Below the pieces are notes generated by a model. The model was not told the origin of the DNA. It did no database searches and was given only the letters and a program-made list of their open reading frames with translations. Source: a virus. Taken from it: DNA of 64,000 nt. Within the stretch, counting starts at the first letter, position 1, and every line of letters begins with the position of its first letter. The stretch spans positions 25,272-89,271 of the IMG/VR virus record IMGVR_UViG_3300042888_001972. One strand, written 5' to 3'. Below are positions 1 through 64,000 of this stretch, in pieces. Both the position numbers and the translations under genes were made by a program.

Positions 1-3000
1 CTGTTACACGGAAATCGTATAAACCTCGGTCTCTTCTGATTGAATCTAATATAGGGTTAACACTATCTAAGAATTGTTGTCTAACAACTTGGTCGTTTTG
101 TTCAAACAATAATCTTACCGCTACTGCTGATATTAACTTACGAGCTTGAAGTAATAATCTTCTTACATTCAATCTGTTAAGTGCTGTGTCAGCAACTTGT
201 AATGTTTTATTACCCCAAATAACCGTACCAACATCTGAGAAAGTTGCGATAGGGTTAATTCTACCTTGGTATAATGTATCTCTATCTTCTTGAGTCAATT
301 TAACTCTTGCTTTAACTGAGTTTACAAGACCTCTTGTGTAACCCGCTGATGCGAACCATGGGAAAGCAATGTTGTCTGTTAATGCTAAGTTTCTACAAAC
401 TTCACCTGTTGCAGGTAAATAAATTTGTGTATTATTAACAGTATCTCTTGTTAAAATCCAAGGATAGTAAGTTGCAGTATAATTAGAGTCAATTCCAGTA
501 TTATCTAAGTTATCAACCGCCTCTTGAGAATAGATAACATCTTGTGGATTTGTTGAATCCGGTGTGTACATTCTATAATCAGGAGTTGTTGTAATATAAA
601 CAGAATCCGCTCTTTGGAATTGAACCATATCAATTGTTTCTTCAACTAAGTTTGAGTTATTAACATAATCAATACTTGCTGTTGCTAATACATTAATATT
701 AGTAGCTTCAGGATTCGCAAATGTTAATATACCAAGTAAGTAAGCGTAATAGTCAGTGTTTGCAAAATCTTGAGTATTATTTTCAACTACAATACGTTTG
801 AATAAACCTTCACCTGTTGCATTTGGATATCTTGTTGATACCGATGCTCCTGCTAAAAATCCTGATTGACCTAATTGGAATCTATCTTCATTTGTACGAT
901 ATTCTCTATAAATGTCCCATCCATCAAATCCACCAGCAAAACATAAAGTATATTTTCTTGAGTAAATGAAATAGTATGGATTTTCTTGAGTTTCAGGGTC
1001 TGTTCTAAACTCAGCTACACCACATTCAAAAGCAGTTTGACCACTTGTGTCATAACTATTTGAAATTGTTACAACTGTCGCTCCGGAGTCCATGTGAAAA
1101 CCTTTACTTACATAATTCCAAGCAGCGCCTTCAACAGGTGTTATTGAGTTCACCCAAGACGCTGGATTTTGTCTTCCTTTATATGATAAGAATGATTCGT
1201 CAATACCATATTGTGTTGAGAAACCTAAATAAGTTCTTCTAACAATATCACCAGGTGATTCAACTAAATTTGAACTACCTGTTGGGGTTCCAAATGGAGG
1301 GTTAGCGATTGTCTCACCAGGGAAAAAATATTTTGTTTTAAATACAGGGTATGGTGATGGGTTAGTCACTGATTCATATTCTCTTTGAGTATAACCTTCA
1401 AAACCACATGGTATTGCATCAATTGGTGCCTCATCAGCCAACTCAATCATTACATATTTTGATAATAATGCGTATTCACCATTAGTTGAACCTAATTTTT
1501 TAGCAACGAAGTTATTAGAATTAGGGTCCATATTACAATTAGTAAATTTCTCAATAACAATAGGGTTTGAATCCGTGTCAAAGAAATTTCTAACTAAAAC
1601 ATCAAATGTCATATTGTTAAATGATAAATTTGCGATAGACACTTTAACTTCAGTGTTTGCAGTACCCCCATCAGAGATTGAAACAAATTTAAATAATTTA
1701 TAAACTTTATTACCTCTTAATTCTGACACCAAATAAGGTGTACTAGGTGATTGATATCTTTCAACACTATAAGCAATTGAATTTGATTGTTCACTTCTAG
1801 CTTCAGGTAATGCAACTAATTGAGGGTTAATACCTTTAATATAACCTTGATTGAAAGCATATGCCAATGAACTTGGATAAATTTCTTCAACAAATAAAGG
1901 AACCTCATTTCTTGATTTTCCAAAATTATCAACACCTAACACTTTTGTAATAAACTTAGATGAAGTTGCCGATAAATTAGTTTCGAACGTAAAAATGTCT
2001 CCATCTTTTGTTACACCTGATAAACCAAATGATGCAAAAGGATTTTTATCCGTATCCACATATTGTTCGTTTGTTAATAACGTAACATTATTTTCATTAT
2101 TTACTTCATATATTTGTCCATGATTATCACTTGTCGAACTATTAGTATATAATGAAATACCTCTTGAACGAAGTGTTGCTACAACCATATTGTTAAATTC
2201 AGTATAAGCAGTACCAATAAATGTATAGTAATCACCCGAAATTGTTCCTGAGAAAGTTTGTGAGTCACCTGTTCCTGTAACTGATAAAGCACTTATATTA
2301 TAATCAAATGAGTATCCTGTATAAGCATTACCTGTATAATTATTAAAGTTAGCATAAAACCATGAGTCATTTTCAGATGCCGATAAATCGTTAGTTGCTA
2401 AGTTATTCGTATCTGAACCAAATTCATTTACAACTGTTGTGTAATTATTCGTAATATTATAATAATCTGTTTCAGGAATTGCTCCATAAATAAATGCTGT
2501 TGTAGCAGTTAAAGTATTATTATCAACTGCATTATAAATATTTGCAGTAAAATCAGTGTCAAATGTAGATACGCTACCATCAGATAATCTATATTGTGTG
2601 TTTAAGTTAGTCTGAACCGCAGATGGGAATGAACCACTAATAAAATTAACGGTACCCGCACTCGTTGCACCTGTAAAAGATACAGACCAAGCAGTTGCTC
2701 CGGTTGGACTTTGTGTAATTGTTGTTGGGTCAACATTTGCAGTAACTCTAATACTCCAAGATGGACCAGCATCATATCCTGACAATCCTAAGATTCTTGT
2801 CACGAACAACTGATTCGATTGTTGTAAGTAAGATTTAGCTATGTATGCCGCCTCATATTTAGGGATTTGTGTGTTAACAAATTTAGTTGGTTCTGTTCCT
2901 CCGAAAAAGGCTTGGAACTCATCGTAGTTTGTTATGAATACCGGTTCAAATGCAGGACCTCTTAAAGTCTCACCAACTAAACCTAGGGTAGTAACACCCA

Positions 3001-3088
3001 CACTTTGTGCTACGAATGATAAGTCAGTTTCAGAAGTGTATACCCCCGGTGAAACGAAAACTTTTTGATTTGCTTGTGCTGTTGCCAT
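1..3088 (-). CDS. Contractile tail sheath protein (gp18-like), C-terminus beyond window edge
   Basis: Translation of the minus strand from the ATG at 3088 is open for about 1,029 codons to the left edge. The N-terminus reads VFVSPGVYTSETDLS, the usual start of phage sheath proteins (F-x-SPGVYTxExD). Near the edge is a conserved C-terminal sheath block: an R-x-L-L-x-ARKLISA helix, then LLFEQND, then an RGLYDF segment, so only a short tail is missing. The sheath polymerises around the tail tube and contracts during infection. It is much longer than T4 gp18 (about 660 residues), with extra Ser/Thr/Asn-rich beta domains between the conserved ends. A TATTTATC box lies 33 nt upstream. Family is clear; the role of the inserted domains is not. 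Confidence 0.92.
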   Translation of the reverse strand, partial: MATAQANQKVFVSPGVYTSETDLSFVAQSVGVTTLGLVGETLRGPAFEPVFITNYDEFQAFFGGTEPTKFVNTQIPKYEAAYIAKSYLQQSNQLFVTRILGLSGYDAGPSWSIRVTANVDPTTITQSPTGATAWSVSFTGATSAGTVNFISGSFPSAVQTNLNTQYRLSDGSVSTFDTDFTANIYNAVDNNTLTATTAFIYGAIPETDYYNITNNYTTVVNEFGSDTNNLATNDLSASENDSWFYANFNNYTGNAYTGYSFDYNISALSVTGTGDSQTFSGTISGDYYTFIGTAYTEFNNMVVATLRSRGISLYTNSSTSDNHGQIYEVNNENNVTLLTNEQYVDTDKNPFASFGLSGVTKDGDIFTFETNLSATSSKFITKVLGVDNFGKSRNEVPLFVEEIYPSSLAYAFNQGYIKGINPQLVALPEARSEQSNSIAYSVERYQSPSTPYLVSELRGNKVYKLFKFVSISDGGTANTEVKVSIANLSFNNMTFDVLVRNFFDTDSNPIVIEKFTNCNMDPNSNNFVAKKLGSTNGEYALLSKYVMIELADEAPIDAIPCGFEGYTQREYESVTNPSPYPVFKTKYFFPGETIANPPFGTPTGSSNLVESPGDIVRRTYLGFSTQYGIDESFLSYKGRQNPASWVNSITPVEGAAWNYVSKGFHMDSGATVVTISNSYDTSGQTAFECGVAEFRTDPETQENPYYFIYSRKYTLCFAGGFDGWDIYREYRTNEDRFQLGQSGFLAGASVSTRYPNATGEGLFKRIVVENNTQDFANTDYYAYLLGILTFANPEATNINVLATASIDYVNNSNLVEETIDMVQFQRADSVYITTTPDYRMYTPDSTNPQDVIYSQEAVDNLDNTGIDSNYTATYYPWILTRDTVNNTQIYLPATGEVCRNLALTDNIAFPWFASAGYTRGLVNSVKARVKLTQEDRDTLYQGRINPIATFSDVGTVIWGNKTLQVADTALNRLNVRRLLLQARKLISAVAVRLLFEQNDQVVRQQFLDSVNPILDSIRRDRGLYDFRVT

Positions 3089-3121
3089 TATCTAATTATT
3101 CTATTGCAGATTTATTTTATA

Positions 3122-3130
3122 GATAAATAT
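3122..3130 (-). promoter_or_regulatory. TATTTAT box upstream of tail sheath gene (candidate late promoter)
   Basis: The minus strand reads ATATTTATC here, 33 nt before the sheath ATG. It is one of a set of TATTTAT(A/T/C) boxes found upstream of virion genes in this window. Late-promoter function is inferred. Confidence 0.4.
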
Positions 3131-3208
3131 TCAATAAAATATCAAAAAACTTTACTTTTAGATATGTATTTGTAAAGAGTATGAATTAATTCTACCTTTT
3201 TTCTACCT

Positions 3209-3370
3209 ATGAAACAGACAAAAGAAATCAAGAATATTAAAATTGACCCCGCCGTACACGACATACTGAAAAAGTACTGTGAAAAGCGAGGATTAAAAAT
3301 TTATAAGTTTTTGGAAAAATTAATCGTAGAAACCTGTAAAGAGAAGAAAGATATCTACGGTGAGAATTAA
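3209..3370 (+). CDS. Small ribbon-helix-helix-like protein (53 aa)
   Basis: This 53-codon ORF fills the gap between the divergent sheath gene and the convergent gp15-like gene. The protein is basic. A short strand (KNIKIDPAVHD) is followed by two predicted helices (ILKKYCEKRGL and IYKFLEKLIVE), the pattern of CopG/Arc ribbon-helix-helix DNA-binding proteins, which act as dimers. That fold suggests a small transcriptional regulator. It overlaps the 3' end of the convergent gene by 4 nt. A TGTATTTG sequence about 40 nt upstream resembles the host -7 box with one mismatch, so expression from host polymerase is possible. The fold call rests on pattern only. Confidence 0.6.
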   Translation: MKQTKEIKNIKIDPAVHDILKKYCEKRGLKIYKFLEKLIVETCKEKKDIYGEN

Positions 3371-4404
3371 ACTAATAAGTTTTCAAACTGAATTGTTGAC
3401 TCTAAACTATCATTAGTTTTAATAACATCAATACGTAAAATATCATTAGTGGTTATTTGAATATTTTGAACATCCGTCCCAAAATAATCTCCATTAATAT
3501 AGACATCATATGAATCTACGTTAATCCAATTTGAAAAAGAAAGATTTGCAGTATACGCAACTACATCACTTAAACTATCATTACCTACAATAAATAAATA
3601 ATTCTCTAAAAACTCATTTGGATTTTTTGGGAATTTTTCTCTTTTAGTATTGCCTGTTCCTGTTAATTCCATAAGTTGGGTCACTCTTGCAATTGCAGGC
3701 TTAACCTGAAATTCTTCTTCATCAATCAAATAACCTAACATGGTAAAATCATATGATTGAACATAATACTTCCTTGACTCCAAACTCATTTGAGATTCAT
3801 CGGAAACATTATTCATAATAATTGGAACGTATTGACCCTTGATAAATGTATATGCCTGTCTTGATGAAAACTTCTGCATAATTATTTTATTCAACTGATT
3901 AAGTTCTCTCATTCGATTACAAATTATCTTAACACTATAATTGATATCCACGGGAACCGGTTGAGGTATTGTGTAGATATCCATTCCTTGTTCGTTTCCA
4001 TTCCAAGTTGGAACAGATGCATAATAGAATTGTTTTCTATCCGGGATTGTGTATTGTAATGATGGATTGGTACCAAACTTAACTTCAGGACTTCTAACTA
4101 CCGTGATAAAGGGCGGGGATGGGTTATAATCTAAATCCACAAATAAGGCAGTCTCAACGTATTGAGTCCAGTTTTGAGTTGTGATTATAATATCCACCAT
4201 TGGAACTATTTTCCCTGCGGTGACAACCTCTAAATCAGTTTTAACAAAATCTAACATTCCTCTATCTAAATCGGCGTGTAGTACTGATTTAGGAAGATAT
4301 GTTCCGTCTTTATTAATATATTCCAATAGTTGTTCCCTACGAGCAGACAATGTCTTCTGTGGTACTAATGGTAATGTTGGTATAACTTTCTTTGGTAATG
4401 GCAT
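3367..4404 (-). CDS. Virion protein, possible tail sheath stabiliser (gp15-like)
   Basis: 345 residues, ATG start, second gene in the minus-strand group after three small genes and a gp14-like gene, just before the sheath. The middle (about residues 60-240) contains IVPMVDIIITTQNW, a proline-bounded beta region, VPVDINYSVKIICNRMREL and a helix followed by KFSSRQAY, then a segment ending in FTMLGYLIDEEEF. This order (beta strand, Pro-rich loop, Y-x-[VI]-x-I motif, helix, late beta strands) resembles T4 gp15, which caps the sheath at the head-proximal end of the tail. The C-terminal 100 residues look like an added beta-sandwich. The position next to the sheath gene supports a tail role. Similarity is weak, so gp15 is a suggestion only. 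Confidence 0.5.
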   Translation of the reverse strand: MPLPKKVIPTLPLVPQKTLSARREQLLEYINKDGTYLPKSVLHADLDRGMLDFVKTDLEVVTAGKIVPMVDIIITTQNWTQYVETALFVDLDYNPSPPFITVVRSPEVKFGTNPSLQYTIPDRKQFYYASVPTWNGNEQGMDIYTIPQPVPVDINYSVKIICNRMRELNQLNKIIMQKFSSRQAYTFIKGQYVPIIMNNVSDESQMSLESRKYYVQSYDFTMLGYLIDEEEFQVKPAIARVTQLMELTGTGNTKREKFPKNPNEFLENYLFIVGNDSLSDVVAYTANLSFSNWINVDSYDVYINGDYFGTDVQNIQITTNDILRIDVIKTNDSLESTIQFENLLV

Positions 4405-4405
4405 T

Positions 4406-4942
4406 TTATTTCTTAACTACAAATAATTTATTTTGTGAATTTATCATATCAACTTCAGTTGCACTATAAATTGGTTCTCCACTTGATTTATAAACAAATG
4501 AATCATACTTGTATGGATTATAGGTAACAATCATATCTGATGATGGTGTTGGTATGTCATCACAAGGGTATTCACAAAAATCCATTAAATCCCCAATAAC
4601 AAACGCATGGACATTTTTTGATTTTTCCGAACGAACTCTGTCTTTCCCACCTTTTCTAACTCTAAACTCAACATCCCCTAATTTAACATAATCCGCATGC
4701 ATTATGACTTTAGATTTATATGTTACCGAAAAAGTATGTTTGTGAAGGTTATAATAAACCATAACTCTTTTTCCAATATGACTTTCTTCTGAGTTATCGT
4801 GTCCACATTTATGACAAATATAAGGGTCGTCACCACCATCAGCTAAATCCCATGACCAACCACACTCGTCACAAATTACTTTATCTTTTGTGACAATTTC
4901 AAATATTCTTCTTAATTGAGATTCTTTAACTAATACTTTCAT
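4406..4942 (-). CDS. Zinc-ribbon protein with putative capsid-targeting N-terminal peptide
   Basis: 178 residues. The first 17 residues (MKVLVKESQLRRIFEIV) form an amphipathic helix with the E-S-x-L core found at the ends of several unrelated proteins here. A four-cysteine zinc ribbon follows: CDECGW at about residue 24 and CHKCGHDN at about 43, with a Trp/Asp-rich loop between. The rest is a basic beta-rich domain of unknown function. The gene lies 2 nt from its downstream neighbour in a tail/neck gene group, so a virion-associated or packaged protein is plausible. No enzyme family is recognised. Confidence 0.6.
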   Translation of the reverse strand: MKVLVKESQLRRIFEIVTKDKVICDECGWSWDLADGGDDPYICHKCGHDNSEESHIGKRVMVYYNLHKHTFSVTYKSKVIMHADYVKLGDVEFRVRKGGKDRVRSEKSKNVHAFVIGDLMDFCEYPCDDIPTPSSDMIVTYNPYKYDSFVYKSSGEPIYSATEVDMINSQNKLFVVKK

Positions 4943-4944
4943 TA

Positions 4945-5346
4945 TTAATAATGTGTTGATACCGATTTAACCGGTAATTTAAAATTATCTTGAACCCATT
5001 TTTTCATAGGTTCAACCCAATGGTCATCAAACATAGTGTCTAAATGTTCACCATATTTGCCCATAACTTCTAAAATAGGTGCTTGTTTTCTAAACGATTT
5101 AGTTGATGGATTATTTTCATAATAATCCACATCAAAATAATAAAAAACTATGTCAGTATCATCTTCCCCATTCCATTCTCCTTTAAAGAACATTAAAAAG
5201 TTTTCATCATCCTTATCTATATCCTCATAACCATCTTCGTCAGAACCAGTCCCATAGACCCAATCCATTTCACTTGGGTTTAGATAACTATCAATGTACT
5301 GATAGATGGCATTAAATAATTTACTCTCTGTTATTATGTATTCCAT
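4945..5346 (-). CDS. Acidic hypothetical protein, paralogue of the adjacent gene
   Basis: 133 residues, very acidic, with many Asp, Glu and Tyr. It starts MEYIITESKLFNAIYQYID, nearly identical to the start of the next gene upstream. The two also share a central FYYFDVDYYE / FIYIVKEYYS strand and a C-terminal W-x-x-P-x-KKW block, so they are a tandem duplication. The start codon shares one base with the stop codon of the paralogue (TAATG), which suggests translational coupling. Function is unknown. The N-terminal E-S-x-L peptide is the shared putative targeting sequence. Confidence 0.6.
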   Translation of the reverse strand: MEYIITESKLFNAIYQYIDSYLNPSEMDWVYGTGSDEDGYEDIDKDDENFLMFFKGEWNGEDDTDIVFYYFDVDYYENNPSTKSFRKQAPILEVMGKYGEHLDTMFDDHWVEPMKKWVQDNFKLPVKSVSTHY

Positions 5347-5735
5347 TAATCAGCTACAATTGTTTTAACGGGTAATTCAAATTTATTTTCAAACCATTTT
5401 TTAAAAGGTCCTTTCCAATATTCACCAAACATTGTTTCTAACGTTCCATAATCATTAACAATTAAAATTGGTGTTTGATTTATAAAAGATTGTCTTGAAG
5501 GTTCATCTGAATAATATTCCTTTACAATATAAATAAATAACATCCCATTTTCATCATAATCACCATCATATTCAGTCTTAAAAAACTCCGTAATATATGG
5601 ATTTTCTTTGTCATCATGTTCATCATCATTCCAAGTTGTTGGATTAAAATAATCAATTTTATCCACATCATATGACCCATCAATATACTGATAGATTGCG
5701 TTAAATAATTTACTCTCTGTTATTATGTATTCCAC
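5346..5735 (-). CDS. Acidic hypothetical protein, tandem paralogue; GTG start preferred
   Basis: A longer reading frame opens at a GTG at 5762 but would overlap the upstream gene by 26 nt. A second GTG at 5735 begins exactly where the paralogue begins (V/M-EYIITESKLFNAIYQYID), leaves a 1-nt gap after the upstream stop, and has an AGAGGAA stretch a few bases before it. The 5735 start therefore gives 129 residues. The protein is acidic, with the same strand and W-x-x-P-x-KKW pattern as its neighbour. Function is unknown. Divergence between the copies is greatest in the Asp/Asn-rich middle. Confidence 0.6.
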   Translation of the reverse strand: MEYIITESKLFNAIYQYIDGSYDVDKIDYFNPTTWNDDEHDDKENPYITEFFKTEYDGDYDENGMLFIYIVKEYYSDEPSRQSFINQTPILIVNDYGTLETMFGEYWKGPFKKWFENKFELPVKTIVAD

Positions 5736-5736
5736 A

Positions 5737-6249
5737 TTATATTCCTCTAAATTCGTTTTCACTTACATAAGTGGCAACAACACTTCTATAAAATGGTTTA
5801 TATCCACCATACGTGTGTTTATTATCTGACCTAACATATCCATCATCACTTACTACATAATATCTAACTCGGTCTTCAGTTTCATAATACCCAAGATAAT
5901 CTCCTTGGAATATCTCAACACCCAATTCATCAAGAGTTTTCTGATACAATGAGAATTTCATATTACCCGGTTCTTGTAATTCAACTCGAGAATTACCATA
6001 ATTTTTAGATGTTGGAGCCATTACCTGAACCAAACCTTGTAATTCAACAGGGGCCATGAATTGGATACCATCTTCCGTAACCTCACCATAAACATCATCT
6101 GTTTTGGTTTTATATCTATCGATACGATATAGGATTACCGTGAAGTTCATATCACCCAATAACCACTCCTCACCCATACCGATGTCTAAAGCGTAATCCT
6201 CCGCTCCGAAGAATTTACCTAATCTTGTAATTGGAACTAATTTTTGCAT
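5737..6249 (-). CDS. Virion neck protein, possibly gp14-like
   Basis: 170 residues; first gene of the minus-strand neck/tail group. The segment GAEDYALDIGMGEEWLLGDM is followed by an LYRIDR strand, a DDVYGEVTEDG loop and a Pro-rich region, then QEPGNMKFSLYQKTLDE, a GDYLGYYETED segment and a final PFYRSVVATYV strand. The DDVYGE loop, the GDYLGYYE turn and the PFYR motif are reminiscent of the T4 neck protein gp14, which with gp13 closes the filled head before tail joining. The position beside gp15-like and sheath genes fits. A TATTTATC box ends 5 nt before the ATG. Assignment is tentative. Confidence 0.5.
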   Translation of the reverse strand: MQKLVPITRLGKFFGAEDYALDIGMGEEWLLGDMNFTVILYRIDRYKTKTDDVYGEVTEDGIQFMAPVELQGLVQVMAPTSKNYGNSRVELQEPGNMKFSLYQKTLDELGVEIFQGDYLGYYETEDRVRYYVVSDDGYVRSDNKHTYGGYKPFYRSVVATYVSENEFRGI

Positions 6250-6254
6250 ATATT

Positions 6255-6262
6255 GATAAATA
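6255..6262 (-). promoter_or_regulatory. TATTTATC box 5 nt upstream of gp14-like gene
   Basis: TATTTATC is followed by AATAT and the ATG at 6249. It heads the minus-strand neck/tail gene group. If it is a -10 element, the transcript would have almost no leader. Confidence 0.45.
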
Positions 6263-6304
6263 CTTCAATATCAACTATATTTAATTCAAATATTTTTTGT
6301 ATAG

Positions 6305-8056
6305 ATGGATGTAAGTCTCGAGTCAAAAGCATTGTCCCTATTGGAAACCTATGAAGGTGGTAATAACTACCTGATTGAGTTAAAACGAAAGTCTCAATTA
6401 AATAGAAAATTTTATCCCACAAGGAGTCAATCAGAATACATTATTAACAATCATGATAAACAACCCAAAGTCGCTAAGAAATGGGTTATTCTTGATGCCT
6501 ACTTTGCACAAAAACTTGCAGATGATAAACTATACACCGAAATACCACAAAAAGTTTGGGTAGAAAAACTATTATCTGATAAAGAAAAGGCATTTCATAT
6601 TTGGGGTAAAGTATTCGAAAACGAGGAATTATATCACTTTTGGTTACCTAAAGCCGCCATCATTAAAGATAATACCGTTAAGGATGTTGTTATTGATTAT
6701 TCAAAATATTCTAATCGTCCCCCTCTTGAACACCAAAAAGAAGCTATCCAAAAATTAGTTGAGAATAAAAAGTTTATCCTTGCCGATGATATGGGTCTTG
6801 GTAAAACCACTTCAACGATTATTGCCGCATTAGAGACCGGAGCAAAGAAAATTTTAATTATTTGTCCGGCGACTCTTAAAATTAACTGGAAACGAGAGAT
6901 TGAAAATTATTCTGACCGACCAATTTTTATTTCAGAAGGAAAACAATTTAGTACAGAAGATGACTTTGTTATTGTCAACTACGACATTATAAAGAATTTT
7001 CACGACCCAAAAAAGAAAGACGATTCTCTCATTTTAATGTCAAAATTTGATTTGATTATTATTGATGAAGCACATTATATTAAAAACGCTCAAGCTCAAC
7101 GAACAAAACTTATCAACGATATAACCAAGAGTGTTGATAGATTATGGTTGTTAACCGGTACACCGATGACTTCCCGTCCAATAGATTATTTTAACTTACT
7201 TAGTTTAATTGATTCACCTGTTGCCAAGAATTGGATGGCGTATGTTATTCGTTATTGTGCCGGTTTTCAATTTAAAGTTGGTCCAAGAAAAATTTGGAAT
7301 GTCCAAGGAGCATCAAACCTTGAAGAATTACGAGATAGAACAGTTGGTCTAACATTAAGAAGATTAAAAGAGAATGTTTTAGATTTACCTGATAAAATTA
7401 TTACACCTGTTTATTTGAGATTAAAATCAAAAATGTATGAGGAAGTAATGGGTGATTATTATAATTGGTATGAAAAAAACCCTGAAGAATCAAAATCACT
7501 AACAGTACAATTCACCAAACTAACTAAAATTAGACAAATTATTGCAGATGAGAAAATTTCTCAAACAATTGAAATTGCTGAAAATATTATTGAACAAGAT
7601 AAAAAAGTAATCATCTTTTGTAATTTTACCGATTCATTAAATAAAATTACTGAACACTTTGGAAAGGCATCGGTTAAACTTGATGGGTCAATGTCCAAAG
7701 TTGAGAGACAGTTTAGTGTTGACCAATTTCAAGAGAATGATAAAATAAAAGTATTTGTTGGGAATATTAAAGCAGCCGGTGTCGGAATTACTTTAACTTC
7801 CGCAGAGGCAGTAATCTTTAATGACTTATCATTCTTACCATCTGACCACGCACAAGCAGAAGACCGAGCATATAGATATGGTCAAAAAAATAATGTATTA
7901 GTTTATTACCCAATTTTTGAAAATACAATCGAGGGAATCATTTACGATATACTCCACAATAAGAAACAAGTTATTGCAACCGTTATGGGTGATAATCAAA
8001 ATACTGCCGACGCAGCTCAAGAAATTTTAAAGAGAATTAATGAAATGCGTCGTTAA
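6305..8056 (+). CDS. SNF2-family DNA helicase/translocase
   Basis: 583 residues with all the SF2/SNF2 motifs: Walker A with DDMGLGKT at about 161-168, motif Ia PATLKINW at about 188, motif II DEAH at about 254-257, motif III LLTGTPMTSRP at about 282, and a C-terminal half ending in GVGITLTSAEAVIFND and AEDRAYRYGQ (motifs V and VI). The 140-residue N-terminal part has no clear domain. Small SNF2 proteins of this SMARCAL1-like type remodel forked DNA or strip bound proteins; in a T4-like phage the role may parallel UvsW in recombination and replication restart. The gene begins 55 bp from the divergent gp14-like gene. Family is certain, exact role is not. Confidence 0.9.
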   Translation: MDVSLESKALSLLETYEGGNNYLIELKRKSQLNRKFYPTRSQSEYIINNHDKQPKVAKKWVILDAYFAQKLADDKLYTEIPQKVWVEKLLSDKEKAFHIWGKVFENEELYHFWLPKAAIIKDNTVKDVVIDYSKYSNRPPLEHQKEAIQKLVENKKFILADDMGLGKTTSTIIAALETGAKKILIICPATLKINWKREIENYSDRPIFISEGKQFSTEDDFVIVNYDIIKNFHDPKKKDDSLILMSKFDLIIIDEAHYIKNAQAQRTKLINDITKSVDRLWLLTGTPMTSRPIDYFNLLSLIDSPVAKNWMAYVIRYCAGFQFKVGPRKIWNVQGASNLEELRDRTVGLTLRRLKENVLDLPDKIITPVYLRLKSKMYEEVMGDYYNWYEKNPEESKSLTVQFTKLTKIRQIIADEKISQTIEIAENIIEQDKKVIIFCNFTDSLNKITEHFGKASVKLDGSMSKVERQFSVDQFQENDKIKVFVGNIKAAGVGITLTSAEAVIFNDLSFLPSDHAQAEDRAYRYGQKNNVLVYYPIFENTIEGIIYDILHNKKQVIATVMGDNQNTADAAQEILKRINEMRR

Positions 8057-8069
8057 AACAATTTTTGAT

Positions 8070-8077
8070 TATTTATA
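8070..8077 (+). promoter_or_regulatory. TATTTATA box upstream of superoxide dismutase fusion gene
   Basis: TATTTATA lies 21 nt before the ATG at 8099 in a 42-bp gap after the helicase gene. It matches the boxes at the virion genes. Confidence 0.4.
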
Positions 8078-8098
8078 TGTAATGGTTAATCCAAACAT

Positions 8099-9631
8099 AT
8101 GAAAAAAATAGAACAAAAAATTCAACAGTTAGAAACAACAATCCTTGAAAGTCACGTACTTAAGGAAAAAAATCTGTTGATTACAGAAATGAAGAAAATA
8201 GGAATTGAAAAATTACCTTACTCTTATTCAGCCTTGAAACAATTCATCGACCCCGAAACGATGGAATTTCACTACAACAAACATTATAAGGGATACGTGG
8301 ATAAATTAAATGATGCTCTCTCAAAGAAAAAATACGGGGATTTAGAATTAGAACAAATCATAAAAACAATTAGTCGATTTGATAAAACAATTCGTAATAA
8401 TGCCGGTGGGGCTTTTAACCACGCATTATTTTGGAATATGTTGTCACCAACACCCACAAAACTTAAAGGAGAACTTTTAAATAAAATTACCAAACAATAT
8501 GGTAGTTTTCCTAACTTTAAAAAAGAATTTGAAAAAATTGCAAAAGAACGATTTGGTTCGGGTTGGGTATGGTTAGTTTTAACATCAAGAAATACTTTAA
8601 AAATTATGTCTACTCCAAATCAAGATAATCCACTAATGAATGTTATCGAAGGTGGTGGATTCCCGTTGTTAGGATTAGATTTATGGGAACACGCTTACTA
8701 TCTAAAGTATAGGAATAAAAGAGATGAGTACATCTCAAACTTTTGGAAAGTTGTAAATTGGGATTTTGTTTCTAAATTATATGAAATGAAAACTGAAACA
8801 AAACTTTTAGAGTCCACAAAAATAAAACTAATATTGAGTGAGGGTAAATCAGAAATGTGTTCATCAGATGAAAACGAATTTTATAGAAAGTTATTTAACA
8901 CTAACGAAGATGTTAAATGGATTTACATGAAAGGTATCGATAAAATCATGAGAGAAGTTTTTTCTGAGAATTATGTTGAAAATCCTCCTAATAACCAAAT
9001 GTCAGGTGTTTATGATTTAGAAGGAACAGGGAGGTCAATAATTAATAAATTAAATACAAATTATACAACATTCTGTATTTTATTAAATGATTTAAATCAA
9101 GTTATTAATAAATTAACAAAAAACGCACCAATTAATTTTAAAAATAAAAACACAGAAGAACAAAAGAAAGAAGCTTTAAGATTTATTTCCGCAATTAACC
9201 ATTATAAATTTAAAATATTTAATCGAGAGAGTTCAACATTTCAAAACTTGTTAAAGGTCTTAATTGAAAAAGATGCCGCGGGTTCAAAACGTGAAGAAAT
9301 AACAGCTTCAATATTGAGAAGATATTTTGGTAAAGGAGTTAAAGTTGAAATTGTCGGTGAACTTGGAAGTAAAAAAGACGCGATTAGTGGAATTGATTTA
9401 GAAATAACCAAAGATGGTGTGACCAAAACCGCTCAAGTTAAACCCTTCCGAGAGAAAAAAATGACAGATGATGGTATTTTACTCGAAGGGACTGCAAGTG
9501 TAAAGATTTATAAAACCGATTTAATGGTTTTTCAAAAAGGGAAAAATGTTTTAGTTTTTGATAAAAAACCAATAATAGTTAATGGTAATTTCCTTTTTCC
9601 ATTGGACTCATTATTATATGATATACAATAA
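8099..9631 (+). CDS. Mn-type superoxide dismutase fused to a PD-(D/E)XK-like nuclease domain
   Basis: 510 residues. Residues about 35-228 are a complete Fe/Mn superoxide dismutase. The metal ligands are H58 (in METMEFHY context), H108 (FNHALFW), D194 and H198 (DLWEHAYY). The second-sphere Tyr is at 66 (GYV), and GSGW is present. Glycine at 104 and the NQDNPL motif with Q175 are the Mn-type signature. A linker (TKLLESTKIKLILSEG, about 234-249) resembles the terminal targeting peptides in this genome. The C-terminal domain has helix E399-E400, then SGIDLEI with D433 and QVK with K448, a PD-(D/E)XK-like arrangement with Gln in place of the acidic residue. The enzyme would convert superoxide to peroxide; the fused domain may cut DNA. 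The TATTTATA box upstream suggests late expression and perhaps packaging. The dismutase call is firm, the nuclease call moderate. Confidence 0.87.
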   Translation: MKKIEQKIQQLETTILESHVLKEKNLLITEMKKIGIEKLPYSYSALKQFIDPETMEFHYNKHYKGYVDKLNDALSKKKYGDLELEQIIKTISRFDKTIRNNAGGAFNHALFWNMLSPTPTKLKGELLNKITKQYGSFPNFKKEFEKIAKERFGSGWVWLVLTSRNTLKIMSTPNQDNPLMNVIEGGGFPLLGLDLWEHAYYLKYRNKRDEYISNFWKVVNWDFVSKLYEMKTETKLLESTKIKLILSEGKSEMCSSDENEFYRKLFNTNEDVKWIYMKGIDKIMREVFSENYVENPPNNQMSGVYDLEGTGRSIINKLNTNYTTFCILLNDLNQVINKLTKNAPINFKNKNTEEQKKEALRFISAINHYKFKIFNRESSTFQNLLKVLIEKDAAGSKREEITASILRRYFGKGVKVEIVGELGSKKDAISGIDLEITKDGVTKTAQVKPFREKKMTDDGILLEGTASVKIYKTDLMVFQKGKNVLVFDKKPIIVNGNFLFPLDSLLYDIQ

Positions 9632-9643
9632 CGTTTAACAATA

Positions 9644-9651
9644 TATTTATA
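9644..9651 (+). promoter_or_regulatory. TATTTATA box 3 nt upstream of gp13-like gene
   Basis: TATTTATA is followed by GTT and the ATG at 9655. The same box with the same GTT spacer precedes the minus-strand gene at 15383. Confidence 0.5.
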
Positions 9652-9654
9652 GTT

Positions 9655-10782
9655 ATGGCAGTTATACCGGAACCAGAAAGAAGTAAAATTTATACAAGAG
9701 TCAAACATCAATTAGGTGCTCCACTTAGAAGTGTTGAACTTGAAGATGAAATGATGGACTCATTAATGGAATTATCTATTGGAGACTACGAAGAATACGT
9801 TCTTCAGTGGTTAATAGATAGTCAATGGGTTAATTTAGTTAACCTAAACATGAATGAGAAATCAGTTGCAAAAGCATTGATTACTCGAACAATGGATTTT
9901 GAACAACAATTTAGTTATTCATATTCAAAAATTGTAGGTCTTCAAACAGAAGGTCCATGGGTTTTGAAGAAAGATTATTTTATCTTAAGTGCAAATACTC
10001 AAACATACGAAATCCCTGCAGGTCGTGAGGTTAATGAATTATTATGGTTTAGTGATAGACCATGGAATGCATTTGGATTAGGTGCCACTGCCGGTGGATT
10101 TGGTGCTGGTATAGGTCTTGGAGCTAATGAGGCGGGATTCGCACAAATGGGAAATCAAGGTTCTTACTTTATGATGTCAGGTTTTGATTATCTTGTGAGA
10201 ATGCAAGAGGCAAATGTCTTGAGTAGAATTTTAGGAGGTTCACTTACCTATAGAATTACCGGATTACCTGATGGTAAGAAAAATATTCATTTATACAATA
10301 CACCGGGAGGAAGATTTAATTGGAATAATATTAACGGTTATGTGGGTAAAGCGGTGTGGTATTGGTATTATGATGTATCACCTGATAATAGAGCGGATTG
10401 TTTAAAAAATAATCCCGATGTAATTAAATTACCTTCGGATGTTCCAATGGATAATTTATCTTGGGAAGATTTAAACATACCAGGTCAACAATGGGTTAGA
10501 AGATGGTTTACCGCGTATTGTAAAGAAACGTTAGCAAGAGTTAGAGGAAAATATAGTGGTAATCTTAAAACACCTGATAGTGAATTAACTATGGACTATA
10601 CATCCTTATTAACTGAATCAAAAGATGAAAAAACTAAATTAATTGAAGAATTAACAGGTGCTGAAGGATGGTTAACAAGATTAAGACCAGAAAAAGTGAT
10701 GGAACGAGAGGCATTAATTGCGGAAAACTTAAACAAACAAATGAAATTTAGAGCAATGCCTCGACAAATATACGTAATATAA
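9655..10782 (+). CDS. Neck protein gp13-like (head completion)
   Basis: 375 residues. The N-terminus (VKHQLGAPLRSVEL, then a helix ending GDYEEYV) matches the conserved start of T4 gp13 (RRLGAP..VELT..., Y.EYH). The middle has a glycine-rich loop (about 140-165) and the end has WVRRWFTAYCKETLARVRGKYS, the counterpart of the gp13 helix that follows NRWVKDYATALAKE. gp13 closes the portal and joins head and tail. The C-terminus is longer than in T4, with a charged helix. A host-independent TATTTATA box lies 3 nt from the start codon. The next gene begins 1 nt after the stop. Confidence 0.85.
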   Translation: MAVIPEPERSKIYTRVKHQLGAPLRSVELEDEMMDSLMELSIGDYEEYVLQWLIDSQWVNLVNLNMNEKSVAKALITRTMDFEQQFSYSYSKIVGLQTEGPWVLKKDYFILSANTQTYEIPAGREVNELLWFSDRPWNAFGLGATAGGFGAGIGLGANEAGFAQMGNQGSYFMMSGFDYLVRMQEANVLSRILGGSLTYRITGLPDGKKNIHLYNTPGGRFNWNNINGYVGKAVWYWYYDVSPDNRADCLKNNPDVIKLPSDVPMDNLSWEDLNIPGQQWVRRWFTAYCKETLARVRGKYSGNLKTPDSELTMDYTSLLTESKDEKTKLIEELTGAEGWLTRLRPEKVMEREALIAENLNKQMKFRAMPRQIYVI

Positions 10783-10783
10783 C

Positions 10784-11119
10784 ATGGCAATAATTAAATC
10801 AATACCATCAAGAAAAATAATAAACGGATTAATAATTGATTCTTCAGAAATTTCTGTAGTATCAGAATTGGATTATAAAACCAATGGTGAAAGTTGTATT
10901 ATTGTTAGAGGAGTATCTCAATCAGTAATCACTTTAAACTCAATAACAACTGACCATGTTGTTATAAAATCAATGACTAAAGTCACAATTAAACCTGATG
11001 TCGGAAAAATAGATGAAGATTATGATGAATTAGTTGCCGACCAATATGCATGTATCGAATTTAGATTTGTTGGTGGTAATTGGTATATTCTATCATCCGA
11101 TGGTTTAAAACAATCATAA
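10784..11119 (+). CDS. Small beta-rich virion-type protein, unknown function
   Basis: 111 residues, starting 1 nt after the gp13-like stop, so co-transcribed. Alternating hydrophobic strands, two Cys residues and an aromatic end (FVGGNWYILSSDG) suggest a compact beta sandwich, like many small decoration or fibre proteins. No family is recognised. A strong bidirectional terminator follows at once. Confidence 0.55.
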   Translation: MAIIKSIPSRKIINGLIIDSSEISVVSELDYKTNGESCIIVRGVSQSVITLNSITTDHVVIKSMTKVTIKPDVGKIDEDYDELVADQYACIEFRFVGGNWYILSSDGLKQS

Positions 11120-11150
11120 AAAAAAAAGTGGTCCTAAGACCACTTTTTTT
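11118..11150. terminator. Bidirectional rho-independent terminator
   Basis: A GTGGTC stem (11128-11133), CTAA loop and GACCAC stem (11138-11143) are flanked by A and T runs that extend the stem. It sits between the convergent gp13 group and DNA polymerase gene and can serve both. The polymerase stop codon is inside the T run. Confidence 0.9.
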
Positions 11151-13875
11151 ATGCTATTACCTTTAATTTTTCTTCCCAACCTTCTTCGGCTAAGTCATAC
11201 ATATAATCAGGAGATAACCCTCGTTTTTCCCAATATTTTAATTCTTGTTCTGTAACATCTAGAACATCTTCTTGTAATCTGTCTTGAGACCCTTCATCCA
11301 ATGGATGTCCATTTATCAACTCACATTGTGATTTTGTAAAGATACCTCTTTTTTCGGGGTCATTAACTAATAAGTTGTTTCTAACTTCATCTTGGAAAAC
11401 CACCATTAAAGGTTGTAATTTCTTATTGAATGTGGTTACCGCTCTTGCAACGTTATAGTCCCCTTTTAAATCAGGATTATCATCTAAGATATTCTTATCT
11501 AACATATAACAATTTAATTGAACTCCATCACCTTTTTTCTGAACATCACCGTGAGATGCTCTAAGTCCATTATTCACATACATAATAACATCCCCCAAGT
11601 TAACTTTTAAGTTTTCCTGTAATGCTAATTCCATATGGGCCATTCTTGACATACTATTACCTGCTTTTGTTTTAGTGGATAATCGTTTCTTATAATCATC
11701 TAATGATAATTTAACTCTAGCTCTTTGAGCTACCTTACTTAAAGAAATTTCTTTATCATAAATTTTTTGTAAGTATTCATAATAATATTCAACAAACGCC
11801 TGTCCTTTCCCTTCTAACAATAACTTAATCCCTTTATCTAAAAACTCCTCAATGTACAGTGGTAATTTTTTAGATTTAATTGAGTTACCGGTAAGTTTTA
11901 TTTTACCTTTAGAATCCATAACCGCATAATTCTTACGAGCTAAGTTGATAGTTGAGGGCCAAACACCATCAGTATCAAGTGCCATCTCACCTCTCATAAA
12001 AACATCATTATACTCCGCAACATCCGCCTCAGGTCCATAATATTCTTTACCCTCTTTAACCTTCCAATTCAATCCACGACCAACATAAACTCTATCATTC
12101 GCTTCGTCCGGTGTGGAGAAGTTAACACCATCCGTATCCATTACTAACGGGGTGTATCCTTTTGACATAAAGAACTTAATCATTTGACGAAGATATTGTC
12201 TACCGGTACAGGTAATCTGTTCTCCCATATACATATCTCCCCAAGCGTATACCTGTGGTGCCGACAATGCTCCGAACATTGAGTTAATGAAAATCTTAAT
12301 CGGTAATTGTTTATTACCATATGATTCTGATTTCGCCCTGTCTGTTTCGTAAAACTCCTCAGCCAATTGTTTGTATTTAATACGAGTATTACGGAAATAA
12401 GTCAACATACCTTTCATTGCACCTGTTACATCACAATCAGGGAATACATCGTGTACTAACTGAATTGAGGGGTATAGGGAACTAAAATCGAGTTTTAGGA
12501 CATTCTTACTATAACCAACTTTTAATAGTCTTGAAAGACCTCCTACGAAGTCAGTCTTAGATTCTTTTGCCGGTATCGCAATCCCATGTTTATAAGACCA
12601 AGCTAACATTAACATTTTCCATAATGTCGCCGTACCCATAGTTGAAACCCTTTCATATGTTGTTGGAATCATTGCCGCCAACAAGAATGAACCTTGGTTA
12701 AACTCTTGGTCCACCTTAAGGGTTTCATCTAAGTCATCGTCAAGATACCTCTCAACTAACTTATCTCCTGTAGTTTTTTCGTAAGTATCAGTTCTTCTCT
12801 CACAAATCCCATCAATCTTAGAATCAACACCAACTTTTTTATAATTACCATTAGTTGTGTTTAACCAAAACTCTTCTTTGTTTGCATAAAATGGACCAAT
12901 ATCCAAGTGGTCAATATAAACACGACTCGGAGATTCTGCATTAATATACTTGGTAATATATTTTAAACCAGCTGCTTTAATACTTGAGTTGATAGCTTGA
13001 GCTCTACGAACCGCATGAATAATGTCAATTACATTATAACCCCAAATAGAAGTTTGAGTATAAATCTCAACCTCATTTGCCAATTTTAACATACCATCTT
13101 TACGAGTATAAGAATGGTTAGGGTTTAATGATTTACAAACTTTCTTTAAATCAATTCCCAATATCTTACTTCTCTCAAATATCCAATGCCAGTCAAAGTT
13201 TGCTGAGTTATACCCACCAATAATAGATGGTTTAAGTTCGTTGATTACTTTGAAGAATTCAATGATTGCTCCCTTCTCTTCATTCTCATCAGTACATTCG
13301 ATTACTCTGTGGTAACCTTTATTGGTTTTAATTCCAATCATGAAGATACGACCGTCCTTAGGTTCAAGTGAGGTCGTCTCCAAGTCATATACCATTCGAG
13401 TAACCTCGTTATAGTTTTCAAACCCTTTAAATAATCTCTTTTCTTTGGATACAAGGTATTGTTCCACCGGAGATAGAAGTGTTATCTTATCCTTGGATTT
13501 GTCCCCCCACGGGTCACATCCACCATCCCTAAAGAATTGGATAAGTTCTCGGTAACCTTTCATCGATTTAACTAAAAACGTTAAACCTTTTTCGAGACGT
13601 TCGTTTCCATGAGTTTCTAATTTTTCAATTATAATCCCATACTTAGTCATCGCCTCTTTCTGAGCGGCTTTCGAATCATTATAAAATTTTAGATTTCTTA
13701 AATCACCTACCCAAGCGAACGGGGTAAAAGTGTCTTTACGGATTTCTTTCCCTTTTCCGGGAATCTCCTTAATTTTGTAGATACAGTTGTCTCGGTAATC
13801 ATACTCGATGGCAACTATAAATTCTTCCGGGTCATTCCCATGTAGGAATGACTCAATTTCTTCACTGTTAATCAT
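11149..13875 (-). CDS. Family B DNA polymerase (gp43-like)
   Basis: 908 residues, the size of T4 gp43. The exonuclease domain has Exo I YDLETTSLE (about 163), Exo II GGYNSANFDWHW (about 219) and an Exo III-region helix near 280. Polymerase motif A is KLDFSSLYPSI (about 461), motif B is KIFINSMFGALS (about 527) and motif C is MDTDGVNF (about 579). All catalytic acidic residues are present, so it is an active proofreading replicase. Motif C is DTDG, as in T4-like enzymes, and not split or interrupted by an intein. It is transcribed alone. A TATTTATT box lies 64 nt upstream, but no host-type promoter was found. Confidence 0.95.
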   Translation of the reverse strand: MINSEEIESFLHGNDPEEFIVAIEYDYRDNCIYKIKEIPGKGKEIRKDTFTPFAWVGDLRNLKFYNDSKAAQKEAMTKYGIIIEKLETHGNERLEKGLTFLVKSMKGYRELIQFFRDGGCDPWGDKSKDKITLLSPVEQYLVSKEKRLFKGFENYNEVTRMVYDLETTSLEPKDGRIFMIGIKTNKGYHRVIECTDENEEKGAIIEFFKVINELKPSIIGGYNSANFDWHWIFERSKILGIDLKKVCKSLNPNHSYTRKDGMLKLANEVEIYTQTSIWGYNVIDIIHAVRRAQAINSSIKAAGLKYITKYINAESPSRVYIDHLDIGPFYANKEEFWLNTTNGNYKKVGVDSKIDGICERRTDTYEKTTGDKLVERYLDDDLDETLKVDQEFNQGSFLLAAMIPTTYERVSTMGTATLWKMLMLAWSYKHGIAIPAKESKTDFVGGLSRLLKVGYSKNVLKLDFSSLYPSIQLVHDVFPDCDVTGAMKGMLTYFRNTRIKYKQLAEEFYETDRAKSESYGNKQLPIKIFINSMFGALSAPQVYAWGDMYMGEQITCTGRQYLRQMIKFFMSKGYTPLVMDTDGVNFSTPDEANDRVYVGRGLNWKVKEGKEYYGPEADVAEYNDVFMRGEMALDTDGVWPSTINLARKNYAVMDSKGKIKLTGNSIKSKKLPLYIEEFLDKGIKLLLEGKGQAFVEYYYEYLQKIYDKEISLSKVAQRARVKLSLDDYKKRLSTKTKAGNSMSRMAHMELALQENLKVNLGDVIMYVNNGLRASHGDVQKKGDGVQLNCYMLDKNILDDNPDLKGDYNVARAVTTFNKKLQPLMVVFQDEVRNNLLVNDPEKRGIFTKSQCELINGHPLDEGSQDRLQEDVLDVTEQELKYWEKRGLSPDYMYDLAEEGWEEKLKVIA

Positions 13876-13939
13876 TTGTTTTATTTAGGAGTGGTTTATT
13901 GGCAATCACTTAGTTGTGAAGTTTACCTTACTCATCGTA

Positions 13940-13947
13940 AATAAATA
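13940..13947 (-). promoter_or_regulatory. TATTTATT box 64 nt upstream of DNA polymerase gene
   Basis: Same box as at virion genes but farther from the start codon; it may be fortuitous in AT-rich DNA. Confidence 0.25.
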
Positions 13948-13980
13948 TAATGAATAAAAATCGATTGTCAAATTATGAAA

Positions 13981-14006
13981 AAAAAAATCCCCCAAAAGGT
14001 GGGGGA
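13981..14006 (-). terminator. Rho-independent terminator of the 37-aa peptide unit
   Basis: On the minus strand CCCCC, a 7-nt loop and GGGGG are followed by A and a run of nine T. It ends the small unit that starts at the promoter at 14168-14198. It lies upstream of the polymerase gene and insulates it. Confidence 0.85.
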
Positions 14007-14011
14007 AGTTA

Positions 14012-14125
14012 TTAATAAATTATTTTTTTGTGTTTTGGTTTTCTGTTATAATTTTTTTTACTTTTTTGAATTAATGGTCTTGACGCCATCCATATCTCTT
14101 GCATTGTAAAGGTAGTTGTTTTCAT
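14012..14125 (-). CDS. Small basic peptide (37 aa), own promoter and terminator
   Basis: A minus-strand ORF, ATG at 14125, encodes 37 residues starting MKTTTFTMQEIWMASRP and ending in a Lys/Asn/Tyr-rich basic tail (KSKKNYNRKPKHKK). Nothing is homologous by eye. Its reality rests on context: a host-type promoter begins about 43 nt before the ATG, and a strong terminator begins 6 nt after the stop, which makes a complete monocistronic unit. The stretch 13876-14229 holds only this unit and flanking promoter boxes. A small early host-takeover peptide is possible; function is unknown. Confidence 0.55.
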   Translation of the reverse strand: MKTTTFTMQEIWMASRPLIQKSKKNYNRKPKHKKIIY

Positions 14126-14167
14126 GATTTGTGTAGGTGTTTATATGATTGTTTCATTTTGACAGGA

Positions 14168-14198
14168 CAAAAGTAATACTTTAATTTGAATTACACAA
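14168..14198 (-). promoter_or_regulatory. Bacteroidota-type promoter for the 37-aa peptide
   Basis: On the minus strand TTG (14198-14196), 20 bp and TACTTTTG (14175-14168) match the Bacteroidota primary sigma consensus TTTG/TTG-N19/20-TAnnTTTG. Confidence 0.65.
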
Positions 14199-14217
14199 GA
14201 ATTTATAAAAAAAAATA

Positions 14218-14225
14218 TATTTATA
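14218..14225 (+). promoter_or_regulatory. TATTTATA box 4 nt upstream of the 190-aa gene
   Basis: TATTTATA then AGTT then ATG at 14230. Nearly the same arrangement as at 9655. It overlaps the upstream side of the divergent host-type promoter. Confidence 0.45.
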
Positions 14226-14229
14226 AGTT

Positions 14230-14802
14230 ATGAATCAATTAATAAAAAATATACTTAGGGAATTTGTTGATAAAATAGTTTCTTTTGAGGTTGTTGGTAA
14301 TTATTTAACGGAAGAAAATGGTGAAAAGTTTATCCCAACAATTAGTCAAGAAGTTAGACAACTAATCAAATCAAGATTATCTTTTATTAATCCATTTATA
14401 GGTGTTTTTGTTGATAAAAAAACTGGTGCGGAAAAAAAGATAGAATTTGAGATTATCCCGACAAAACATTATTTGGATAGGTTATACAGAAAAGACGACC
14501 CTAAATACGCAAATAACCAAAAATTAACTAATCCGTTCCCTTTGGAAGGTCTCAATTTTTTATACGATAATAGGGATAGATTGGCCGAAGAAATAATGAC
14601 AAAAAGAATTAATGATGGTGATATTGTTGCGGTTAAAAGATATTATGATACACTTTATTCTGTTGTTGTTTCTTTAGATAGAAAGAATACAAAAAACATA
14701 CCTCTATATCAACTACATTTAAAAACACAAATCAAAGGAGATAATTTTTACGGAAAACGAGGACAAAAAGAATTAAAAATTAAAAACCCCTCAAATAATT
14801 AA
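14230..14802 (+). CDS. Hypothetical protein (190 aa) with amphipathic N-terminal peptide
   Basis: The protein begins MNQLIKNILREFVDKIV, an amphipathic helix of the kind seen at the ends of other proteins here. A core follows with FEIIPTKHYLDRLYRKDDP (about 78-96), a helical middle and alternating strands YSVVVSLDRK and YQLHLKTQIKG. The H-x-x-x-R helix followed by strands faintly recalls small toxin-like RNases, but no family can be assigned. The last codons lie inside the terminator hairpin, so the stop codon is at the base of the loop. Likely late and possibly virion-packaged, by the box and N-terminal peptide. Confidence 0.6.
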   Translation: MNQLIKNILREFVDKIVSFEVVGNYLTEENGEKFIPTISQEVRQLIKSRLSFINPFIGVFVDKKTGAEKKIEFEIIPTKHYLDRLYRKDDPKYANNQKLTNPFPLEGLNFLYDNRDRLAEEIMTKRINDGDIVAVKRYYDTLYSVVVSLDRKNTKNIPLYQLHLKTQIKGDNFYGKRGQKELKIKNPSNN

Positions 14803-14810
14803 GGGGTTTT
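14783..14810. terminator. Bidirectional rho-independent terminator
   Basis: AACCCCT (14785-14791) pairs with AGGGGTT (14802-14808) across a 10-nt loop, with A and T runs outside. It ends the plus-strand 190-aa gene and the minus-strand transcript that starts near 14951. Confidence 0.85.
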
Positions 14811-14951
14811 TTATTTAGTACACTAACCTTTCGTGTTGTACTTTCGATTTACGCTTGGTAGGATAATCCAAGTAATCCACTTAATCACCATCGTTAGATG
14901 TACTCGCTGTATTTAAAATACCCACTCGTTTTCAATTAAGATTTTTTAATT
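14785..14951 (-). ncRNA. Candidate small RNA: promoter-to-terminator unit without a convincing ORF
   Basis: A near-perfect host-type promoter at 14958-14988 points left and a strong terminator stands about 165 nt downstream. The transcript holds no ORF longer than about 22 codons. It can form local hairpins, for example CTTGG with CCAAG around ATTATCCTA, GTATT with AATAC, and an imperfect AGTAC/GTACT stem just before the terminator. Two tiny ORFs (22 codons from an ATG, 21 codons from a GTG) overlap in different frames, so a micropeptide mRNA remains possible. It is not a tRNA. Function is unknown. Confidence 0.45.
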
Positions 14952-14957
14952 CTTTGA

Positions 14958-14988
14958 CAAAGATACAACTTAATTTGAACTTGCCAAA
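14958..14988 (-). promoter_or_regulatory. Bacteroidota-type promoter for candidate small RNA
   Basis: On the minus strand TTTG (14988-14985), 19 bp and TATCTTTG (14965-14958): an exact match to TTTG-N19-TAnnTTTG. Confidence 0.75.
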
Positions 14989-15005
14989 CTTATTTTATTT
15001 TTTTT

Positions 15006-15383
15006 TTAACAACAAGCAGTTTCTGAAATAAAACTTGGTTGAACATTAATATAAAGTTCTTCTCTAATTGGAAGAATTAAATTACCTTCGTCATTCTTAA
15101 TTAAGAATTGACCCTCATATCTACCCGGAGTGTTAGTATCTCGGGAGGTAAATTTAAAGTAAATGTAGTATTCAGGAGATGCTCCGTCAGGTAAAATTAA
15201 ATTTACAATTTCGGCGGGAGCGGACACTATTTTAGGAATACCCGTCTCCACGTCAATCATTGTAAAAAATATTGTAGATACCTCTAAATCTTGCATAAGT
15301 TGTTGGTATCCGGCTCTACCGTCCTTAACAACTTGCATTTTCAATACAGGTAATGTTGCGTTTTGTTTGATATAAAATTCCAT
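15006..15383 (-). CDS. Small virion-type protein, unknown function
   Basis: 125 residues starting MEFYIKQNATLPVLKMQV and ending in two cysteines. The strand-rich pattern STIFFTMIDVETG, then IVNLILPDG, YYIYFKFTSRDT, RYEGQFLI and LILPIREELYINV recalls N-terminal domains of phage baseplate or receptor-binding proteins that begin with an immunoglobulin-like sandwich (BppU-N-like). A TATTTATT box 3 nt upstream puts it in the late, virion class. It is followed directly by glycosyltransferase genes on the same strand to its right, so it is the last gene of that run by position but with its own box. Confidence 0.5.
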   Translation of the reverse strand: MEFYIKQNATLPVLKMQVVKDGRAGYQQLMQDLEVSTIFFTMIDVETGIPKIVSAPAEIVNLILPDGASPEYYIYFKFTSRDTNTPGRYEGQFLIKNDEGNLILPIREELYINVQPSFISETACC

Positions 15384-15386
15384 AAC

Positions 15387-15394
15387 AATAAATA
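15387..15394 (-). promoter_or_regulatory. TATTTATT box 3 nt upstream of the 125-aa gene
   Basis: TATTTATT, GTT, ATG on the minus strand. It lies inside the short gap after the glycosyltransferase operon. Confidence 0.45.
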
Positions 15395-15399
15395 TATCG

Positions 15400-17073
15400 T
15401 TATGACTCTTTACGTAACTCTCCTTCGTAATGTTCGAATCTATCGTGTTCAGTTGGGGTTAAAAGTAATAAACCCGATGACAATTCACCCTTTTTAGTTA
15501 ATTGATACATATGACTCATCCATGTTTGTTCGAATGGATGTGCCCATGTTGTGTCCAAAAACATTTTTTTATTTCCCGGTCTACTAACAATTTGAGGCCA
15601 ATTACAATAATAAACTTCACCGGAACCATACGGTAAACCTTTGTGAGATAAAATTGATGAAAATTTAGTTTTTGGTGCGTTAGGGTCTAACCCAAGATGA
15701 GGTAATGACGATTTTTCAGGCCAAAACTCTTCTCTAACTGATTGAGGTACGTTATACCAAGACCATTGGGTACCATTATCACCATAAAACTCAGAATAAT
15801 TAAGTTTTAAAAAATCAAAATTTTCTTTTTTAATTATCTCTAATGATTTGGTATACAAATTTGGGACATATCTATTAAAACCATTTCGACAAACAGAACC
15901 TTCGTTAGGAAAGAAAAACATATCATCTTCAAAAAATAAATAATAATCTAAATCTGTCGTTTCAAAATGTTCGGCAATCCATTGTCTACCTCCACAAATC
16001 CCAAGATTTTCTTTTTTTATGTGTTCAAATCCGTGTTCTTCACATAATTTCAAGTACTCCTCTGTTGTTGATAAATCCGTTGAATTATCCAACAAATATT
16101 TCTTAGTCTTTAATAAATAATCATTATCATAAACTTCAAATGATTTAATCAACGTTTTAAATTGATTTGGGCTATTAAAAGTCAAAACATAAAGACCAAC
16201 TTTATTGGTGTCTAAATTGTTTCCAACAATTACCTTTGATTCGTTTTTTGGAACTAAATCATCGTTTTTTAAATCTTCAAAAAATTTACCAACTAACCCA
16301 TTAGATTCAATTTCAAAGTAGTTAATTAAATCAGAATGTTTGTAAGACATTATACTAAAGATTGATTCTTCAGTACCCATATAACCTTCACTAAGAGTAG
16401 ATTTTAGTAAACCATAGTAAATTCCATTAATATCTGTAATAGTACTTTTAGGTCCCCCAAAAAATCCACCTCGAGAAACTTTAGTAACCTTATTACCGGC
16501 AATTGAATTTAATTTATTATACTCAAAACCATGTATTTCACTCTCAGCTCCATAAGGAAAACTAATAAATGAAAATTTTGAAACATACTTTGATAATTTA
16601 TCAAAAACTTTATCGTGAGTAAAATAACCCGGATGAACTGTATTAGTTAATCCACCATCTATCCAAAACATATATTCCGAATCAAACTTATCAAATATTT
16701 TTGCATCATGTAAAAGAAAAACTTTTGACATAACTAATGGGTTATAATTCTCAAGTTTTGCCTGTGTCGATTGCTCTAACCACCCAACTTGACTATACCA
16801 ATTAGGGTTATTCCTAATATTTTGAATCAAAGGAAAGAACTCTGAATCGGTAAACCAATTTAATGGTCTTTCAATAAATTGAGTATTTGATTCATCCCTT
16901 TTTGTAAAAACAAAATCTTTAAGTTCTTTATCCCCAAAAATAATCATATTTTCTTGAACATCTAAAAGTTGTTCAAATTTATCTAAATAATGTTGGTACG
17001 ACCTTGACCATCCTTCAGTTAGGTCACTTCTACCAATATCCCATATTCCTGTTACTAACGTTATATTACTCAT
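15400..17073 (-). CDS. Two-domain glycosyltransferase: HtrL/YibB-like plus GT-A domain
   Basis: An in-frame TTG lies two codons upstream, but the ATG at 17073 (MSNITLVTGIWDIGR) is the likelier start and gives 557 residues. The N-terminal half has the HtrL/YibB (WlaTC) marks: VTGIWDIGR, FWIDGGLTNTVHPG and RGGFFGGPKSTI. The C-terminal half (from about 285) starts VGLYVLTFNSPNQFKTL and has a DYYLFFEDDMFFFPN strand with an acidic EDDM motif, typical of GT-A glycosyltransferases. The start overlaps the stop of the next gene (ATGAGTAA). It is one of six glycosyltransferases in a row. Donor and acceptor are unknown. Confidence 0.75.
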   Translation of the reverse strand: MSNITLVTGIWDIGRSDLTEGWSRSYQHYLDKFEQLLDVQENMIIFGDKELKDFVFTKRDESNTQFIERPLNWFTDSEFFPLIQNIRNNPNWYSQVGWLEQSTQAKLENYNPLVMSKVFLLHDAKIFDKFDSEYMFWIDGGLTNTVHPGYFTHDKVFDKLSKYVSKFSFISFPYGAESEIHGFEYNKLNSIAGNKVTKVSRGGFFGGPKSTITDINGIYYGLLKSTLSEGYMGTEESIFSIMSYKHSDLINYFEIESNGLVGKFFEDLKNDDLVPKNESKVIVGNNLDTNKVGLYVLTFNSPNQFKTLIKSFEVYDNDYLLKTKKYLLDNSTDLSTTEEYLKLCEEHGFEHIKKENLGICGGRQWIAEHFETTDLDYYLFFEDDMFFFPNEGSVCRNGFNRYVPNLYTKSLEIIKKENFDFLKLNYSEFYGDNGTQWSWYNVPQSVREEFWPEKSSLPHLGLDPNAPKTKFSSILSHKGLPYGSGEVYYCNWPQIVSRPGNKKMFLDTTWAHPFEQTWMSHMYQLTKKGELSSGLLLLTPTEHDRFEHYEGELRKES

Positions 17074-17929
17074 TTTCAATGTTATTTAATTTTTCAAAAA
17101 TTCTATAAAAATATATCTCATTATCAAAGTTATATTGTGCCATATCACTATCTTCATGGTGCCATGTAGTGAATATTAATTTATTAAAGTTATTTTTATT
17201 TCTTTGATATATTATTGTATATAAGGCTTCTTCCATGTCTAACGCATCATAATCAATCATTTCTTTTAAAACATCGTCATACATTAAACAAAAATCATTA
17301 ATAAGTTCTTTTTTACCACCAAACATACCTCCGACAATATGACAATTATCAACAATGTCTATGTTATGATAAAATTTTTGGTTAGCTCTTCGTTCTAATA
17401 AGTGTTTTGATTGGTCCCCATATAACACCGTAACCTTATCTTCAACCTTATTCAAGTTCTCAACCATTGTAGGGTTGAATAATGTACATGAGAAAAAGTC
17501 GTGGAAATTATCACCACTTCGATATTTTCTTGGAAATAAACCTCCATGTGATAAACCACAATCAATCCAATAATAAAAATCATAATCCTCTGTAAGATGA
17601 TTTTTAATCCATGAAGTTTTACTATGCATTATTTCATGACATCTATCACTTTTATTTCCATTCAACATTTTTTGAAAATATTCGTGGTTTGGATGTGAAA
17701 ATAAATCATAAATAATAAACCTAACGTTTGATTTATATTCGGTAAAATCAATATGTTTTTCAAGATATTCTTTATCTTCTTGAGATGTGTAAATTACAAA
17801 ATCTGATTCTAAATTCAGTAGTGTTCTTAATGAATTTACATAATGATGAATTCTACCAACACGGCCACCTAAAATTGTGTTGTCTAACCCGTTATAAAAA
17901 CAAGTTATAAATAATGTTTTGTTTTCCAT
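17066..17929 (-). CDS. HtrL/YibB-family glycosyltransferase-like protein
   Basis: 287 residues. It shares with the first half of its neighbour the order LFITCFYNGLDN, a SDFVIYTS strand, YYWIDCGLSHGGLFP and VGGMFGGKKELI. These are the HtrL/YibB (WlaTC) family marks; members occur in lipopolysaccharide or capsule loci and are thought to be glycosyltransferases. The gene ends overlapping the next start by 8 nt. It is therefore a divergent copy of the neighbouring N-terminal domain. Substrate is unknown. Confidence 0.7.
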   Translation of the reverse strand: MENKTLFITCFYNGLDNTILGGRVGRIHHYVNSLRTLLNLESDFVIYTSQEDKEYLEKHIDFTEYKSNVRFIIYDLFSHPNHEYFQKMLNGNKSDRCHEIMHSKTSWIKNHLTEDYDFYYWIDCGLSHGGLFPRKYRSGDNFHDFFSCTLFNPTMVENLNKVEDKVTVLYGDQSKHLLERRANQKFYHNIDIVDNCHIVGGMFGGKKELINDFCLMYDDVLKEMIDYDALDMEEALYTIIYQRNKNNFNKLIFTTWHHEDSDMAQYNFDNEIYFYRIFEKLNNIENE

Positions 17930-17938
17930 TTTAATGTT

Positions 17939-18577
17939 TTAAAAAAATATATAATTTTGAGGTTTTCCGAAATTATTTTCGTCCCACCATCCACCAACAA
18001 AATATTCATTGGTTTTTTCAATTGGAAAGGTTTTCAAATATGTTGAACAGTGAATCAAATAACTGTCATTAAATAAAGGTACTAATTTTTCTCTTAAAAA
18101 TTTTTGGTCTGAATCATAGTAATGACCTTCCCAATCTTTACTTAATTCATTCATTTTAACTCTATCATTTTTTTTAATCCCCCACATTCCACCCATAATA
18201 TTATTATGGCTAGGATTATCTCTAATTGAATGTAATAAGAATTCAGACTCCATAAAAATATCCACACAATGTTTTTCTCGATACGATAGTCTGGCGTCAG
18301 CATCTCTTGAAATCATAACTTCAACATCCTCATCGTCAATTGCTAAAAATCTCCACATCATCGGGAAGATATTTTCTTCACCTTCATCCATTAAGTATAA
18401 TTCAACATTACTATAAGTTTTTAATTGTTCTATAATCTCCGATGAAACTGATTTACCATAATAAATCCTACATATCCAATCCGGAAAAATAACTTGGGCA
18501 ATCTCAACATTACTTATCATTCCATAAGAATATTTTTGTTGCCCACCATACAAAGAAAATGATATTATTTTTTTCAT
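17939..18577 (-). CDS. Glycosyltransferase-like protein, paralogue of 39935-40591
   Basis: 212 residues, starting MKKIISFSLYGGQQKYSYG. The central strand EVMISRDADARLSYREK contains a DxD-type motif, followed by an HSIRDNPSHNNIMGGMWG block and a YDSDQKFLREKLVP helix. The gene at 39935 has the same order and an identical MKKIISFSL start (SRDTDSRLSNREK, RDHPYHNTEILGGMWG, QVDQNFLREKI). Proteins of this type are GT-A-like enzymes found in phages and surface polysaccharide loci. The stop and next start overlap. Sugar specificity is unknown. Confidence 0.65.
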   Translation of the reverse strand: MKKIISFSLYGGQQKYSYGMISNVEIAQVIFPDWICRIYYGKSVSSEIIEQLKTYSNVELYLMDEGEENIFPMMWRFLAIDDEDVEVMISRDADARLSYREKHCVDIFMESEFLLHSIRDNPSHNNIMGGMWGIKKNDRVKMNELSKDWEGHYYDSDQKFLREKLVPLFNDSYLIHCSTYLKTFPIEKTNEYFVGGWWDENNFGKPQNYIFF

Positions 18578-19515
18578 TATGATAAATCCATAAAAGGCCC
18601 GTAATTTTGTACAAACGAATTGTTTTTATACGGGTTTACAACCCCAAATTTATTGTTTAGCACACCATAAACAATAAAATTACTAATCCAACTATAATTT
18701 GTAAATATGTTAATTTTTTCTGACATTGAAATTAAACAAAATTCAACTAAACAAAAGTTCCAATATTCTTCATCATTATAATCTCTTCTTGTCGTTTTTA
18801 AAATATCATCGTCATATAAAAAAACATTATTAAAATGTTCTTTTATATATTGTTTAACTCTCATACTATTTGAACAAACAAAAACCATTTCATTACTATC
18901 ACAAATATCTTTTATTTTGTTCATTGTATTTTCATTTATTGAAAATGTCGATTTTAATGTTTTGTGTCTTACTTGAAACTCTTCATCTTGTATGTCAGGA
19001 TGTAATATTCTAGAATTATATGCGTCTCCAATGTCATCCCACTCTCTAAAATGAATAACACTAAAATTATTTAAATCGTTATCTGTTCTAAATTTTTCTG
19101 TGTTTTTAATAATCTCTTTAGATAATTTTGGAAAATTACTTAAGTCTTGATAATTTAATAAACCAAAATGAGATAAATTAAAAAAATATTGATTATATTC
19201 ATCATTGAATTCTTTAGGGACAAACATTTCCCAACAATGTACCCCTGCATTCCATTTCTCATGTGGGTATTTTATTTTATAATTTTCAAAATCATTTAAA
19301 GTTTTTCCATTTTCAACTAAAAATATTTGGTCAAAATATTCATAATATTTGGATTCAAATAAATTTAAAAAATCTATTTTCCTTTTGGAATTAAAGTACA
19401 AATGAACATCATGACCTAATTCTTTAAGTTGTTTAGATGAAAAATATATTTCACAAAAATAAGCATAAAAATCTCCAATACCCGAACTAAAATTTATTTG
19501 TATATTAATAGTCAT
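18577..19515 (-). CDS. GT-B glycosyltransferase, possible fucosyltransferase
   Basis: 312 residues. The N-terminus (INFSSGIGDFYAYFCEIYFS) is a glycine loop as in GT-B enzymes. The central NNFSVIHFREWDDIGDAYN segment has the H-x-R-x-x-D pattern of the alpha-1,2/1,6 and O-fucosyltransferase superfamily, where the arginine binds GDP-fucose. Then come VFVCSNSMRVKQYIKEHF and an EFCLISMSEKINIFTNYSWIS block, also usual for these enzymes. The genome encodes the GDP-fucose route (46919, 47802), which fits. The fucosyl assignment is an inference from motif and context. Confidence 0.55.
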   Translation of the reverse strand: MTINIQINFSSGIGDFYAYFCEIYFSSKQLKELGHDVHLYFNSKRKIDFLNLFESKYYEYFDQIFLVENGKTLNDFENYKIKYPHEKWNAGVHCWEMFVPKEFNDEYNQYFFNLSHFGLLNYQDLSNFPKLSKEIIKNTEKFRTDNDLNNFSVIHFREWDDIGDAYNSRILHPDIQDEEFQVRHKTLKSTFSINENTMNKIKDICDSNEMVFVCSNSMRVKQYIKEHFNNVFLYDDDILKTTRRDYNDEEYWNFCLVEFCLISMSEKINIFTNYSWISNFIVYGVLNNKFGVVNPYKNNSFVQNYGPFMDLS

Positions 19516-19516
19516 T

Positions 19517-20467
19517 TTATAAATCTAATAATTTTAATGTGTATTCAATACTACTTTCAGGTGATAAGTATTTTTCATAATACTCTCTAGCGTTTGTTGA
19601 AATAAAATTCAAAAATTCTTTATCGTCTTTTACTTCTAAAAATTTTTTTGTTATCATATCCGCATGATGTTGTAACCCATTTCTATCTAAGTTCATCCAA
19701 TCTTTTAAGTCATCCGGTCTTTTAACTGAAATATAATGATAATTCGGAATCAATGGTTCGTGAAATTCACTTGTAAATTCAAATCTAATGAATGGAATAC
19801 CCATTGCCATACATTCTATATCTCTATAACAAATTTCAGCTCTACCTGCAACAGAAAATGCAACTTCAAAATTCAACATTTCGTTAGCGTAATTTTCAAA
19901 CCCACCAATTGGTCCTCCACCATAAAAAACATCAGGACTAAAATAATTAAGAATAGGTCTTGTTGATGTATCTCCTCTGAAATAAAATTTATCATTGGAG
20001 ATGTCCATGGTTTTTCTTAAGTTATAATAATAATCTAAATCATACTCATTTGACGGAAAATATATCCATGGAAAGTATTTGTATTGATTTTGGGGTGAAA
20101 CATGATGATATACTTTTTCTCTAATAAATTGAGAAATAAAAACTTTTTTTACATTATCATACGATTGTAAGTTTAAAGTTGCTGAGGTTAAATCATCAGC
20201 AACTCCAAACACATATGTTTCACCTGTGTCATAATCTTCAATAATCATTTCACATTCGTAGGTCAATACATCAACATCATTTTCATTATGTTGCCACCCC
20301 AGTCTAACTAATTTTTGTCCGAGATGAGCATCTCTATAATATCTATCGGTCACGACATCATGTTTTTCCGACAATTTTTTAATAAAATTATCAAAGAATA
20401 TATTGTAATACCTATATTTTTTACTTTGATGGTTTGTTGGTTGATGAACTATTAATTTTCTACTCAT
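19517..20467 (-). CDS. GT-B-type glycosyltransferase
   Basis: 316 residues. No classical family signature at the start (SRKLIVHQPTNHQ). The second half has a Rossmann-like pattern: FYFRGDTSTRPILNYF, a FYGGGPIGGFENYANEM loop, and EVAFSVAGRAEICYRDIECMAMGIPFIRFEFTSEFHEPLIP, where the helix with R-x-E-I plus a GIP-F segment resembles the C-terminal nucleotide-sugar site of GT-B enzymes. The last helices (ITKKFLEVK, NAREYYEKYLSPESS) also match. It is in a tight operon with five other glycosyltransferases (gap of 1-8 nt). Confidence 0.65.
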   Translation of the reverse strand: MSRKLIVHQPTNHQSKKYRYYNIFFDNFIKKLSEKHDVVTDRYYRDAHLGQKLVRLGWQHNENDVDVLTYECEMIIEDYDTGETYVFGVADDLTSATLNLQSYDNVKKVFISQFIREKVYHHVSPQNQYKYFPWIYFPSNEYDLDYYYNLRKTMDISNDKFYFRGDTSTRPILNYFSPDVFYGGGPIGGFENYANEMLNFEVAFSVAGRAEICYRDIECMAMGIPFIRFEFTSEFHEPLIPNYHYISVKRPDDLKDWMNLDRNGLQHHADMITKKFLEVKDDKEFLNFISTNAREYYEKYLSPESSIEYTLKLLDL

Positions 20468-20475
20468 TAATTTTA

Positions 20476-21741
20476 TTAACTAACTATATTATGGTGTAAT
20501 CTGCCTGTTATTCTATCACACCATCCTTTAGATGTTGAAAACGGCCATACAACCCAATGTGATGGTAATTCGTCTGTTTGGAATTCTCTCCACACTTTAC
20601 AATATTTGTCAGGGTCTCTCATAAAACCAGCAATTTCGTTTTTATCAGCATCTTTTCTAAATAAAGTCTCATCTTTATCATTATGGAATGCAACAACCCA
20701 AAACTCATAATCTTTTTCAGGTACTTGGTCATAACCAATATCAATACAATGTTTGAACATCATACAAAAACTATCTTTCCATTCTTGCTCTGTTTCAAAA
20801 TTATATGGATTTGGTGGGTAGTTTTTATCTAAAGTGTATTTATCAATCGCTCTCTTTTCAAATAACAACCCTGAATACTTTTCGTAGTCTGTTAAGGTTC
20901 TAATTGGACCAAATCCAAATGGACCATCATGTCCTTCTTGTTTTTCACCATCCATACCAAATAGTTTTCTATTTGTAAAATGAGAATGTTTGTTTTTCTC
21001 CCCCCACGTTTTGTCGTCATCCCATTGTTTGGTTCTACCTTTACGAGTATATTCATGATATACCACAGGAATTTGTGGATGGAACAAATCGTAACCCCAA
21101 GTATAAGCTCTTGCCGCGATTGAAATTTCTTCACCATGAAAATAATATTCAGGGTTGTGTTGGACTTCTAACGAGAAGGCACCCAATGTAAAACAAAAGT
21201 GTGCTGAATAGAATCTTGCCGTCACAGGTTTTTTCATTTCTCTCCATCCCGGGATTGTTTCAGGTAAAAAGAATACAGCACCTTCAGGGATGAATCTATC
21301 GAATACCATTCTCCATGCTTCATTCACTCTACCTGCTGGGTCATTTTCAGGGTCAAAAGATGGTACGTAACCTGTTAACAAAGGTTTCTCATATCCGTCT
21401 TTTTGAAGACCTTTAATCATCTTGATTAAAATATCGTCCCAATCTTTAACAAATCTCATATGAGAATCTATTTGAAGGGTATATGTCTCACCACCATAAA
21501 GTTGTTGAGTTAGATTTCTTGCCCAACAAACACCTTTGGATTCTTCGTATGGAATATCCAAGATTTTAAATCTTTTATCTTTTCTATAGTCTTCTAATTT
21601 ATCGAATCCATCGTCTTCACTAAATTGTCTTGCAATTCCAAAATGAATATTTTTAGGTTTCTTGGCGTTCTCCAACATATTTTTAATTGTTGGTTCTAAT
21701 TGTGGGTCTCGGTAAGAGGCGATTTGAACAAATATTTTCAT
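20476..21741 (-). CDS. GlcNAc-transferase, GT60 (Skp1 hydroxyproline GlcNAc-transferase-like)
   Basis: 421 residues. The start IFVQIASYRDPQLEPTIKNM, then GVCWARNLTQQLY, the donor/metal motif QIDSHMRFVKDWDD (DSH) and FSAHFCFTLGAF/PEYYFHGEEIS are the hallmarks of the GlcNAc glycosyltransferase family (Pfam PF11397 type). Its best known member adds GlcNAc to hydroxyproline of Skp1. The family also occurs in bacteria and large viruses. It is the first gene of the minus-strand glycosyltransferase run, right after the fibre gene terminator, so the Thr/Pro-rich fibre proteins next door are attractive acceptors. The family call is strong; the acceptor is inferred. No prolyl hydroxylase is seen in this window. 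Confidence 0.85.
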   Translation of the reverse strand: MKIFVQIASYRDPQLEPTIKNMLENAKKPKNIHFGIARQFSEDDGFDKLEDYRKDKRFKILDIPYEESKGVCWARNLTQQLYGGETYTLQIDSHMRFVKDWDDILIKMIKGLQKDGYEKPLLTGYVPSFDPENDPAGRVNEAWRMVFDRFIPEGAVFFLPETIPGWREMKKPVTARFYSAHFCFTLGAFSLEVQHNPEYYFHGEEISIAARAYTWGYDLFHPQIPVVYHEYTRKGRTKQWDDDKTWGEKNKHSHFTNRKLFGMDGEKQEGHDGPFGFGPIRTLTDYEKYSGLLFEKRAIDKYTLDKNYPPNPYNFETEQEWKDSFCMMFKHCIDIGYDQVPEKDYEFWVVAFHNDKDETLFRKDADKNEIAGFMRDPDKYCKVWREFQTDELPSHWVVWPFSTSKGWCDRITGRLHHNIVS

Positions 21742-21762
21742 AGTATTACTTTTTGTTTTAAA

Positions 21763-21798
21763 AATAAAAAACCCTCGAGATAAGTCGAGGGTTTAATG
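21763..21798 (-). terminator. Rho-independent terminator after the Thr/Pro-rich fibre gene
   Basis: A 10-bp perfect stem (AAACCCTCGA, 21769-21778, with its complement 21785-21794) and a 6-nt loop, followed on the minus strand by a T-rich run. It separates the fibre genes from the glycosyltransferase operon. Confidence 0.85.
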
Positions 21799-21817
21799 AA
21801 ATATATTTTATTTTTTT

Positions 21818-23788
21818 TTATATACATCCCACTGGGTTTACAAATGTAATTACACCTGGACCAGATGTACCATCTATTTCAATACTTTTAGTTCCATCAG
21901 AATACCATCCATCAGGAGCTTCGTTAGTTGGAGGTATACCTGCAGTTAAGTATAACGTTTCTCCCACGTTAGGACCAGGTCCTCCCGCAACAGTTCCGTA
22001 AATTGTTTGTGGTGTTGCAATACACGCCGCATTTTCCGTTCCTCCTGTTCCTAAACTATATGTATAATAAGCGAAGGTTGATGTAGGAGTTGGTGTTTGA
22101 GTAGATGTTTGTGTAGGGGTTTGTGTATTTGTTGGTGTAGGAGTTTGCGTAGATGTTTGTGTCGGTGTTGGAGTTAATGTTTGACATACGCTAAATCCTC
22201 CTGTTTGTGTACCATTATTTAATTGAACAACAATTTGAGAGTTATTAAAATAACCGTTTAAGTTTTCAGTGCTTGGTCCAATAATTGTATTATAGAATAT
22301 AATATTTTCATCAAATAAAGAATCTTCACCATAAATTGTTATTGATGGGAAATATTGTCCACACGCCTCGTCAGATGTTGTTCCTGAATATACTGTAAAT
22401 GCAAATCTATTACCTGTTGGTGTTGGTGTTTGAGTTGGTGTTCCTGTTGGTGTTTGTGTTTGAGTTGGTGTTTGAGTTGGTGTAGGAGTTGCCGTTAATG
22501 TGGTTGTTGTAGTTGGTGTTTGAGTTTGTGTTTGAGTTGGTGTAGGAGTTTGTGTAGGAGTTGCCGTTAATGTGGTTGTTGTAGTTGGTGTTTGAGTAGA
22601 TGTTTGTGTAGGAGTTTGAGTCTGAGTTTGAGTCGGTGTTGGTGTTAATGTTTGACAAGCAACATAACCACCTGTTTCTACTCCATTATTTAATTGAACA
22701 ACAATTTGAGAATTGTTGAAATATCCTGTTAAGTTTCCAACACTTGGTCCAACAATTGTGTCATAAAGTATTGTGTTATCATCAAAAGTTTGTTCTTCAC
22801 CATAAATTGTTATTGATGGGAAATATTGTCCACACGCCTCGTCAGAGGTTGTCCCTGAATAAACACTAAACATAAATCTATTTGCAGTTGGAGTTGGTGT
22901 TTGAGTTGGGGTTCCTGTTGGAGTATTAGTTGGAGTATTAGTTGGTGTTTCCGTATTTGTCGGAGTATTTGTTGGAGTTTCTGCCGGTGTTCCTGTATTT
23001 GTTGGTGTATTTGTTGGAGTACTAGTTGGAGTTGCCGTTGGTAATCCAATACAACCATTAGGGTCTGATTGTGTAATTTCACCTAAACCTCCTGATACAA
23101 TAAACCAAGCGGTTCCATTAGAATAATATCCATCAGAAACAGGATTAGTTAATGGGTTGCCAGGTGTTTGATATAAGAATTCACCAACATTAGGACCCGG
23201 TCCATCAACTACTTGACCATAAACCGTTTGAGGTGATGCAGCAAAGTTATTACAAGCATCACTTGCATTATTTCCAAAACCTAAACTATAAATAAAATAT
23301 AAAAAAGTTGTGGTTGGAGTTTGAGTCTGAGTTGGTGTTGGAGTATTAGTTGGAGTTTCTGTATTTGTTGGTGTTGGTGTTTGTGTTGGTGTACCTGTTT
23401 GTGTCGGAGTTTGAGTTTGAGTTTGGGTAGGAGTATTTGTAGGAGTTTCCGTATTAGTTGGAGTTTGAGTTTGTGTTTGAGTTTGGGTTGGTGTAGGCGT
23501 ATTTGTGGCCGTATTACTTGGCGTTGGAGTATTTGTTGAAGTTGGTGTATTAGTTGGAGTTGGCGTATTACTAGCAGTAACCGGAGGAAATGCTCCTTGG
23601 TTTACCAATACAACATAAGGTCTAAATGAAGGTGCAATTGAATAAGTATTATTAAGTAACCAAATATTCTTAGTTTGATTTGGATTTAATTCAACTTGGT
23701 ATTGCCATAGAGAATCATCACATCTTCTATAGTTAAAGTTCACTAAAGTGGAACCTGTATTTGTTAAAGTATATTTACTACATGCCAT
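21818..23788 (-). CDS. Thr/Pro-rich fibre protein with two repeat-domain types (656 aa)
   Basis: N-terminal domain 1-70 (MACSKYTLTNTGSTLVNFNY...), then mucin-like linkers made of TPT, TNT and TQT units (71-161, 250-300, 381-458, 538-570). Between them are four small domains. Type A, about 85 residues (164-250 and 573-656), has a YSLG start, PQT[IV]YG, GPGPNVGE and a final GC[I/L]. Type B, about 78 residues (303-380 and 459-537), has TSDEACGQYFPSITIYG and GYFNNSQIVVQLNNG. Each domain carries two or so cysteines. The build is that of an extended rod with knobs, as in receptor-binding fibres; the linkers are good candidates for O-glycosylation. A TATTTATA box precedes it and a terminator follows. 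Confidence 0.75.
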   Translation of the reverse strand: MACSKYTLTNTGSTLVNFNYRRCDDSLWQYQVELNPNQTKNIWLLNNTYSIAPSFRPYVVLVNQGAFPPVTASNTPTPTNTPTSTNTPTPSNTATNTPTPTQTQTQTQTPTNTETPTNTPTQTQTQTPTQTGTPTQTPTPTNTETPTNTPTPTQTQTPTTTFLYFIYSLGFGNNASDACNNFAASPQTVYGQVVDGPGPNVGEFLYQTPGNPLTNPVSDGYYSNGTAWFIVSGGLGEITQSDPNGCIGLPTATPTSTPTNTPTNTGTPAETPTNTPTNTETPTNTPTNTPTGTPTQTPTPTANRFMFSVYSGTTSDEACGQYFPSITIYGEEQTFDDNTILYDTIVGPSVGNLTGYFNNSQIVVQLNNGVETGGYVACQTLTPTPTQTQTQTPTQTSTQTPTTTTTLTATPTQTPTPTQTQTQTPTTTTTLTATPTPTQTPTQTQTPTGTPTQTPTPTGNRFAFTVYSGTTSDEACGQYFPSITIYGEDSLFDENIIFYNTIIGPSTENLNGYFNNSQIVVQLNNGTQTGGFSVCQTLTPTPTQTSTQTPTPTNTQTPTQTSTQTPTPTSTFAYYTYSLGTGGTENAACIATPQTIYGTVAGGPGPNVGETLYLTAGIPPTNEAPDGWYSDGTKSIEIDGTSGPGVITFVNPVGCI

Positions 23789-23805
23789 CTTATTTTTGTT
23801 TTATA

Positions 23806-23813
23806 TATAAATA
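23806..23813 (-). promoter_or_regulatory. TATTTATA box upstream of the 656-aa fibre gene
   Basis: TATTTATA, 17 nt, ATG at 23788 on the minus strand. Confidence 0.4.
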
Positions 23814-23878
23814 CTATAATAGTATTGATTTTATGTTTTTATCTTAAATTATTTTTTTATTTCAAAGGATATTAAAGA

Positions 23879-26662
23879 TTATGATGGGTCCGCCATTGTA
23901 ATTATTAGTACATCACTCGATAATAATGGTACTCCACCTAAAGTTACATCTACATTTTGACTACCACCATAAAGTGAATTCAATATTACAGTACCATTAA
24001 GAGTAATAGTTAAAACACAGTCAGATGGAAGAGTTGTTGATATATTTATCCCCGGAGAATTACTAGTACCGTTTTGATAACCCAAAAATGTATTACCTCC
24101 TGTTACTGGAAATGAACCTTGTTCATATTGAAATGTTAAGTTACCCGGATAACTTGCACTATCGAAAAAACTATTTATAGTACTTCCTGAAACAGAAGAA
24201 TTTGTAATTGTAACATTAATAATTGGTGAAGGTGTTGGTGTTTGAGTTGGTGTTTGAGTCGGAGTCCCTGTATTAGTTGTTGTTGTTGTTGGTGTAGGGG
24301 TTGGTGTAGGAGGTGCAACAATTTCAAGAGTAAATTTATAAAAAGTTGAACCACTACCCCAAGTCCAATCATAACTTCCCGGAGTTAATCCTAAACTTGA
24401 AATGGTTTTTCCATTGTAAATTGTTGAGCCAGTCATAAAACTACCTGAAGTATATGTAGAAGGAAGTAGTATAAAACTATTACCCCCCACTCCAAAAGGA
24501 CTTCCTGTCGAAGTATCCCCAAATATTTGTGGACCAGAACCAAAACTAACTGGACTTGTAAATGTAATACCTGAAATTGGGTCGTATCTATTCAATTCTG
24601 ATACATTAGAATCAGAACCAATTAAAATTTGACGACTACCAGGATACACATAACTATCGATGGCTTGAAGGTTTACGAATTGAAATAAATCTGTATAATC
24701 AATAACCCCTGAACCTGACATCACAACATTAGGTCCATCTTCAAACACTCTAACATAATAATTAGGTGCAGGAATTGTTGGTGTCGGAGTTGGTGTTCCC
24801 GTGTTAGTCGGAGTATTAGTTGGTGTTGTTGTTGGTGTTGGTGTGTTTGTAGGAGTGTTTGTTGGTGTCTCAGTATTAGTTGGAGTTGGAGTTTGAGTAA
24901 TTAAACCAGCACATCCTAATGGGTTTGATGAAGTAATTTGTCCAAAACCACCTGTAACTTGATACCATGCAGTTCCGTTAGAATAATATCCATCTGGTAC
25001 GGCATCTGTAAGAGGTCTTCCTTCGGTTTCGTATAAATATTCACCCACGTTTGGACCTACACCACCTTCAATTGTTCCGTAAATTGTTTGTGGTACAGCA
25101 ATACACGCATCATTAGAAGTTGCACCTGTCCCTAAACTATACGTATACCATGCAAATGTTGATGTAGGTGTAGAAGTTTGAGTAGGTGTTTGTGTATTTG
25201 TTGGTGTATTTGTTGGTGTATTTGTTGGAGTATTTGTTGGTGTACTTGTTTGAGTTTGAGTTTGAGTTTGAGTTGGTGTTTGAGTTGGTGTTGGAGTTTC
25301 TGTGTTTGTAGGGGTTACGGTATTAGTGGGAGTTTGTGTATTAGTTGGAGTATTAGTAGGAGTTTCGGTATTAGTTGGTGTGTTTGTTGGCGTTTCCGCA
25401 GGTGTTCCTGTATTAGTTGGTGTATTAGTTGGAGTTTCCGTATTAGTTGGTGTATTAGTTGGAGTTTCCGTATTTGTCGGTGTGTTAGTTGGAGTCTCTG
25501 TATTAGTTGGTGTGTTAGTCGGAGTTTCCGTATTTGTCGGTGTGTTAGTTGGAGTTTCTGTTGGAGTTTGTGTTGGAGTTTCTGTATTAGTTGGTGTTGG
25601 TGTTGGAGTCACAGGACAAGCAGAAATCGAAACAATAGTCGCACCTGTTGTACATCCAATCCCACAATCAGTACTTAATTGATATTCTATTCCATCAATT
25701 GCATACCATCCTTCAGGGTTTCCTGTATTTGGACCGCTTGGGTCAGAGAAAAATGCAGTACTTGCACTAAACACCGGGTTGTTACCCCATATTGTTGCAA
25801 CTTGAGCACAATTACATGAAACACCACTATTATTTTCACTATGACAAATATTGTCAAATTCATATCTAATAGGTTCTGTCGGGGATGGTGTTATTGTTGG
25901 TGTATTAGTTGGTGTTGTTGTTGGCGTTGAACTTACAATAGGTGTTGATGTATTAGTAGGTGTATTAGTTGGCGTCTGTGTATTAGTTGATGTATTAGTT
26001 GGTGTTGGAGTAGGTGTTGTCACAACACTTAAACAAGTCGAACAATTATCATAATCTATTGATAATGATGATACATAATCAGAACCAGTTCCCGGGGCCT
26101 CAGTATTAACAATTTCATAACACCCATCTGATGTTTCTCCTGAGAATGTTAAATAATAATTCCCTCCAATCACAGGAAGAGATACACTATTAAAATCAAC
26201 ATTTAAAGCAGTACCACCCAAACAAGGGGCAATAAGGTATGTTACCAAAATTTGAATTTGAGTTTGTGTTGGAGTTTGTGTTGGTGTACTAGTTTGAGTA
26301 TTAGTCGGAGTTGAAGTAGTAGTATTAGTTGGAGTATTAGTTGGTGTTTGAGTTGAAGTGGTAGTATTAGTTGGCGTATTAGTTGGAGTTGATGTATTAG
26401 TAGGGGTATTAGTTGGAGTATTAGTTGGTGTTGAAGTACTAGTCATTGTTGGCGTAGGTGTCGGAGCTAAAACATCTAAACTATAAGTGTATCCGTATGT
26501 TGGCACATAACAATTATATGTTCCATACACATAGTCTGAAATATAATTAAATGGGAACACCTGAGTCCCAAGACTAATTGTTCCACCTGATTGAGGTAGA
26601 AACGTTACATTTGTGGTTAAACCACTTAAATTATCACTTAAAATTCTTATTCCTAATGCCAT
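23879..26662 (-). CDS. Thr/Pro-rich fibre protein (927 aa)
   Basis: N-terminal domain 1-65, then a TPTNT linker (66-135), a domain at about 136-213 with a [11 protein letters not shown] core, another linker, a type B-like domain (265-350, with [10 protein letters not shown] and [11 protein letters not shown]), a 150-residue linker (351-501) with five tandem copies of the decapeptide [10 protein letters not shown], then a type A domain (502-590: [29 protein letters not shown]) and further linkers. The end is a beta-rich domain (about 640-927) with no recognised family. Domains A and B are shared with the neighbouring fibre gene. A TATTTATT box is 3 nt from the start. Likely a long adhesive tail fibre with an O-glycosylated stalk, by inference. 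Confidence 0.75.
25403..25552 (-). repeat. Tandem 30-bp repeats coding for [10 protein letters not shown] units
   Basis: Five in-frame 30-bp units in the 927-aa fibre gene, differing mainly at third codon positions. Unit number could change by recombination or slippage without a frameshift. Confidence 0.75.
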
Positions 26663-26665
26663 ATC

Positions 26666-26673
26666 AATAAATA
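26666..26673 (-). promoter_or_regulatory. TATTTATT box 3 nt upstream of the 927-aa fibre gene
   Basis: TATTTATT, GAT, ATG at 26662 on the minus strand. Confidence 0.45.
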
Positions 26674-26700
26674 CTCTATTTTTCTTATTTTATTTTTTTT

Positions 26701-27264
26701 TTAACAAACACCTTGATTTATAATTAATGTTCCCGATATCTGTATAAATCTTCCACCATCCGATATTGTAAAATTAGCATTAACCGGTGGTATAGTTAAC
26801 TCTCTATTACCGTAAACATGGTCACCAACAATAAGTTGGGTAAAAGGTTTTATTGAATATACCGTGACATTAGTAGGATTTGCAAATGAATTTACCGATT
26901 CACACACATTTTGATACCAACCACCAGTTCTTAAATTTTGAATATAAATTGGTTGAGGTGTATTTGATGGTGTTGCGGTATTGGTTGGTGTTGGAGTCTG
27001 AGTAACCGGAGTTGGAGTTAAACTCACAGTAGGGGTTACTGATGGTGTAATTGATGGTGTTGGTGTATTTGAAGGACACAGTCCAATATTATTTATTGTT
27101 AATGGTGCACCATAATCTTCTTGAGTTAAGTCATCCGCGCAAACAAAATCAGTTTGTAATGGATTTACTTGTGAAACACTAATAATTCCTGTACAACCTG
27201 TCCATTTATAATATCCTTCTTGAATATTATTATAATTGGTTATTTGATATTGATAACAACTCAT
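26701..27264 (-). CDS. Small fibre protein with short Thr/Pro linker (187 aa)
   Basis: The N-terminal domain (about 1-68, SCYQYQITNYNNIQEGYYKWTGCTG, cysteine-bearing) is joined by a 45-residue TPS/TPT linker to a C-terminal domain (about 112-187) with VCESVNSF, VYSIKPFTQLIVGDHVYG and a final GVC. It looks like a single-unit version of the large fibre proteins. The N-terminal segment begins like the short head domain of the 656-aa protein. Likely a fibre or a fibre tip. Its box is 25 nt upstream. Confidence 0.6.
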   Translation of the reverse strand: MSCYQYQITNYNNIQEGYYKWTGCTGIISVSQVNPLQTDFVCADDLTQEDYGAPLTINNIGLCPSNTPTPSITPSVTPTVSLTPTPVTQTPTPTNTATPSNTPQPIYIQNLRTGGWYQNVCESVNSFANPTNVTVYSIKPFTQLIVGDHVYGNRELTIPPVNANFTISDGGRFIQISGTLIINQGVC

Positions 27265-27289
27265 CTCTATATTTTATTTTTTTTTATTT

Positions 27290-27297
27290 TATAAATA
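27290..27297 (-). promoter_or_regulatory. TATTTATA box upstream of the 187-aa fibre gene
   Basis: TATTTATA, 25 nt, ATG at 27264 on the minus strand. Confidence 0.35.
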
Positions 27298-27322
27298 TGT
27301 TTTTATAGTCCGTATTTTGATT

Positions 27323-27829
27323 TTAACTTATTTTAATATATCCGTAATTTACTACCTGAGATGTACCACTGTTATTGGTTATACCAAATGTAAAGGTATT
27401 TGTATTTGAACCCGCCGGTGCTGAAGTACTAATACTTCCCGCAGTTCCAACTATCTGACTTGGTATTGATGTTAACTCCAAAGCATTTCCCGCAAGATAA
27501 TACCAACCATATTGTACACCTATTGCAGGTACGTTTGTGTTTGATAATGTTACTGTTGCATTCCAATTAACAATACCGTTTGGAATATTTCCATTCACCC
27601 ACATAACATATGATTGACCTGCAGTAACTGTAAAACTAACAGTATTTGTGCCTGCGGATAAAGTCCAACTTCCTGAGACAGGTGAGACCACATTTGTAGA
27701 ATATCCACTAAATAATGTTTCTTTAGAAACTTTAAATGATTCTGTATTACCACTATTGTTTATAACAATAAATGTTCCGTTGGTATTTCCCGTAAATGTT
27801 GGTAATGCACTTATTTTTGTATTTGCCAT
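27323..27829 (-). CDS. Phage fibre-tip-like protein, beta-rich (168 aa)
   Basis: It begins MANTKISALPTFTGNTNGTF, a motif (KISALP...) found at the N-terminus of many phage tail fibre and appendage proteins. A sandwich domain follows with strands SGSWTLSAGTNTVSFTV, YVMWVNGNIPNGIVNWNATVTL and a late GYIKIS end. It has no Thr/Pro linker. It lies between the small and the large fibre genes. Likely a fibre or collar part. No TATTTAT box is obvious here, so it may be read through from upstream. Confidence 0.55.
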   Translation of the reverse strand: MANTKISALPTFTGNTNGTFIVINNSGNTESFKVSKETLFSGYSTNVVSPVSGSWTLSAGTNTVSFTVTAGQSYVMWVNGNIPNGIVNWNATVTLSNTNVPAIGVQYGWYYLAGNALELTSIPSQIVGTAGSISTSAPAGSNTNTFTFGITNNSGTSQVVNYGYIKIS

Positions 27830-27849
27830 TTTATTTTATATTAATGTTT

Positions 27850-30800
27850 TTATAATCCATATTTTAATTTATCTGCGTTGAAGTTTTGTAAAACTTGTGC
27901 AGAGGTAAGTGATGCGTTGTATAAACGAGTTATACCAATTTTTCCATCAAACCATTGAGCAAACTCACCTCCATTGTAACTACCTATGTAAAGTGGGTTA
28001 GTTGAGTTTAATATACTCGACAAATTATGACCAACACTTCCTATACTTACACCATTTACAAATGTCTCAAGTGTCTTAGATGCAACATTGGTAAACACAT
28101 AAACTATCTGATACCAAGTACCAATCGTTCCAACGTAGTTTGTACTATTAACAAACAATGATGAACCACTACCACTACCGGAACCTATTTGAGCATAATA
28201 AGTTGTATTTGTTGTTCTAATACTATAACTCACATCAAGAGATAATCCACCATTATCAAATTTTCCAAGTACAACATCATTACCCAAAACCGATTGGTTA
28301 ACCCATACTTCCATAGTCCAATTCCCACTTCCTGGTTCTAATAATACATTATCTACAACACTAACTTGTGATGAGGTTCCATTGTATGTGAAGTATGGTG
28401 ATGTATATGTGATATTGGACATTGTTCCATTTAATCCATTACCTGATAAATCATTAATTGTTGTACCAGTACCGGGGTAACTTGATGGATTACTTGGGTC
28501 ATAATATAACCTAAGGTTACTTGTTACAGGTGCATTAGGTGTTGTGGATGGTGTTTGAGTTTGAGTAACTGTTGGTGTGTTAGTATTTGTTGGCGTTGTC
28601 GTATTTGTTGGTGTAGGTGATAGAATAATATCAATTTGAATATTATCATCATTTTCCGCAGTTGCAACTGAATTATCTTCAAATAATAAGAAATCTAAAT
28701 CAGGTAAAGTTGGAGTTGGTGTTGTTGTATTTGTTGGTGTAGTTGTATTTGTCGGAGTTGGAGTATTGGTAGGGGTTTTACTTGGAGTGTTAGTAGGTGT
28801 TTCCGTATTTGTTGGTGTTACCGTTGGAGTGCTAGTTGTTGTAGGGGTTGGAGTTGGTTCCAAAAATCTTGTGTAAGTGTTATTATAACTTTGAAGAATG
28901 TCTGATGATGATAATGCCGTATTATAAATTTTTACAATTGCCAAATCCCCATCAGTAAGATTACTTGATATTAAAGTTTCATCCCATCTTCTCATCAGTC
29001 TTATTTCACCACCTGATTGTGAAGCCACTGATGTAGTTAATGTCCCACCAGAAGCAACTCCATTAACATATTGTCTTATTGTCGTACCATCATAAGTACC
29101 AACAACTTGGTACCAATTACCTACAACAGGAACTACTCCTGTAGTTGTTCTCCATAAACCACCACTAAGGTTATAAAACCCTACTGATAGATTAGAATTA
29201 GTTGGCATATTATTCGTACCAATACTAAAATTCAAAACTGAGTTGTTAAATTGGTTTGAAACTATTGACGAAACTTTTCCTACTAATGATGTGGTTAATC
29301 TAAACCAAACCTCAACAGTCCAATTAGATAAAGTTCCAATGTTAGGTATTGTACCATACTCCAAAGACACATCATCAAATTGTAATATTCCATCATAAGA
29401 AGATGAGTATGTTGGTGAATTAAATAATGTAGCATTATTTGCAGTTCCCGCTAAATCAAACCATGTACTACCTGAACCAGGATAAGATGATAAATTTCCT
29501 GAATCAAGATTAATTAATAACCCCGCAGGTTGAGTTGATGATGGTGTTGGTGAAATTGTATTAGTCGGAGTCGGTGTATTAGTTGGTGTTTCTGTATTTG
29601 TTGGAGTCGGAGTATTAGTTGGTGTTTCTGTTGGAGTTGAGGTAGGTGTATTACTTGGAGTTGTGGTAGGAGTTAATCCTATAGTAACTGTAGGTGTTTG
29701 TGTTGTCGTAGGTGTTGGCGTTGGTGTTGGAGTTGAGGTAGGTGTATTACTTGGAGTTGTGGTAGGAGTTAATCCTATAGTAACTGTAGGTGTTTGTGTT
29801 GTCGTAGGTGTTGATGTATTTGTTGGTGTCTGAGTTGGTGATGATGTATTGGTTGGTGTTGTCGTAGGTGTTTGTGTAGGAGTTCCTGTATTTGTAGTTG
29901 TAGGAGTATTTGTTGGTGTTTCCGTATTTGTTGGCGTTTGTGTAGGAGTTTCTGTATTTGTAGGCGTAGGAGTATTTGTTGGTGTTTCCGTATTTGTTGG
30001 TGTTTGAGTTGGTGTTTGAGTTGGAGTTTGCGTATTTGTAGGTGTAGGTGTAGGCGTCCCAGTATTTGTTGGTGTTGGATTTATTAATTCATAATATAAA
30101 TCATTACTTGGTATAGAAAGATAATACAAATCATTATCCGGAATAAAATTATAATATAAATCATTACTCGGAATAAAAATGTAATATAAATCATTACTCG
30201 GAATAAAAATTCTACAATTTAAACAATTAGGGTCTAATAAATTGTATTTTAACTTTAATAAATTAAAGTTATGTTTTATTTGAGATGCATTTAATGGTTC
30301 GGTGTACATTCTAAACGCACTTATATCACCAATCATACTACCCCCAAAATATTCTTCTAGCTTAATGTGAGTTGTTAGACCTGAGTAAATTGTATTATCT
30401 AAATCATGTGTTGTTAAACATTCAGGGTCTTGTTGATAAACAATGTCATTAATTGTAGGAGGACATCCACCTGAAAAAGTTAAATTATCATGAAGACCTT
30501 GAGTTCCTCCACCCAACGATATGTTATATCCAACCCCAATTTGTTTTTCTTTTGGAGTATCTAATAGTCGTGGAATAATTTCTTCAAAGTTTTCTGCAAC
30601 CATGAACAATTTACCATTCACATAGAATTTCATTGTCCCTAATCTATATTTTTCTTCGGCCGTCCAATTATCATTGAATGTTACAATTTCAGTTGTTGCA
30701 GGGTCATATTTTTCCTCGTGAGTAATTGGTGGTTCGATTAAACTAATACTATTGTTTGCAGTTGTCGCAGTATAAATTTCTTTAACAATTAACCCAAGAC

Positions 30801-32064
30801 CTCCTTTATTATTTAAATCACAAGCATCAAACCATTCGTTTCGTTGAAATACTGCGTCAATTTGAACCCAATGTTCAACATTTGAATAAGTTGTACCACT
30901 ACAGTCATCAAAGATTCCTCTTGTAGAACACCATTCAGTAACTGAAGTTCCTGTTGTATAGGTTATACCTGTTAAACAAGTACCTGTTGTTTCACAACCT
31001 CCTGTTATTCGATATGTTTTCACACATAACCTTGGACTTCCTGTATCACCACTTAATCTTAAAGATAATGCATTTGAAACCCCATCATACAATGGGTCTG
31101 TTTCAGGGTATTGTGCCGTTACCCCACAAGAACATGGGCATCCACAACTACAATTATATGAAGTACCACCTGATTGTTGGTAAACTTTCAAACAATCATG
31201 AGGATTACTACCTAATAAACTACAAGCACAAGTATCCATACAGGTTAAACCTGAAGTAACTCTTGTATAACCCGAATCTTGTTTTGGTGAACCATCAGGG
31301 TAGTGATAGAATTTGTTTTCCGCTCTCGCTCCCATATAAAAGAACGTTCCTTTATTATTTGGGTATCGAGAATTTAAACCAACAGATGTATCACCTGTCC
31401 ATCGATATCTTAACATAAATTCCGCACTCCATCCTAAATTAGGTCTTTCAGGAAAAATTTGGTAATCATAACCGGCAACCTTATAAAATCCTTGGAAAAA
31501 TCCACCATCTAATCTTGCAACATATCCGATATCACCTCCGGCATTGGTATAAGATAAATCATACGAATATGAATCATCATTCCATAATCTATTCTGTGAT
31601 GTTGTGAACCCAGTAATTGGGTGCATTTTCATCCTTCTATCGTATTTGTATCTACTAAATTTGTCTGATTGAGATGTGTAAAGTCCTGTATTGATTTGAA
31701 TAGTCTCTCCTGACATATGTTTTACCAATCCATTGTCAATCCCTGTTAAACCAACATCACATAAGTCAGTTATTATAGGACAAAAATTTGGGTCAGTGTC
31801 TGTAGGGTTCCAATAATTTTCAGATACGATAGTATCATAGTCAAATGTACATGCACTTGTTGTACACAAAGTTGTTCCTGAACTATCAAAATTAAACTTA
31901 AATGGCATTCTATTACCATCTAACTCTCCTATTAGTAAAGGTGAAAACACAACCTCTTGGTCGTAATCTTTTTCGTCTGAAGCAAGACAAATGTCCGTGA
32001 TTTCATTCGCCGGTTTTAGACCCCATCGTCTAAAATTATACTGATTAATGTTTTGATATGCCAT
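27850..32064 (-). CDS. Giant fibre protein with LamG/concanavalin-like domains and Thr/Pro linkers (1404 aa)
   Basis: An upstream ATG at 32091 is possible, but the TATTTATC box lies just before the ATG at 32064 ([16 protein letters not shown]), which is the better start. About 640 N-terminal residues form a cysteine-rich region with a lectin-like part ([29 protein letters not shown]). Four exact 10-residue repeats (FIPSNDLYY-x) follow, then Thr/Pro-rich linkers, a LamG/concanavalin A-like domain near residues 844-1068 ([23 protein letters not shown]), another linker, and a second LamG domain to the end ([26 protein letters not shown]). LamG domains bind glycans, so this is a good candidate for the host receptor-binding fibre. 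Molecular role is inferred from domain type. Confidence 0.75.
30091..30210 (-). repeat. Four tandem 30-bp repeats coding for FIPSNDLYY units
   Basis: Four directly adjacent 30-bp units (30091, 30121, 30151, 30181) encode near-identical decapeptides. They join the N-terminal lectin-like part to the Thr/Pro linker. Confidence 0.85.
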
Positions 32065-32072
32065 ATACAATT

Positions 32073-32080
32073 GATAAATA
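32073..32080 (-). promoter_or_regulatory. TATTTATC box upstream of the 1404-aa fibre gene
   Basis: TATTTATC, 8 nt, ATG at 32064. It falls inside the longer ORF that starts at 32091, so it supports the shorter start. Confidence 0.4.
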
Positions 32081-32093
32081 CCTTGTTTCATAG

Positions 32094-32101
32094 TATTTAT
32101 A
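32094..32101 (+). promoter_or_regulatory. TATTTATA box upstream of the 268-aa gene
   Basis: TATTTATA, 14 nt, ATG at 32116. Divergent from the box at 32073-32080; the two are 13 bp apart. Confidence 0.4.
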
Positions 32102-32115
32102 ATTAAAAAGAATAG

Positions 32116-32922
32116 ATGATTAGCGTAGACACAGAATTTTATTCATCACCTTATTATTTTCTTATCAGAGATAAAGGGGATAAATATTCCTTATATTTCT
32201 CCGTAGAGGAAACTTTAACTGAAGCCCGTAAAAAAGACGAGGTCATTCACTTTGATAAAAAGAAAGGAAAGAAAGTTAAAAATTATTTGGAAAAAACCGT
32301 AAAAGACAAAAAAAAGAAATCAACCAAAACACTTAAAACTGATTTGGAAGAATTAGTAAACGCAGACGGTGCTATGTCAAACTCAGCAATTCCAATCCTT
32401 GACCCAAAAGTTGGGGCGGAAAAAACAATGGACCAAACAATATCTATGGCTCGTATAACCAACGACCCTATTGCTCGTGGTTATAGAACATATTATGGTG
32501 AAAGTGAAATGAAAGAAACTAATTTGTCAAAAACTTTTGGAAATAAAGAAACTAAAGACATGGATGGACCTGAAACTTATAAATATTATATTGAAGAATT
32601 AGGTATGGATGAAGATGAGGCAAAAGAAAGAACAAAGGAACAAGGAAAAGATTGGACAGGAAAAAAAGATAAGAAGTCAGAATACTATGATGACCCTAAT
32701 TTTATTTCAAGAGAAACATTATCTGAAATACAAAAACAAAAAGCAATTAAAGTTGTTGAAGATTTATTAGTTAAGAAAAAATCATCAAACAATGCCGATG
32801 TAAATAAAAAAGAATTAGAGACCTCAAGAATGTTAAAAAGAAATTTATCGGTTTTGAAGAAACAAGCAGAAAAAGAAGGTATTTCAGTTTCTGAATTAAT
32901 TAAAATGTTAAAGAGTGAATAA
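32116..32922 (+). CDS. Lysine-rich charged protein, unknown (268 aa)
   Basis: N-terminal 30 residues are a strand-rich patch ([17 protein letters not shown]). The rest is highly charged, with Lys-rich helices ([21 protein letters not shown], about 51-71) and a C-terminal coiled-coil-like helix ([27 protein letters not shown]). It starts a run of five plus-strand genes of virion type. High lysine content and its own late-type box fit a virion or DNA-associated protein. No family recognised. Confidence 0.5.
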
Positions 32923-33391
32923 AGACCTATACAATTCATCCAAAGGTGAAATAGAATTTCCTAAAGAGAAAAAGGAACATATGAAAAAATGTTTTCATAT
33001 GGTTAAAGGTGCCGATGAAAATACCGAAGGTTTTAACAGAAATAAGGAATTACAAAATCAAAATTTTATAGAATATAAACAATTAAAAAGGATTAAAAAT
33101 TTCTTTGATAATTTTATTGGAAACCAAAACGAACCGTCATTTATTTTAAATGGTGGTGTTGTTATGAAAAATTGGGTTAATGATGAACTTCGTAAAATGA
33201 GAGAATTTGGAGATTTAACCAAAAGAAACAAAAAAGATACGGGGATGCAAAACTCATACATTAAACCTCACGAGAAAAAAGATTTTACAAATGTAAGAAA
33301 ATCTCAAGAACATTCAAAAACTGTTGAACGATATGATGAGGCGGTTACGAATACCTTGAAAAGAATAAACGAAATAATGTTAAAACTATAA
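32915..33391 (+). CDS. Hypothetical helical protein (158 aa), GTG start
   Basis: The start codon is GTG at 32915, overlapping the stop of the preceding gene by 8 nt, as in coupled genes. The protein has a KEHMKKCFHMVKGADEN motif, a FIEYKQLKRIKNFFDNFIG helix and a VMKNWVNDELRKMRE helix, and a basic C-terminus. No family is recognised. It is likely to act with its neighbours (32116 to 34352), all short and tightly spaced. Confidence 0.5.
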   Translation: MNKDLYNSSKGEIEFPKEKKEHMKKCFHMVKGADENTEGFNRNKELQNQNFIEYKQLKRIKNFFDNFIGNQNEPSFILNGGVVMKNWVNDELRKMREFGDLTKRNKKDTGMQNSYIKPHEKKDFTNVRKSQEHSKTVERYDEAVTNTLKRINEIMLKL

Positions 33392-33393
33392 TT

Positions 33394-33693
33394 ATGGCAA
33401 CCGAAATTACAGTCGATTTATCACAAAATGTTGAAAACACCCTTTCAGCCATTGCTGAAATGGAAAGAGCTAAACTAATACCTAAAAATGATTACAACTC
33501 AGTGGGTAACGAATATTCTTCAGTGAATAAAGATGCCGTTGCAGATGGAGATAATAAAGGTAGAGGAACCGGAGTATTCCTTGATGTGTATAATACAGCG
33601 GCAGGTACTGCTCAAGATATTATCGAAAGAAAGGACGATATTAAAATAAATAAATTTAATTCATCTAACACTTACCCGAACTTTCAACTATAA
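33394..33693 (+). CDS. Small hypothetical protein (99 aa)
   Basis: It begins MATEITVDLSQNVENTLSAI, followed by an amphipathic helix with an AEMERAKL core, then a glycine/asparagine-rich part. The start is 2 nt after the previous stop; the end overlaps the next start (TAATG). No function assigned. The sequence is acidic and probably part of a virion complex by position. Confidence 0.5.
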   Translation: MATEITVDLSQNVENTLSAIAEMERAKLIPKNDYNSVGNEYSSVNKDAVADGDNKGRGTGVFLDVYNTAAGTAQDIIERKDDIKINKFNSSNTYPNFQL

Positions 33694-34352
33694 TGAAATT
33701 ACAAAACTCTCTTAAAAGTTTAATATTAGAAATTGCGTCAATTGAAAGTGTTATTGATGCAATCAAGACTAAACGAGTAATGGGTGCTAGTTATGATGGT
33801 GACGAACCAGGTGGTAAAGGTCAAAGACTAATAGAACCTGTTTGTGTCGGAGTCAGTAAAGCTGGTAACCGAGTTGTTCGTGCTTGGGAAAGAGAGGGGG
33901 CATCTCACACTGCAACAATTGGTTCACAACCATTACCCGGATGGAGACTTTTTAGATTAGATAAAACATTCACTTTCCTACCAACATCAGAAGTTTTTGA
34001 TGAAATGAGACCAGGGTTTAATCCTAATGGAGATAAAAGTATGGTTTCTGTCGAAATAGTTGCAAACTTTAACACACCACCAACACCTTCTATAATACCT
34101 CAACAATTTCAACAAACACCTGAAACTCCGGAAACACCACAGCCAAACAATGATGAGGTTATTGATAGAACAATTGATTCATTAACGAACGAGTTTACAC
34201 AGAAATACGGTGAAGGTGGGTTTGATTTATCCAAATCTGCTGAAGCATTCAAACGAATCTACGCGGCAATAGAATCAGAAACCGGAAATAAATTAACAGA
34301 CGCCGAAAAGGCATCATTAAGAACAACAATAACAAACAAATTACAAAAATAA
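33693..34352 (+). CDS. WYL-like domain protein with terminal amphipathic peptide (219 aa)
   Basis: The first 20 residues (NSLKSLILEIASIESVIDAI) are an amphipathic helix of the putative targeting type. Residues about 22-110 resemble a WYL domain: IKTKRVMGASYDG, RLIEPVCVGVSKAGN, VVRAWEREGASH, PGWRLFRLDK. WYL domains bind nucleic acid or small ligands and often occur in regulators of defence or DNA-damage responses. A Pro/Thr-rich linker (about 130-150) and a helical tail follow. In T4-like phages such proteins can be virion-packaged. Role is unknown. Confidence 0.55.
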   Translation: MKLQNSLKSLILEIASIESVIDAIKTKRVMGASYDGDEPGGKGQRLIEPVCVGVSKAGNRVVRAWEREGASHTATIGSQPLPGWRLFRLDKTFTFLPTSEVFDEMRPGFNPNGDKSMVSVEIVANFNTPPTPSIIPQQFQQTPETPETPQPNNDEVIDRTIDSLTNEFTQKYGEGGFDLSKSAEAFKRIYAAIESETGNKLTDAEKASLRTTITNKLQK

Positions 34353-34372
34353 TTTTAACCTTATAATGACAA

Positions 34373-34394
34373 AATCATAAAATCGTTTATGATT
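34373..34394 (+). promoter_or_regulatory. 9-bp AT-rich inverted repeat before the 207-aa gene
   Basis: AATCATAAA, loop ATCG, TTTATGATT: perfect 9-bp arms, centred about 30 nt before the ATG at 34414. No T run follows, so it is not a classic terminator. It may be an operator, an RNA-processing hairpin or chance. Confidence 0.35.
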
Positions 34395-34413
34395 ATATTA
34401 AAATTCAAAACTT

Positions 34414-35037
34414 ATGAGTGATTTAATGCAAAAATTAGCAATGTCAAACGCTAAAGCCCTAATGAGAGAAACCGATAGTCCAAGAAGAATGGATTCATCA
34501 TCGCAATCAATGGTTCAACAATTTGACGTTCCAAACGTAAAATATAACATACCACAAGAATATCTACAAGAAAGTCCTCAACAATCGGCACAACCATACC
34601 TTTCATCATTACCTGTTGAAAATACTAAACCTGTTGGTGTACCTACGGTTGACGCAATTAAAAACTCAAAACTACCGGATGAAATCAAAAAATTAATGAT
34701 GGAACATCCAATTGCCCAACCAAACCAAGCACCTACAATGACAATGTCTAACGAGTTGATTGAAAAATCAAGAAGATTAATGGGTCACAACGAAGGAAGT
34801 TATATTCCTGAATCTGCAAAACCAAAATCAGCACCTATTCAACAATCGGAACCAACTCAAAATACCGGAATTAATTATAAATTAATTCAAAAAATGATTA
34901 ATGAAGCAGTTACTAAATCATTAAAAGAAAATGGTTTGATTGCTGAAAGTACAGAAAAATCTAACGAAACGTTTAGTTTTAAAGTTGGAAAACACGTATT
35001 TGAAGGTAGAGTAACAAAAATTAAAAAAATGTCTTAA
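34414..35037 (+). CDS. Hypothetical virion-type protein (207 aa)
   Basis: The first 45 residues are Ser/Gln-rich and disordered, a Pro-rich middle follows (QPYLSSLPVENTKPVGVP), then a helix SNELIEKSRRLMGHNEG and a C-terminal part NYKLIQKMINEAVTKSLKENG, which is an amphipathic helix, with a final beta hairpin (FSFKVGKHVFEGRVTKIKKM). The order of disordered head, helices and a small end domain is common in scaffold or head-core proteins, but no family can be named. It stands alone between two inverted repeats. Confidence 0.45.
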   Translation: MSDLMQKLAMSNAKALMRETDSPRRMDSSSQSMVQQFDVPNVKYNIPQEYLQESPQQSAQPYLSSLPVENTKPVGVPTVDAIKNSKLPDEIKKLMMEHPIAQPNQAPTMTMSNELIEKSRRLMGHNEGSYIPESAKPKSAPIQQSEPTQNTGINYKLIQKMINEAVTKSLKENGLIAESTEKSNETFSFKVGKHVFEGRVTKIKKMS

Positions 35038-35060
35038 CGACTTTCTTTCTACGACATAAA

Positions 35061-35086
35061 TTATTATATTTTAGTGAATATAATAA
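35061..35086 (+). promoter_or_regulatory. 10-bp inverted repeat before the large glycosylation operon
   Basis: TTATTATATT, loop TTAGTG, AATATAATAA: perfect 10-bp arms, ending 6 nt before the ATG at 35093. The repeat is at the head of a long operon, so it could be an operator or affect translation start. Confidence 0.4.
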
Positions 35087-35092
35087 ATAACT

Positions 35093-36304
35093 ATGTCAAA
35101 AATAAAAGTATTAGTCGTACCATCCGACAGAAGCGGAGTTGGTAAATTTAGGTCAGTCGACCCTCACATTTTCTTACAAAATCTTTATGGTGATGATTTT
35201 CATATTGATATCATCTATGACCCGTCCTATGACGATATGAATTTTTGGAAACAATACCAAATTGTTAGTTTCCATAGAAGTATCGGTCCTGATTTTGAAA
35301 AATCTCACGAATTAATCCAAAAATTAAATACTATGGGTATCATAACTGTTTGTGATATCGATGACTATTGGATGCCCGGTAAAGAACATCCTATTCATGA
35401 CATTATTATTTTTAATAAAATAAACGAAAAAATAGTAGCAAATCTTAAGGTTGCGAAATATGTTACTACAACAACCACACTATTTGCAGATGAAATTAGA
35501 AAATACAATAAAAATGTTTTTGTATTACCAAACGCGATAAATCCTAACGAACCTCAATTCAAAGAACCAACATTAGAATCTGATAGATTAAGATTCGGAT
35601 GGTTAGGTGGTTCATCTCACTTACACGACATTCAAATATTAAACGAAGGGTTTAATAAATTAACAAAATACCAAGATAAAGTACAATATGTTCTTTGTGG
35701 TTTTGACACTAGAGGTACGGTAACTGAAATCAATTCACAAACCGGAGAACACGTAAAACGAAATATTAAACCTGACGAAACTGTTTGGGCTCAATATGAA
35801 AAAATCTTCACACAAGATTATAAAATAGTTTCAGACGATTATAAAAAACATTTACTATTATACAATCAAGATATATTCCCTAATGAGATGACAGAATCTT
35901 ACTTAAGAGTTTGGACAAAACCAGTTACATCTTACGCAAAGAATTATTCAAAATTTGATGTATCTTTGGCACCAATTAAAAACCATATGTTTAATAGAAT
36001 GAAATCGCAATTAAAAGTAATTGAGGCGGGATTCTATAAAAAAGCGTTAATTGCCTCTAATGTAGGTCCTTATAGTTTAGATTTAAAACATTGTTTAAAA
36101 AATGGAGAATTAGTTGACGGAAATGCGTTATTAGTTGATGAGGTTAGAAATCATTCTGATTGGGCAAAATACATGGAAAAATTAATTAAGAACCCTAATA
36201 TGGCAAAAGATATGGGGGAAAGATTGTATGAGACAGTTAAAGACAAATACGATTTAAATATCGTAACAAAAGACAGAGCAGAATTTTATAAATCAATACT
36301 ATGA
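35093..36304 (+). CDS. GT-B glycosyltransferase (group 1-like)
   Basis: 403 residues. N-terminal Rossmann half: KVLVVPSDRSGVGKFRSVDPH (glycine loop with acceptor site), VSFHRSIGPDF, VCDIDDYWMPG and VTTTTTLFADEI. C-terminal half: VLPNAINPNEPQF, RFGWLGGSSHLHD, VQYVLCGFD, and FDVSLAPIKNHMFNRMKSQLKVIEAGFYKKALIASNVGP, the pattern of E-x-x-A-x-x-x-P nucleotide-sugar sites. It heads the large operon and starts right after an inverted repeat. Its stop overlaps the next start (ATGA). Donor is unknown. Confidence 0.85.
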   Translation: MSKIKVLVVPSDRSGVGKFRSVDPHIFLQNLYGDDFHIDIIYDPSYDDMNFWKQYQIVSFHRSIGPDFEKSHELIQKLNTMGIITVCDIDDYWMPGKEHPIHDIIIFNKINEKIVANLKVAKYVTTTTTLFADEIRKYNKNVFVLPNAINPNEPQFKEPTLESDRLRFGWLGGSSHLHDIQILNEGFNKLTKYQDKVQYVLCGFDTRGTVTEINSQTGEHVKRNIKPDETVWAQYEKIFTQDYKIVSDDYKKHLLLYNQDIFPNEMTESYLRVWTKPVTSYAKNYSKFDVSLAPIKNHMFNRMKSQLKVIEAGFYKKALIASNVGPYSLDLKHCLKNGELVDGNALLVDEVRNHSDWAKYMEKLIKNPNMAKDMGERLYETVKDKYDLNIVTKDRAEFYKSIL

Positions 36305-37002
36305 TAAACATACCATTAAACAAGATTTTATTTTTAGACATTGAAACTGTTGGTATTGAACCAACATGGGAATCATTGTGTTTAAATAGACCGGAACTTT
36401 CATTTCAATTTGAAAAATATTTTGATTGGTTCCAAAAAAGATTTCCGGAAGATGCGGATGAGGGTCCGGGTAAAATGTTTGTAAACAGAGCGGCATTAGT
36501 TCCTGAATTTTTACGAATTGCATGTGTTAGTGTTGCGTTTGTGGCACCTGATGGTACTACAAAAATGGAATCATATAGTAATGTGGACGAAAAAGAACTA
36601 TTAAAAGATGTTCAGAAAATGCTTCATCGTACCGGTGAATTAGGATTCTTTCTATGTGGTCATAATGTTAAAGGGTTTGATATTCCCGTTCTTGCAAAAA
36701 GAATGATTATGAATGGATTATTACCTCCAAAAATATTACCAGGTCATGACACTAAACCTTGGGAGATTAAAGCTCTTGATACCAAAGAAGTTTGGCAATA
36801 TGGTGGTTATGGGTCAATTGCATCATTAGAATTGATGTGTGTTTGTTTAGGAGTTGAATCTTCAAAAAATATGGAAGTAACAGGAAACAAAGTTCACGAA
36901 GCTTTTTGGGATAAAAAAGACATTAAAGGAATTGTTGAGTATTGTGAAAAAGATGTTGAAGTGTTGATAGAAGTAATTAAAAAATTAAAAGAATTAGTAT
37001 AA
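36301..37002 (+). CDS. DnaQ-like 3'-5' exonuclease (PolB-exo2-like)
   Basis: 233 residues. Exo I ILFLDIETVG (Asp and Glu metal ligands at about 13 and 15), Exo II GHNVKGFDIPVLAKR and Exo III YCEKDVEVLIEVI (Asp). These are the DEDD exonuclease motifs, in the arrangement of the predicted 3'-5' exonuclease family related to DNA polymerase B (PF10108 type). It likely trims single-stranded DNA or RNA in repair. It overlaps both neighbours by 1-4 nt, so it is part of the glycosylation operon by co-transcription only. All catalytic residues are present. Confidence 0.85.
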   Translation: MINIPLNKILFLDIETVGIEPTWESLCLNRPELSFQFEKYFDWFQKRFPEDADEGPGKMFVNRAALVPEFLRIACVSVAFVAPDGTTKMESYSNVDEKELLKDVQKMLHRTGELGFFLCGHNVKGFDIPVLAKRMIMNGLLPPKILPGHDTKPWEIKALDTKEVWQYGGYGSIASLELMCVCLGVESSKNMEVTGNKVHEAFWDKKDIKGIVEYCEKDVEVLIEVIKKLKELV

Positions 37003-37625
37003 TGCAAAATTTAGATGGATTAGGGTTTGACCCCGAAATGATGGCAAGTTTTCAAAAACAATTAGAAGACCTTCAAGAAGAAGCCGATGTTGAAATTGAT
37101 GATGAATACCAAAAAGAATTAGAAAAATTAATTGGTATGACTTATGAAGAAATGAATGAGGATATGATGTTAGCCCTAAAAAGTAAAACACTTAAAGTGG
37201 AATTACTTAATGATGAAATATCATTCCCGGAATACGCCTACCCAAGTGATTCAGGATTTGATTTATTCTCAACAGAAGAAATAATATTACAACCATTTGG
37301 TAGAGCACTTGTGCCAACTGGTATTAAATTGTCAATACCTGAAGAATTTGAAATTCAAGTTAGACCTAAAAGTGGTTTGGCAATCAATCAAGGGTTAACC
37401 GTATTAAACACGCCAGGAACTGTGGATTCAGGATATAATGGTGAAATTAAAGTAATTATTTTTAACACAAATAACATATCGGTATTAATTCCTAAAGGAA
37501 CTAAAATTGCTCAAGCGGTTTTATGTCCAGTAGTTAATGGAAAATTTGTTAACTTAATTCAAGTTAATAATATTACTGATGGTGATAGAGGAGATAACGG
37601 ATTTGGTAGTACAGGATTGATATAA
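37002..37625 (+). CDS. dut: dUTPase (dUTP diphosphatase) with acidic N-terminal extension
   Basis: Five trimeric dUTPase motifs are in order: SDSGFDL (about 82), RPKSGLA (about 121), NTPGTVDSGYNGEI (about 136), KGTKIAQAV (about 163) and RGDNGFGSTG near the C-terminus. It cleaves dUTP to dUMP and keeps uracil out of phage DNA. The usual subunit is about 140-150 residues; here there are some 60 extra N-terminal residues (MQNLDGLGFDPEMMASFQKQ and a further acidic helix), perhaps for partner binding. The end overlaps no other gene; the next starts 1 nt later. Confidence 0.93.
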   Translation: MQNLDGLGFDPEMMASFQKQLEDLQEEADVEIDDEYQKELEKLIGMTYEEMNEDMMLALKSKTLKVELLNDEISFPEYAYPSDSGFDLFSTEEIILQPFGRALVPTGIKLSIPEEFEIQVRPKSGLAINQGLTVLNTPGTVDSGYNGEIKVIIFNTNNISVLIPKGTKIAQAVLCPVVNGKFVNLIQVNNITDGDRGDNGFGSTGLI

Positions 37626-37626
37626 T

Positions 37627-39252
37627 ATGATAACAGTAGGATATTCGACAAGGACTCACAACCCAGAGTTCATTGAGTACTTGAAAAAAAGTTCAGGTTT
37701 CAAAAAAATTGAGGTTATTGAAAAAATAAATAATGGAGAAAAATCTCTGTCCGAGGTTTACAACGAAATACTATCCGAGTCAAAAACGGATATTGTTGTT
37801 TTATGTCATGACGACATTTATTTTGATACTAATGCTTGGTATGCCAAATTAATTAAACATTTTGAAAAATCTGATTTCGGTATCATTGGAATGGCCGGGA
37901 CTACTGATATGCCTGAAAGTGGTATGTGGTGGGAAAACAGAAAAAAAATGGTGGGTATTGTTAACCACGAACATGAAGGAAAAAAATGGGAATCAAAATA
38001 CTCAGATAGTCTTGGTAATGATATTCTTGAAACTATAATTGTGGATGGACTTTTTATGGCAATCAATAAAAAAAGAATTAAGAAAAACTTTAATGAAGAC
38101 TTTAAAGGGTTTCACTTCTATGATATACCATTTTGTTTTGATAACTATTTGGAAGGTGTTAAAGTAGGTGTTATAACAAACATCAGAATAACTCACAAAT
38201 CTATTGGTCAAACTAATGAACAATGGGAAGAAAATAAAAAATTATTTGCAGAAAAGTATAAATCAAACTTGCCGGTAAAATTACCATATAATGAAAAAAG
38301 AAAACTAAAAGTATTATTATCTTGCTTATTCTTTAAAACATTTACTGGTTCAGAGCTTTATGTTTATGAATTAGCTAAAAATTTAATAAAACAAAATTGT
38401 GATGTAACCGTAATGTCCCAAATTGGAGGTCTGTTAACGGACATGGCAAAAAAACAAGGTATTAAATGTGTTTCTTTTGAAGACGCTCCCGGGTTTAAAA
38501 TGGGTGACGGAAAATGGGGGCATAATACAGATAAAGGGTTTCAACCATCTCAACCAAATGTAATGTACCGAGTGTCAGAAGTTAATTTTGATTTAATCCA
38601 TATGCAACATAAACCTGTTGCAGAAAGAATGATTCAATTTTATCCTGAAATTGATAAAATTTATTCAATCCATTCAGAAGTGATTCAATTGGAAAACCCA
38701 ATCGAACATGAATCAATTAAAAAATACATCGCAATTAGACCTGAAATTAAAGATTATCTAATTGATTTTTTCCAAATACCTGATGAAAATATTGAAGTTA
38801 TTTATAACCCAATTGATAATGAAAAATTTAAACCAAACCCAATTAAAGAAGAAAATAGTGTTCTTTTTGTTGGAACAATTGATTATCTAAGAAAAGAAAC
38901 CATCATAGATTTAATGGAACGAACTAAGGAAGAGGGTAAAGAATTATGGTTAGTTGGTGAAGATAAAGGAAATTATTTACAACAAGTGTTGTTTGAACCT
39001 CATGTAAAACATTTTCCGCCAACATGGAATGTAGAATCATTTATTTCCAAATGTTCTGAAACGGCAGGTATTCAATTAGGAAGAACAACTATTGAAGGTT
39101 GGTTATGTGGAAAGCCAGGATGGATTTATAAAGTTGATTCATCGGGGTTTATTTTAGATAAAACAAAATTTGAGGTCCCAATGGATTTAGAAAAATATTA
39201 TTCCTCAAATGTTGCAAAACAAATAAAAGAAGAATATATTAAAATATTATAA
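37627..39252 (+). CDS. Two-domain glycosyltransferase (GT-A-like plus GT-B)
   Basis: 541 residues. The first 220 are GT2-like: ITVGYSTRTHNPEFIEYL, KTDIVVLCHDDIYFDTNAW (DD motif) and FHFYDIPFCFDNYLEG. The second part, from about 225, is a GT-B enzyme: KVLLSCLFFKTFTGSELYVY, IYSIHSEVIQLE, VIYNPIDNEKF, VLFVGTIDYLRKET and RTTIEGWLCGKP. The C-terminal E-G-W-L-C-G-K-P is the usual donor-site motif. The two domains may add two sugars in sequence. One of three fused glycosyltransferases in the window. Confidence 0.8.
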   Translation: MITVGYSTRTHNPEFIEYLKKSSGFKKIEVIEKINNGEKSLSEVYNEILSESKTDIVVLCHDDIYFDTNAWYAKLIKHFEKSDFGIIGMAGTTDMPESGMWWENRKKMVGIVNHEHEGKKWESKYSDSLGNDILETIIVDGLFMAINKKRIKKNFNEDFKGFHFYDIPFCFDNYLEGVKVGVITNIRITHKSIGQTNEQWEENKKLFAEKYKSNLPVKLPYNEKRKLKVLLSCLFFKTFTGSELYVYELAKNLIKQNCDVTVMSQIGGLLTDMAKKQGIKCVSFEDAPGFKMGDGKWGHNTDKGFQPSQPNVMYRVSEVNFDLIHMQHKPVAERMIQFYPEIDKIYSIHSEVIQLENPIEHESIKKYIAIRPEIKDYLIDFFQIPDENIEVIYNPIDNEKFKPNPIKEENSVLFVGTIDYLRKETIIDLMERTKEEGKELWLVGEDKGNYLQQVLFEPHVKHFPPTWNVESFISKCSETAGIQLGRTTIEGWLCGKPGWIYKVDSSGFILDKTKFEVPMDLEKYYSSNVAKQIKEEYIKIL

Positions 39253-39272
39253 AATAAAGATTGATATTATTA

Positions 39273-39938
39273 ATGAAATTATTAATTAAATTCCCAACAA
39301 GAAATCGTAAGAATAAATTTTTTACAGTATTAAAACAATATCAAAGATTATGTGAAGATATTGAGAACACATTTTTTCTAATAACTTTAGATAATAATGA
39401 TGATGAAATGAATTCACCTGAGGTCGCAGATATTTTTAGTACATTCAAGAATATAAAATATGTTTATGGAAATAGTATTTCTAAAATTCATGCGGTAAAT
39501 AGAGACATTGAAACTGTAGATGAATGGGACATCGTATTATTGGCTTCTGATGATATGACCCCAAAAGTTAAAGGATATGATAATATTATTCGTAATAAAA
39601 TGAAAGAACATTATCCCGACACTGATGGTGTTTTATGGTTTAATGATGGTCACCAAGGAAACAATCTAAACACTCTATGTATTTTAGGTAAAAAATACTA
39701 CGAAAGATTTAATTATATTTACCACCCTGAATACAAATCAGTTTGGTCAGATAATGAGTTTATGTTAGTTGGTAATCTTTTACAAAAACAAACTTATTTT
39801 GATGAAGTTATAATTGAACATGAACATCCTGATTGGGGGTATGGTAAACGAGATAATATTCATCAAGTAAATTTATTAAATGAAAGTCATGATAGAAACT
39901 TATTTATGAGTAGAAAACAAAATAACTTTTATCTATGA
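39273..39938 (+). CDS. GT-A-like glycosyltransferase (221 aa)
   Basis: A TTG opens the ORF at 39261, but the ATG at 39273 (MKLLIKFPTRNRKNKFF) is preferred. It has the KFPTRNR start, FLITLDNNDDEMN and DEWDIVLLASDDMTPK (acidic DD motif) of small GT-A-like enzymes related to GT2. A C-terminal ILGKKYYERFNYIYHPEYKSVWSDNEFM segment with the WSDNEF acid motif completes the site. It ends 4 nt into the next gene. Specificity is unknown. Confidence 0.7.
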   Translation: MKLLIKFPTRNRKNKFFTVLKQYQRLCEDIENTFFLITLDNNDDEMNSPEVADIFSTFKNIKYVYGNSISKIHAVNRDIETVDEWDIVLLASDDMTPKVKGYDNIIRNKMKEHYPDTDGVLWFNDGHQGNNLNTLCILGKKYYERFNYIYHPEYKSVWSDNEFMLVGNLLQKQTYFDEVIIEHEHPDWGYGKRDNIHQVNLLNESHDRNLFMSRKQNNFYL

Positions 39939-40591
39939 AAAAAATAATTAGTTTTTCTCTTTGGGGTGATAACCCTAAGTATACAATAGGTGCAATAAGA
40001 AATGCGGAATTAACACCAATTATTTATCCCGGATGGATTTCAAGATTTTATTGTGGTGAGTCCGTACCAACCGATATTATTAAAACATTAATTTCTTTAC
40101 CAAACACTGAAGTTGTTATGATGGATGTTGACGGAGATTGGACTGGTATGTTTTGGAGATTTTATGCTTGTGAAGACTCAGACATAATGTTGTCAAGAGA
40201 TACTGATAGTCGATTATCCAATAGAGAAAAATTAGCAGTAGATGAATGGTTAGAATCAGATAAAGACTTTCACATTATGAGAGACCATCCTTATCATAAT
40301 ACAGAAATTTTAGGTGGTATGTGGGGAGTAAGAAATGGTTTATTAAAAAACATGAAACAATTAATTAATGATTATACCAAGGGTGATTTTTGGCAAGTTG
40401 ACCAAAATTTTTTAAGAGAAAAAATATACCCATTAGTTGTTAATAATAGTTTTACACATGATACTTATTTGAATTATAATACCAATTCAAAACAATTCCC
40501 ATCTAAAAGCATAAACAAAGAATTTGTCGGTGACGTTTTTGACGAAAATGAAAATAGACACCCGGAATATTATAAATTTATTAAAGAATGA
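39935..40591 (+). CDS. Glycosyltransferase-like protein, paralogue of 17939-18577
   Basis: 218 residues, MKKIISFSLWGDNPKYTIG start identical in its first nine residues to the copy in the minus-strand cluster. The DIMLSRDTDSRLSNREK strand holds the DxD motif; RDHPYHNTEILGGMWG and QVDQNFLREKIYP follow. Middle identity to the other copy is high, with the C-terminus different. The pair shows that glycosyltransferase genes have been duplicated between the two clusters. Its stop overlaps the next start. Confidence 0.65.
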   Translation: MKKIISFSLWGDNPKYTIGAIRNAELTPIIYPGWISRFYCGESVPTDIIKTLISLPNTEVVMMDVDGDWTGMFWRFYACEDSDIMLSRDTDSRLSNREKLAVDEWLESDKDFHIMRDHPYHNTEILGGMWGVRNGLLKNMKQLINDYTKGDFWQVDQNFLREKIYPLVVNNSFTHDTYLNYNTNSKQFPSKSINKEFVGDVFDENENRHPEYYKFIKE

Positions 40592-41313
40592 AAATAGATT
40601 ACGTTATTGTATCGTCAAATAATAATCCATATTATTTGGATTTTTGGCCAATAATTTCCAAAGTATGGAAAGAAAAATTTAACATAACTCCCGTATTGGG
40701 ATTAATTAGTGACGAAGATTCAGGATTTGAAGAATCTGAATATGGATTAGTTAAAAAATTTAAATCAATTGATGGTATTGATACCGGTCTACAATCTCAA
40801 ATTGTTAGACTATTCATACCAAAAGAGTTAAACGGATATTGTTTAATTAGCGATATAGATATTATACCTCTTTCAGTTAATTATTTTGAAAATTGTGCTA
40901 GTCATCTAACTGAAACTAATATTGTTGTATATTCATCTGACCACCCTGAATGTTTAAGAAATAATGAGTATCCTATGTGTTATGTTTCGGCGCATAGTGA
41001 ATCTTTTAAAAATATTTTTAATTTGGATATTGATTGGGTATCATTTGTTAATTTAATGAAATCACGAAATCAAGGATGGGCAACTGACCAAAAATATTTA
41101 TTTGAAAAAATAAATGACTTTAAAAAAAATACAAATGATGTTATTTTGTTAGATAGAGGATGGTCCGGAATGGCTAACAAAAGAATTGATAGAGCGGCTT
41201 GGAGTTACGACCCAATTAAAGTTTCAGAGGGGTATTACATTGATTCTCATTCTTTAAGACCTTATAGTGAATATTCAGAAGAAATAAATAAATTAATAAA
41301 TTATATGAATTAA
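40588..41313 (+). CDS. GT-A glycosyltransferase-like protein (241 aa)
   Basis: It starts MKIDYVIVSSNNNPYYLDF and has GYCLISDIDIIPLSVNYF, a DxD-bearing strand, then IVVYSSDHPECLRNNEYPMCYVSAHSESFK, a GWATDQKYLFEKI helix and a final YDPIKVSEGYYIDSHSLRPYSE. The DID motif and GWATDQ segment are typical of GT-A enzymes with a metal-bound nucleotide-sugar. It starts 4 nt before the end of the previous gene. Family level only. Confidence 0.65.
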   Translation: MKIDYVIVSSNNNPYYLDFWPIISKVWKEKFNITPVLGLISDEDSGFEESEYGLVKKFKSIDGIDTGLQSQIVRLFIPKELNGYCLISDIDIIPLSVNYFENCASHLTETNIVVYSSDHPECLRNNEYPMCYVSAHSESFKNIFNLDIDWVSFVNLMKSRNQGWATDQKYLFEKINDFKKNTNDVILLDRGWSGMANKRIDRAAWSYDPIKVSEGYYIDSHSLRPYSEYSEEINKLINYMN

Positions 41314-41949
41314 ATGAAAGATTATTACGATACCATTGTTGGAAAAACAACAATTTCACCTAAAACAATTTTAGAAATTGGGTCAAGAGACGGTAATGAC
41401 GCAGATGAATTAATGAAATATTTTCAATTAAATAATGAAGATGTGTGGGTAGTGGAACCTAACCCGAATCAAATTAAAGTTATTGAAGATTCTCACCCTA
41501 ATTTTAATTTAATACCAAACGCGATTTTTAGTGAAGAAACTGAACATGATTTTTATCAAGTTATTGGAAACGACCCTAATGATGTGGGTACTAGTTCATT
41601 AATTAATCGTAATGATGATTGGTATAAATCAAAAACAAATATAATAAAAGTAAAAACAATAACCGGTAAACAGTTGTTAGATAAAATAAACCGAGAAGTT
41701 GATATTTGTAAAGTTGATGTTGAAGGATTAACAATTGAAGTTTTAAGTAGTTTTTTAGAATTTATCACTAAAATTAAATCTTTCCATTTAGAATGCGAAC
41801 ATCGTGAAGTTTGGAAAAATCAAAAATTATATGATGATGTTGCCAAATTCTTAATCGATAAAAATTATACTCAAGTTTATTTTCAGTATTGTTCCGGAGG
41901 CACTTTACAGTCTGATAGTATATGGGTTTTAAATGATTATTTAAAATAA
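41314..41949 (+). CDS. FkbM-family methyltransferase
   Basis: 211 residues. SAM site: TILEIGSRDGNDADELM, VWVVEPNPNQIKVIED (acidic end of strand 2) and LIPNAIFSEE. The later DICKVDVEGLTIEVLSSF strand and SFHLECEHREVW are the FkbM marks (K-x-D-x-E-G). FkbM enzymes methylate sugar hydroxyls or other O-positions, often in glycan loci. It is in an all-glycan operon, so it probably caps or edits a glycan. The start immediately follows the previous stop. Confidence 0.85.
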   Translation: MKDYYDTIVGKTTISPKTILEIGSRDGNDADELMKYFQLNNEDVWVVEPNPNQIKVIEDSHPNFNLIPNAIFSEETEHDFYQVIGNDPNDVGTSSLINRNDDWYKSKTNIIKVKTITGKQLLDKINREVDICKVDVEGLTIEVLSSFLEFITKIKSFHLECEHREVWKNQKLYDDVAKFLIDKNYTQVYFQYCSGGTLQSDSIWVLNDYLK

Positions 41950-41956
41950 AAAAAAA

Positions 41957-42637
41957 ATGAAGATATTAGTATTAATAATGTCTCATGAAACAACTGATAG
42001 TAATTTTGTTAATTATAAGAGAGTATGGGATGAACAAATTTCAAAATTAGATACTTCAAGATTTAATATAGAATTTAAATTTTTATATTCTAATAATGAA
42101 ATATCTGAAGAATACTTAATTCAGGGTAATAATTTGATTACTCGATGTTATGAAAATTATTGGTTCTCTTTAATTTTAAAAGTTATGAGTGGGTTTGATT
42201 ATTTCATTAAAAATGATTTTGACTTAGTTTTTAAAACCAATCTTTCAACTATTATTAATTTTGAAAAATTTTACGAATACTGTGAACAAATTCCTGAAAC
42301 AAGGGAATTTGTTTATGATGGAGTTGTCGGTAATTATCAAGGATATTTGTTTTGTTCCGGAGCCGGAATGTTATTAAACAAAAAATCTGTTAATCTAGTA
42401 TTAAACAGTAAAGAACATTTAAATGAATCATGGACCGATGATATTTTTATTGGTTTTATATTAAATGACTTAAATAATATACGTCCATGTCCATTATTGA
42501 CAAGGTTTGATATTGATAAAGATAATACAACGGTTAATGAAGAAATGGTTAAATCTCATTCACATACCAGAATAAAAATCAGGTCAGGAAATCAAGATGA
42601 GTTATACACCAACATGGTTTATAACATTCTTAAATAA
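41957..42637 (+). CDS. Glycosyltransferase, galactosyltransferase-like (226 aa)
   Basis: MKILVLIMSHETTDSNFVNY is followed by FDYFIKNDFDLVFKTNLST (acidic D-x-x-x-K-T-N), a VGNYQGYLFCSGAGMLLNKKSV segment and an ESWTDDIFIGFILNDL segment. The order F-x-D-L-V-x-K, G-x-x-Y-x-x-G-x-G-x-x-L and E-x-x-x-DD-x-F-x-G is that of beta-1,3-galactosyltransferase-like (GT31) enzymes. Poly-A sequence before the ATG is typical of Bacteroidota-type starts. Specificity is a guess. Confidence 0.6.
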   Translation: MKILVLIMSHETTDSNFVNYKRVWDEQISKLDTSRFNIEFKFLYSNNEISEEYLIQGNNLITRCYENYWFSLILKVMSGFDYFIKNDFDLVFKTNLSTIINFEKFYEYCEQIPETREFVYDGVVGNYQGYLFCSGAGMLLNKKSVNLVLNSKEHLNESWTDDIFIGFILNDLNNIRPCPLLTRFDIDKDNTTVNEEMVKSHSHTRIKIRSGNQDELYTNMVYNILK

Positions 42638-42675
42638 AATAATTAAGTTAGTATAATTATAATATAAAAAAACAC

Positions 42676-43377
42676 ATGAAATTAGGATTATCAACAATGA
42701 CCAAAAATCAAGGGTCAAGATTAAAAGAATGGGTTACATATCATAATAATTTAGGTGTCGAAAAATTTATATTTTTTTTAGACAATTGTACCGATGATTC
42801 TCATCTAATATTGTCTGAAATTAAAAATATAGATATTGACATTTATTTAACTTCAGAAATTAAACCAAATCAAGTTGTTGATTCTTGGATTCTTCGTAGC
42901 CATAAAATGTATGATTTTACCTTAGAAAACTACTCTGATTTAGATTGGATTTGTTTTATTGAAGTTGATGAATTTATATACCCTCAAACAAATGTTGGAT
43001 TTAAACCATTTTTAGAATCGTTAGATAGTGAATGTTTGTATATTAATTCATGGGATTTTAAAGGAGGGTTTGACGAAAATCTTCCAATTATTGGTCAATC
43101 AAATTTAGTTTGGACCGATGAACAAAGATTTAATTCGGATTATAGATGGAGAGGAAAATCAATAATTAAACCAAAAAATTTTGTAAAGTGTATGGATGCT
43201 CATCATTTCATGAGAACTGACGGTAGAATTTCAGGAGAATTTAAAATTGAGCATGTTAATTTTTTACAGGTTAATTATGGTAAAGAAGTTACAATCGATG
43301 ACACACTATTCAAAATTTTTCATTTTAGAAATCACACTCCAAATAATATGACCAAATATAGAATAATAGAATACTAA
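42676..43377 (+). CDS. GT2/GT92-like glycosyltransferase (233 aa)
   Basis: The start KLGLSTMTKNQGSRLKEWVTYHN, then GVEKFIFFLDNCTDDS, and DWICFIEVDEFIYPQ (the EVDEF metal motif) match the glycosyltransferase family 2_4/92 (DUF23-type) pattern. A late CMDAHHFMRTDGR and HFRNHT segment also fits. It follows a 38-nt gap after the previous gene. Together with its neighbours it likely extends a glycan. Confidence 0.75.
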   Translation: MKLGLSTMTKNQGSRLKEWVTYHNNLGVEKFIFFLDNCTDDSHLILSEIKNIDIDIYLTSEIKPNQVVDSWILRSHKMYDFTLENYSDLDWICFIEVDEFIYPQTNVGFKPFLESLDSECLYINSWDFKGGFDENLPIIGQSNLVWTDEQRFNSDYRWRGKSIIKPKNFVKCMDAHHFMRTDGRISGEFKIEHVNFLQVNYGKEVTIDDTLFKIFHFRNHTPNNMTKYRIIEY

Positions 43378-43382
43378 AAATT

Positions 43383-44369
43383 ATGAATATAGCAATTATT
43401 GGAGGTGGATGGATTGGATGTCATTTAGCGGTCAAACTAAAAAATACACATAGTGTTACACTATACGAAAAAAATAAAAACTTATTTGAAGAAACTTCAT
43501 ATAATAATCAAAATAGATTACATATCGGATTTCACTATTCAAGGAATTCTAAAACAAGGAATTTATGTTTAAATACATTTAATAGATTTTTAGATGATTA
43601 TTCATTTCTAACTAAAGAGTTACCTAAAAATTTATATTGTATCCCTCAAAATGAATCAATAATTGATTATGGTACATTTAAAGAAATATTTAACAAATAC
43701 AACATTGAAGAGGTTTCTACCAATTTAAAAAACATTGAGGGTTGTGTTAACACAGATGAAAGATTTATTAATTTTAAACATGCCAATTCATTCTTTAATC
43801 AAGAATTAAAAGATTTGGTAATTAATGAAACTGTCGATAAATTAAAGTTAAAAAAACTTCAAACAGAATATGATTTAGTAATTAATTGTACTAATAATCA
43901 CATAAAAGACAAAAACCAATCCAATTCGTTTTATGAACCAACTATTACATTAATTTATGAAAAAATTAATGAAACATCATTTGATGCATTAACATTGGTC
44001 GATGGGAAATTATTTTCAATTTATCCATATCAAAATAATGAATATACTATTACAGATGTTGAACATACTCCAATTAAAAAATTTAAGTCAGTTAAAAAAT
44101 TAAATAAATTTATATCTGAGTTTAACACAGATATAATTAAAGAAAAACGGGATTTAATTGAATCTCGTATTAAAAAATACTATATTGATTTCACCAATGA
44201 TTTTAAATATAAATCTTATTTTTTATCAACAAAATCAAAAATAGAAAATTTATCTGATGATAGGTCTCCTATTATCAGTATTGATGGAAATTTAATTAAT
44301 TGTTTTACGGGTAAAATACAAGGAATTTATTTAATAGAGGATTACCTAAAAGAACAATATAATTTATGA
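43383..44369 (+). CDS. FAD-dependent oxidoreductase (DAO-like)
   Basis: 328 residues. NIAIIGGGWIGCHLAVKL at the start and the acidic VTLYEKN at the end of the second strand are an FAD dinucleotide-binding site of the D-amino-acid oxidase type. NQNRLHIGFHYSRNSKTRN and the late SIDGNLINCFTGKIQGIYLIEDYL (second FAD contact region) agree. In an operon of sugar genes it may oxidise a sugar or amino-sugar intermediate. Substrate is unknown. Start is 5 nt after the previous stop. Confidence 0.7.
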   Translation: MNIAIIGGGWIGCHLAVKLKNTHSVTLYEKNKNLFEETSYNNQNRLHIGFHYSRNSKTRNLCLNTFNRFLDDYSFLTKELPKNLYCIPQNESIIDYGTFKEIFNKYNIEEVSTNLKNIEGCVNTDERFINFKHANSFFNQELKDLVINETVDKLKLKKLQTEYDLVINCTNNHIKDKNQSNSFYEPTITLIYEKINETSFDALTLVDGKLFSIYPYQNNEYTITDVEHTPIKKFKSVKKLNKFISEFNTDIIKEKRDLIESRIKKYYIDFTNDFKYKSYFLSTKSKIENLSDDRSPIISIDGNLINCFTGKIQGIYLIEDYLKEQYNL

Positions 44370-45403
44370 CAAGAGAAGAATTAACACAATTATTTGACAC
44401 TTACCTTAAAAGAGATTTTAGTGATTACGAATGGAAGGTTCATAATCGAAAAGATTATGATTCATTTGAACACGAATTACGAAATTGTGAAGAATACCAT
44501 AACACATCAAAAATTGATGACAGATTTAAAATTGGAATATTACTCACCGGGCATATTAGAAATAATGATATTTTACAAGGTATTTTAAGAAAAATTAAAA
44601 AATTAGACTATGATGTATTCATTCATACATGGGACAATATCGGTAAAAAAAATAATGAGACTAATTTAAATGATGTTTTAGAGATGGATAAAGTAAATTT
44701 TGAAATATCTAAAATACCTAATGTTAAATCAGTTTTAATTGAAAATAATAAAAAAGTAATAAGTAAAATTAAAACAATTAATGGATATTTTAATTACTCG
44801 TCTCCTGAGGTTTTTATTAAGTCACAACTATATTCAATTAACCAATCATTTAAACTACTTGAGGAATACTCTGAAAAAACTAAAACTAAGTATGACATTA
44901 TTTTTAAATTTAGATTTGACACCAATATTGACACTTTTATATTAGATGATGATTTAATCAAAGATATTATTGAAAATAATATTATCTTTGTACCAAATGG
45001 AGATAATAATCATATTCATAGTGATTATGGTACTTCCTGTCATGCATGTGATACTATGTACTACAAATACGGATTAAAAAAAGTTCATATTTTTGCACAT
45101 ACAACAATTATTTGCGATTTGTTTGCATATGGTAGTTATAAATCAATGAAAGATTATTGTGACGTTTATAATCATTATGATAACATTAATAAATCATTTA
45201 TTGATGAGAATATGGAATCATTAAAAACTAATGGTGAAAATGTGGTATTTGAAAATGGTAATTATATGATGCAAGGTTATGAAGGACACATTGATTCTTG
45301 TTATTATTTTAATTGTTCATATCCTGAAAGAGTACTTCAAGTTCATTTAAAAAAATATATGTTGATTCAATCAAAAAAAGTAAAATTAAATTTAGTTCGA
45401 TGA
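44366..45403 (+). CDS. Glycosyltransferase-like protein with short N-terminal helical domain
   Basis: 345 residues. The first 45 residues (LTQLFDTYLKRDFSDYEWK...NCEEYHNT) resemble the small helical DUF4214-type module often attached to glycan enzymes. The main part starts KIGILLTGHIRNNDILQGIL with DVFIHTWDN, then a strand with YDIIFKFRFDTNID and a late ICDLFAYGSYKSMKDYCDVY. The H-T-W and R-x-D patterns resemble GT-A-like proteins of phage and polysaccharide loci. Family is not certain. Confidence 0.55.
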   Translation: MTREELTQLFDTYLKRDFSDYEWKVHNRKDYDSFEHELRNCEEYHNTSKIDDRFKIGILLTGHIRNNDILQGILRKIKKLDYDVFIHTWDNIGKKNNETNLNDVLEMDKVNFEISKIPNVKSVLIENNKKVISKIKTINGYFNYSSPEVFIKSQLYSINQSFKLLEEYSEKTKTKYDIIFKFRFDTNIDTFILDDDLIKDIIENNIIFVPNGDNNHIHSDYGTSCHACDTMYYKYGLKKVHIFAHTTIICDLFAYGSYKSMKDYCDVYNHYDNINKSFIDENMESLKTNGENVVFENGNYMMQGYEGHIDSCYYFNCSYPERVLQVHLKKYMLIQSKKVKLNLVR

Positions 45404-46167
45404 AAATTATTATAGGAAACACGGGATTAGTTGGGACAACACTATGCGAATCAATTAATTTTGATTTAAAATTTAATAGCACAAATTTACCAGATTTTCC
45501 AAACATTGTTGAGGATGGGTCTGAATTATATTTAACTTGTTTACCGGCAACAAAATGGATGGTAAATAAAAATGTGACAGGAGATTTTGAAAATTTAATA
45601 AACATTTTGAATGTTATCAAACAAAAAAAATATTCTAAAGTTATTTTAATATCAACAATTGATGTTTACAATAATTCTCCATTAAAATCAAATGAAAATA
45701 CATCCCCTTTAGTTCAAAATCTTAACTATGGGAATAATCGTTACTTATTTGAAGTTCTTATTAAAGAATACCTACAAACTGAAGAGTTAAAAATATTTCG
45801 ATTACCGGCTTTATTTAATCGACACATTAAAAAGAATATACTATTTGATTTAATTAACAACAATAATGTTGAATCGATTAATTCAAATTCATCTTTCCAA
45901 TGGTATAATTTAAATAACTTATCAAATGATATTATCAAATATTCAGAAAAATATCCAAACGAGACGGTGTTTAATTTATTTCCAGAACCTATCAATTCAT
46001 TAGAAATTATAAATCTATTCCCATCTCTATCTAATCAAGTTAATTTTTCGGAAAACAAAATCGTTTATGATTTTACTACAAAATTATCTAATAATGATTA
46101 TATTTCAACTAAAGAAGAAATATTAACAGAAATTAAAGAATTAATAAATGAACTTAGCATTAAGTAA
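45400..46167 (+). CDS. SDR-family sugar-nucleotide epimerase-like protein
   Basis: 255 residues. KIIIGNTGLVGTTLCESI is a short-chain dehydrogenase glycine motif (G-x-x-G-x-x-G). VILISTIDVYNNSPL and YGNNRYLFEVLIKEYL follow, where the usual Y-x-x-x-K is YGNNR, so Lys is replaced by Arg. EIFRLPALFNRH-like text and LDFTTKLSNNDYIST close the domain. It is shorter than most extended SDRs (about 310). It may be an epimerase, reductase or a non-catalytic variant. The last bases overlap the next start by 20 nt. Confidence 0.6.
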   Translation: MKIIIGNTGLVGTTLCESINFDLKFNSTNLPDFPNIVEDGSELYLTCLPATKWMVNKNVTGDFENLINILNVIKQKKYSKVILISTIDVYNNSPLKSNENTSPLVQNLNYGNNRYLFEVLIKEYLQTEELKIFRLPALFNRHIKKNILFDLINNNNVESINSNSSFQWYNLNNLSNDIIKYSEKYPNETVFNLFPEPINSLEIINLFPSLSNQVNFSENKIVYDFTTKLSNNDYISTKEEILTEIKELINELSIK

Positions 46168-46912
46168 TTTTGCATGGGATACTCAAGAATCTGAAGAAAC
46201 ATTTGACACCCTAAAAAAAATAGGTATTACCTCAATTGAAGGTGTTTTATCTAAGTTAAATTCTTGGGAAGAATTATCTAATGATAAAATTACCGAATAT
46301 AAATCATTATTAGACTCACAGGGTATTTCAATATTGTCACTTCAATCATTATTTTATGGGGTTAAATGTGATAGTATATTAGATGAAAATATTTTCATTA
46401 CTCATTTCTCAAAATTAATTGAATATTCTAAATTACTTTCCGTAAATGTATTAGTTTTTGGTTCACCGTCTCTTAGAAAAAAATCAACAGGGTGGGATGT
46501 ACTATTACCGTCAATTTTTAAAAAATTAGACATACTACTTGATGGTACCGGAATCCAAATATCAATTGAACCAAATTCAAAAATATATGGTGGAGAATAT
46601 TTCTTTACAGTTTCTGAAATTGTTGATTTTATTACCCTTAATCAATTGAAGAATATTAAAACAATGATTGACACCCATAACATTATTTTGGAAGACTTAG
46701 ACCCTATAAAAGAGCTTGAAGACAATTATGAATATATCAATCATATTCATATTTCAGAAAAAAAATTATCCCCAATTAACAATCCAAATTTTCACTTAAA
46801 ATTTTCAAGTCAAATAAAAGAATTGGGATACAATAAAACAATCACATACGAAGTAATGAAATGCGAAAACATTATGGATTCTGTTAAAAATTTTTATGAA
46901 ATTTATAAATAA
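46148..46912 (+). CDS. Sugar phosphate isomerase/epimerase (xylose isomerase-like TIM barrel)
   Basis: 254 residues. LSNFAWDTQESEETFDTLKKIG, GITSIEGVLSK, LLDSQGISILSLQSLFYG, then VLVFGSPSLRKK, IQISIEPNSKIYGG, KTMIDTHNI, YINHIHISEKKLSP and KTITYEVMKCE follow the usual barrel-strand order with acidic/His metal ligands (E at IEPN, D/H at IDTHN, H at HIS, E at YEV). This is the AP_endonuc_2-type sugar isomerase/epimerase superfamily. It probably changes a sugar or sugar-phosphate for the glycan operon. Start overlaps the previous gene. Confidence 0.75.
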   Translation: MNLALSNFAWDTQESEETFDTLKKIGITSIEGVLSKLNSWEELSNDKITEYKSLLDSQGISILSLQSLFYGVKCDSILDENIFITHFSKLIEYSKLLSVNVLVFGSPSLRKKSTGWDVLLPSIFKKLDILLDGTGIQISIEPNSKIYGGEYFFTVSEIVDFITLNQLKNIKTMIDTHNIILEDLDPIKELEDNYEYINHIHISEKKLSPINNPNFHLKFSSQIKELGYNKTITYEVMKCENIMDSVKNFYEIYK

Positions 46913-46918
46913 AACAAT

Positions 46919-47821
46919 ATGAAAAAGTTATTAGTTACCGGAGGTCAAGGATTAGTAGGGTCTTCAATAAACTCTGAATATAAAATTGGTCGAGAGTTTG
47001 ATTTAATTAATTTTGAAGAAACTCAAAAAATGTTCGAGAAATATAAACCAACTCAAGTAATTCATTGTGCTGGTAAAGTCGGTGGAGTTGGTGGAAATAT
47101 GAATCACAAAGGAGAATACTTTTATGATAATATTATGATTAACACTAACGTAATAGAATCCGCAAGAAAAAATGGAGTCGAGAAATTGGTATCCTTTTTA
47201 TCTACTTGTGTTTTCCCGGATAATGTTGAGTATCCGTTGACTGAATCAAAAATCCATTTAGGAGAACCTCATAATTCAAACTATCCTTACGCATATGCTA
47301 AACGAATGGCCGATGTCCAAATCAGAGCATATAGAGAACAATACGGATTAAATTATGTTTCAGTAATTCCAACAAACATATACGGACCAAATGATAATTT
47401 TTCATTAACTCATGGACACGTAATGCCAATGTTAATTCATAAACTTTATTTAGCTCAAAAAAATAATACAGATTTTACAGTATGGGGGTCAGGAAATCCA
47501 TTGAGAGAATTTATTTTTTCAAAAGACATTGCAAAACTATCTGAATGGGCTGTCAATCATTATGACGAATCAGAACCAATAATATTTAGCACATCTGAAG
47601 AGATTAGTATTAAAGATTTGGTTGATTTATTAGTGAAAGAATTTAATTTTAAAGGTAGGGTCACATTTGATTCATCAAAACCTGATGGTCAATTTAGGAA
47701 ACCATCTGACAATAGTAAATTAAAATCGTATTTACCCGATTTTCAATTCACTCCAATTGAAGAAGGAATAAAAGAAACCGTAAATTGGTTTATAACAAAT
47801 TATGAAAATGCCAGAAAATAA
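46919..47821 (+). CDS. fcl: GDP-L-fucose synthase
   Basis: 300 residues. KKLLVTGGQGLVGSSI (NADPH-binding), VIHCAGKVGGVGGNMNHKG, STCVFPDNVEYPLTES, YPYAYAKRMADVQIRAY (Y-x-x-x-K), PTNIYGPNDNFSLTHGHVMP and VWGSGNPLREFIF are all features of the bifunctional 3,5-epimerase/4-reductase. It converts GDP-4-keto-6-deoxy-mannose to GDP-L-fucose. The next gene is gmd, which makes its substrate, so the phage carries the whole last stage of the pathway. It overlaps gmd by 14-20 nt depending on the start chosen. Identity is strong. Confidence 0.92.
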   Translation: MKKLLVTGGQGLVGSSINSEYKIGREFDLINFEETQKMFEKYKPTQVIHCAGKVGGVGGNMNHKGEYFYDNIMINTNVIESARKNGVEKLVSFLSTCVFPDNVEYPLTESKIHLGEPHNSNYPYAYAKRMADVQIRAYREQYGLNYVSVIPTNIYGPNDNFSLTHGHVMPMLIHKLYLAQKNNTDFTVWGSGNPLREFIFSKDIAKLSEWAVNHYDESEPIIFSTSEEISIKDLVDLLVKEFNFKGRVTFDSSKPDGQFRKPSDNSKLKSYLPDFQFTPIEEGIKETVNWFITNYENARK

Positions 47822-48797
47822 AATAGCACTAATAACAGGAATTAACGGTCAAGATGGTTCTTATTTATCAGAATTTTTACTACAAAAAGGTTATGAAGTT
47901 CATGGAACTTTAAAACGTAATTCTGTTGCGGAAAATCAAACATCAAGATTAGAATCCATTTATAATAAAGTTAATCTACACTACGCCGATTTAACTGACT
48001 TATCTTCATTAATCAGTGTTATTCAAAAAGTAAATCCGGACGAGATTTATAATTTGGCAGCACAATCTCATGTTAGAATATCTTTTGACCAACCATTGTA
48101 CACTGCAAACGTTACAGGTATTGGTACATTGAATATGTTGGAGGCGGTTAAATTAATTAAACCAAATACTAAAATCTATCAAGCATCTTCTTCTGAAATG
48201 TTCGGCAATTCAATTGATGATGACGGGTATCAAAGAGAAACAACCCCAATGAATCCTGTATCTCCATATGGATGCGCAAAAGTATTTAGTTATAATATAT
48301 GTAGAAATTATCGTAATTCATACAATATGTTCATTTCAAATGGTATTTTATTCAATCATGAATCACCAAGAAGAGGAACAAATTTTGTAACGAACAAAGT
48401 ATGTAAAGAGGCCGTAAAAATTAAATTAGGATTATCCACCGAATTAAAATTAGGTAACTTAGATGCAACAAGAGATTGGGGTCATGCAAAGGATTACGTT
48501 GAAGCTATGTGGTTAATATTACAAGAAAACACATCAGATGATTTTGTTTGTTCAACTGGAATATCACATTCGGTTAAAGATTTATGTGAATATGTTTTCA
48601 ACAAATTAGAATTAAATTATAAAGATTACGTTAAATTAGATAATAAATTTTTAAGACCTGAGGAATTACATAACCTTAAAGGAGATTCAACAAAATTAAA
48701 AAAGTTAACAGGATGGACACCTGAATACACTTTTGAAAGTATGTTGGACGAAATGGTTGAATATTGGTTAAACCATTATAAATTAAATAAAAATTAA
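47808..48797 (+). CDS. gmd: GDP-mannose 4,6-dehydratase
   Basis: An ATG at 47802 is also in frame; the ATG at 47808 (MPENKIALITG) has less overlap. 329 residues. ALITGINGQDGSYLSEFLLQ and GYEVHGTLKRNS (the R of the NADP site), DLTDLSSL, YNLAAQSHVRISFDQP, YQASSSEMFG, PVSPYGCAKVFSYN (Y-x-x-x-K) and NHESPRRGTNFVTNKV are GMD signatures. It makes GDP-4-keto-6-deoxy-D-mannose from GDP-mannose. With fcl it supplies GDP-L-fucose. It is near the usual length (about 345-370) or slightly short. Highly confident. Confidence 0.93.
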   Translation: MPENKIALITGINGQDGSYLSEFLLQKGYEVHGTLKRNSVAENQTSRLESIYNKVNLHYADLTDLSSLISVIQKVNPDEIYNLAAQSHVRISFDQPLYTANVTGIGTLNMLEAVKLIKPNTKIYQASSSEMFGNSIDDDGYQRETTPMNPVSPYGCAKVFSYNICRNYRNSYNMFISNGILFNHESPRRGTNFVTNKVCKEAVKIKLGLSTELKLGNLDATRDWGHAKDYVEAMWLILQENTSDDFVCSTGISHSVKDLCEYVFNKLELNYKDYVKLDNKFLRPEELHNLKGDSTKLKKLTGWTPEYTFESMLDEMVEYWLNHYKLNKN

Positions 48798-48799
48798 AA

Positions 48800-49540
48800 A
48801 TGCAAAAACCGACAAGAGGTACAAGACCAAAACCAACTTCAACACCATTAAGTGATAAAGTTGATACAAGAACAAAAAAACAACTAATTTGTTCTTTGGT
48901 CAAAAAGAAAACTAAACAAAAGTTTCTATCGGAGAGTCAAAGAAAATATTACGATATTCTCAATAATAATCAAATCACAATTTGTTCAGGACCTGCAGGG
49001 GTAGGTAAAAGTTACATAGCAATGAAAGCAGCTGTGGACTTATTATTAGACGAGAACAATGCATATGAAAAAATAATCATTGTGCGTCCAGCGGTTGAAG
49101 CAGAAGAAAAACTTGGGAGTTTACCCGGAGGTGTTGAAGAAAAATTAGACCCTTACATTTTTCCATCATACTATCTTTTAAATAAAATAATCGGTAAAGA
49201 AACAAGAGAAAAATTAAAAGAAATTGAGGCAATTGAAGTTTTTGCATTGGCATATATGAGAGGAATGAATATTGACAATTCAATATTGATTTTTGAAGAA
49301 GCTCAAAATTCAACACCTAGTCAAATGAAACTTCTTCTAACAAGAATTGGATTTAATTCAAAATTTTTCATTTCAGGAGATTTAGAACAATTTGACAGAC
49401 ATAAAGATAAAACACAGACCGGATTATGGGATGCGTTAAAAAAGTTCCAAGATTTAGACGATGTTGGGACATTTGAATTTAACCCAGAAGATGTGGTAAG
49501 AAATCCACTAATATCTAAAATATTAAAAAGATACGAATAA
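48800..49540 (+). CDS. PhoH-family ATPase
   Basis: 246 residues. A basic Pro/Thr/Lys-rich N-terminus (1-40) is followed by the PhoH core: SESQRKYYDIL, ICSGPAGVGKSYIAMKAAV (Walker A), IIVRPAVEAEEKLGSLPGG, LIFEEAQNSTPSQMKLLLTR (Walker B) and FFISGDLEQFD. PhoH-like ATPases are found in many phages, with a proposed role in RNA metabolism. It ends 1 nt into the next gene. In this phage it sits in the long operon between sugar genes and the late sigma gene. Confidence 0.9.
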   Translation: MQKPTRGTRPKPTSTPLSDKVDTRTKKQLICSLVKKKTKQKFLSESQRKYYDILNNNQITICSGPAGVGKSYIAMKAAVDLLLDENNAYEKIIIVRPAVEAEEKLGSLPGGVEEKLDPYIFPSYYLLNKIIGKETREKLKEIEAIEVFALAYMRGMNIDNSILIFEEAQNSTPSQMKLLLTRIGFNSKFFISGDLEQFDRHKDKTQTGLWDALKKFQDLDDVGTFEFNPEDVVRNPLISKILKRYE

Positions 49541-50136
49541 TGAGGATTGCAATAGAATTAAATGGGGTATTGAGAGACACTTTAAAAAAAATACAACAGG
49601 AATATGAAAAATGGTATTTAGAAAATCCATTCACTGACCCTGACGAAGAATTTGAATACCAAGTTATTTCAGAACTTAAAAGTTTAGATATAACAAACCA
49701 TTTAAAATTTAAAGATGAAGATGAATTGTATAATTTTCTATACAAAGAACATACTATGGAAATTTTTGGGCATGCAGGGTCTGTCGAAGTATCAAGTATG
49801 ATGGATTTTAATGAGTTTTATTTGGATGTTAGGGATAATCATGACATTTTAATTGTCTCGGATGAGATGGGTAAATCAAAACCAGCATCATTATTTTTTA
49901 TCTCAAAATTTGGGTGTTTGGTAGAAACAGTAAAATTTTACAGTGAAACCACAATAAATTCTATGTGGGATTCAATAGACGTTTTACTTACTGCAAATCC
50001 TAAACTATTATTAGAGCATCCTGAGAATAAAACGGTGATTAAATTCAACACCAATTACAACTCAGAAATTAACATCGAGCATTCAATATCAAGTATTAAA
50101 GAGCTCAAATCTAAAATATCAGAAATTTATGATTAA
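49540..50136 (+). CDS. HAD-like protein with substituted catalytic acids
   Basis: 198 residues. The start MRIAIELNGVLRDTLKKIQ is in the place of the D-x-D-G-x-L-R-D motif of HAD phosphatases, but here E6-x-N8 replaces the two aspartates. NHDILIVSDEMGKSKPASLFFISKFG has the later DE and K loop and SIDVLLTANPKLL a further site. The fold is likely HAD-like; the loss of the nucleophile suggests a binding or structural function, not a phosphatase. The start overlaps the PhoH stop by 1 nt. Confidence 0.6.
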   Translation: MRIAIELNGVLRDTLKKIQQEYEKWYLENPFTDPDEEFEYQVISELKSLDITNHLKFKDEDELYNFLYKEHTMEIFGHAGSVEVSSMMDFNEFYLDVRDNHDILIVSDEMGKSKPASLFFISKFGCLVETVKFYSETTINSMWDSIDVLLTANPKLLLEHPENKTVIKFNTNYNSEINIEHSISSIKELKSKISEIYD

Positions 50137-50407
50137 TGTATTAGGAGAAACTTATTATGTTGACTTAGACTTAGTTGAAGAGTATATTGGAATACCGAAC
50201 AACGAAGTGTCAATGTCAGGTGAAACATCTGAAATGAAAATAAACATTATTAAGTTTGACTTAGTTAAAATGTTATTAGACACAGTATTAACTGAACATG
50301 AAGATGGAGATGAAACTTTGGGGATGAAACAATCATCAAACACAAGTATTCCGTTTAGAATCGCATTCAACAGCTTATTAAATAAAAAACTTATAAATCA
50401 CTATTAA
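50129..50407 (+). CDS. Small acidic protein (92 aa), unknown
   Basis: It begins MINVLGETYYVDLDLVEEYIG and ends with a basic helix (RIAFNSLLNKKLI). It overlaps the end of the HAD-like gene by 8 nt and is followed 3 nt later by a glycosyltransferase. No family recognised. Confidence 0.5.
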   Translation: MINVLGETYYVDLDLVEEYIGIPNNEVSMSGETSEMKINIIKFDLVKMLLDTVLTEHEDGDETLGMKQSSNTSIPFRIAFNSLLNKKLINHY

Positions 50408-50410
50408 AAT

Positions 50411-51463
50411 ATGGAAAATTCGTTAGAAGAAAAAGTAAAACAATCTATCCTAACATTAAGAGACAAACAAGCCCGAATTTACCTATTAGTTCAAGATACT
50501 AAAGGTAACGCAAGAGCATCTGTCCGTTATATGTATCAAATGGGTAAAACATTAAAAGACAATGGGTTTAACCCAATTATACTTCATGAAAAGGCTGATT
50601 ATGCGGGTGTTGTCGCATGGTTAAGTGAAGAGTATATGGAGTTACCACATAAATCTATTGAAGGTCAAAACTTGGAAATATCTCCCGAAGACTTTTTAGT
50701 TATACCTGAAATATTTGGTTACGTTATGGACCAAGTAAAACAATTACCGTGTGCCAAAATTGTTTTAACACAATCTTACGCATATATGTTGGAGACATTA
50801 CAACCAGGTCAAACTTGGGCACAATTTGGGTTTATGAAGTGTATTACAACTAATAACAAACAAAAAGATTATATCGAGAAAGTTATGAGAAATTGTTCTT
50901 TTGATATTCTTGAACCTTATATTAGTGAGTCGTTCGAACCTAAATCTTTACCTCCAATGCCAATCATTGGTATTCACACTAAAGACCAAAGTGATGCCGT
51001 TAATTTAATTAAGACGTTCTATCTAAAATTCCCACAATATCGTTGGTTTACATTTAGAGATTTACGAGGTTTATCTGAAACTGAATTTGCTAATTCACTT
51101 AAAGATTGTTTTGTAAGTGTTTGGGTTGATAATGAAAGTGGTTTTGGAACATTCCCATTGGAATCTATGAAATGTAATGTACCGGTCATTGGTAAAGTAC
51201 CTAATTTACCACCTAGTTGGATGAATGAAGATAATGGAATATGGATAACAGACCAAACGTTACTTGCGGATGTTGTTGCAGATTTTATCCAAAATTGGTT
51301 AGAAGATAACATTAAACCTGAAGTTTATCAAGAAATGAAAAAAACATCAGAACAATTTTCAGATAAACAAAAATTCGAATCAACTGTAGTTACCTTATTT
51401 GAAGGTTATTTAAACACAAGAGCTGAAGCATTCGAACAACAAATAACAAAAACAGAAGAATAA
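50411..51463 (+). CDS. GT-B glycosyltransferase (350 aa)
   Basis: RIYLLVQDTKGNARASVRYMYQMGKTLKDNG is a GT-B acceptor-side helix pair; IIGIHTKDQSDAVNLIKTFYLKF, then WVDNESGFGTFPLESMKCNVPVIGKVPNLPPSWM, form the donor-side site: G-x-F-P-L-E-S-M-K-x-x-V-P-V-I-G is the group-1 motif (E-S-x-A/M-x-x-x-P). The end is helical and acidic. It starts 3 nt after the previous gene and precedes another glycosyltransferase. Confidence 0.8.
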   Translation: MENSLEEKVKQSILTLRDKQARIYLLVQDTKGNARASVRYMYQMGKTLKDNGFNPIILHEKADYAGVVAWLSEEYMELPHKSIEGQNLEISPEDFLVIPEIFGYVMDQVKQLPCAKIVLTQSYAYMLETLQPGQTWAQFGFMKCITTNNKQKDYIEKVMRNCSFDILEPYISESFEPKSLPPMPIIGIHTKDQSDAVNLIKTFYLKFPQYRWFTFRDLRGLSETEFANSLKDCFVSVWVDNESGFGTFPLESMKCNVPVIGKVPNLPPSWMNEDNGIWITDQTLLADVVADFIQNWLEDNIKPEVYQEMKKTSEQFSDKQKFESTVVTLFEGYLNTRAEAFEQQITKTEE

Positions 51464-51464
51464 T

Positions 51465-52271
51465 ATGGAAAACAAATTATCACTTTCAATTATATTACCA
51501 ATTAAATCTTCAAAAGCAAAAGATTTTGAAGATTATTTTAACAAAGCAATTGAGTCTATTAAAAACCAACAAGTTGGTATTGAGGAATTAATTATAATAC
51601 ATACTTCGGAAGAGTCGTTAGTCTCTCATTTAAATGGGTATGATTTTGGAGACTTAACCGTTACTAAATTACTTTGGGATAAAGACCCAAGTTATATGGA
51701 CCAAGTTAATTACGGAATTAAAAACGCTAAAGGTAAATGGGTTTCATTGTTTGAGTTTGATGACGAGTACTCATCAATTTGGTTTAAAAATGTTAAAACA
51801 TATGCCGAGGCTTATCCTGAAATACAAATGTTTTTACCTGTAGTTGTTGAAACTGACGATAAAGGGGTATTTGCAGGGTTTACAAATGAAGCAACATTTG
51901 CCGCTAACTTTACTCAAGAAGTTGGATTTTTAACTAATGACACATTACAAAATTATCAGAATTTTCAAACTGCCGGTTCAGTGTTTAAAAAAGAAATTAT
52001 TGAAGATTTTGGTGGTTTCAAATCATCAATTAAATTAACATTTATTTACGAATTTTTATTAAGATTAACGTATAATTCAGTTTCAATTATGACTATCCCT
52101 AAACTTGGTTATAAACATACTAATATGAGGGAAGGTTCAATATTTTGGAATTATAAGTTTGGAGAGTCTGTAATGACAGAAGATGAGGTTAAGTTTTGGA
52201 TTCAAACAGCAAAACGAGAATATTTCTTCGTTGAGGATAGAGCCATAAAGTATGAACCATCTAATGAGTAA
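51465..52271 (+). CDS. GT2-family glycosyltransferase (268 aa)
   Basis: It starts LSLSIILPIKSSKAKDFEDYFNKAIESI, the GT2 beta-strand/helix, and contains VSLFEFDDEYSSIWFKNV, the acidic FDDEY metal motif, and FQTAGSVFKKEIIEDFGGF, which is the usual acceptor segment. Typical of family 2 enzymes acting on membrane- or protein-linked glycans, but no transmembrane segment is present. It is the last glycosyltransferase of the operon; the late sigma gene begins at once after it. Confidence 0.8.
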   Translation: MENKLSLSIILPIKSSKAKDFEDYFNKAIESIKNQQVGIEELIIIHTSEESLVSHLNGYDFGDLTVTKLLWDKDPSYMDQVNYGIKNAKGKWVSLFEFDDEYSSIWFKNVKTYAEAYPEIQMFLPVVVETDDKGVFAGFTNEATFAANFTQEVGFLTNDTLQNYQNFQTAGSVFKKEIIEDFGGFKSSIKLTFIYEFLLRLTYNSVSIMTIPKLGYKHTNMREGSIFWNYKFGESVMTEDEVKFWIQTAKREYFFVEDRAIKYEPSNE

Positions 52272-53018
52272 ATGCAAGAAACTCTATCTGCGTCAACAGA
52301 AGATGTTTTATCAAAAAAAAGAGGTAGGAAAACCGTTAACTTAAACTATTTTGCAGAAAAAGAAGAATTAGCTGTAAGGAATTTTTTAATCGCCGAAACC
52401 TTTGAGGAAAAAAATAAAATTTATAATGAATTTTTAAGAGCACCTCTCGATAAGATGATATCTTCTATTATTAGACGATACAAATTATATCGTAAAGATA
52501 TGAATTTTATTGAAATTCATACCGACACTCATTCTTTTTTAATGACAAAAGTTGATAAATTTCAACCGTCAAAAGAAAAGAAAGCTTATTCGTATTTTGG
52601 TACTATTTGTAAAAATTATCTAATGGGTCAAATTATTAAAGACCAAAAAGAAACAAATAGGAAAGTGTCTTATGAAGATATTTCCGCGAGTATTGAAGAA
52701 AGACCTGATATGATATATAGAATTGATGACGACATTGTAGATACAAATGCCGTCATCAATGAATATTTAAAAGAATTAAAATTATTCATAGATAAAGAAT
52801 CCTTGAATGATAATGAAAAAAAATTAGGTTATGCTCTTATTGATTTATTTGATAATTATGAGGAAATTTTTTCGGGTGCCGATAATAATAAATTCAATAA
52901 AAATGTCATCCTTTTATCACTAAGAGAAATGACTAATTTAAGTACTAAAGAAATTCGTAGTTCAATTAAACGATTTAAAAAACTTTATCTAATTATTCAG
53001 GTAAAGATGAAAAACTAA
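52272..53018 (+). CDS. Late-transcription sigma factor (gp55-like)
   Basis: 248 residues. After a basic N-terminal tail (KKRGRKTVNLNYF) is a region-2-like core: NEFLRAPLDKMISSIIRRYKL, then HSFLMTKVDKFQPSKEKKAYSYFGTICKNYLMGQI, the signature of sigma region 2.1-2.3 (F-x-P-x-x-x-K-A-[FY]-[ST]-Y-F-x-T-I). A C-terminal helix pair (LSLREMTNLSTKEIRSSIKRFKKL) may be a small region-4-like helix-turn-helix. T4 gp55 is a sigma factor that directs host RNA polymerase to late promoters. By inference this protein reads the TATTTAT boxes. It is the last gene of the operon. Confidence 0.8.
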   Translation: MQETLSASTEDVLSKKRGRKTVNLNYFAEKEELAVRNFLIAETFEEKNKIYNEFLRAPLDKMISSIIRRYKLYRKDMNFIEIHTDTHSFLMTKVDKFQPSKEKKAYSYFGTICKNYLMGQIIKDQKETNRKVSYEDISASIEERPDMIYRIDDDIVDTNAVINEYLKELKLFIDKESLNDNEKKLGYALIDLFDNYEEIFSGADNNKFNKNVILLSLREMTNLSTKEIRSSIKRFKKLYLIIQVKMKN

Positions 53019-53026
53019 ACGGAAAG

Positions 53027-53034
53027 TATTTATT
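53027..53034 (+). promoter_or_regulatory. TATTTATT box 3 nt upstream of the baseplate group
   Basis: TATTTATT, ATT, ATG at 53038. It lies in the 19-bp gap after the sigma gene and starts the virion group. Confidence 0.5.
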
Positions 53035-53037
53035 ATT

Positions 53038-53403
53038 ATGGCAAGACCTACAAGAAAAGAAATCAATTTTTCAAAAGATTCTATATTATCGCTTATGCAA
53101 GAAATCTATAATGAACTTGTTGAGCAAAGACAAACTGCAATTAGAATTCAAAACAAAATGTTGGCTATGTTGAAAGACCCTTCGGATATGATAACTATTG
53201 GACCGGTAATTGAAAAACAACAAAAAATCGTTAATGATTGTGTTGAAAAGAAAATTAGTCTTTCTAAATTACAATCAAGTATTTGGGAAAAATCTAACAA
53301 TAATACTGAATCATTTTCAATGGCAGATTTGGATGAAGATTTATTAAATAATCTTATTGACAAAGATGTTTCTGAAGATTTAGAAAATTATAAAATGAAA
53401 TAA
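53038..53403 (+). CDS. Small protein (121 aa), possible late-gene cofactor or virion part
   Basis: A basic start (MARPTRKEINF), helices with NELVEQRQTAIRIQNKMLAMLKD, and an acidic C-terminal tail (SMADLDEDLLNNLIDKDVSEDLENYKMK). The size (T4 gp33 is about 112), the acidic tail and the position right after the sigma gene invite a comparison with gp33, the late co-activator, but its box places it in the virion group. No similarity is recognised. Confidence 0.45.
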   Translation: MARPTRKEINFSKDSILSLMQEIYNELVEQRQTAIRIQNKMLAMLKDPSDMITIGPVIEKQQKIVNDCVEKKISLSKLQSSIWEKSNNNTESFSMADLDEDLLNNLIDKDVSEDLENYKMK

Positions 53404-53404
53404 G

Positions 53405-55519
53405 ATGCAGAGCGTACCATCCGGAGGAGGAAGTAGTGGAAGTATTGATTTAAATAACTCGGAAGAATCCATAACCGCAAGAATAAAGTCCTATAAAACT
53501 TATAGGGAGGTATCTGATGCCGAAAAAAACTTAAGAAAAACAAGTGGAGATGCATTATCTAAGTCTACTTCGCAATTAGCAACACAACTTGATAAAATAA
53601 AAGACCTTCAAAAACGTTATTTAAAAGACCCTCCAAATTCAACAGATAAGTTGTTAGATTTTTTGGGGGAAACACGAGGTAATGGTAATGAAACTACAAA
53701 ATACCTTAGAACTAAAGTATTAGAAGTTGCCGCAAAAATAGAACCAAAAATAGCGGGTATTGTTAAAGAACAAACAATAAAGGCGTTAGGTTGTTCTCAA
53801 GAACAAACATATAAAGGACTTTCGGTTAATTTTAATCCTAATATAACACCATTATCAACATTACCGGCAGGGGAAGGAATATACATACCAATACAATCAA
53901 TTGACTTAGCATCAAGTTTAAAATTATCCCCAAAAACTCCTTTTGGTCAGATTTTTTATGAAACTGAAGAACCGTCTGCCAGTCCAATTTTTAGACCTTA
54001 TGGTGGTACTAAAGCGTTTCCGATGAATAAACAATTATATATTTTAACGGAATCTCAATATTCTAATCAATCGTTTGGTCAGATTAACGGTCAAACATAT
54101 AAAGGTAAATCCGGTAGAAATTTATTTGATTTACAATACACCAGAACAAATAATTTAGGGTTAACCGGTGATTTTTATCGTGTTGCATTAATTGATAGGT
54201 TAGATAACAATGGTAATATTTCAAATAATGTTGGTGAGTTTTTATCTGATTATTATAGTACAATCAAATTAGTTGATTCAACCGATATTGAAATGAGATT
54301 AATCAATTTATTATCAGGAGCAATTAGTATTAATTCGCAAATTGGTAGTGGTCCATTGTCATCACAATCAAAATTCTATATAATAGCACAAAGAATTTTA
54401 GGTTTATGTTTTGATTCAAGGCAAGAAATTGATGTTAGTGGTTCTGCTAAAATCGCTGAACTAGATGGTGTCGATGATAGTTTTTTTGAATTTACTGAAA
54501 TTGACTTAAGAAATATTGATAACGAAATTTCTAATGTTCAAAATGGGGTTATGGAATTTGAAGATTGTGAGAACGTAAAATTACCTGTAGATACTCAAGT
54601 ATTAATTGACCAACTTATTAATTTTAGAGACGAGTTGAGCGGTCAAACTACTCAACAACAAGTTGCTTCGATGTCAAATATTATTGACTCAATCTCACAA
54701 AACCCTAAGTGGGACCCTTTAATACCTTCCAATTTTAATGCGTCTGTCGCCATTGATAAAAATGTTATTAAACAAATACCATTGGCTGTTGCGTCAGCGG
54801 TATTATCACCTAAAGTTTTATTACCGTTATACACACTATTAGCAACGGTACAATCCGCAGCGACATATACGTATAATCAAAATATTACAAGTGCTAATAC
54901 CATAATTCAATCCGGTAACACAGTTGGTGGTAGTGCAAGCAATGTTGTTACAAGTGGGGTAGATTTTTTAAACAAATATAGAACTTTTTCAATTCAAGTA
55001 ATATCTTTAATTAGTAATGAATTTTTAAAAATATTATTTCAAGAATTAAAAAGAGATATTTTAAATTTAGTCTCAATTATTATTAAAGATGTTAACCAAT
55101 CTAGTCGACTAAAAAAATATACAACTATTTTAAAATTAATACAAATTGTTTTAATAGTTGCTCAATTAGTAAATGACTATCGAAAATGTAAATCTTTAAT
55201 GAGTAATATACTCGCATTATTAGATGCTGTAAATAATATTGGAATTAAACCACTAATTTCACGTTCAGAAATACCTGAAGCATTAATTAGATTCGCAGAT
55301 TTTCTTCCAGGGTTTTCTCCTGAAAGAGCAACTATTAACACAATTCAACTTTTACAAGCGGTCGGAATCCCTACAGGAACCTTACCTGACGGTACCCCAA
55401 ATTTAATGTTAATATATAATTTAGCGTCAAATAGAGGTGTCACTAAGGAAAGAGCAGAAAACGAAAAAGTTGAGGTAGTTATGAAAACACCATTTACAGG
55501 AATCGGAAAACCATTTTAA
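53405..55519 (+). CDS. Large virion protein of the baseplate group (704 aa)
   Basis: It has a Gly/Ser-rich start (SVPSGGGSSGSIDL), a helical region (40-130), a beta region with YFDLQYTRTNN-type strands, and a long mostly helical C-terminal half with a hydrophobic stretch (LIQIVLIVAQLVND, near 570-585). It ends in the loop PFTGIGKPF. The gene starts 1 nt after the 121-aa gene and precedes the gp5-like spike gene. It is likely a baseplate or tail component. No family is recognised; the hydrophobic helix could touch a membrane. Confidence 0.5.
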   Translation: MQSVPSGGGSSGSIDLNNSEESITARIKSYKTYREVSDAEKNLRKTSGDALSKSTSQLATQLDKIKDLQKRYLKDPPNSTDKLLDFLGETRGNGNETTKYLRTKVLEVAAKIEPKIAGIVKEQTIKALGCSQEQTYKGLSVNFNPNITPLSTLPAGEGIYIPIQSIDLASSLKLSPKTPFGQIFYETEEPSASPIFRPYGGTKAFPMNKQLYILTESQYSNQSFGQINGQTYKGKSGRNLFDLQYTRTNNLGLTGDFYRVALIDRLDNNGNISNNVGEFLSDYYSTIKLVDSTDIEMRLINLLSGAISINSQIGSGPLSSQSKFYIIAQRILGLCFDSRQEIDVSGSAKIAELDGVDDSFFEFTEIDLRNIDNEISNVQNGVMEFEDCENVKLPVDTQVLIDQLINFRDELSGQTTQQQVASMSNIIDSISQNPKWDPLIPSNFNASVAIDKNVIKQIPLAVASAVLSPKVLLPLYTLLATVQSAATYTYNQNITSANTIIQSGNTVGGSASNVVTSGVDFLNKYRTFSIQVISLISNEFLKILFQELKRDILNLVSIIIKDVNQSSRLKKYTTILKLIQIVLIVAQLVNDYRKCKSLMSNILALLDAVNNIGIKPLISRSEIPEALIRFADFLPGFSPERATINTIQLLQAVGIPTGTLPDGTPNLMLIYNLASNRGVTKERAENEKVEVVMKTPFTGIGKPF

Positions 55520-55521
55520 AT

Positions 55522-55734
55522 ATGAAAAAAGAAGAATTTGAAAATATAATTAAAGAACAACCAAATCTTAAAAATTTACCTAATCAAAAGTTAGTTGAAT
55601 TTATGGATTTATTATCTTCAGATTTTGAAGGTACTAAAGAGAATATTATTAACTCAACTCGTTATTTAGATAAATTAGAAGAATTATATAATAACACTTT
55701 AAAAGTATACCAAGAAAGAAATAACAATGAGTAG
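55522..55734 (+). CDS. Small helical protein (70 aa)
   Basis: A short acidic helical protein (KKEEFENIIKEQPNLKNLP...). It begins 2 nt after the large virion gene and overlaps the gp5-like gene by 8 nt, so it is coupled with them. Its size and place suit a small baseplate or chaperone part. No family. Confidence 0.55.
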   Translation: MKKEEFENIIKEQPNLKNLPNQKLVEFMDLLSSDFEGTKENIINSTRYLDKLEELYNNTLKVYQERNNNE

Positions 55735-57226
55735 ACCACTATTTTTTCAATGTATTGTAATAGATAATCAAGACCCATTAATGTTAGGTCGTGTTCGTGC
55801 TAGAATATCAACCGAAAATTATGAAGACACACTTAAAAGTGTGGGTTGGAACCCAGAAATTGACCCTTGGTCCCCTAAAGACCCTTTAGTTTTTAATACA
55901 TTATTACCTTATTTTGTTTATCAAGTACCAAAAATAAATGAGTTAATTCAAGTTTTTTATGTAAATAGAGATTTTAAATATCAAAATCAATATTACATAC
56001 AAAATAGTTTTTCAAGCCCAAGAGCGTCATATGGTGAATATAATTTTGGTGCGAATGTACATACCGGAACAGGATTACAAATTGCGAACCCTCAAGATTT
56101 AAAAAATAAAAATGGTAGTTTATCTACCCCAATATCTAATGGGGTTTTTCCTGAACCAGGTGATAATGCAATATTAGGTCGTGGTAGTGCTGATTTAATT
56201 GTAAAACAAGATGAGGTTTTATTAAGAGCCGGCAAATTTACTGATAATACTTTACAACCAACAATACCTCCAATAGGTAACGAAAATAGAGGTTATTTAC
56301 AATTGACTCGTTTTAGTAGTACTAAAGAAAGTTTATCACCTAAAACTTATTTTGAATTTAAAGACCAAGTAATTTTAAATAATTATTTAATTGAATGGAC
56401 ATTATCAAACCCTGAAAACACTCAAAATAAATTTACTGGGTCAGTTTATTTATATCAATTAAAGCCTGATTCATCGGTTAACACCAAAAATTTAACGGTG
56501 GGAAGTATTGTAAACGAAAATTTAAAAAGATTAGTTTACACACAATCATTTGCGTTATTATCAAAAACTGACACAATAAAATTTATAAATGATTTTATTA
56601 AAACTTGTAATTCTAAAAATGTTAGTTCTACCGGTGATAGATTATTTCCAGTTGTTGGTACAAAATTTCCAATATTTTTTAGACCGACAAACTTAATGTA
56701 TAATAAGTTAAAATCGACTAATTCAACTGAAGTTAAAAATATTTCAGAAATATATAAGTCGATAAAATTGAATAGTGCGGACCAAGGAGGTTATGGTATT
56801 ATTTTAAGTCAAGATGTAGTTAGTTTAACAACACCATTGACTCCTGTAAAAGTAGTAGTACCTCAATCAAAAGAAATTGTTGGTATGACAACTTATGGAG
56901 CATTAGGTAGTGATGTTTTATTTTTACTTTCAAATACTTCTCAAATTCCGGGTAAAAACAAAATTAATTTAAAAGACACATTATATGGAATTTCTGCTGA
57001 TACATTTTCAAATGAAATAATACCAAATACTTCAAGTATGGTTCGTGGTGAAGAACTTTTAGAATTAATTAATTTGATTGTTAGATTTTTAGTTAGTCAT
57101 ACCCATGCTTATCCTGGATTAGCGCCAGTTACTATAACAGAAGACGGTTCAAACGTTTCAAACCTCTTACAAGAACTACAAAATGCGTATACTAAAATAC
57201 TTAATACAACTATTCGACTTAATTGA
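55727..57226 (+). CDS. Baseplate spike protein with OB fold (gp5-like, no lysozyme)
   Basis: 499 residues. The N-terminal domain contains FFQCIVIDNQDPLMLGRVRARI, the OB-fold opening shared by T4 gp5 and Mu gp45-type spikes (D-P-x-x-x-G-R-V-x-x-x). GFYVYQVPKINELIQVFYV-type strands follow. No T4-like lysozyme domain (E-x-x-D-x-x-x-T) is seen. The middle GENRGYLQLTRFSS and a late LVRGEELLELINLIVRFLVSHTHAYPG helix may lead to the spike. It would pierce the outer membrane. The OB-fold call is good; the rest is inference. Confidence 0.75.
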   Translation: MSRPLFFQCIVIDNQDPLMLGRVRARISTENYEDTLKSVGWNPEIDPWSPKDPLVFNTLLPYFVYQVPKINELIQVFYVNRDFKYQNQYYIQNSFSSPRASYGEYNFGANVHTGTGLQIANPQDLKNKNGSLSTPISNGVFPEPGDNAILGRGSADLIVKQDEVLLRAGKFTDNTLQPTIPPIGNENRGYLQLTRFSSTKESLSPKTYFEFKDQVILNNYLIEWTLSNPENTQNKFTGSVYLYQLKPDSSVNTKNLTVGSIVNENLKRLVYTQSFALLSKTDTIKFINDFIKTCNSKNVSSTGDRLFPVVGTKFPIFFRPTNLMYNKLKSTNSTEVKNISEIYKSIKLNSADQGGYGIILSQDVVSLTTPLTPVKVVVPQSKEIVGMTTYGALGSDVLFLLSNTSQIPGKNKINLKDTLYGISADTFSNEIIPNTSSMVRGEELLELINLIVRFLVSHTHAYPGLAPVTITEDGSNVSNLLQELQNAYTKILNTTIRLN

Positions 57227-57234
57227 TATTTATA
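57227..57234 (+). promoter_or_regulatory. TATTTATA box upstream of the 500-aa gene
   Basis: TATTTATA, 13 nt, ATG at 57248. It starts directly after the previous stop codon. Confidence 0.4.
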
Positions 57235-57247
57235 ATTAAAAAGGTAA

Positions 57248-58750
57248 ATGTCAATTTTAAGGTCTTACATAGATAAAAACAACACCATCATTTCAAACTC
57301 TTATGTTAATACAGGAAGGAACCCTGTTATTGAGTTAAATTTTGGTGCGTCTGATTTAATAGTTCCCAACTTTGGTTATACAAGATTCATCTTTGATTTA
57401 GATTTATCACTACTACGCCAAAACATCCAATCCGGAGTAATATCAACAGGTTGTACTACGGGGATGACTCATACACTAAACATGACCAACACATCTTCGT
57501 TTGATAATGAACTGTTAAATACTTTCATGTCTAACGAACGAAGAAGGGCGACCTCATTTGATTTAATCTTATTCAGAATACCTCAAATTTCCGGAACTAC
57601 CGGAGGAGCTCAAGGATGGGATGAAGGTGTTGGATATGATTATAATAATTTTAATTTATCTCAAGGAAGTGCCAATGGGACATCAACCCCATTAACATTT
57701 GTCGATAGTCGAGCATATTCATCAAGACCATCAAACTGGTATCAAACAACAACAATTAGTAATTGGTCTCAACCGGGAATCTACGATAATAATAACCAAG
57801 GGGTTGTAAATTATTCAGGATTAACAATTGTTGCCCGACAACATTTTGAGTTAGGTAATGAAGACCTAAACATGGATATGTCCAATGAAATTAATGGTGT
57901 GTTAAATGGAACTATAACCGGTGTTACAGGATGGGGATTAGCATATCTACCTCAACTTGAAAACATATCCGGTCTTACCGATAGTTATAGTGTCGCATTC
58001 TTTTCAAGACACACACAAACTTTTTACCAACCATTTCTACAAACAACGTATGATGATTTAATTCAAGACGATAGAAATATATTTTTAAAGAACCAAGAAA
58101 ATAAATTGTTTTTATACATTTATCAAAATGGGGATTTAGTTAATTTAGATTCAGACCCGTTTGTTAGAATTGAAGACCGAAATGGTGATGTGGTTAGTGG
58201 TATGGCATCACTAAACACTTGTTTAAGGGCAAAAGGAGTTTATGAAGTTATAGTACCTAATGGGTTTAGTGGAAGTCCAACACCTTGTCTATTCTACGAT
58301 ATATGGTCAGGTTTGACAATTAATGGTCAGGCAATACCTAATGTCCAAAATCAATTTATTCTTCAAGAATACAACGCAGGAATCCAAATTGGTTCAACAT
58401 CAAGAGAACCTCAAAAATACGGATTTGATTTCTATGGTATTTTACAAAATGAACAAATTCTTAATTCGGATATTAGAAAAGTTGGTGTGACAATTAAAAA
58501 GGCATACACCGGACAGCAATTATTGTTGGACGTTTCATCTTTCTATAGAGTATACGTTAAAGAGGGAACTACTGAAGTTTTAGTTCAAGATTGGACACCT
58601 ATTAATAGAACTCCAAATGAATATTACTTTATGTTTGATATGAGAGATAAAATACCAAATCAATATTATGTTGACATTCAAGTGAACACTTCAGGTGAGA
58701 AAGATACTTATAAGAAACAATTAACATTTAATATCGTAAATACAAAATAA
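57248..58750 (+). CDS. Virion structural protein (500 aa), unknown type
   Basis: It starts MSILRSYIDKNNTIISNSYVN, with repeated Asn and aromatic strands (NPVIELNFG, YTRFIFDLDLSLL), many W/Y positions and a beta-sandwich end (FSFYRVYVKEGTTEVLVQDWTP, YYVDIQVNTSGEKDTYK). No catalytic motif is seen. Such aromatic, Asn-rich beta proteins are common in tail baseplate and fibre-connector positions. It is directly downstream of the gp5-like gene but has its own box. Confidence 0.6.
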   Translation: MSILRSYIDKNNTIISNSYVNTGRNPVIELNFGASDLIVPNFGYTRFIFDLDLSLLRQNIQSGVISTGCTTGMTHTLNMTNTSSFDNELLNTFMSNERRRATSFDLILFRIPQISGTTGGAQGWDEGVGYDYNNFNLSQGSANGTSTPLTFVDSRAYSSRPSNWYQTTTISNWSQPGIYDNNNQGVVNYSGLTIVARQHFELGNEDLNMDMSNEINGVLNGTITGVTGWGLAYLPQLENISGLTDSYSVAFFSRHTQTFYQPFLQTTYDDLIQDDRNIFLKNQENKLFLYIYQNGDLVNLDSDPFVRIEDRNGDVVSGMASLNTCLRAKGVYEVIVPNGFSGSPTPCLFYDIWSGLTINGQAIPNVQNQFILQEYNAGIQIGSTSREPQKYGFDFYGILQNEQILNSDIRKVGVTIKKAYTGQQLLLDVSSFYRVYVKEGTTEVLVQDWTPINRTPNEYYFMFDMRDKIPNQYYVDIQVNTSGEKDTYKKQLTFNIVNTK

Positions 58751-58751
58751 T

Positions 58752-59213
58752 ATGACAAGAATAGTAAAATTAACAGAATCAGATTTAACAAGATTAGTTG
58801 AGAAAGTTCTCAAAGAACAAGAAGTAGCTGACTATATGTTCTTCAGTAATCTACAACAAATTAAAAGACAATGTGAAGTATTGTTAGAAATGGACCCTCA
58901 ACAAATTGATGAAATTATTAATGAAGGAGGACATGATTGGGCTGATGACCACGTAACTGAAGCTAAAAATAACATGGACCAAGTATTCGATTTTTTAATG
59001 AACGAAACTAAAAAAGAATACATTGATTACGAAGACATTACTGAAGGTAGAAAGAAAACCGGAACTAAATTATGTGCAAGAGGTATGGCATCCGCCAAAG
59101 CTAAATATGACGTGTACCCCTCAGCTTATGCGAATGGACATGCTATTCAAGTATGTAAAGGTAAAATAAAAGGACTTGATGGTAAAAAACATTGTTCAGG
59201 AGCATATTGTTAA
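58752..59213 (+). CDS. Cysteine-bearing small protein with targeting-type N-terminal peptide (153 aa)
   Basis: It begins MTRIVKLTESDLTRLVEKVL, the clearest form of the shared T-E-S-x-L-x-x-[IVL] amphipathic peptide. The middle is acidic and helical. The C-terminal 50 residues have a LCARGMASAKAKYDVYPSAY segment, VCKGKIKGLDG and a final CSGAYC, a motif repeated in many large-phage proteins. Function is unknown. It starts 1 nt after the 500-aa gene; a terminator follows. A packaged internal protein is plausible. Confidence 0.6.
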   Translation: MTRIVKLTESDLTRLVEKVLKEQEVADYMFFSNLQQIKRQCEVLLEMDPQQIDEIINEGGHDWADDHVTEAKNNMDQVFDFLMNETKKEYIDYEDITEGRKKTGTKLCARGMASAKAKYDVYPSAYANGHAIQVCKGKIKGLDGKKHCSGAYC

Positions 59214-59219
59214 AAACTA

Positions 59220-59250
59220 AAAAAAACCTTCAAACTTGGAGGTTTTTTTA
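59220..59250 (+). terminator. Rho-independent terminator
   Basis: AACCTTC (59225-59231), a 6-nt loop and GGAGGTT (59238-59244) with one G-T pair, then a T run. It ends the baseplate group. Confidence 0.8.
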
Positions 59251-59276
59251 TTTTATAAATTATTTTTTTATTATGT

Positions 59277-59307
59277 TTTGGTAATATCAAAAATATGATT
59301 ATCTTTG
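59277..59307 (+). promoter_or_regulatory. Bacteroidota-type promoter for the 136-aa gene
   Basis: TTTG (59277-59280), 19 bp, TATCTTTG (59300-59307): exact consensus. It overlaps an ATG at 59295, which therefore cannot be the start of the mRNA's gene. Confidence 0.75.
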
Positions 59308-59330
59308 TGGTGTTAAAAAATACTAAACAA

Positions 59331-59741
59331 ATGAGAAGATATTTTAAAAGATTATTTAAGAGATTATGTTTAAGAATCTATTTAAGATTTAAAAGCATAT
59401 CAAGAACTAATATGTCGTCTGTTGATGCAAATGAAATTAAGTCCTCCGCGATTTGTAGAAAATTAATTGCACATCCGGATTCAACTTTTTTAATTGCACC
59501 ATTATCTCAGAAAAGATACATCAAAAATGATTCTTTAGGTGTGTTTATTGTTTTATCCAACAATAGAATTAACATTACCAATCACGTTTATAATTACGAC
59601 GTTAATTTAAATCAAACTATTTCCGATAAACTAAATGGTATTTTTGATAAAAAAGTGGAGGCTTTACGTTTAGAATTTGAAACTGAAATTAAAAGTCAAA
59701 TTAAACATTCATTAACCACCATACTTGGAAAATTAACCTAA
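59331..59741 (+). CDS. Basic small protein (136 aa), early-class gene
   Basis: The ORF opens at 59295, but that ATG is in the -7 box, so the ATG at 59331 (MRRYFKRLFKRLCLRIYLRF) is the start. The N-terminus is a strongly basic amphipathic helix. The core has KLIAHPDSTFLIAPLSQKRYI, GVFIVLSNNRINITNHVYNYD and an acidic-basic C-terminal helix. No family is recognised. Its host-type promoter and small size fit an early protein that acts on the host. Confidence 0.7.
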   Translation: MRRYFKRLFKRLCLRIYLRFKSISRTNMSSVDANEIKSSAICRKLIAHPDSTFLIAPLSQKRYIKNDSLGVFIVLSNNRINITNHVYNYDVNLNQTISDKLNGIFDKKVEALRLEFETEIKSQIKHSLTTILGKLT

Positions 59742-59742
59742 T

Positions 59743-60429
59743 TTAATTTTTATATTGTTCCTTAATTATTTTGATGATTAAACCTCTTAACGATTCGTTT
59801 TGAGGTTTTTTTGGTTTATAACTAACCATTGTTGGTTTGTTACCTTTACCAATTTTAGGGTCTTTCTTTTCTTCTCTACGTTTTTGTGAACAAGCAGATT
59901 TTTTTTGACTATCACTCATTTTTCCCGCAACACCAGCTGCTCGACATTTTGGGTAACTTTTTGGACTTGCATCAGGTCGACCACATGGTGGATGTTTTCC
60001 ATCAACTTTGCGACAAATATTAACCCAAGGACCTTTTGGTTGTTTAGACCCTTTTGGTTTTTTCTTAGTACCAAACCAAACCGCTAAATCCTCTCTTAAT
60101 AAATCTTCTTTAATAGGCTTACCATCTAAGGTAGGGTTAATCGCAGAACCTTCTTCATCATTTTGACCTTGATAACTTTGTTTTTGTTTCATTAACCTTT
60201 TTGAAATTTTTATTGTTCTGTTTTCAATTTCTTTTCTTTTTTGTGGAGTTTCTTTATAATCACCATCAGCCTCCTCATACGCCAATTCAGCATTTGAATA
60301 ATGATAAACACTATCAGTAAATGGACCTAATTGTTTTTCCCCCCAAATTTGAGGAGCTAATACTATTGGAACTTTAATTGAACCTGAATTTCCGGAACCG
60401 GTTGCTTCACTAATCTTATTCTTTTTCAT
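59743..60429 (-). CDS. DUF5872-like lysine/cysteine-rich protein (228 aa)
   Basis: It starts MKKNKISEATGSGNSGSIKVP; the middle is charged. Residues about 115-205 have GPWVNICRKVDGKHPPCGR, SYPKCRAAGVAGKMSD and KKSACSQKRREEKKD, the Lys/Cys pattern of the phage DUF5872 family. The C-terminus is NESLRGLIIKIIKEQYKN, an amphipathic peptide like those found at the N-terminus of other proteins. A TATTTATT box is 14 nt upstream. Function is unknown; the basic centre suggests nucleic acid contact, for example inside the capsid. Confidence 0.65.
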   Translation of the reverse strand: MKKNKISEATGSGNSGSIKVPIVLAPQIWGEKQLGPFTDSVYHYSNAELAYEEADGDYKETPQKRKEIENRTIKISKRLMKQKQSYQGQNDEEGSAINPTLDGKPIKEDLLREDLAVWFGTKKKPKGSKQPKGPWVNICRKVDGKHPPCGRPDASPKSYPKCRAAGVAGKMSDSQKKSACSQKRREEKKDPKIGKGNKPTMVSYKPKKPQNESLRGLIIKIIKEQYKN

Positions 60430-60443
60430 ATATTTAACTTATT

Positions 60444-60451
60444 AATAAATA
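60444..60451 (-). promoter_or_regulatory. TATTTATT box upstream of DUF5872-like gene
   Basis: TATTTATT, 14 nt, ATG at 60429 on the minus strand. Confidence 0.4.
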
Positions 60452-60466
60452 TACAATTTAACAATA

Positions 60467-60715
60467 ATGGAACACGAAAGACAACCAATTGGATTATTAT
60501 TTGATAGTGTGGGGTACAATTCACCTGATGATGTAGATAAATTAACGGATGAAATGACAATCACTCAATCTTTTTACCTTTTAACTGAAGCATTACATTA
60601 TGTTCACAAAACTAGATTATTCACAATGCAAGAAACAGAATTGGTTTCAAAGTCATTAAGAATGTTACATAAGGTAATATCGGATAATCCCAACGAATCC
60701 GAAACAACAGAATAA
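60467..60715 (+). CDS. Small acidic protein (82 aa), unknown
   Basis: It reads MEHERQPIGLLFDSVGYNSP and continues as an acidic helical protein with an LLTEALHYVHKTRLFTMQETE segment. It diverges from the DUF5872-like gene (37 bp apart) and is followed by a bidirectional terminator. No family. Confidence 0.55.
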   Translation: MEHERQPIGLLFDSVGYNSPDDVDKLTDEMTITQSFYLLTEALHYVHKTRLFTMQETELVSKSLRMLHKVISDNPNESETTE

Positions 60716-60749
60716 AAAAAAAAGGTCTCACGGGACCTTTTTTTTTTAT
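60716..60749. terminator. Bidirectional rho-independent terminator
   Basis: AAAGGTC (60721-60727), loop TCACGG, GACCTTT (60734-60740), with A and T runs outside. It lies between the convergent 82-aa and 322-aa genes. Confidence 0.9.
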
Positions 60750-60751
60750 TG

Positions 60752-61720
60752 TTAATATATTATTGCTCTTATAAATTCTTCTGATAATGAAGGTTTGTGA
60801 ATCACAATTGTTTTACCTTGATTTTTTTCAATCAATTTATCTAAGGTTATTTTAAATGTGGTCATTATCAAACTACGCCCATTAACGTTTATTCCAATTT
60901 CATCAGTGTATTTAATTTTAGTTTCTTTCGGTTTTGTTAAATCATTACCACAAGTTGGACAAAATTTAAAATTAGATTTTACTTTTGTATTACATTCTTC
61001 ACAATATTGTCTGATATCCTGAGATGTCTTATTTTTAGTTGTTAGTGGTTGTATCTTATACAATATTTGATGAGAAGTGTAAGAATTAAATTCCTCATAT
61101 GAATTTTGGAAATTTTGGTCAGATTCTCCACCTTTTTCAACTCTACCTGTTTCGATTGATTTTTTACTACGAGTACGAGGTACACTTAAATCAACTGATG
61201 ATGTGTTTGTGTAATAAGCATTTGTACCACCATTAAAAGTTGCAGTATTAGTTGTAAATGTGGTTGGAGAAACATAACCACCTGTGTGATTAATGTTTGT
61301 ACTAATTAAAGTATTATTCCATGGACGATATGTGTCTGAATAACCACCAACAAGGTTATTCATCTGAATAACTCTTTCATCGTAGAACTCTATCCTCACA
61401 TCCCCGTTTAACGTTATTGCCGATTGATTTTCGGAAGTATTATTAACAGAGTAGGTACTGAACTGAAATTTATTATTAGTGTCTAAAAACCTCTCTAAAA
61501 AGATTCTTTCACCCGGTCTTAAAACTAAACCACTTTGAGAGATGTAATCTCCATTCAATTTAATTTTACAAAGTACTGTTTTTCTTGTTGGGTTATGAAT
61601 TTCGAATTCGAAATTGTCTTGGTCTTCCATGAAGACTACGTGTCCATTGTAGATTTTTAGACGCGATTTTTTCTTTGTGATGTGAGCATTTGGTTTGCTC
61701 ACCGCAGTTGTGTAATTCAT
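60752..61720 (-). CDS. Virion-type protein with zinc ribbon (322 aa)
   Basis: An N-terminal beta sandwich (about 20-115: RLKIYNGHVVFMED, FEIHNPTRKTVLCKIKLNG, LRPGERIFLERFLD) is followed by a Thr/Asn-rich linker, then a four-cysteine ribbon (YCEECNTKV at about 237 and FCPTCGNDL at about 253), and a final alpha/beta unit (TFKITLDKLIEKNQG, IRAIIY). The ribbon sits in an internal loop. The first half recalls small decoration or fibre proteins. No enzymatic function is seen. Upstream is a 100-nt leader with small hairpins. Confidence 0.6.
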   Translation of the reverse strand: MNYTTAVSKPNAHITKKKSRLKIYNGHVVFMEDQDNFEFEIHNPTRKTVLCKIKLNGDYISQSGLVLRPGERIFLERFLDTNNKFQFSTYSVNNTSENQSAITLNGDVRIEFYDERVIQMNNLVGGYSDTYRPWNNTLISTNINHTGGYVSPTTFTTNTATFNGGTNAYYTNTSSVDLSVPRTRSKKSIETGRVEKGGESDQNFQNSYEEFNSYTSHQILYKIQPLTTKNKTSQDIRQYCEECNTKVKSNFKFCPTCGNDLTKPKETKIKYTDEIGINVNGRSLIMTTFKITLDKLIEKNQGKTIVIHKPSLSEEFIRAIIY

Positions 61721-61844
61721 TTTACTTAATTTTATAATAGTTAATGACTATGTTACTGATACCTTCGTGTCCGTGAATACTCAAAAGTCAAAATGACTCG
61801 GGACCAATAATCTAAAATCTATGAATAAATATATGTGAAAAAAT
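61721..61844 (-). other. Leader region of the 322-aa gene
   Basis: A TATTTATT box at 61824-61831 is about 100 nt from the ATG. Between them the sequence is less AT-rich than its surroundings and includes a short stem (AGTCA, TTT, TGACT). No ORF of useful length is present on either strand. A structured 5' leader is possible. Confidence 0.3.
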
Positions 61845-61875
61845 TTTGCAGTGTAGTAAAAACTATTTATATTTG
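61845..61875 (+). promoter_or_regulatory. Bacteroidota-type promoter for the 90-aa secreted protein
   Basis: TTTG (61845-61848), 19 bp, TATATTTG (61868-61875): exact consensus. The promoter at 63369 is almost the same. Confidence 0.8.
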
Positions 61876-61892
61876 TAGAAAATTTATAAATT

Positions 61893-62165
61893 ATGAAAAA
61901 ATTATTTATTACTTTAGTATTACTTGTTGGAACATTAACATTTTCTCAAACTAAACCAAAAACAAAAGACATCGATAAGGATATCAATGTCTTATTAGAT
62001 TCATTATCTAAAGTCTATAAAGTAAAAGTTGGTTCAGTTATTGTTGAGGATTATCCTAATTTAAGAGTCACGTCAATTGCCTATTATCAAAACGATGAAT
62101 TAACCTACAAAGTTATTCAAACAGAAAAAAACCCAACAAAAAGAAATATATTTGGCAACTATTAA
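61893..62165 (+). CDS. Small secreted protein (90 aa)
   Basis: The start MKKLFITLVLLVGTLTFSQT is a Sec signal peptide with a flavobacterial-type cleavage region (TFS-Q). The mature part, about 70 residues, is charged: DINVLLDSLSKVYKV, KVGSVIVEDYPNLRVTSIAYY. No family is known. It would be exported to the periplasm or envelope. Its host-type promoter suggests early expression, for example for superinfection exclusion or envelope control. It converges on the OmpA-like gene with a 4-nt overlap. Confidence 0.7.
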   Translation: MKKLFITLVLLVGTLTFSQTKPKTKDIDKDINVLLDSLSKVYKVKVGSVIVEDYPNLRVTSIAYYQNDELTYKVIQTEKNPTKRNIFGNY

Positions 62166-63334
62166 ATAGTTTTATTACAGTTTGCGGTGACACTATATCC
62201 GGTTTTAATCTTATATGTTCCAATTGGTGAATAAACTTTAAGTCCTGATTCTCCAGAAGGTCCATTAAAATTTAAAGTTACTGGGCCTGTTTGTTGTGTA
62301 TAAACAACAAATTCTTTAACACCTTGTTCACATAAACGTTTAAGGTCGTCTAATGGGTCACCAACTTCATCATTTCCTCCACCAAAACTTTTTGTTGGGT
62401 CTATTAAAAGTTGTTTAAATAATTCTTCATAACTATTGGCAGTTATTTTAATAATTTTACTACCACTAACCGATACATTATTTTTTAAATTAATAAGTGT
62501 TAATTGGTAAACATATAATGGAACCCATTTAAAATTTCTATATACATGAGCACGTGTTGTAACATATCCGGTGTCTTGAGTTATTACATTATTTTTATTA
62601 GTAACAATTAATCTATCAGGAATACTTCCGGTATCAAAAGTTATAACACCTTTACCAAATAATTTTTCATTGGTTAACACATAATCATACCTTTCTTCAC
62701 CTTGTCCTGCGTTTATTTTTCTACCGGGCCATTGACAAATATTTTGGGAATCCGAATCTCTAACCTCTCCAGTTCCTTTAATATCGAAATTAACAAATTG
62801 TTCCTGTTTGTATAATTTAATTAATTCAGGATTTTTACTGTCACCTTTAGTTTTATCATATGGTGTTTTACCTAAAACAACTTGGCTAACATCCTTAGGT
62901 CCTTCAATAATTAAAGTACCGTTTTCAATTAACTCAGGAAATATTTCTTGAAAATATTGTTTAACCGAATTGGCTCTTGCCAAAGCTAAACTTCCTTTTT
63001 CTTCAAACCCTTTTGGATTTGTAACATTTGATTCTCCCGCACTAATGTTTACAATAAATTCGTTACCACCACTTTTTTTAATAAATTCTTCAATTTTAGG
63101 TTTTAACGCAACAATGGAATTTTTAACAACATCAGATTGATATTCACCAAATTTAAATTGATTTCCAATTTTTTGTTCTGGAAATACCGTATTATCAGAT
63201 GATGTAGTTGTTTTAGTCACAATTGGTTGTACTGCTTGTTCTAAAGTTAAGTATTGTCTATTTGTTGCAGATTCATGAAGATTTAATATCCTATTTCTCT
63301 CATCTTCATCTATATTCCATGTTTGTTTAATCAT
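62162..63334 (-). CDS. OmpA-like domain protein with conserved N-terminal peptide (390 aa)
   Basis: The start WNIDEDERNRILNLHESATN is a short helical tag with an LHE-S-A-T core, found in many phages of this type. Residues about 70-150 resemble an OmpA-like domain: SIVALKPKIEEFIKKSGG, FIVNISAGESNV, SLALARANSVKQYFQEIFP and GTLIIEGP. OmpA domains bind peptidoglycan, though the usual D and R pair is not fully seen. The rest is beta-rich with two Cys (LCEQGVKEFVVY). A TATTTATT box is 14 nt upstream. A virion part that contacts the cell wall is plausible. Confidence 0.65.
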   Translation of the reverse strand: MIKQTWNIDEDERNRILNLHESATNRQYLTLEQAVQPIVTKTTTSSDNTVFPEQKIGNQFKFGEYQSDVVKNSIVALKPKIEEFIKKSGGNEFIVNISAGESNVTNPKGFEEKGSLALARANSVKQYFQEIFPELIENGTLIIEGPKDVSQVVLGKTPYDKTKGDSKNPELIKLYKQEQFVNFDIKGTGEVRDSDSQNICQWPGRKINAGQGEERYDYVLTNEKLFGKGVITFDTGSIPDRLIVTNKNNVITQDTGYVTTRAHVYRNFKWVPLYVYQLTLINLKNNVSVSGSKIIKITANSYEELFKQLLIDPTKSFGGGNDEVGDPLDDLKRLCEQGVKEFVVYTQQTGPVTLNFNGPSGESGLKVYSPIGTYKIKTGYSVTANCNKTI

Positions 63335-63348
63335 TTCAACTATTTTAT

Positions 63349-63356
63349 AATAAATA
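63349..63356 (-). promoter_or_regulatory. TATTTATT box upstream of the OmpA-like gene
   Basis: TATTTATT, 14 nt, ATG at 63334 on the minus strand. It is close to the divergent host-type promoter of the next gene. Confidence 0.4.
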
Positions 63357-63368
63357 TAACCAAAAAAT

Positions 63369-63399
63369 TTTGTGGGTAATTAAAAAATATTTATATTTG
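63369..63399 (+). promoter_or_regulatory. Bacteroidota-type promoter for the 129-aa secreted protein
   Basis: TTTG (63369-63372), 19 bp, TATATTTG (63392-63399): exact consensus. Confidence 0.8.
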
Positions 63400-63424
63400 T
63401 ACAAATATTAAAACATCTACACAT

Positions 63425-63814
63425 ATGAAAAACTTAATTACCATCATTCTTTTTATTTTTATTTCAAATTTATCATTTGGTCAAATTCAAGCCGTAAAAG
63501 CGGGGAACTATTATGAATTAAATGATTTGTGGAAACGTGATTCCATATCAGTTAAACAATTAATGGATACCTACAAATTAGATATCTCTAATTTAGTTTA
63601 TGTTAAATTTTTTGGCGATTTTGAATTAAGTCAAGAATTACACGATAACTACTCTTACACAACATATGTTTATGCACTAGACAAGAAAACAGGTGTTGTC
63701 ACTATGGAATCAATTCCTCACGTAAATAAAATACCAAAACCTAACAAATATGTTATGGTTTATTGTTTTGATAATTATACTGACAGTAAAATTATTAATA
63801 TTAAGGTATTTTAA
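63425..63814 (+). CDS. Secreted protein (129 aa)
   Basis: MKNLITIILFIFISNLSFGQ is a Sec signal peptide ending SFG-Q, typical of flavobacteria. The mature part has YELNDLWKRDSISVKQLMD, VYVKFFGDFELSQE-like strands and KPNKYVMVYCFDNYTDSKI. There is one cysteine. No family is recognised. A periplasmic or surface-exposed protein is likely. Host-type promoter and a terminator make it a single-gene early unit, like the 90-aa secreted protein. Confidence 0.7.
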   Translation: MKNLITIILFIFISNLSFGQIQAVKAGNYYELNDLWKRDSISVKQLMDTYKLDISNLVYVKFFGDFELSQELHDNYSYTTYVYALDKKTGVVTMESIPHVNKIPKPNKYVMVYCFDNYTDSKIINIKVF

Positions 63815-63820
63815 TAAAAA

Positions 63821-63850
63821 AAAAAAGGGTCTATTAAGACCCTTTTTTTT
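63821..63850. terminator. Bidirectional rho-independent terminator
   Basis: AAAAGGGTC, loop TATTAA, GACCCTTTT, flanked by A and T runs. It lies between the secreted-protein gene and the convergent OmpA-like gene at the right edge. Confidence 0.9.
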
Positions 63851-64000
63851 ATTGTTGTTGTTTCATTATTTGAGGAAGTTTAATAATTAATCTTCTATTA
63901 GGTGCCGTTTGATTTTCATCTGTTACGTCAGGCCATTTTTTACCCTTAGCAAATTGGTCAGTTTCTCCAATACCTTTAGGTATAAAATTTAATTTAATTC
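63849..64000 (-). CDS. OmpA-like protein C-terminus (partial, extends beyond right edge)
   Basis: A minus-strand reading frame enters from the right edge and ends with TAA at 63851-63849. The readable part (about 50 residues) has NFIPKGIGETDQFAKGK, then NQTAPNRRLIIKLPQIM; the N-R-R segment and preceding G-E/T motif are the end of an OmpA domain, which normally reads G...P-x-x-x-N-R-R-V. It may be a second wall-binding protein in addition to 62162-63334. N-terminal domains are not visible. Confidence 0.6.
   Translation of the reverse strand, partial: IKLNFIPKGIGETDQFAKGKKWPDVTDENQTAPNRRLIIKLPQIMKQQQ

What the first reader, a model, noticed from the sequence alone, without database searches (positions are those of the whole stretch)
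8099..9631. Superoxide dismutase fused to a PD-(D/E)XK-like domain
All four SOD metal ligands and the Mn-type glycine/glutamine signature are present. The C-terminal 100 residues have D-x12-QxK with an upstream Glu helix, as in PD-(D/E)XK nucleases with a Gln variant. A peptide like the putative targeting signal sits between them. The fusion may be an injected protein that both removes superoxide (or makes peroxide) and cuts DNA. I know of no described fusion of this kind.
Basis: partly seen in the sequence, partly recalled or inferred. Interest (0 to 1): 0.85.

Follow-up and report, generated by a model that had tools for sequence, protein, structure and literature searches.

The report
Phage superoxide dismutase fused to nuclease
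A large family of freshwater T4-like phages makes a single protein in which an intact superoxide dismutase is joined to a DNA-nuclease-like domain by a peptide that looks like a head-targeting and protease-cutting signal, which suggests that the virus packs both enzymes into its head and separates them there.

Summary
ORF 8099-9631 (510 aa) is one uninterrupted protein. Residues 37-229 are an Fe/Mn superoxide dismutase with all four ligands and Mn-type signatures. Residues about 379-487 are predicted with high confidence to have a PD-(D/E)XK nuclease fold with E399, D433 and Q446-x-K448.

It is not a sequencing artefact. About 145 distinct IMG/VR sequences carry the same fusion in the same gene slot, with every SOD ligand and E399/D427/D433/Q446/K448 invariant.

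The linker is the key part. It holds the only two L/I-x-E|small sites (the T4 gp21 prohead-protease consensus) conserved in the whole protein. The gene also follows a motif enriched before virion genes.

A 322-kb relative encodes a standalone homologue of the nuclease half between its prohead protease and scaffold genes, with such a site at its N-terminus. Another relative has an 882-aa SOD-nuclease-nuclease protein with such sites at both junctions.

Best reading: a late, head-targeted cargo polyprotein that the prohead protease cuts into Mn-SOD and a PD-(D/E)XK nuclease. Packaging, cleavage and both activities are inferred, not shown. I found no description of this architecture; one relative is deposited as plain "superoxide dismutase".

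The parts
8099..9631 (+). SOD - PD-(D/E)XK fusion, 510 aa
8070..8077 (+). TATTTATA late-promoter-like motif 29 nt before the start codon
   Evidence: in 90 nt upstream to 20 nt into the ORF: exact in 114/145 distinct relatives, TATTTAT in 143/145; motif enriched before ORFs of relative G001, 29/186 against 1.2 expected
8099..8188 (+). N-terminal leader, aa 1-30, absent from ordinary SODs, ending in a conserved I/L-x-E (ITE30|M)
   Evidence: L/I/M-x-E conserved in 100% of 146 sequences at aa 28-30; LLE|M in the three-domain homologue
8207..8785 (+). Mn-type superoxide dismutase domain, aa 37-229
   Evidence: tree
8786..8845 (+). linker aa 230-249 with two tandem L/I-x-E|small sites: LLE238|S and LSE248|G
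   Evidence: 95% and 94% of 146 sequences; no other site in the protein keeps a small P1' residue
8843..9628 (+). C-terminal half aa 249-510: helical region plus PD-(D/E)XK core (about aa 379-487; E399 9293-9295, D433 9395-9397, Q446 9434-9436, K448 9440-9442)
6305..8056 (+). upstream SNF2-type DNA helicase, syntenic neighbour (phrog_62)
   Evidence: 141/141 loci
9655..10782 (+). downstream head-tail adaptor-like protein (phrog_211), with its own TATTTATA at 9644-9651
   Evidence: 143/143 loci
58752..59213 (+). ORF with the same kind of peptide at its N-terminus (MTRIVKLTESDLTRLVEKVLKEQ)

Best explanation
The gene encodes a head-cargo polyprotein of a large T4-like phage. Proposed steps: (1) it is transcribed late, with virion genes, from a TATTTATA-type promoter (inferred from motif); (2) it is taken into the prohead through the peptide at aa 230-250 and perhaps the N-terminal leader, which act like T4 capsid-targeting sequences (inferred); (3) the phage's gp21-type protease cuts after E238/E248, and perhaps after E30, leaving a free Mn-SOD and a free PD-(D/E)XK nuclease (inferred from conserved consensus sites); (4) both are kept in the head and ejected with the DNA (inferred); (5) the SOD removes superoxide at the start of infection and the nuclease cuts host, competitor or structured DNA (inferred from invariant active sites). 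Shown here: the fusion, its conservation, intact active-site residues, the predicted nuclease fold, the sites, the upstream motif, the protease in relatives, and the homologue in a head-gene cluster.
For: About 145 distinct fusions with all SOD ligands and nuclease residues invariant. Only two L/I-x-E|small sites are conserved in 510 positions and both are in the linker, ten residues apart; of seven glutamates conserved in at least 97% of sequences, three (E30, E238, E248) are L/I-x-E at domain borders. T4 gp21 cuts after L/I-x-E and capsid-targeting peptides are removed there (PMC9026906). The lineage encodes gp21 (Peptidase_S77) in six large relatives and a T4-type major head protein whose N-terminal region carries LINE|ASS. 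A 318-aa standalone homologue (hhalign probability 96.6%, E 5e-10) lies between gp21 and the scaffold gene in a 322-kb relative, with N-terminus MKITISE|GQYKILSE, and in the other loci carrying it where the flanks are held. An 882-aa homologue, SOD plus two nuclease domains, has L-x-E|S/G sites at both junctions; the second junction repeats the 10-residue spacing. Late-type motif before the gene; ORFs with that motif more often carry an N-terminal site (11/41 against 9/105, p 0.006).
Against: No virion proteomics, cleavage or activity data. T4 targeting peptides are N-terminal, and this one is internal. L/I-x-E is a weak consensus: N-terminal sites in G001 are only about twofold enriched (20 against 10.1). 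No gp21 was found in the window's own 89-kb record, which is a fragment. A nuclease kept with packaged DNA would need inhibition or specificity that I cannot show. The fold match to PDB is a superfamily match (best E 5e-3, TM 0.2-0.5), not a close family.
Confidence: 0.6

Rival explanations
1. A non-packaged bifunctional protein that acts in the infected cell: the Hjc-like nuclease works with the neighbouring helicase on branched DNA (branch migration plus resolution) and the SOD domain protects nearby DNA or serves as a dimer scaffold. The linker is an ordinary helical spacer.
For: The SNF2-type helicase is upstream in 141/141 loci. Hjc and RecU resolvases are among the closest solved folds. 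RuvC was not found in five large relatives, and endonuclease VII gave only sub-threshold hits; the one I read looks like an HNH protein. The linker is modelled as a helix continuing the SOD C-terminal helix.
Against: Late-type motif before the gene; cleavage-consensus sites conserved in 94-95% of sequences and repeated between domains of the three-domain version; the standalone homologue sits among head genes, not recombination genes. Absence of a resolvase in incomplete records shows little.
Confidence: 0.2
2. The SOD is the functional cargo and the C-terminal half is a DNA-binding or head-docking module without nuclease activity, so that the SOD guards the packaged genome against photochemical superoxide.
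For: Tethering and packaging would explain conservation. The SOD half changes more slowly (81-92% identity) than the C-terminal half (60-74%) among close relatives.
Against: E399, D427, D433, Q446 and K448 are invariant in 145/145 sequences although C-terminal identity falls to 35%, and the E, D and Q-x-K residues are kept in both domains of the three-domain form and in standalone homologues, which points to catalysis. The linker sites would separate the SOD from the module.
Confidence: 0.12
3. Chance or artefact: two neighbouring genes joined by a sequencing or assembly error.
For: None found.
Against: About 145 distinct sequences from many metagenomes with the same join and reading frame; apparently deposited independently as A0A6J5L953, 501 aa.
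Confidence: 0.01

Closest known systems
Fe/Mn superoxide dismutase, SodFM1 type (e.g. Deinococcus MnSOD 2cdy)
   Same: All four ligands; C-terminal water-coordinating Gln (Q175); Gly two before the Asp ligand, which indicates Mn preference (PMC10172142); E 1e-58
   Different: 30-residue leader and 280-residue C-terminal extension; third His of the HXXXHH motif is Tyr (Y63); one phage-only clade beside Bacteroidota SODs
PD-(D/E)XK nucleases: I-Ssp6803I, archaeal Hjc, RecU
   Same: Predicted fold; E in the first helix; D-x12-Q-x-K on consecutive strands
   Different: No significant sequence match to a PDB or Pfam family; extra helical N-terminal region; fused to SOD
T4 internal proteins (IPI-III, Alt) with capsid-targeting sequence and gp21 site
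   Same: L/I-x-E|small sites, a gp21-type protease in the lineage, late-type motif
   Different: Signal is internal, between two enzyme domains; sequence similarity to T4 internal proteins was not tested
A0A6J5L953 'superoxide dismutase', uncultured Caudovirales phage, 501 aa
   Same: C-terminal half matches at TM 0.91, 34% identity: apparently the same fusion, already deposited
   Different: Annotated only as SOD; I did not see its sequence
Standalone jumbo-phage SODs (Vibrio phage 2.275.O, Pseudomonas phage Callisto)
   Same: Fe/Mn SOD in a phage
   Different: Short (182-190 aa), no nuclease half, far from this clade

Membership tests
Fe/Mn superoxide dismutase | Three His and one Asp metal ligands | tested here: met
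   H58, H108, D194, H198 invariant in 146/146
Fe/Mn superoxide dismutase | Pfam Sod_Fe_N and Sod_Fe_C above cut-off | tested here: met
   80.8 and 137.3 bits
Fe/Mn superoxide dismutase | HXXXHH motif of SodFM1 | tested here: not met
   HYNKHY; the last His is Tyr63, invariant in the 43-sequence alignment. This is a subfamily feature also lost in SodFM4, so it does not exclude Fe/Mn SOD membership
Fe/Mn superoxide dismutase | Dismutase activity | not testable with these tools
   needs purified protein
PD-(D/E)XK nuclease superfamily | Core alpha-beta fold | tested here: met
   pLDDT 93.5; top PDB matches I-Ssp6803I (prob 1.00, E 5e-3) and Hjc; predicted, not solved
PD-(D/E)XK nuclease superfamily | Catalytic E / D / (D,E,Q)-x-K | tested here: met
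   E399, D433, Q446-x-K448 invariant
PD-(D/E)XK nuclease superfamily | Sequence membership in a named Pfam or PDB family | tested here: not met
   only weak sub-threshold DUF6602, MC4 and EcoO109I hits; hence a new family of the superfamily, not a member of a named one
PD-(D/E)XK nuclease superfamily | DNA cleavage | not testable with these tools
   needs assay
T4-type capsid-targeted internal protein | L/I-x-E cleavage site conserved | tested here: met
   two in the linker, 94-95% with small P1'
T4-type capsid-targeted internal protein | Targeting peptide at the N-terminus | tested here: not met
   peptide is internal at aa 230-250 in the fusion; N-terminal in the standalone homologue. A separate N-terminal leader ends in ITE30|M, role unknown
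T4-type capsid-targeted internal protein | gp21-type protease in the same phage | tested here: inconclusive
   present in six large relatives; not in the window's own fragmentary record
T4-type capsid-targeted internal protein | Present in the virion | not testable with these tools
   needs proteomics

The most novel reading that the evidence does not exclude
A proteolytically matured cargo polyprotein of a tailed phage: several enzymes (SOD plus one or two nucleases) are made as one chain, drawn into the prohead by internal signals, cut apart by the prohead protease and delivered together, so that an injected antioxidant enzyme accompanies an injected nuclease.
Probability: 0.45. Interest if true: 0.85.

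Novelty: new variant of a known kind. Interest (0 to 1): 0.74.

Why it matters
T4-like phages are known to inject small proteins, but I know of no injected antioxidant enzyme and no cargo made as a multi-enzyme chain to be cut in the head. If true, it gives a concrete case where superoxide chemistry matters at the first step of infection, a new nuclease family acting as virion cargo, and a sequence rule (L/I-x-E peptides in late genes) for predicting the head contents of a large, uncultured group of lake phages.

Tried and rejected
Sequencing or assembly artefact: rejected. Internal start at Met230 making a separate C-terminal protein: M230 is kept in only 131/146 sequences and synonymous variation is not suppressed there, so unsupported. 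Sequence searches of the C-terminal half against Pfam, PHROGs, PADLOC and PDB: no significant family. C-terminal homologues in bacteria: none in a pattern scan of genome contigs or in 396 Bacteroidota genomes. Loss of other junction resolvases as evidence for a resolvase role: inconclusive in incomplete records. Fold search with the full-length model returned only SOD matches in the rows shown, so the C-terminal half was modelled alone. The 1113-aa marine phage match (A0A8D9CCA0) could not be followed; I guessed its source record as OU342829, which is not held. The active-site residues of I-Ssp6803I (I recall a Q-x-K variant) could not be checked: the paper is not held.

Full report
WHAT IS THERE. 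ORF 8099-9631 (+) is a 510-aa protein with no internal stop. Pfam finds both SOD domains (aa 37-116 and 123-226), and the closest solved structures are Mn-SODs (E about 1e-58). The rest, from about aa 230, matches no Pfam, PHROGs, PADLOC or PDB family significantly.

THE FUSION IS REAL AND WIDESPREAD. Pattern scans of IMG/VR with fusion or C-terminal queries, with the two huge-phage homologues (which found nothing) and with the standalone homologue (made later) were run. After there were 310 complete ORFs with the C-terminal half. All but two huge-phage ORFs (290 and 251 aa) and one 347-aa ORF carry the full fusion, 508-525 aa; 145 sequences are distinct. Some loci come from the same contig, so 310 is not a count of viruses. 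C-terminal identity to the window falls to 35%. The gene always sits between the same helicase gene (141/141) and the same head-tail adaptor-like gene (143/143).

ACTIVE SITES. In the 146-row alignment the SOD ligands H58, H108, D194 and H198, Y66, Mn-type G103-G104 and Q175, and the G192 two before the Asp are invariant. A C-terminal Gln and Gly at that position indicate Mn preference (PMC10172142). One departure from SodFM1 is Tyr63 in place of the last His of HXXXHH. In the C-terminal half E399, D427, G431, D433, Q446 and K448 are invariant in 145/145, and the spacing D-x12-Q-x-K holds in 142 of 144 sequences that fit the pattern. Standalone homologues in two huge phages keep the catalytic E, D and Q-x-K.

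FOLD. AlphaFold2 of aa 249-510 with 33 family sequences gives pLDDT 93.5 and pTM 0.84. Foldseek's best PDB matches are the PD-(D/E)XK homing endonuclease I-Ssp6803I (E 5e-3, probability 1.00), Hjc resolvases and, weaker, RecU. TM-scores are modest, so this shows the superfamily, not a family. In the viral library the best match is a 501-aa 'superoxide dismutase' of an uncultured phage (TM 0.91, 34% identity), then a 1113-aa protein of a marine phage. The full-length model was poor in parts of the SOD half, which does not matter given the sequence evidence.

THE LINKER. T4's prohead protease gp21 cuts after L/I-x-E, and its internal proteins enter the head by short N-terminal peptides that it removes (PMC9026906). 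Across 146 sequences only two positions in the protein keep L/I/M-x-E followed by a small residue: aa 236-239 (95%) and 246-249 (94%), both in the linker. Only seven glutamates are conserved in at least 97% of sequences. Four of them have L/I/M two before: E30 (end of the leader), E197 (SOD active site), E238 and E248. The window's own ORF 58752 starts with a like peptide. In relative G001, N-terminal [LI]xE[SAG] sites are about twice as common as expected (20 against 10.1) and more common in ORFs preceded by the late-type motif (11/41 against 9/105, p 0.006). This is supporting, not decisive.

LATE EXPRESSION. TATTTATA lies 29 nt before the gene. It is exact in 114/145 relatives and TATTTAT in 143/145. 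In G001 it precedes 29 of 186 ORFs against 1.2 expected, many of them virion genes. In the window itself the total count of the motif is not above chance (19 against 16); the signal is in its placement, and part of it may be intergenic A+T richness: the reversed motif also exceeds expectation, 8 against 1.2.

HEAD-GENE LINK. Six large relatives carry a gp21-type protease, and G001 has a T4-type major head protein with LINE|ASS in its N-terminal region. In a 322-kb relative that has the fusion, a second, standalone homologue (318 aa) lies between gp21 and the scaffold-like gene. It begins MKITISE|GQYKILSE, and is homologous to the fusion's C-terminal half over 198 columns (hhalign probability 96.6%, E 5e-10). 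Fourteen loci carry it, all in this head cluster as far as their flanks are held; several may be the same virus. The same cluster in G001 and G411 lacks it. The scaffold is named from its place and acidic make-up, not from a profile match.

A THREE-DOMAIN VERSION. Locus L441 has, in the same slot between helicase and adaptor, an 882-aa protein: SOD, then two nuclease-like domains, each with G-Q-D and Q-V-K. The junctions carry LME|S and LTE|S...LLE|G; the latter repeats the 10-residue spacing of the fusion's linker. It is one contig, so it needs confirmation, but domains separated by such sites are what a cut polyprotein predicts.

ORIGIN. All fusion SODs form one group in a 121-sequence tree (support 97/69; single origin in 98% of bootstrap trees), beside SODs mainly of Bacteroidota at about 46-57% identity. 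A Bacteroidota host is likely but inferred. No C-terminal homologue was found in 396 Bacteroidota genomes or in a pattern scan of genome contigs.

MECHANISM. Best reading: a late cargo polyprotein targeted to the prohead and cut by gp21 into Mn-SOD and a nuclease. Shown: anatomy, conservation, sites, motif, synteny, head-gene homologue. Inferred: promoter use, targeting, cleavage, ejection, both activities. How a packaged nuclease would spare the phage genome is open: it could be inhibited in the uncut chain, be specific for branched or foreign DNA, or lack metal in the head.

NOVELTY. Phage SODs and T4 internal proteins are known kinds. Their combination with a nuclease and internal cleavage-type sites is, as far as ten literature searches of an open-access library show, undescribed, though one relative is deposited under 'superoxide dismutase'. 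I rate it a new variant of a known kind.

Noticed in passing
window 8070, 9644, 14218, 32094, 57227, 61864, 63388 (+ strand TATTTATA); G001: TATTTATA lies shortly before many virion-type ORFs in this phage group and looks like its late promoter (T4 uses TATAAATA).
   Followed up: partly
window 4406, 4945, 5346, 58752; G001:108576, 172677, 122712: Many small proteins begin with a [LI]TES-type peptide, possibly head-targeting signals with a gp21 site (L/I-x-E|S).
   Followed up: partly
L441:2270-4918: 882-aa SOD-nuclease-nuclease protein in the same gene slot.
   Followed up: partly
L424:10105-11061 (G410:118104-119060): Standalone PD-(D/E)XK-like protein between prohead protease and scaffold-like genes.
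   Followed up: partly
window 35093-52271: Long run of ORFs that look like glycosyltransferases and nucleotide-sugar enzymes, suggesting phage-made glycans.
   Followed up: no
window 8858-8860 (fusion aa 254): Cys254, just after the linker sites, is invariant in 146/146 sequences; no role found.
   Followed up: no
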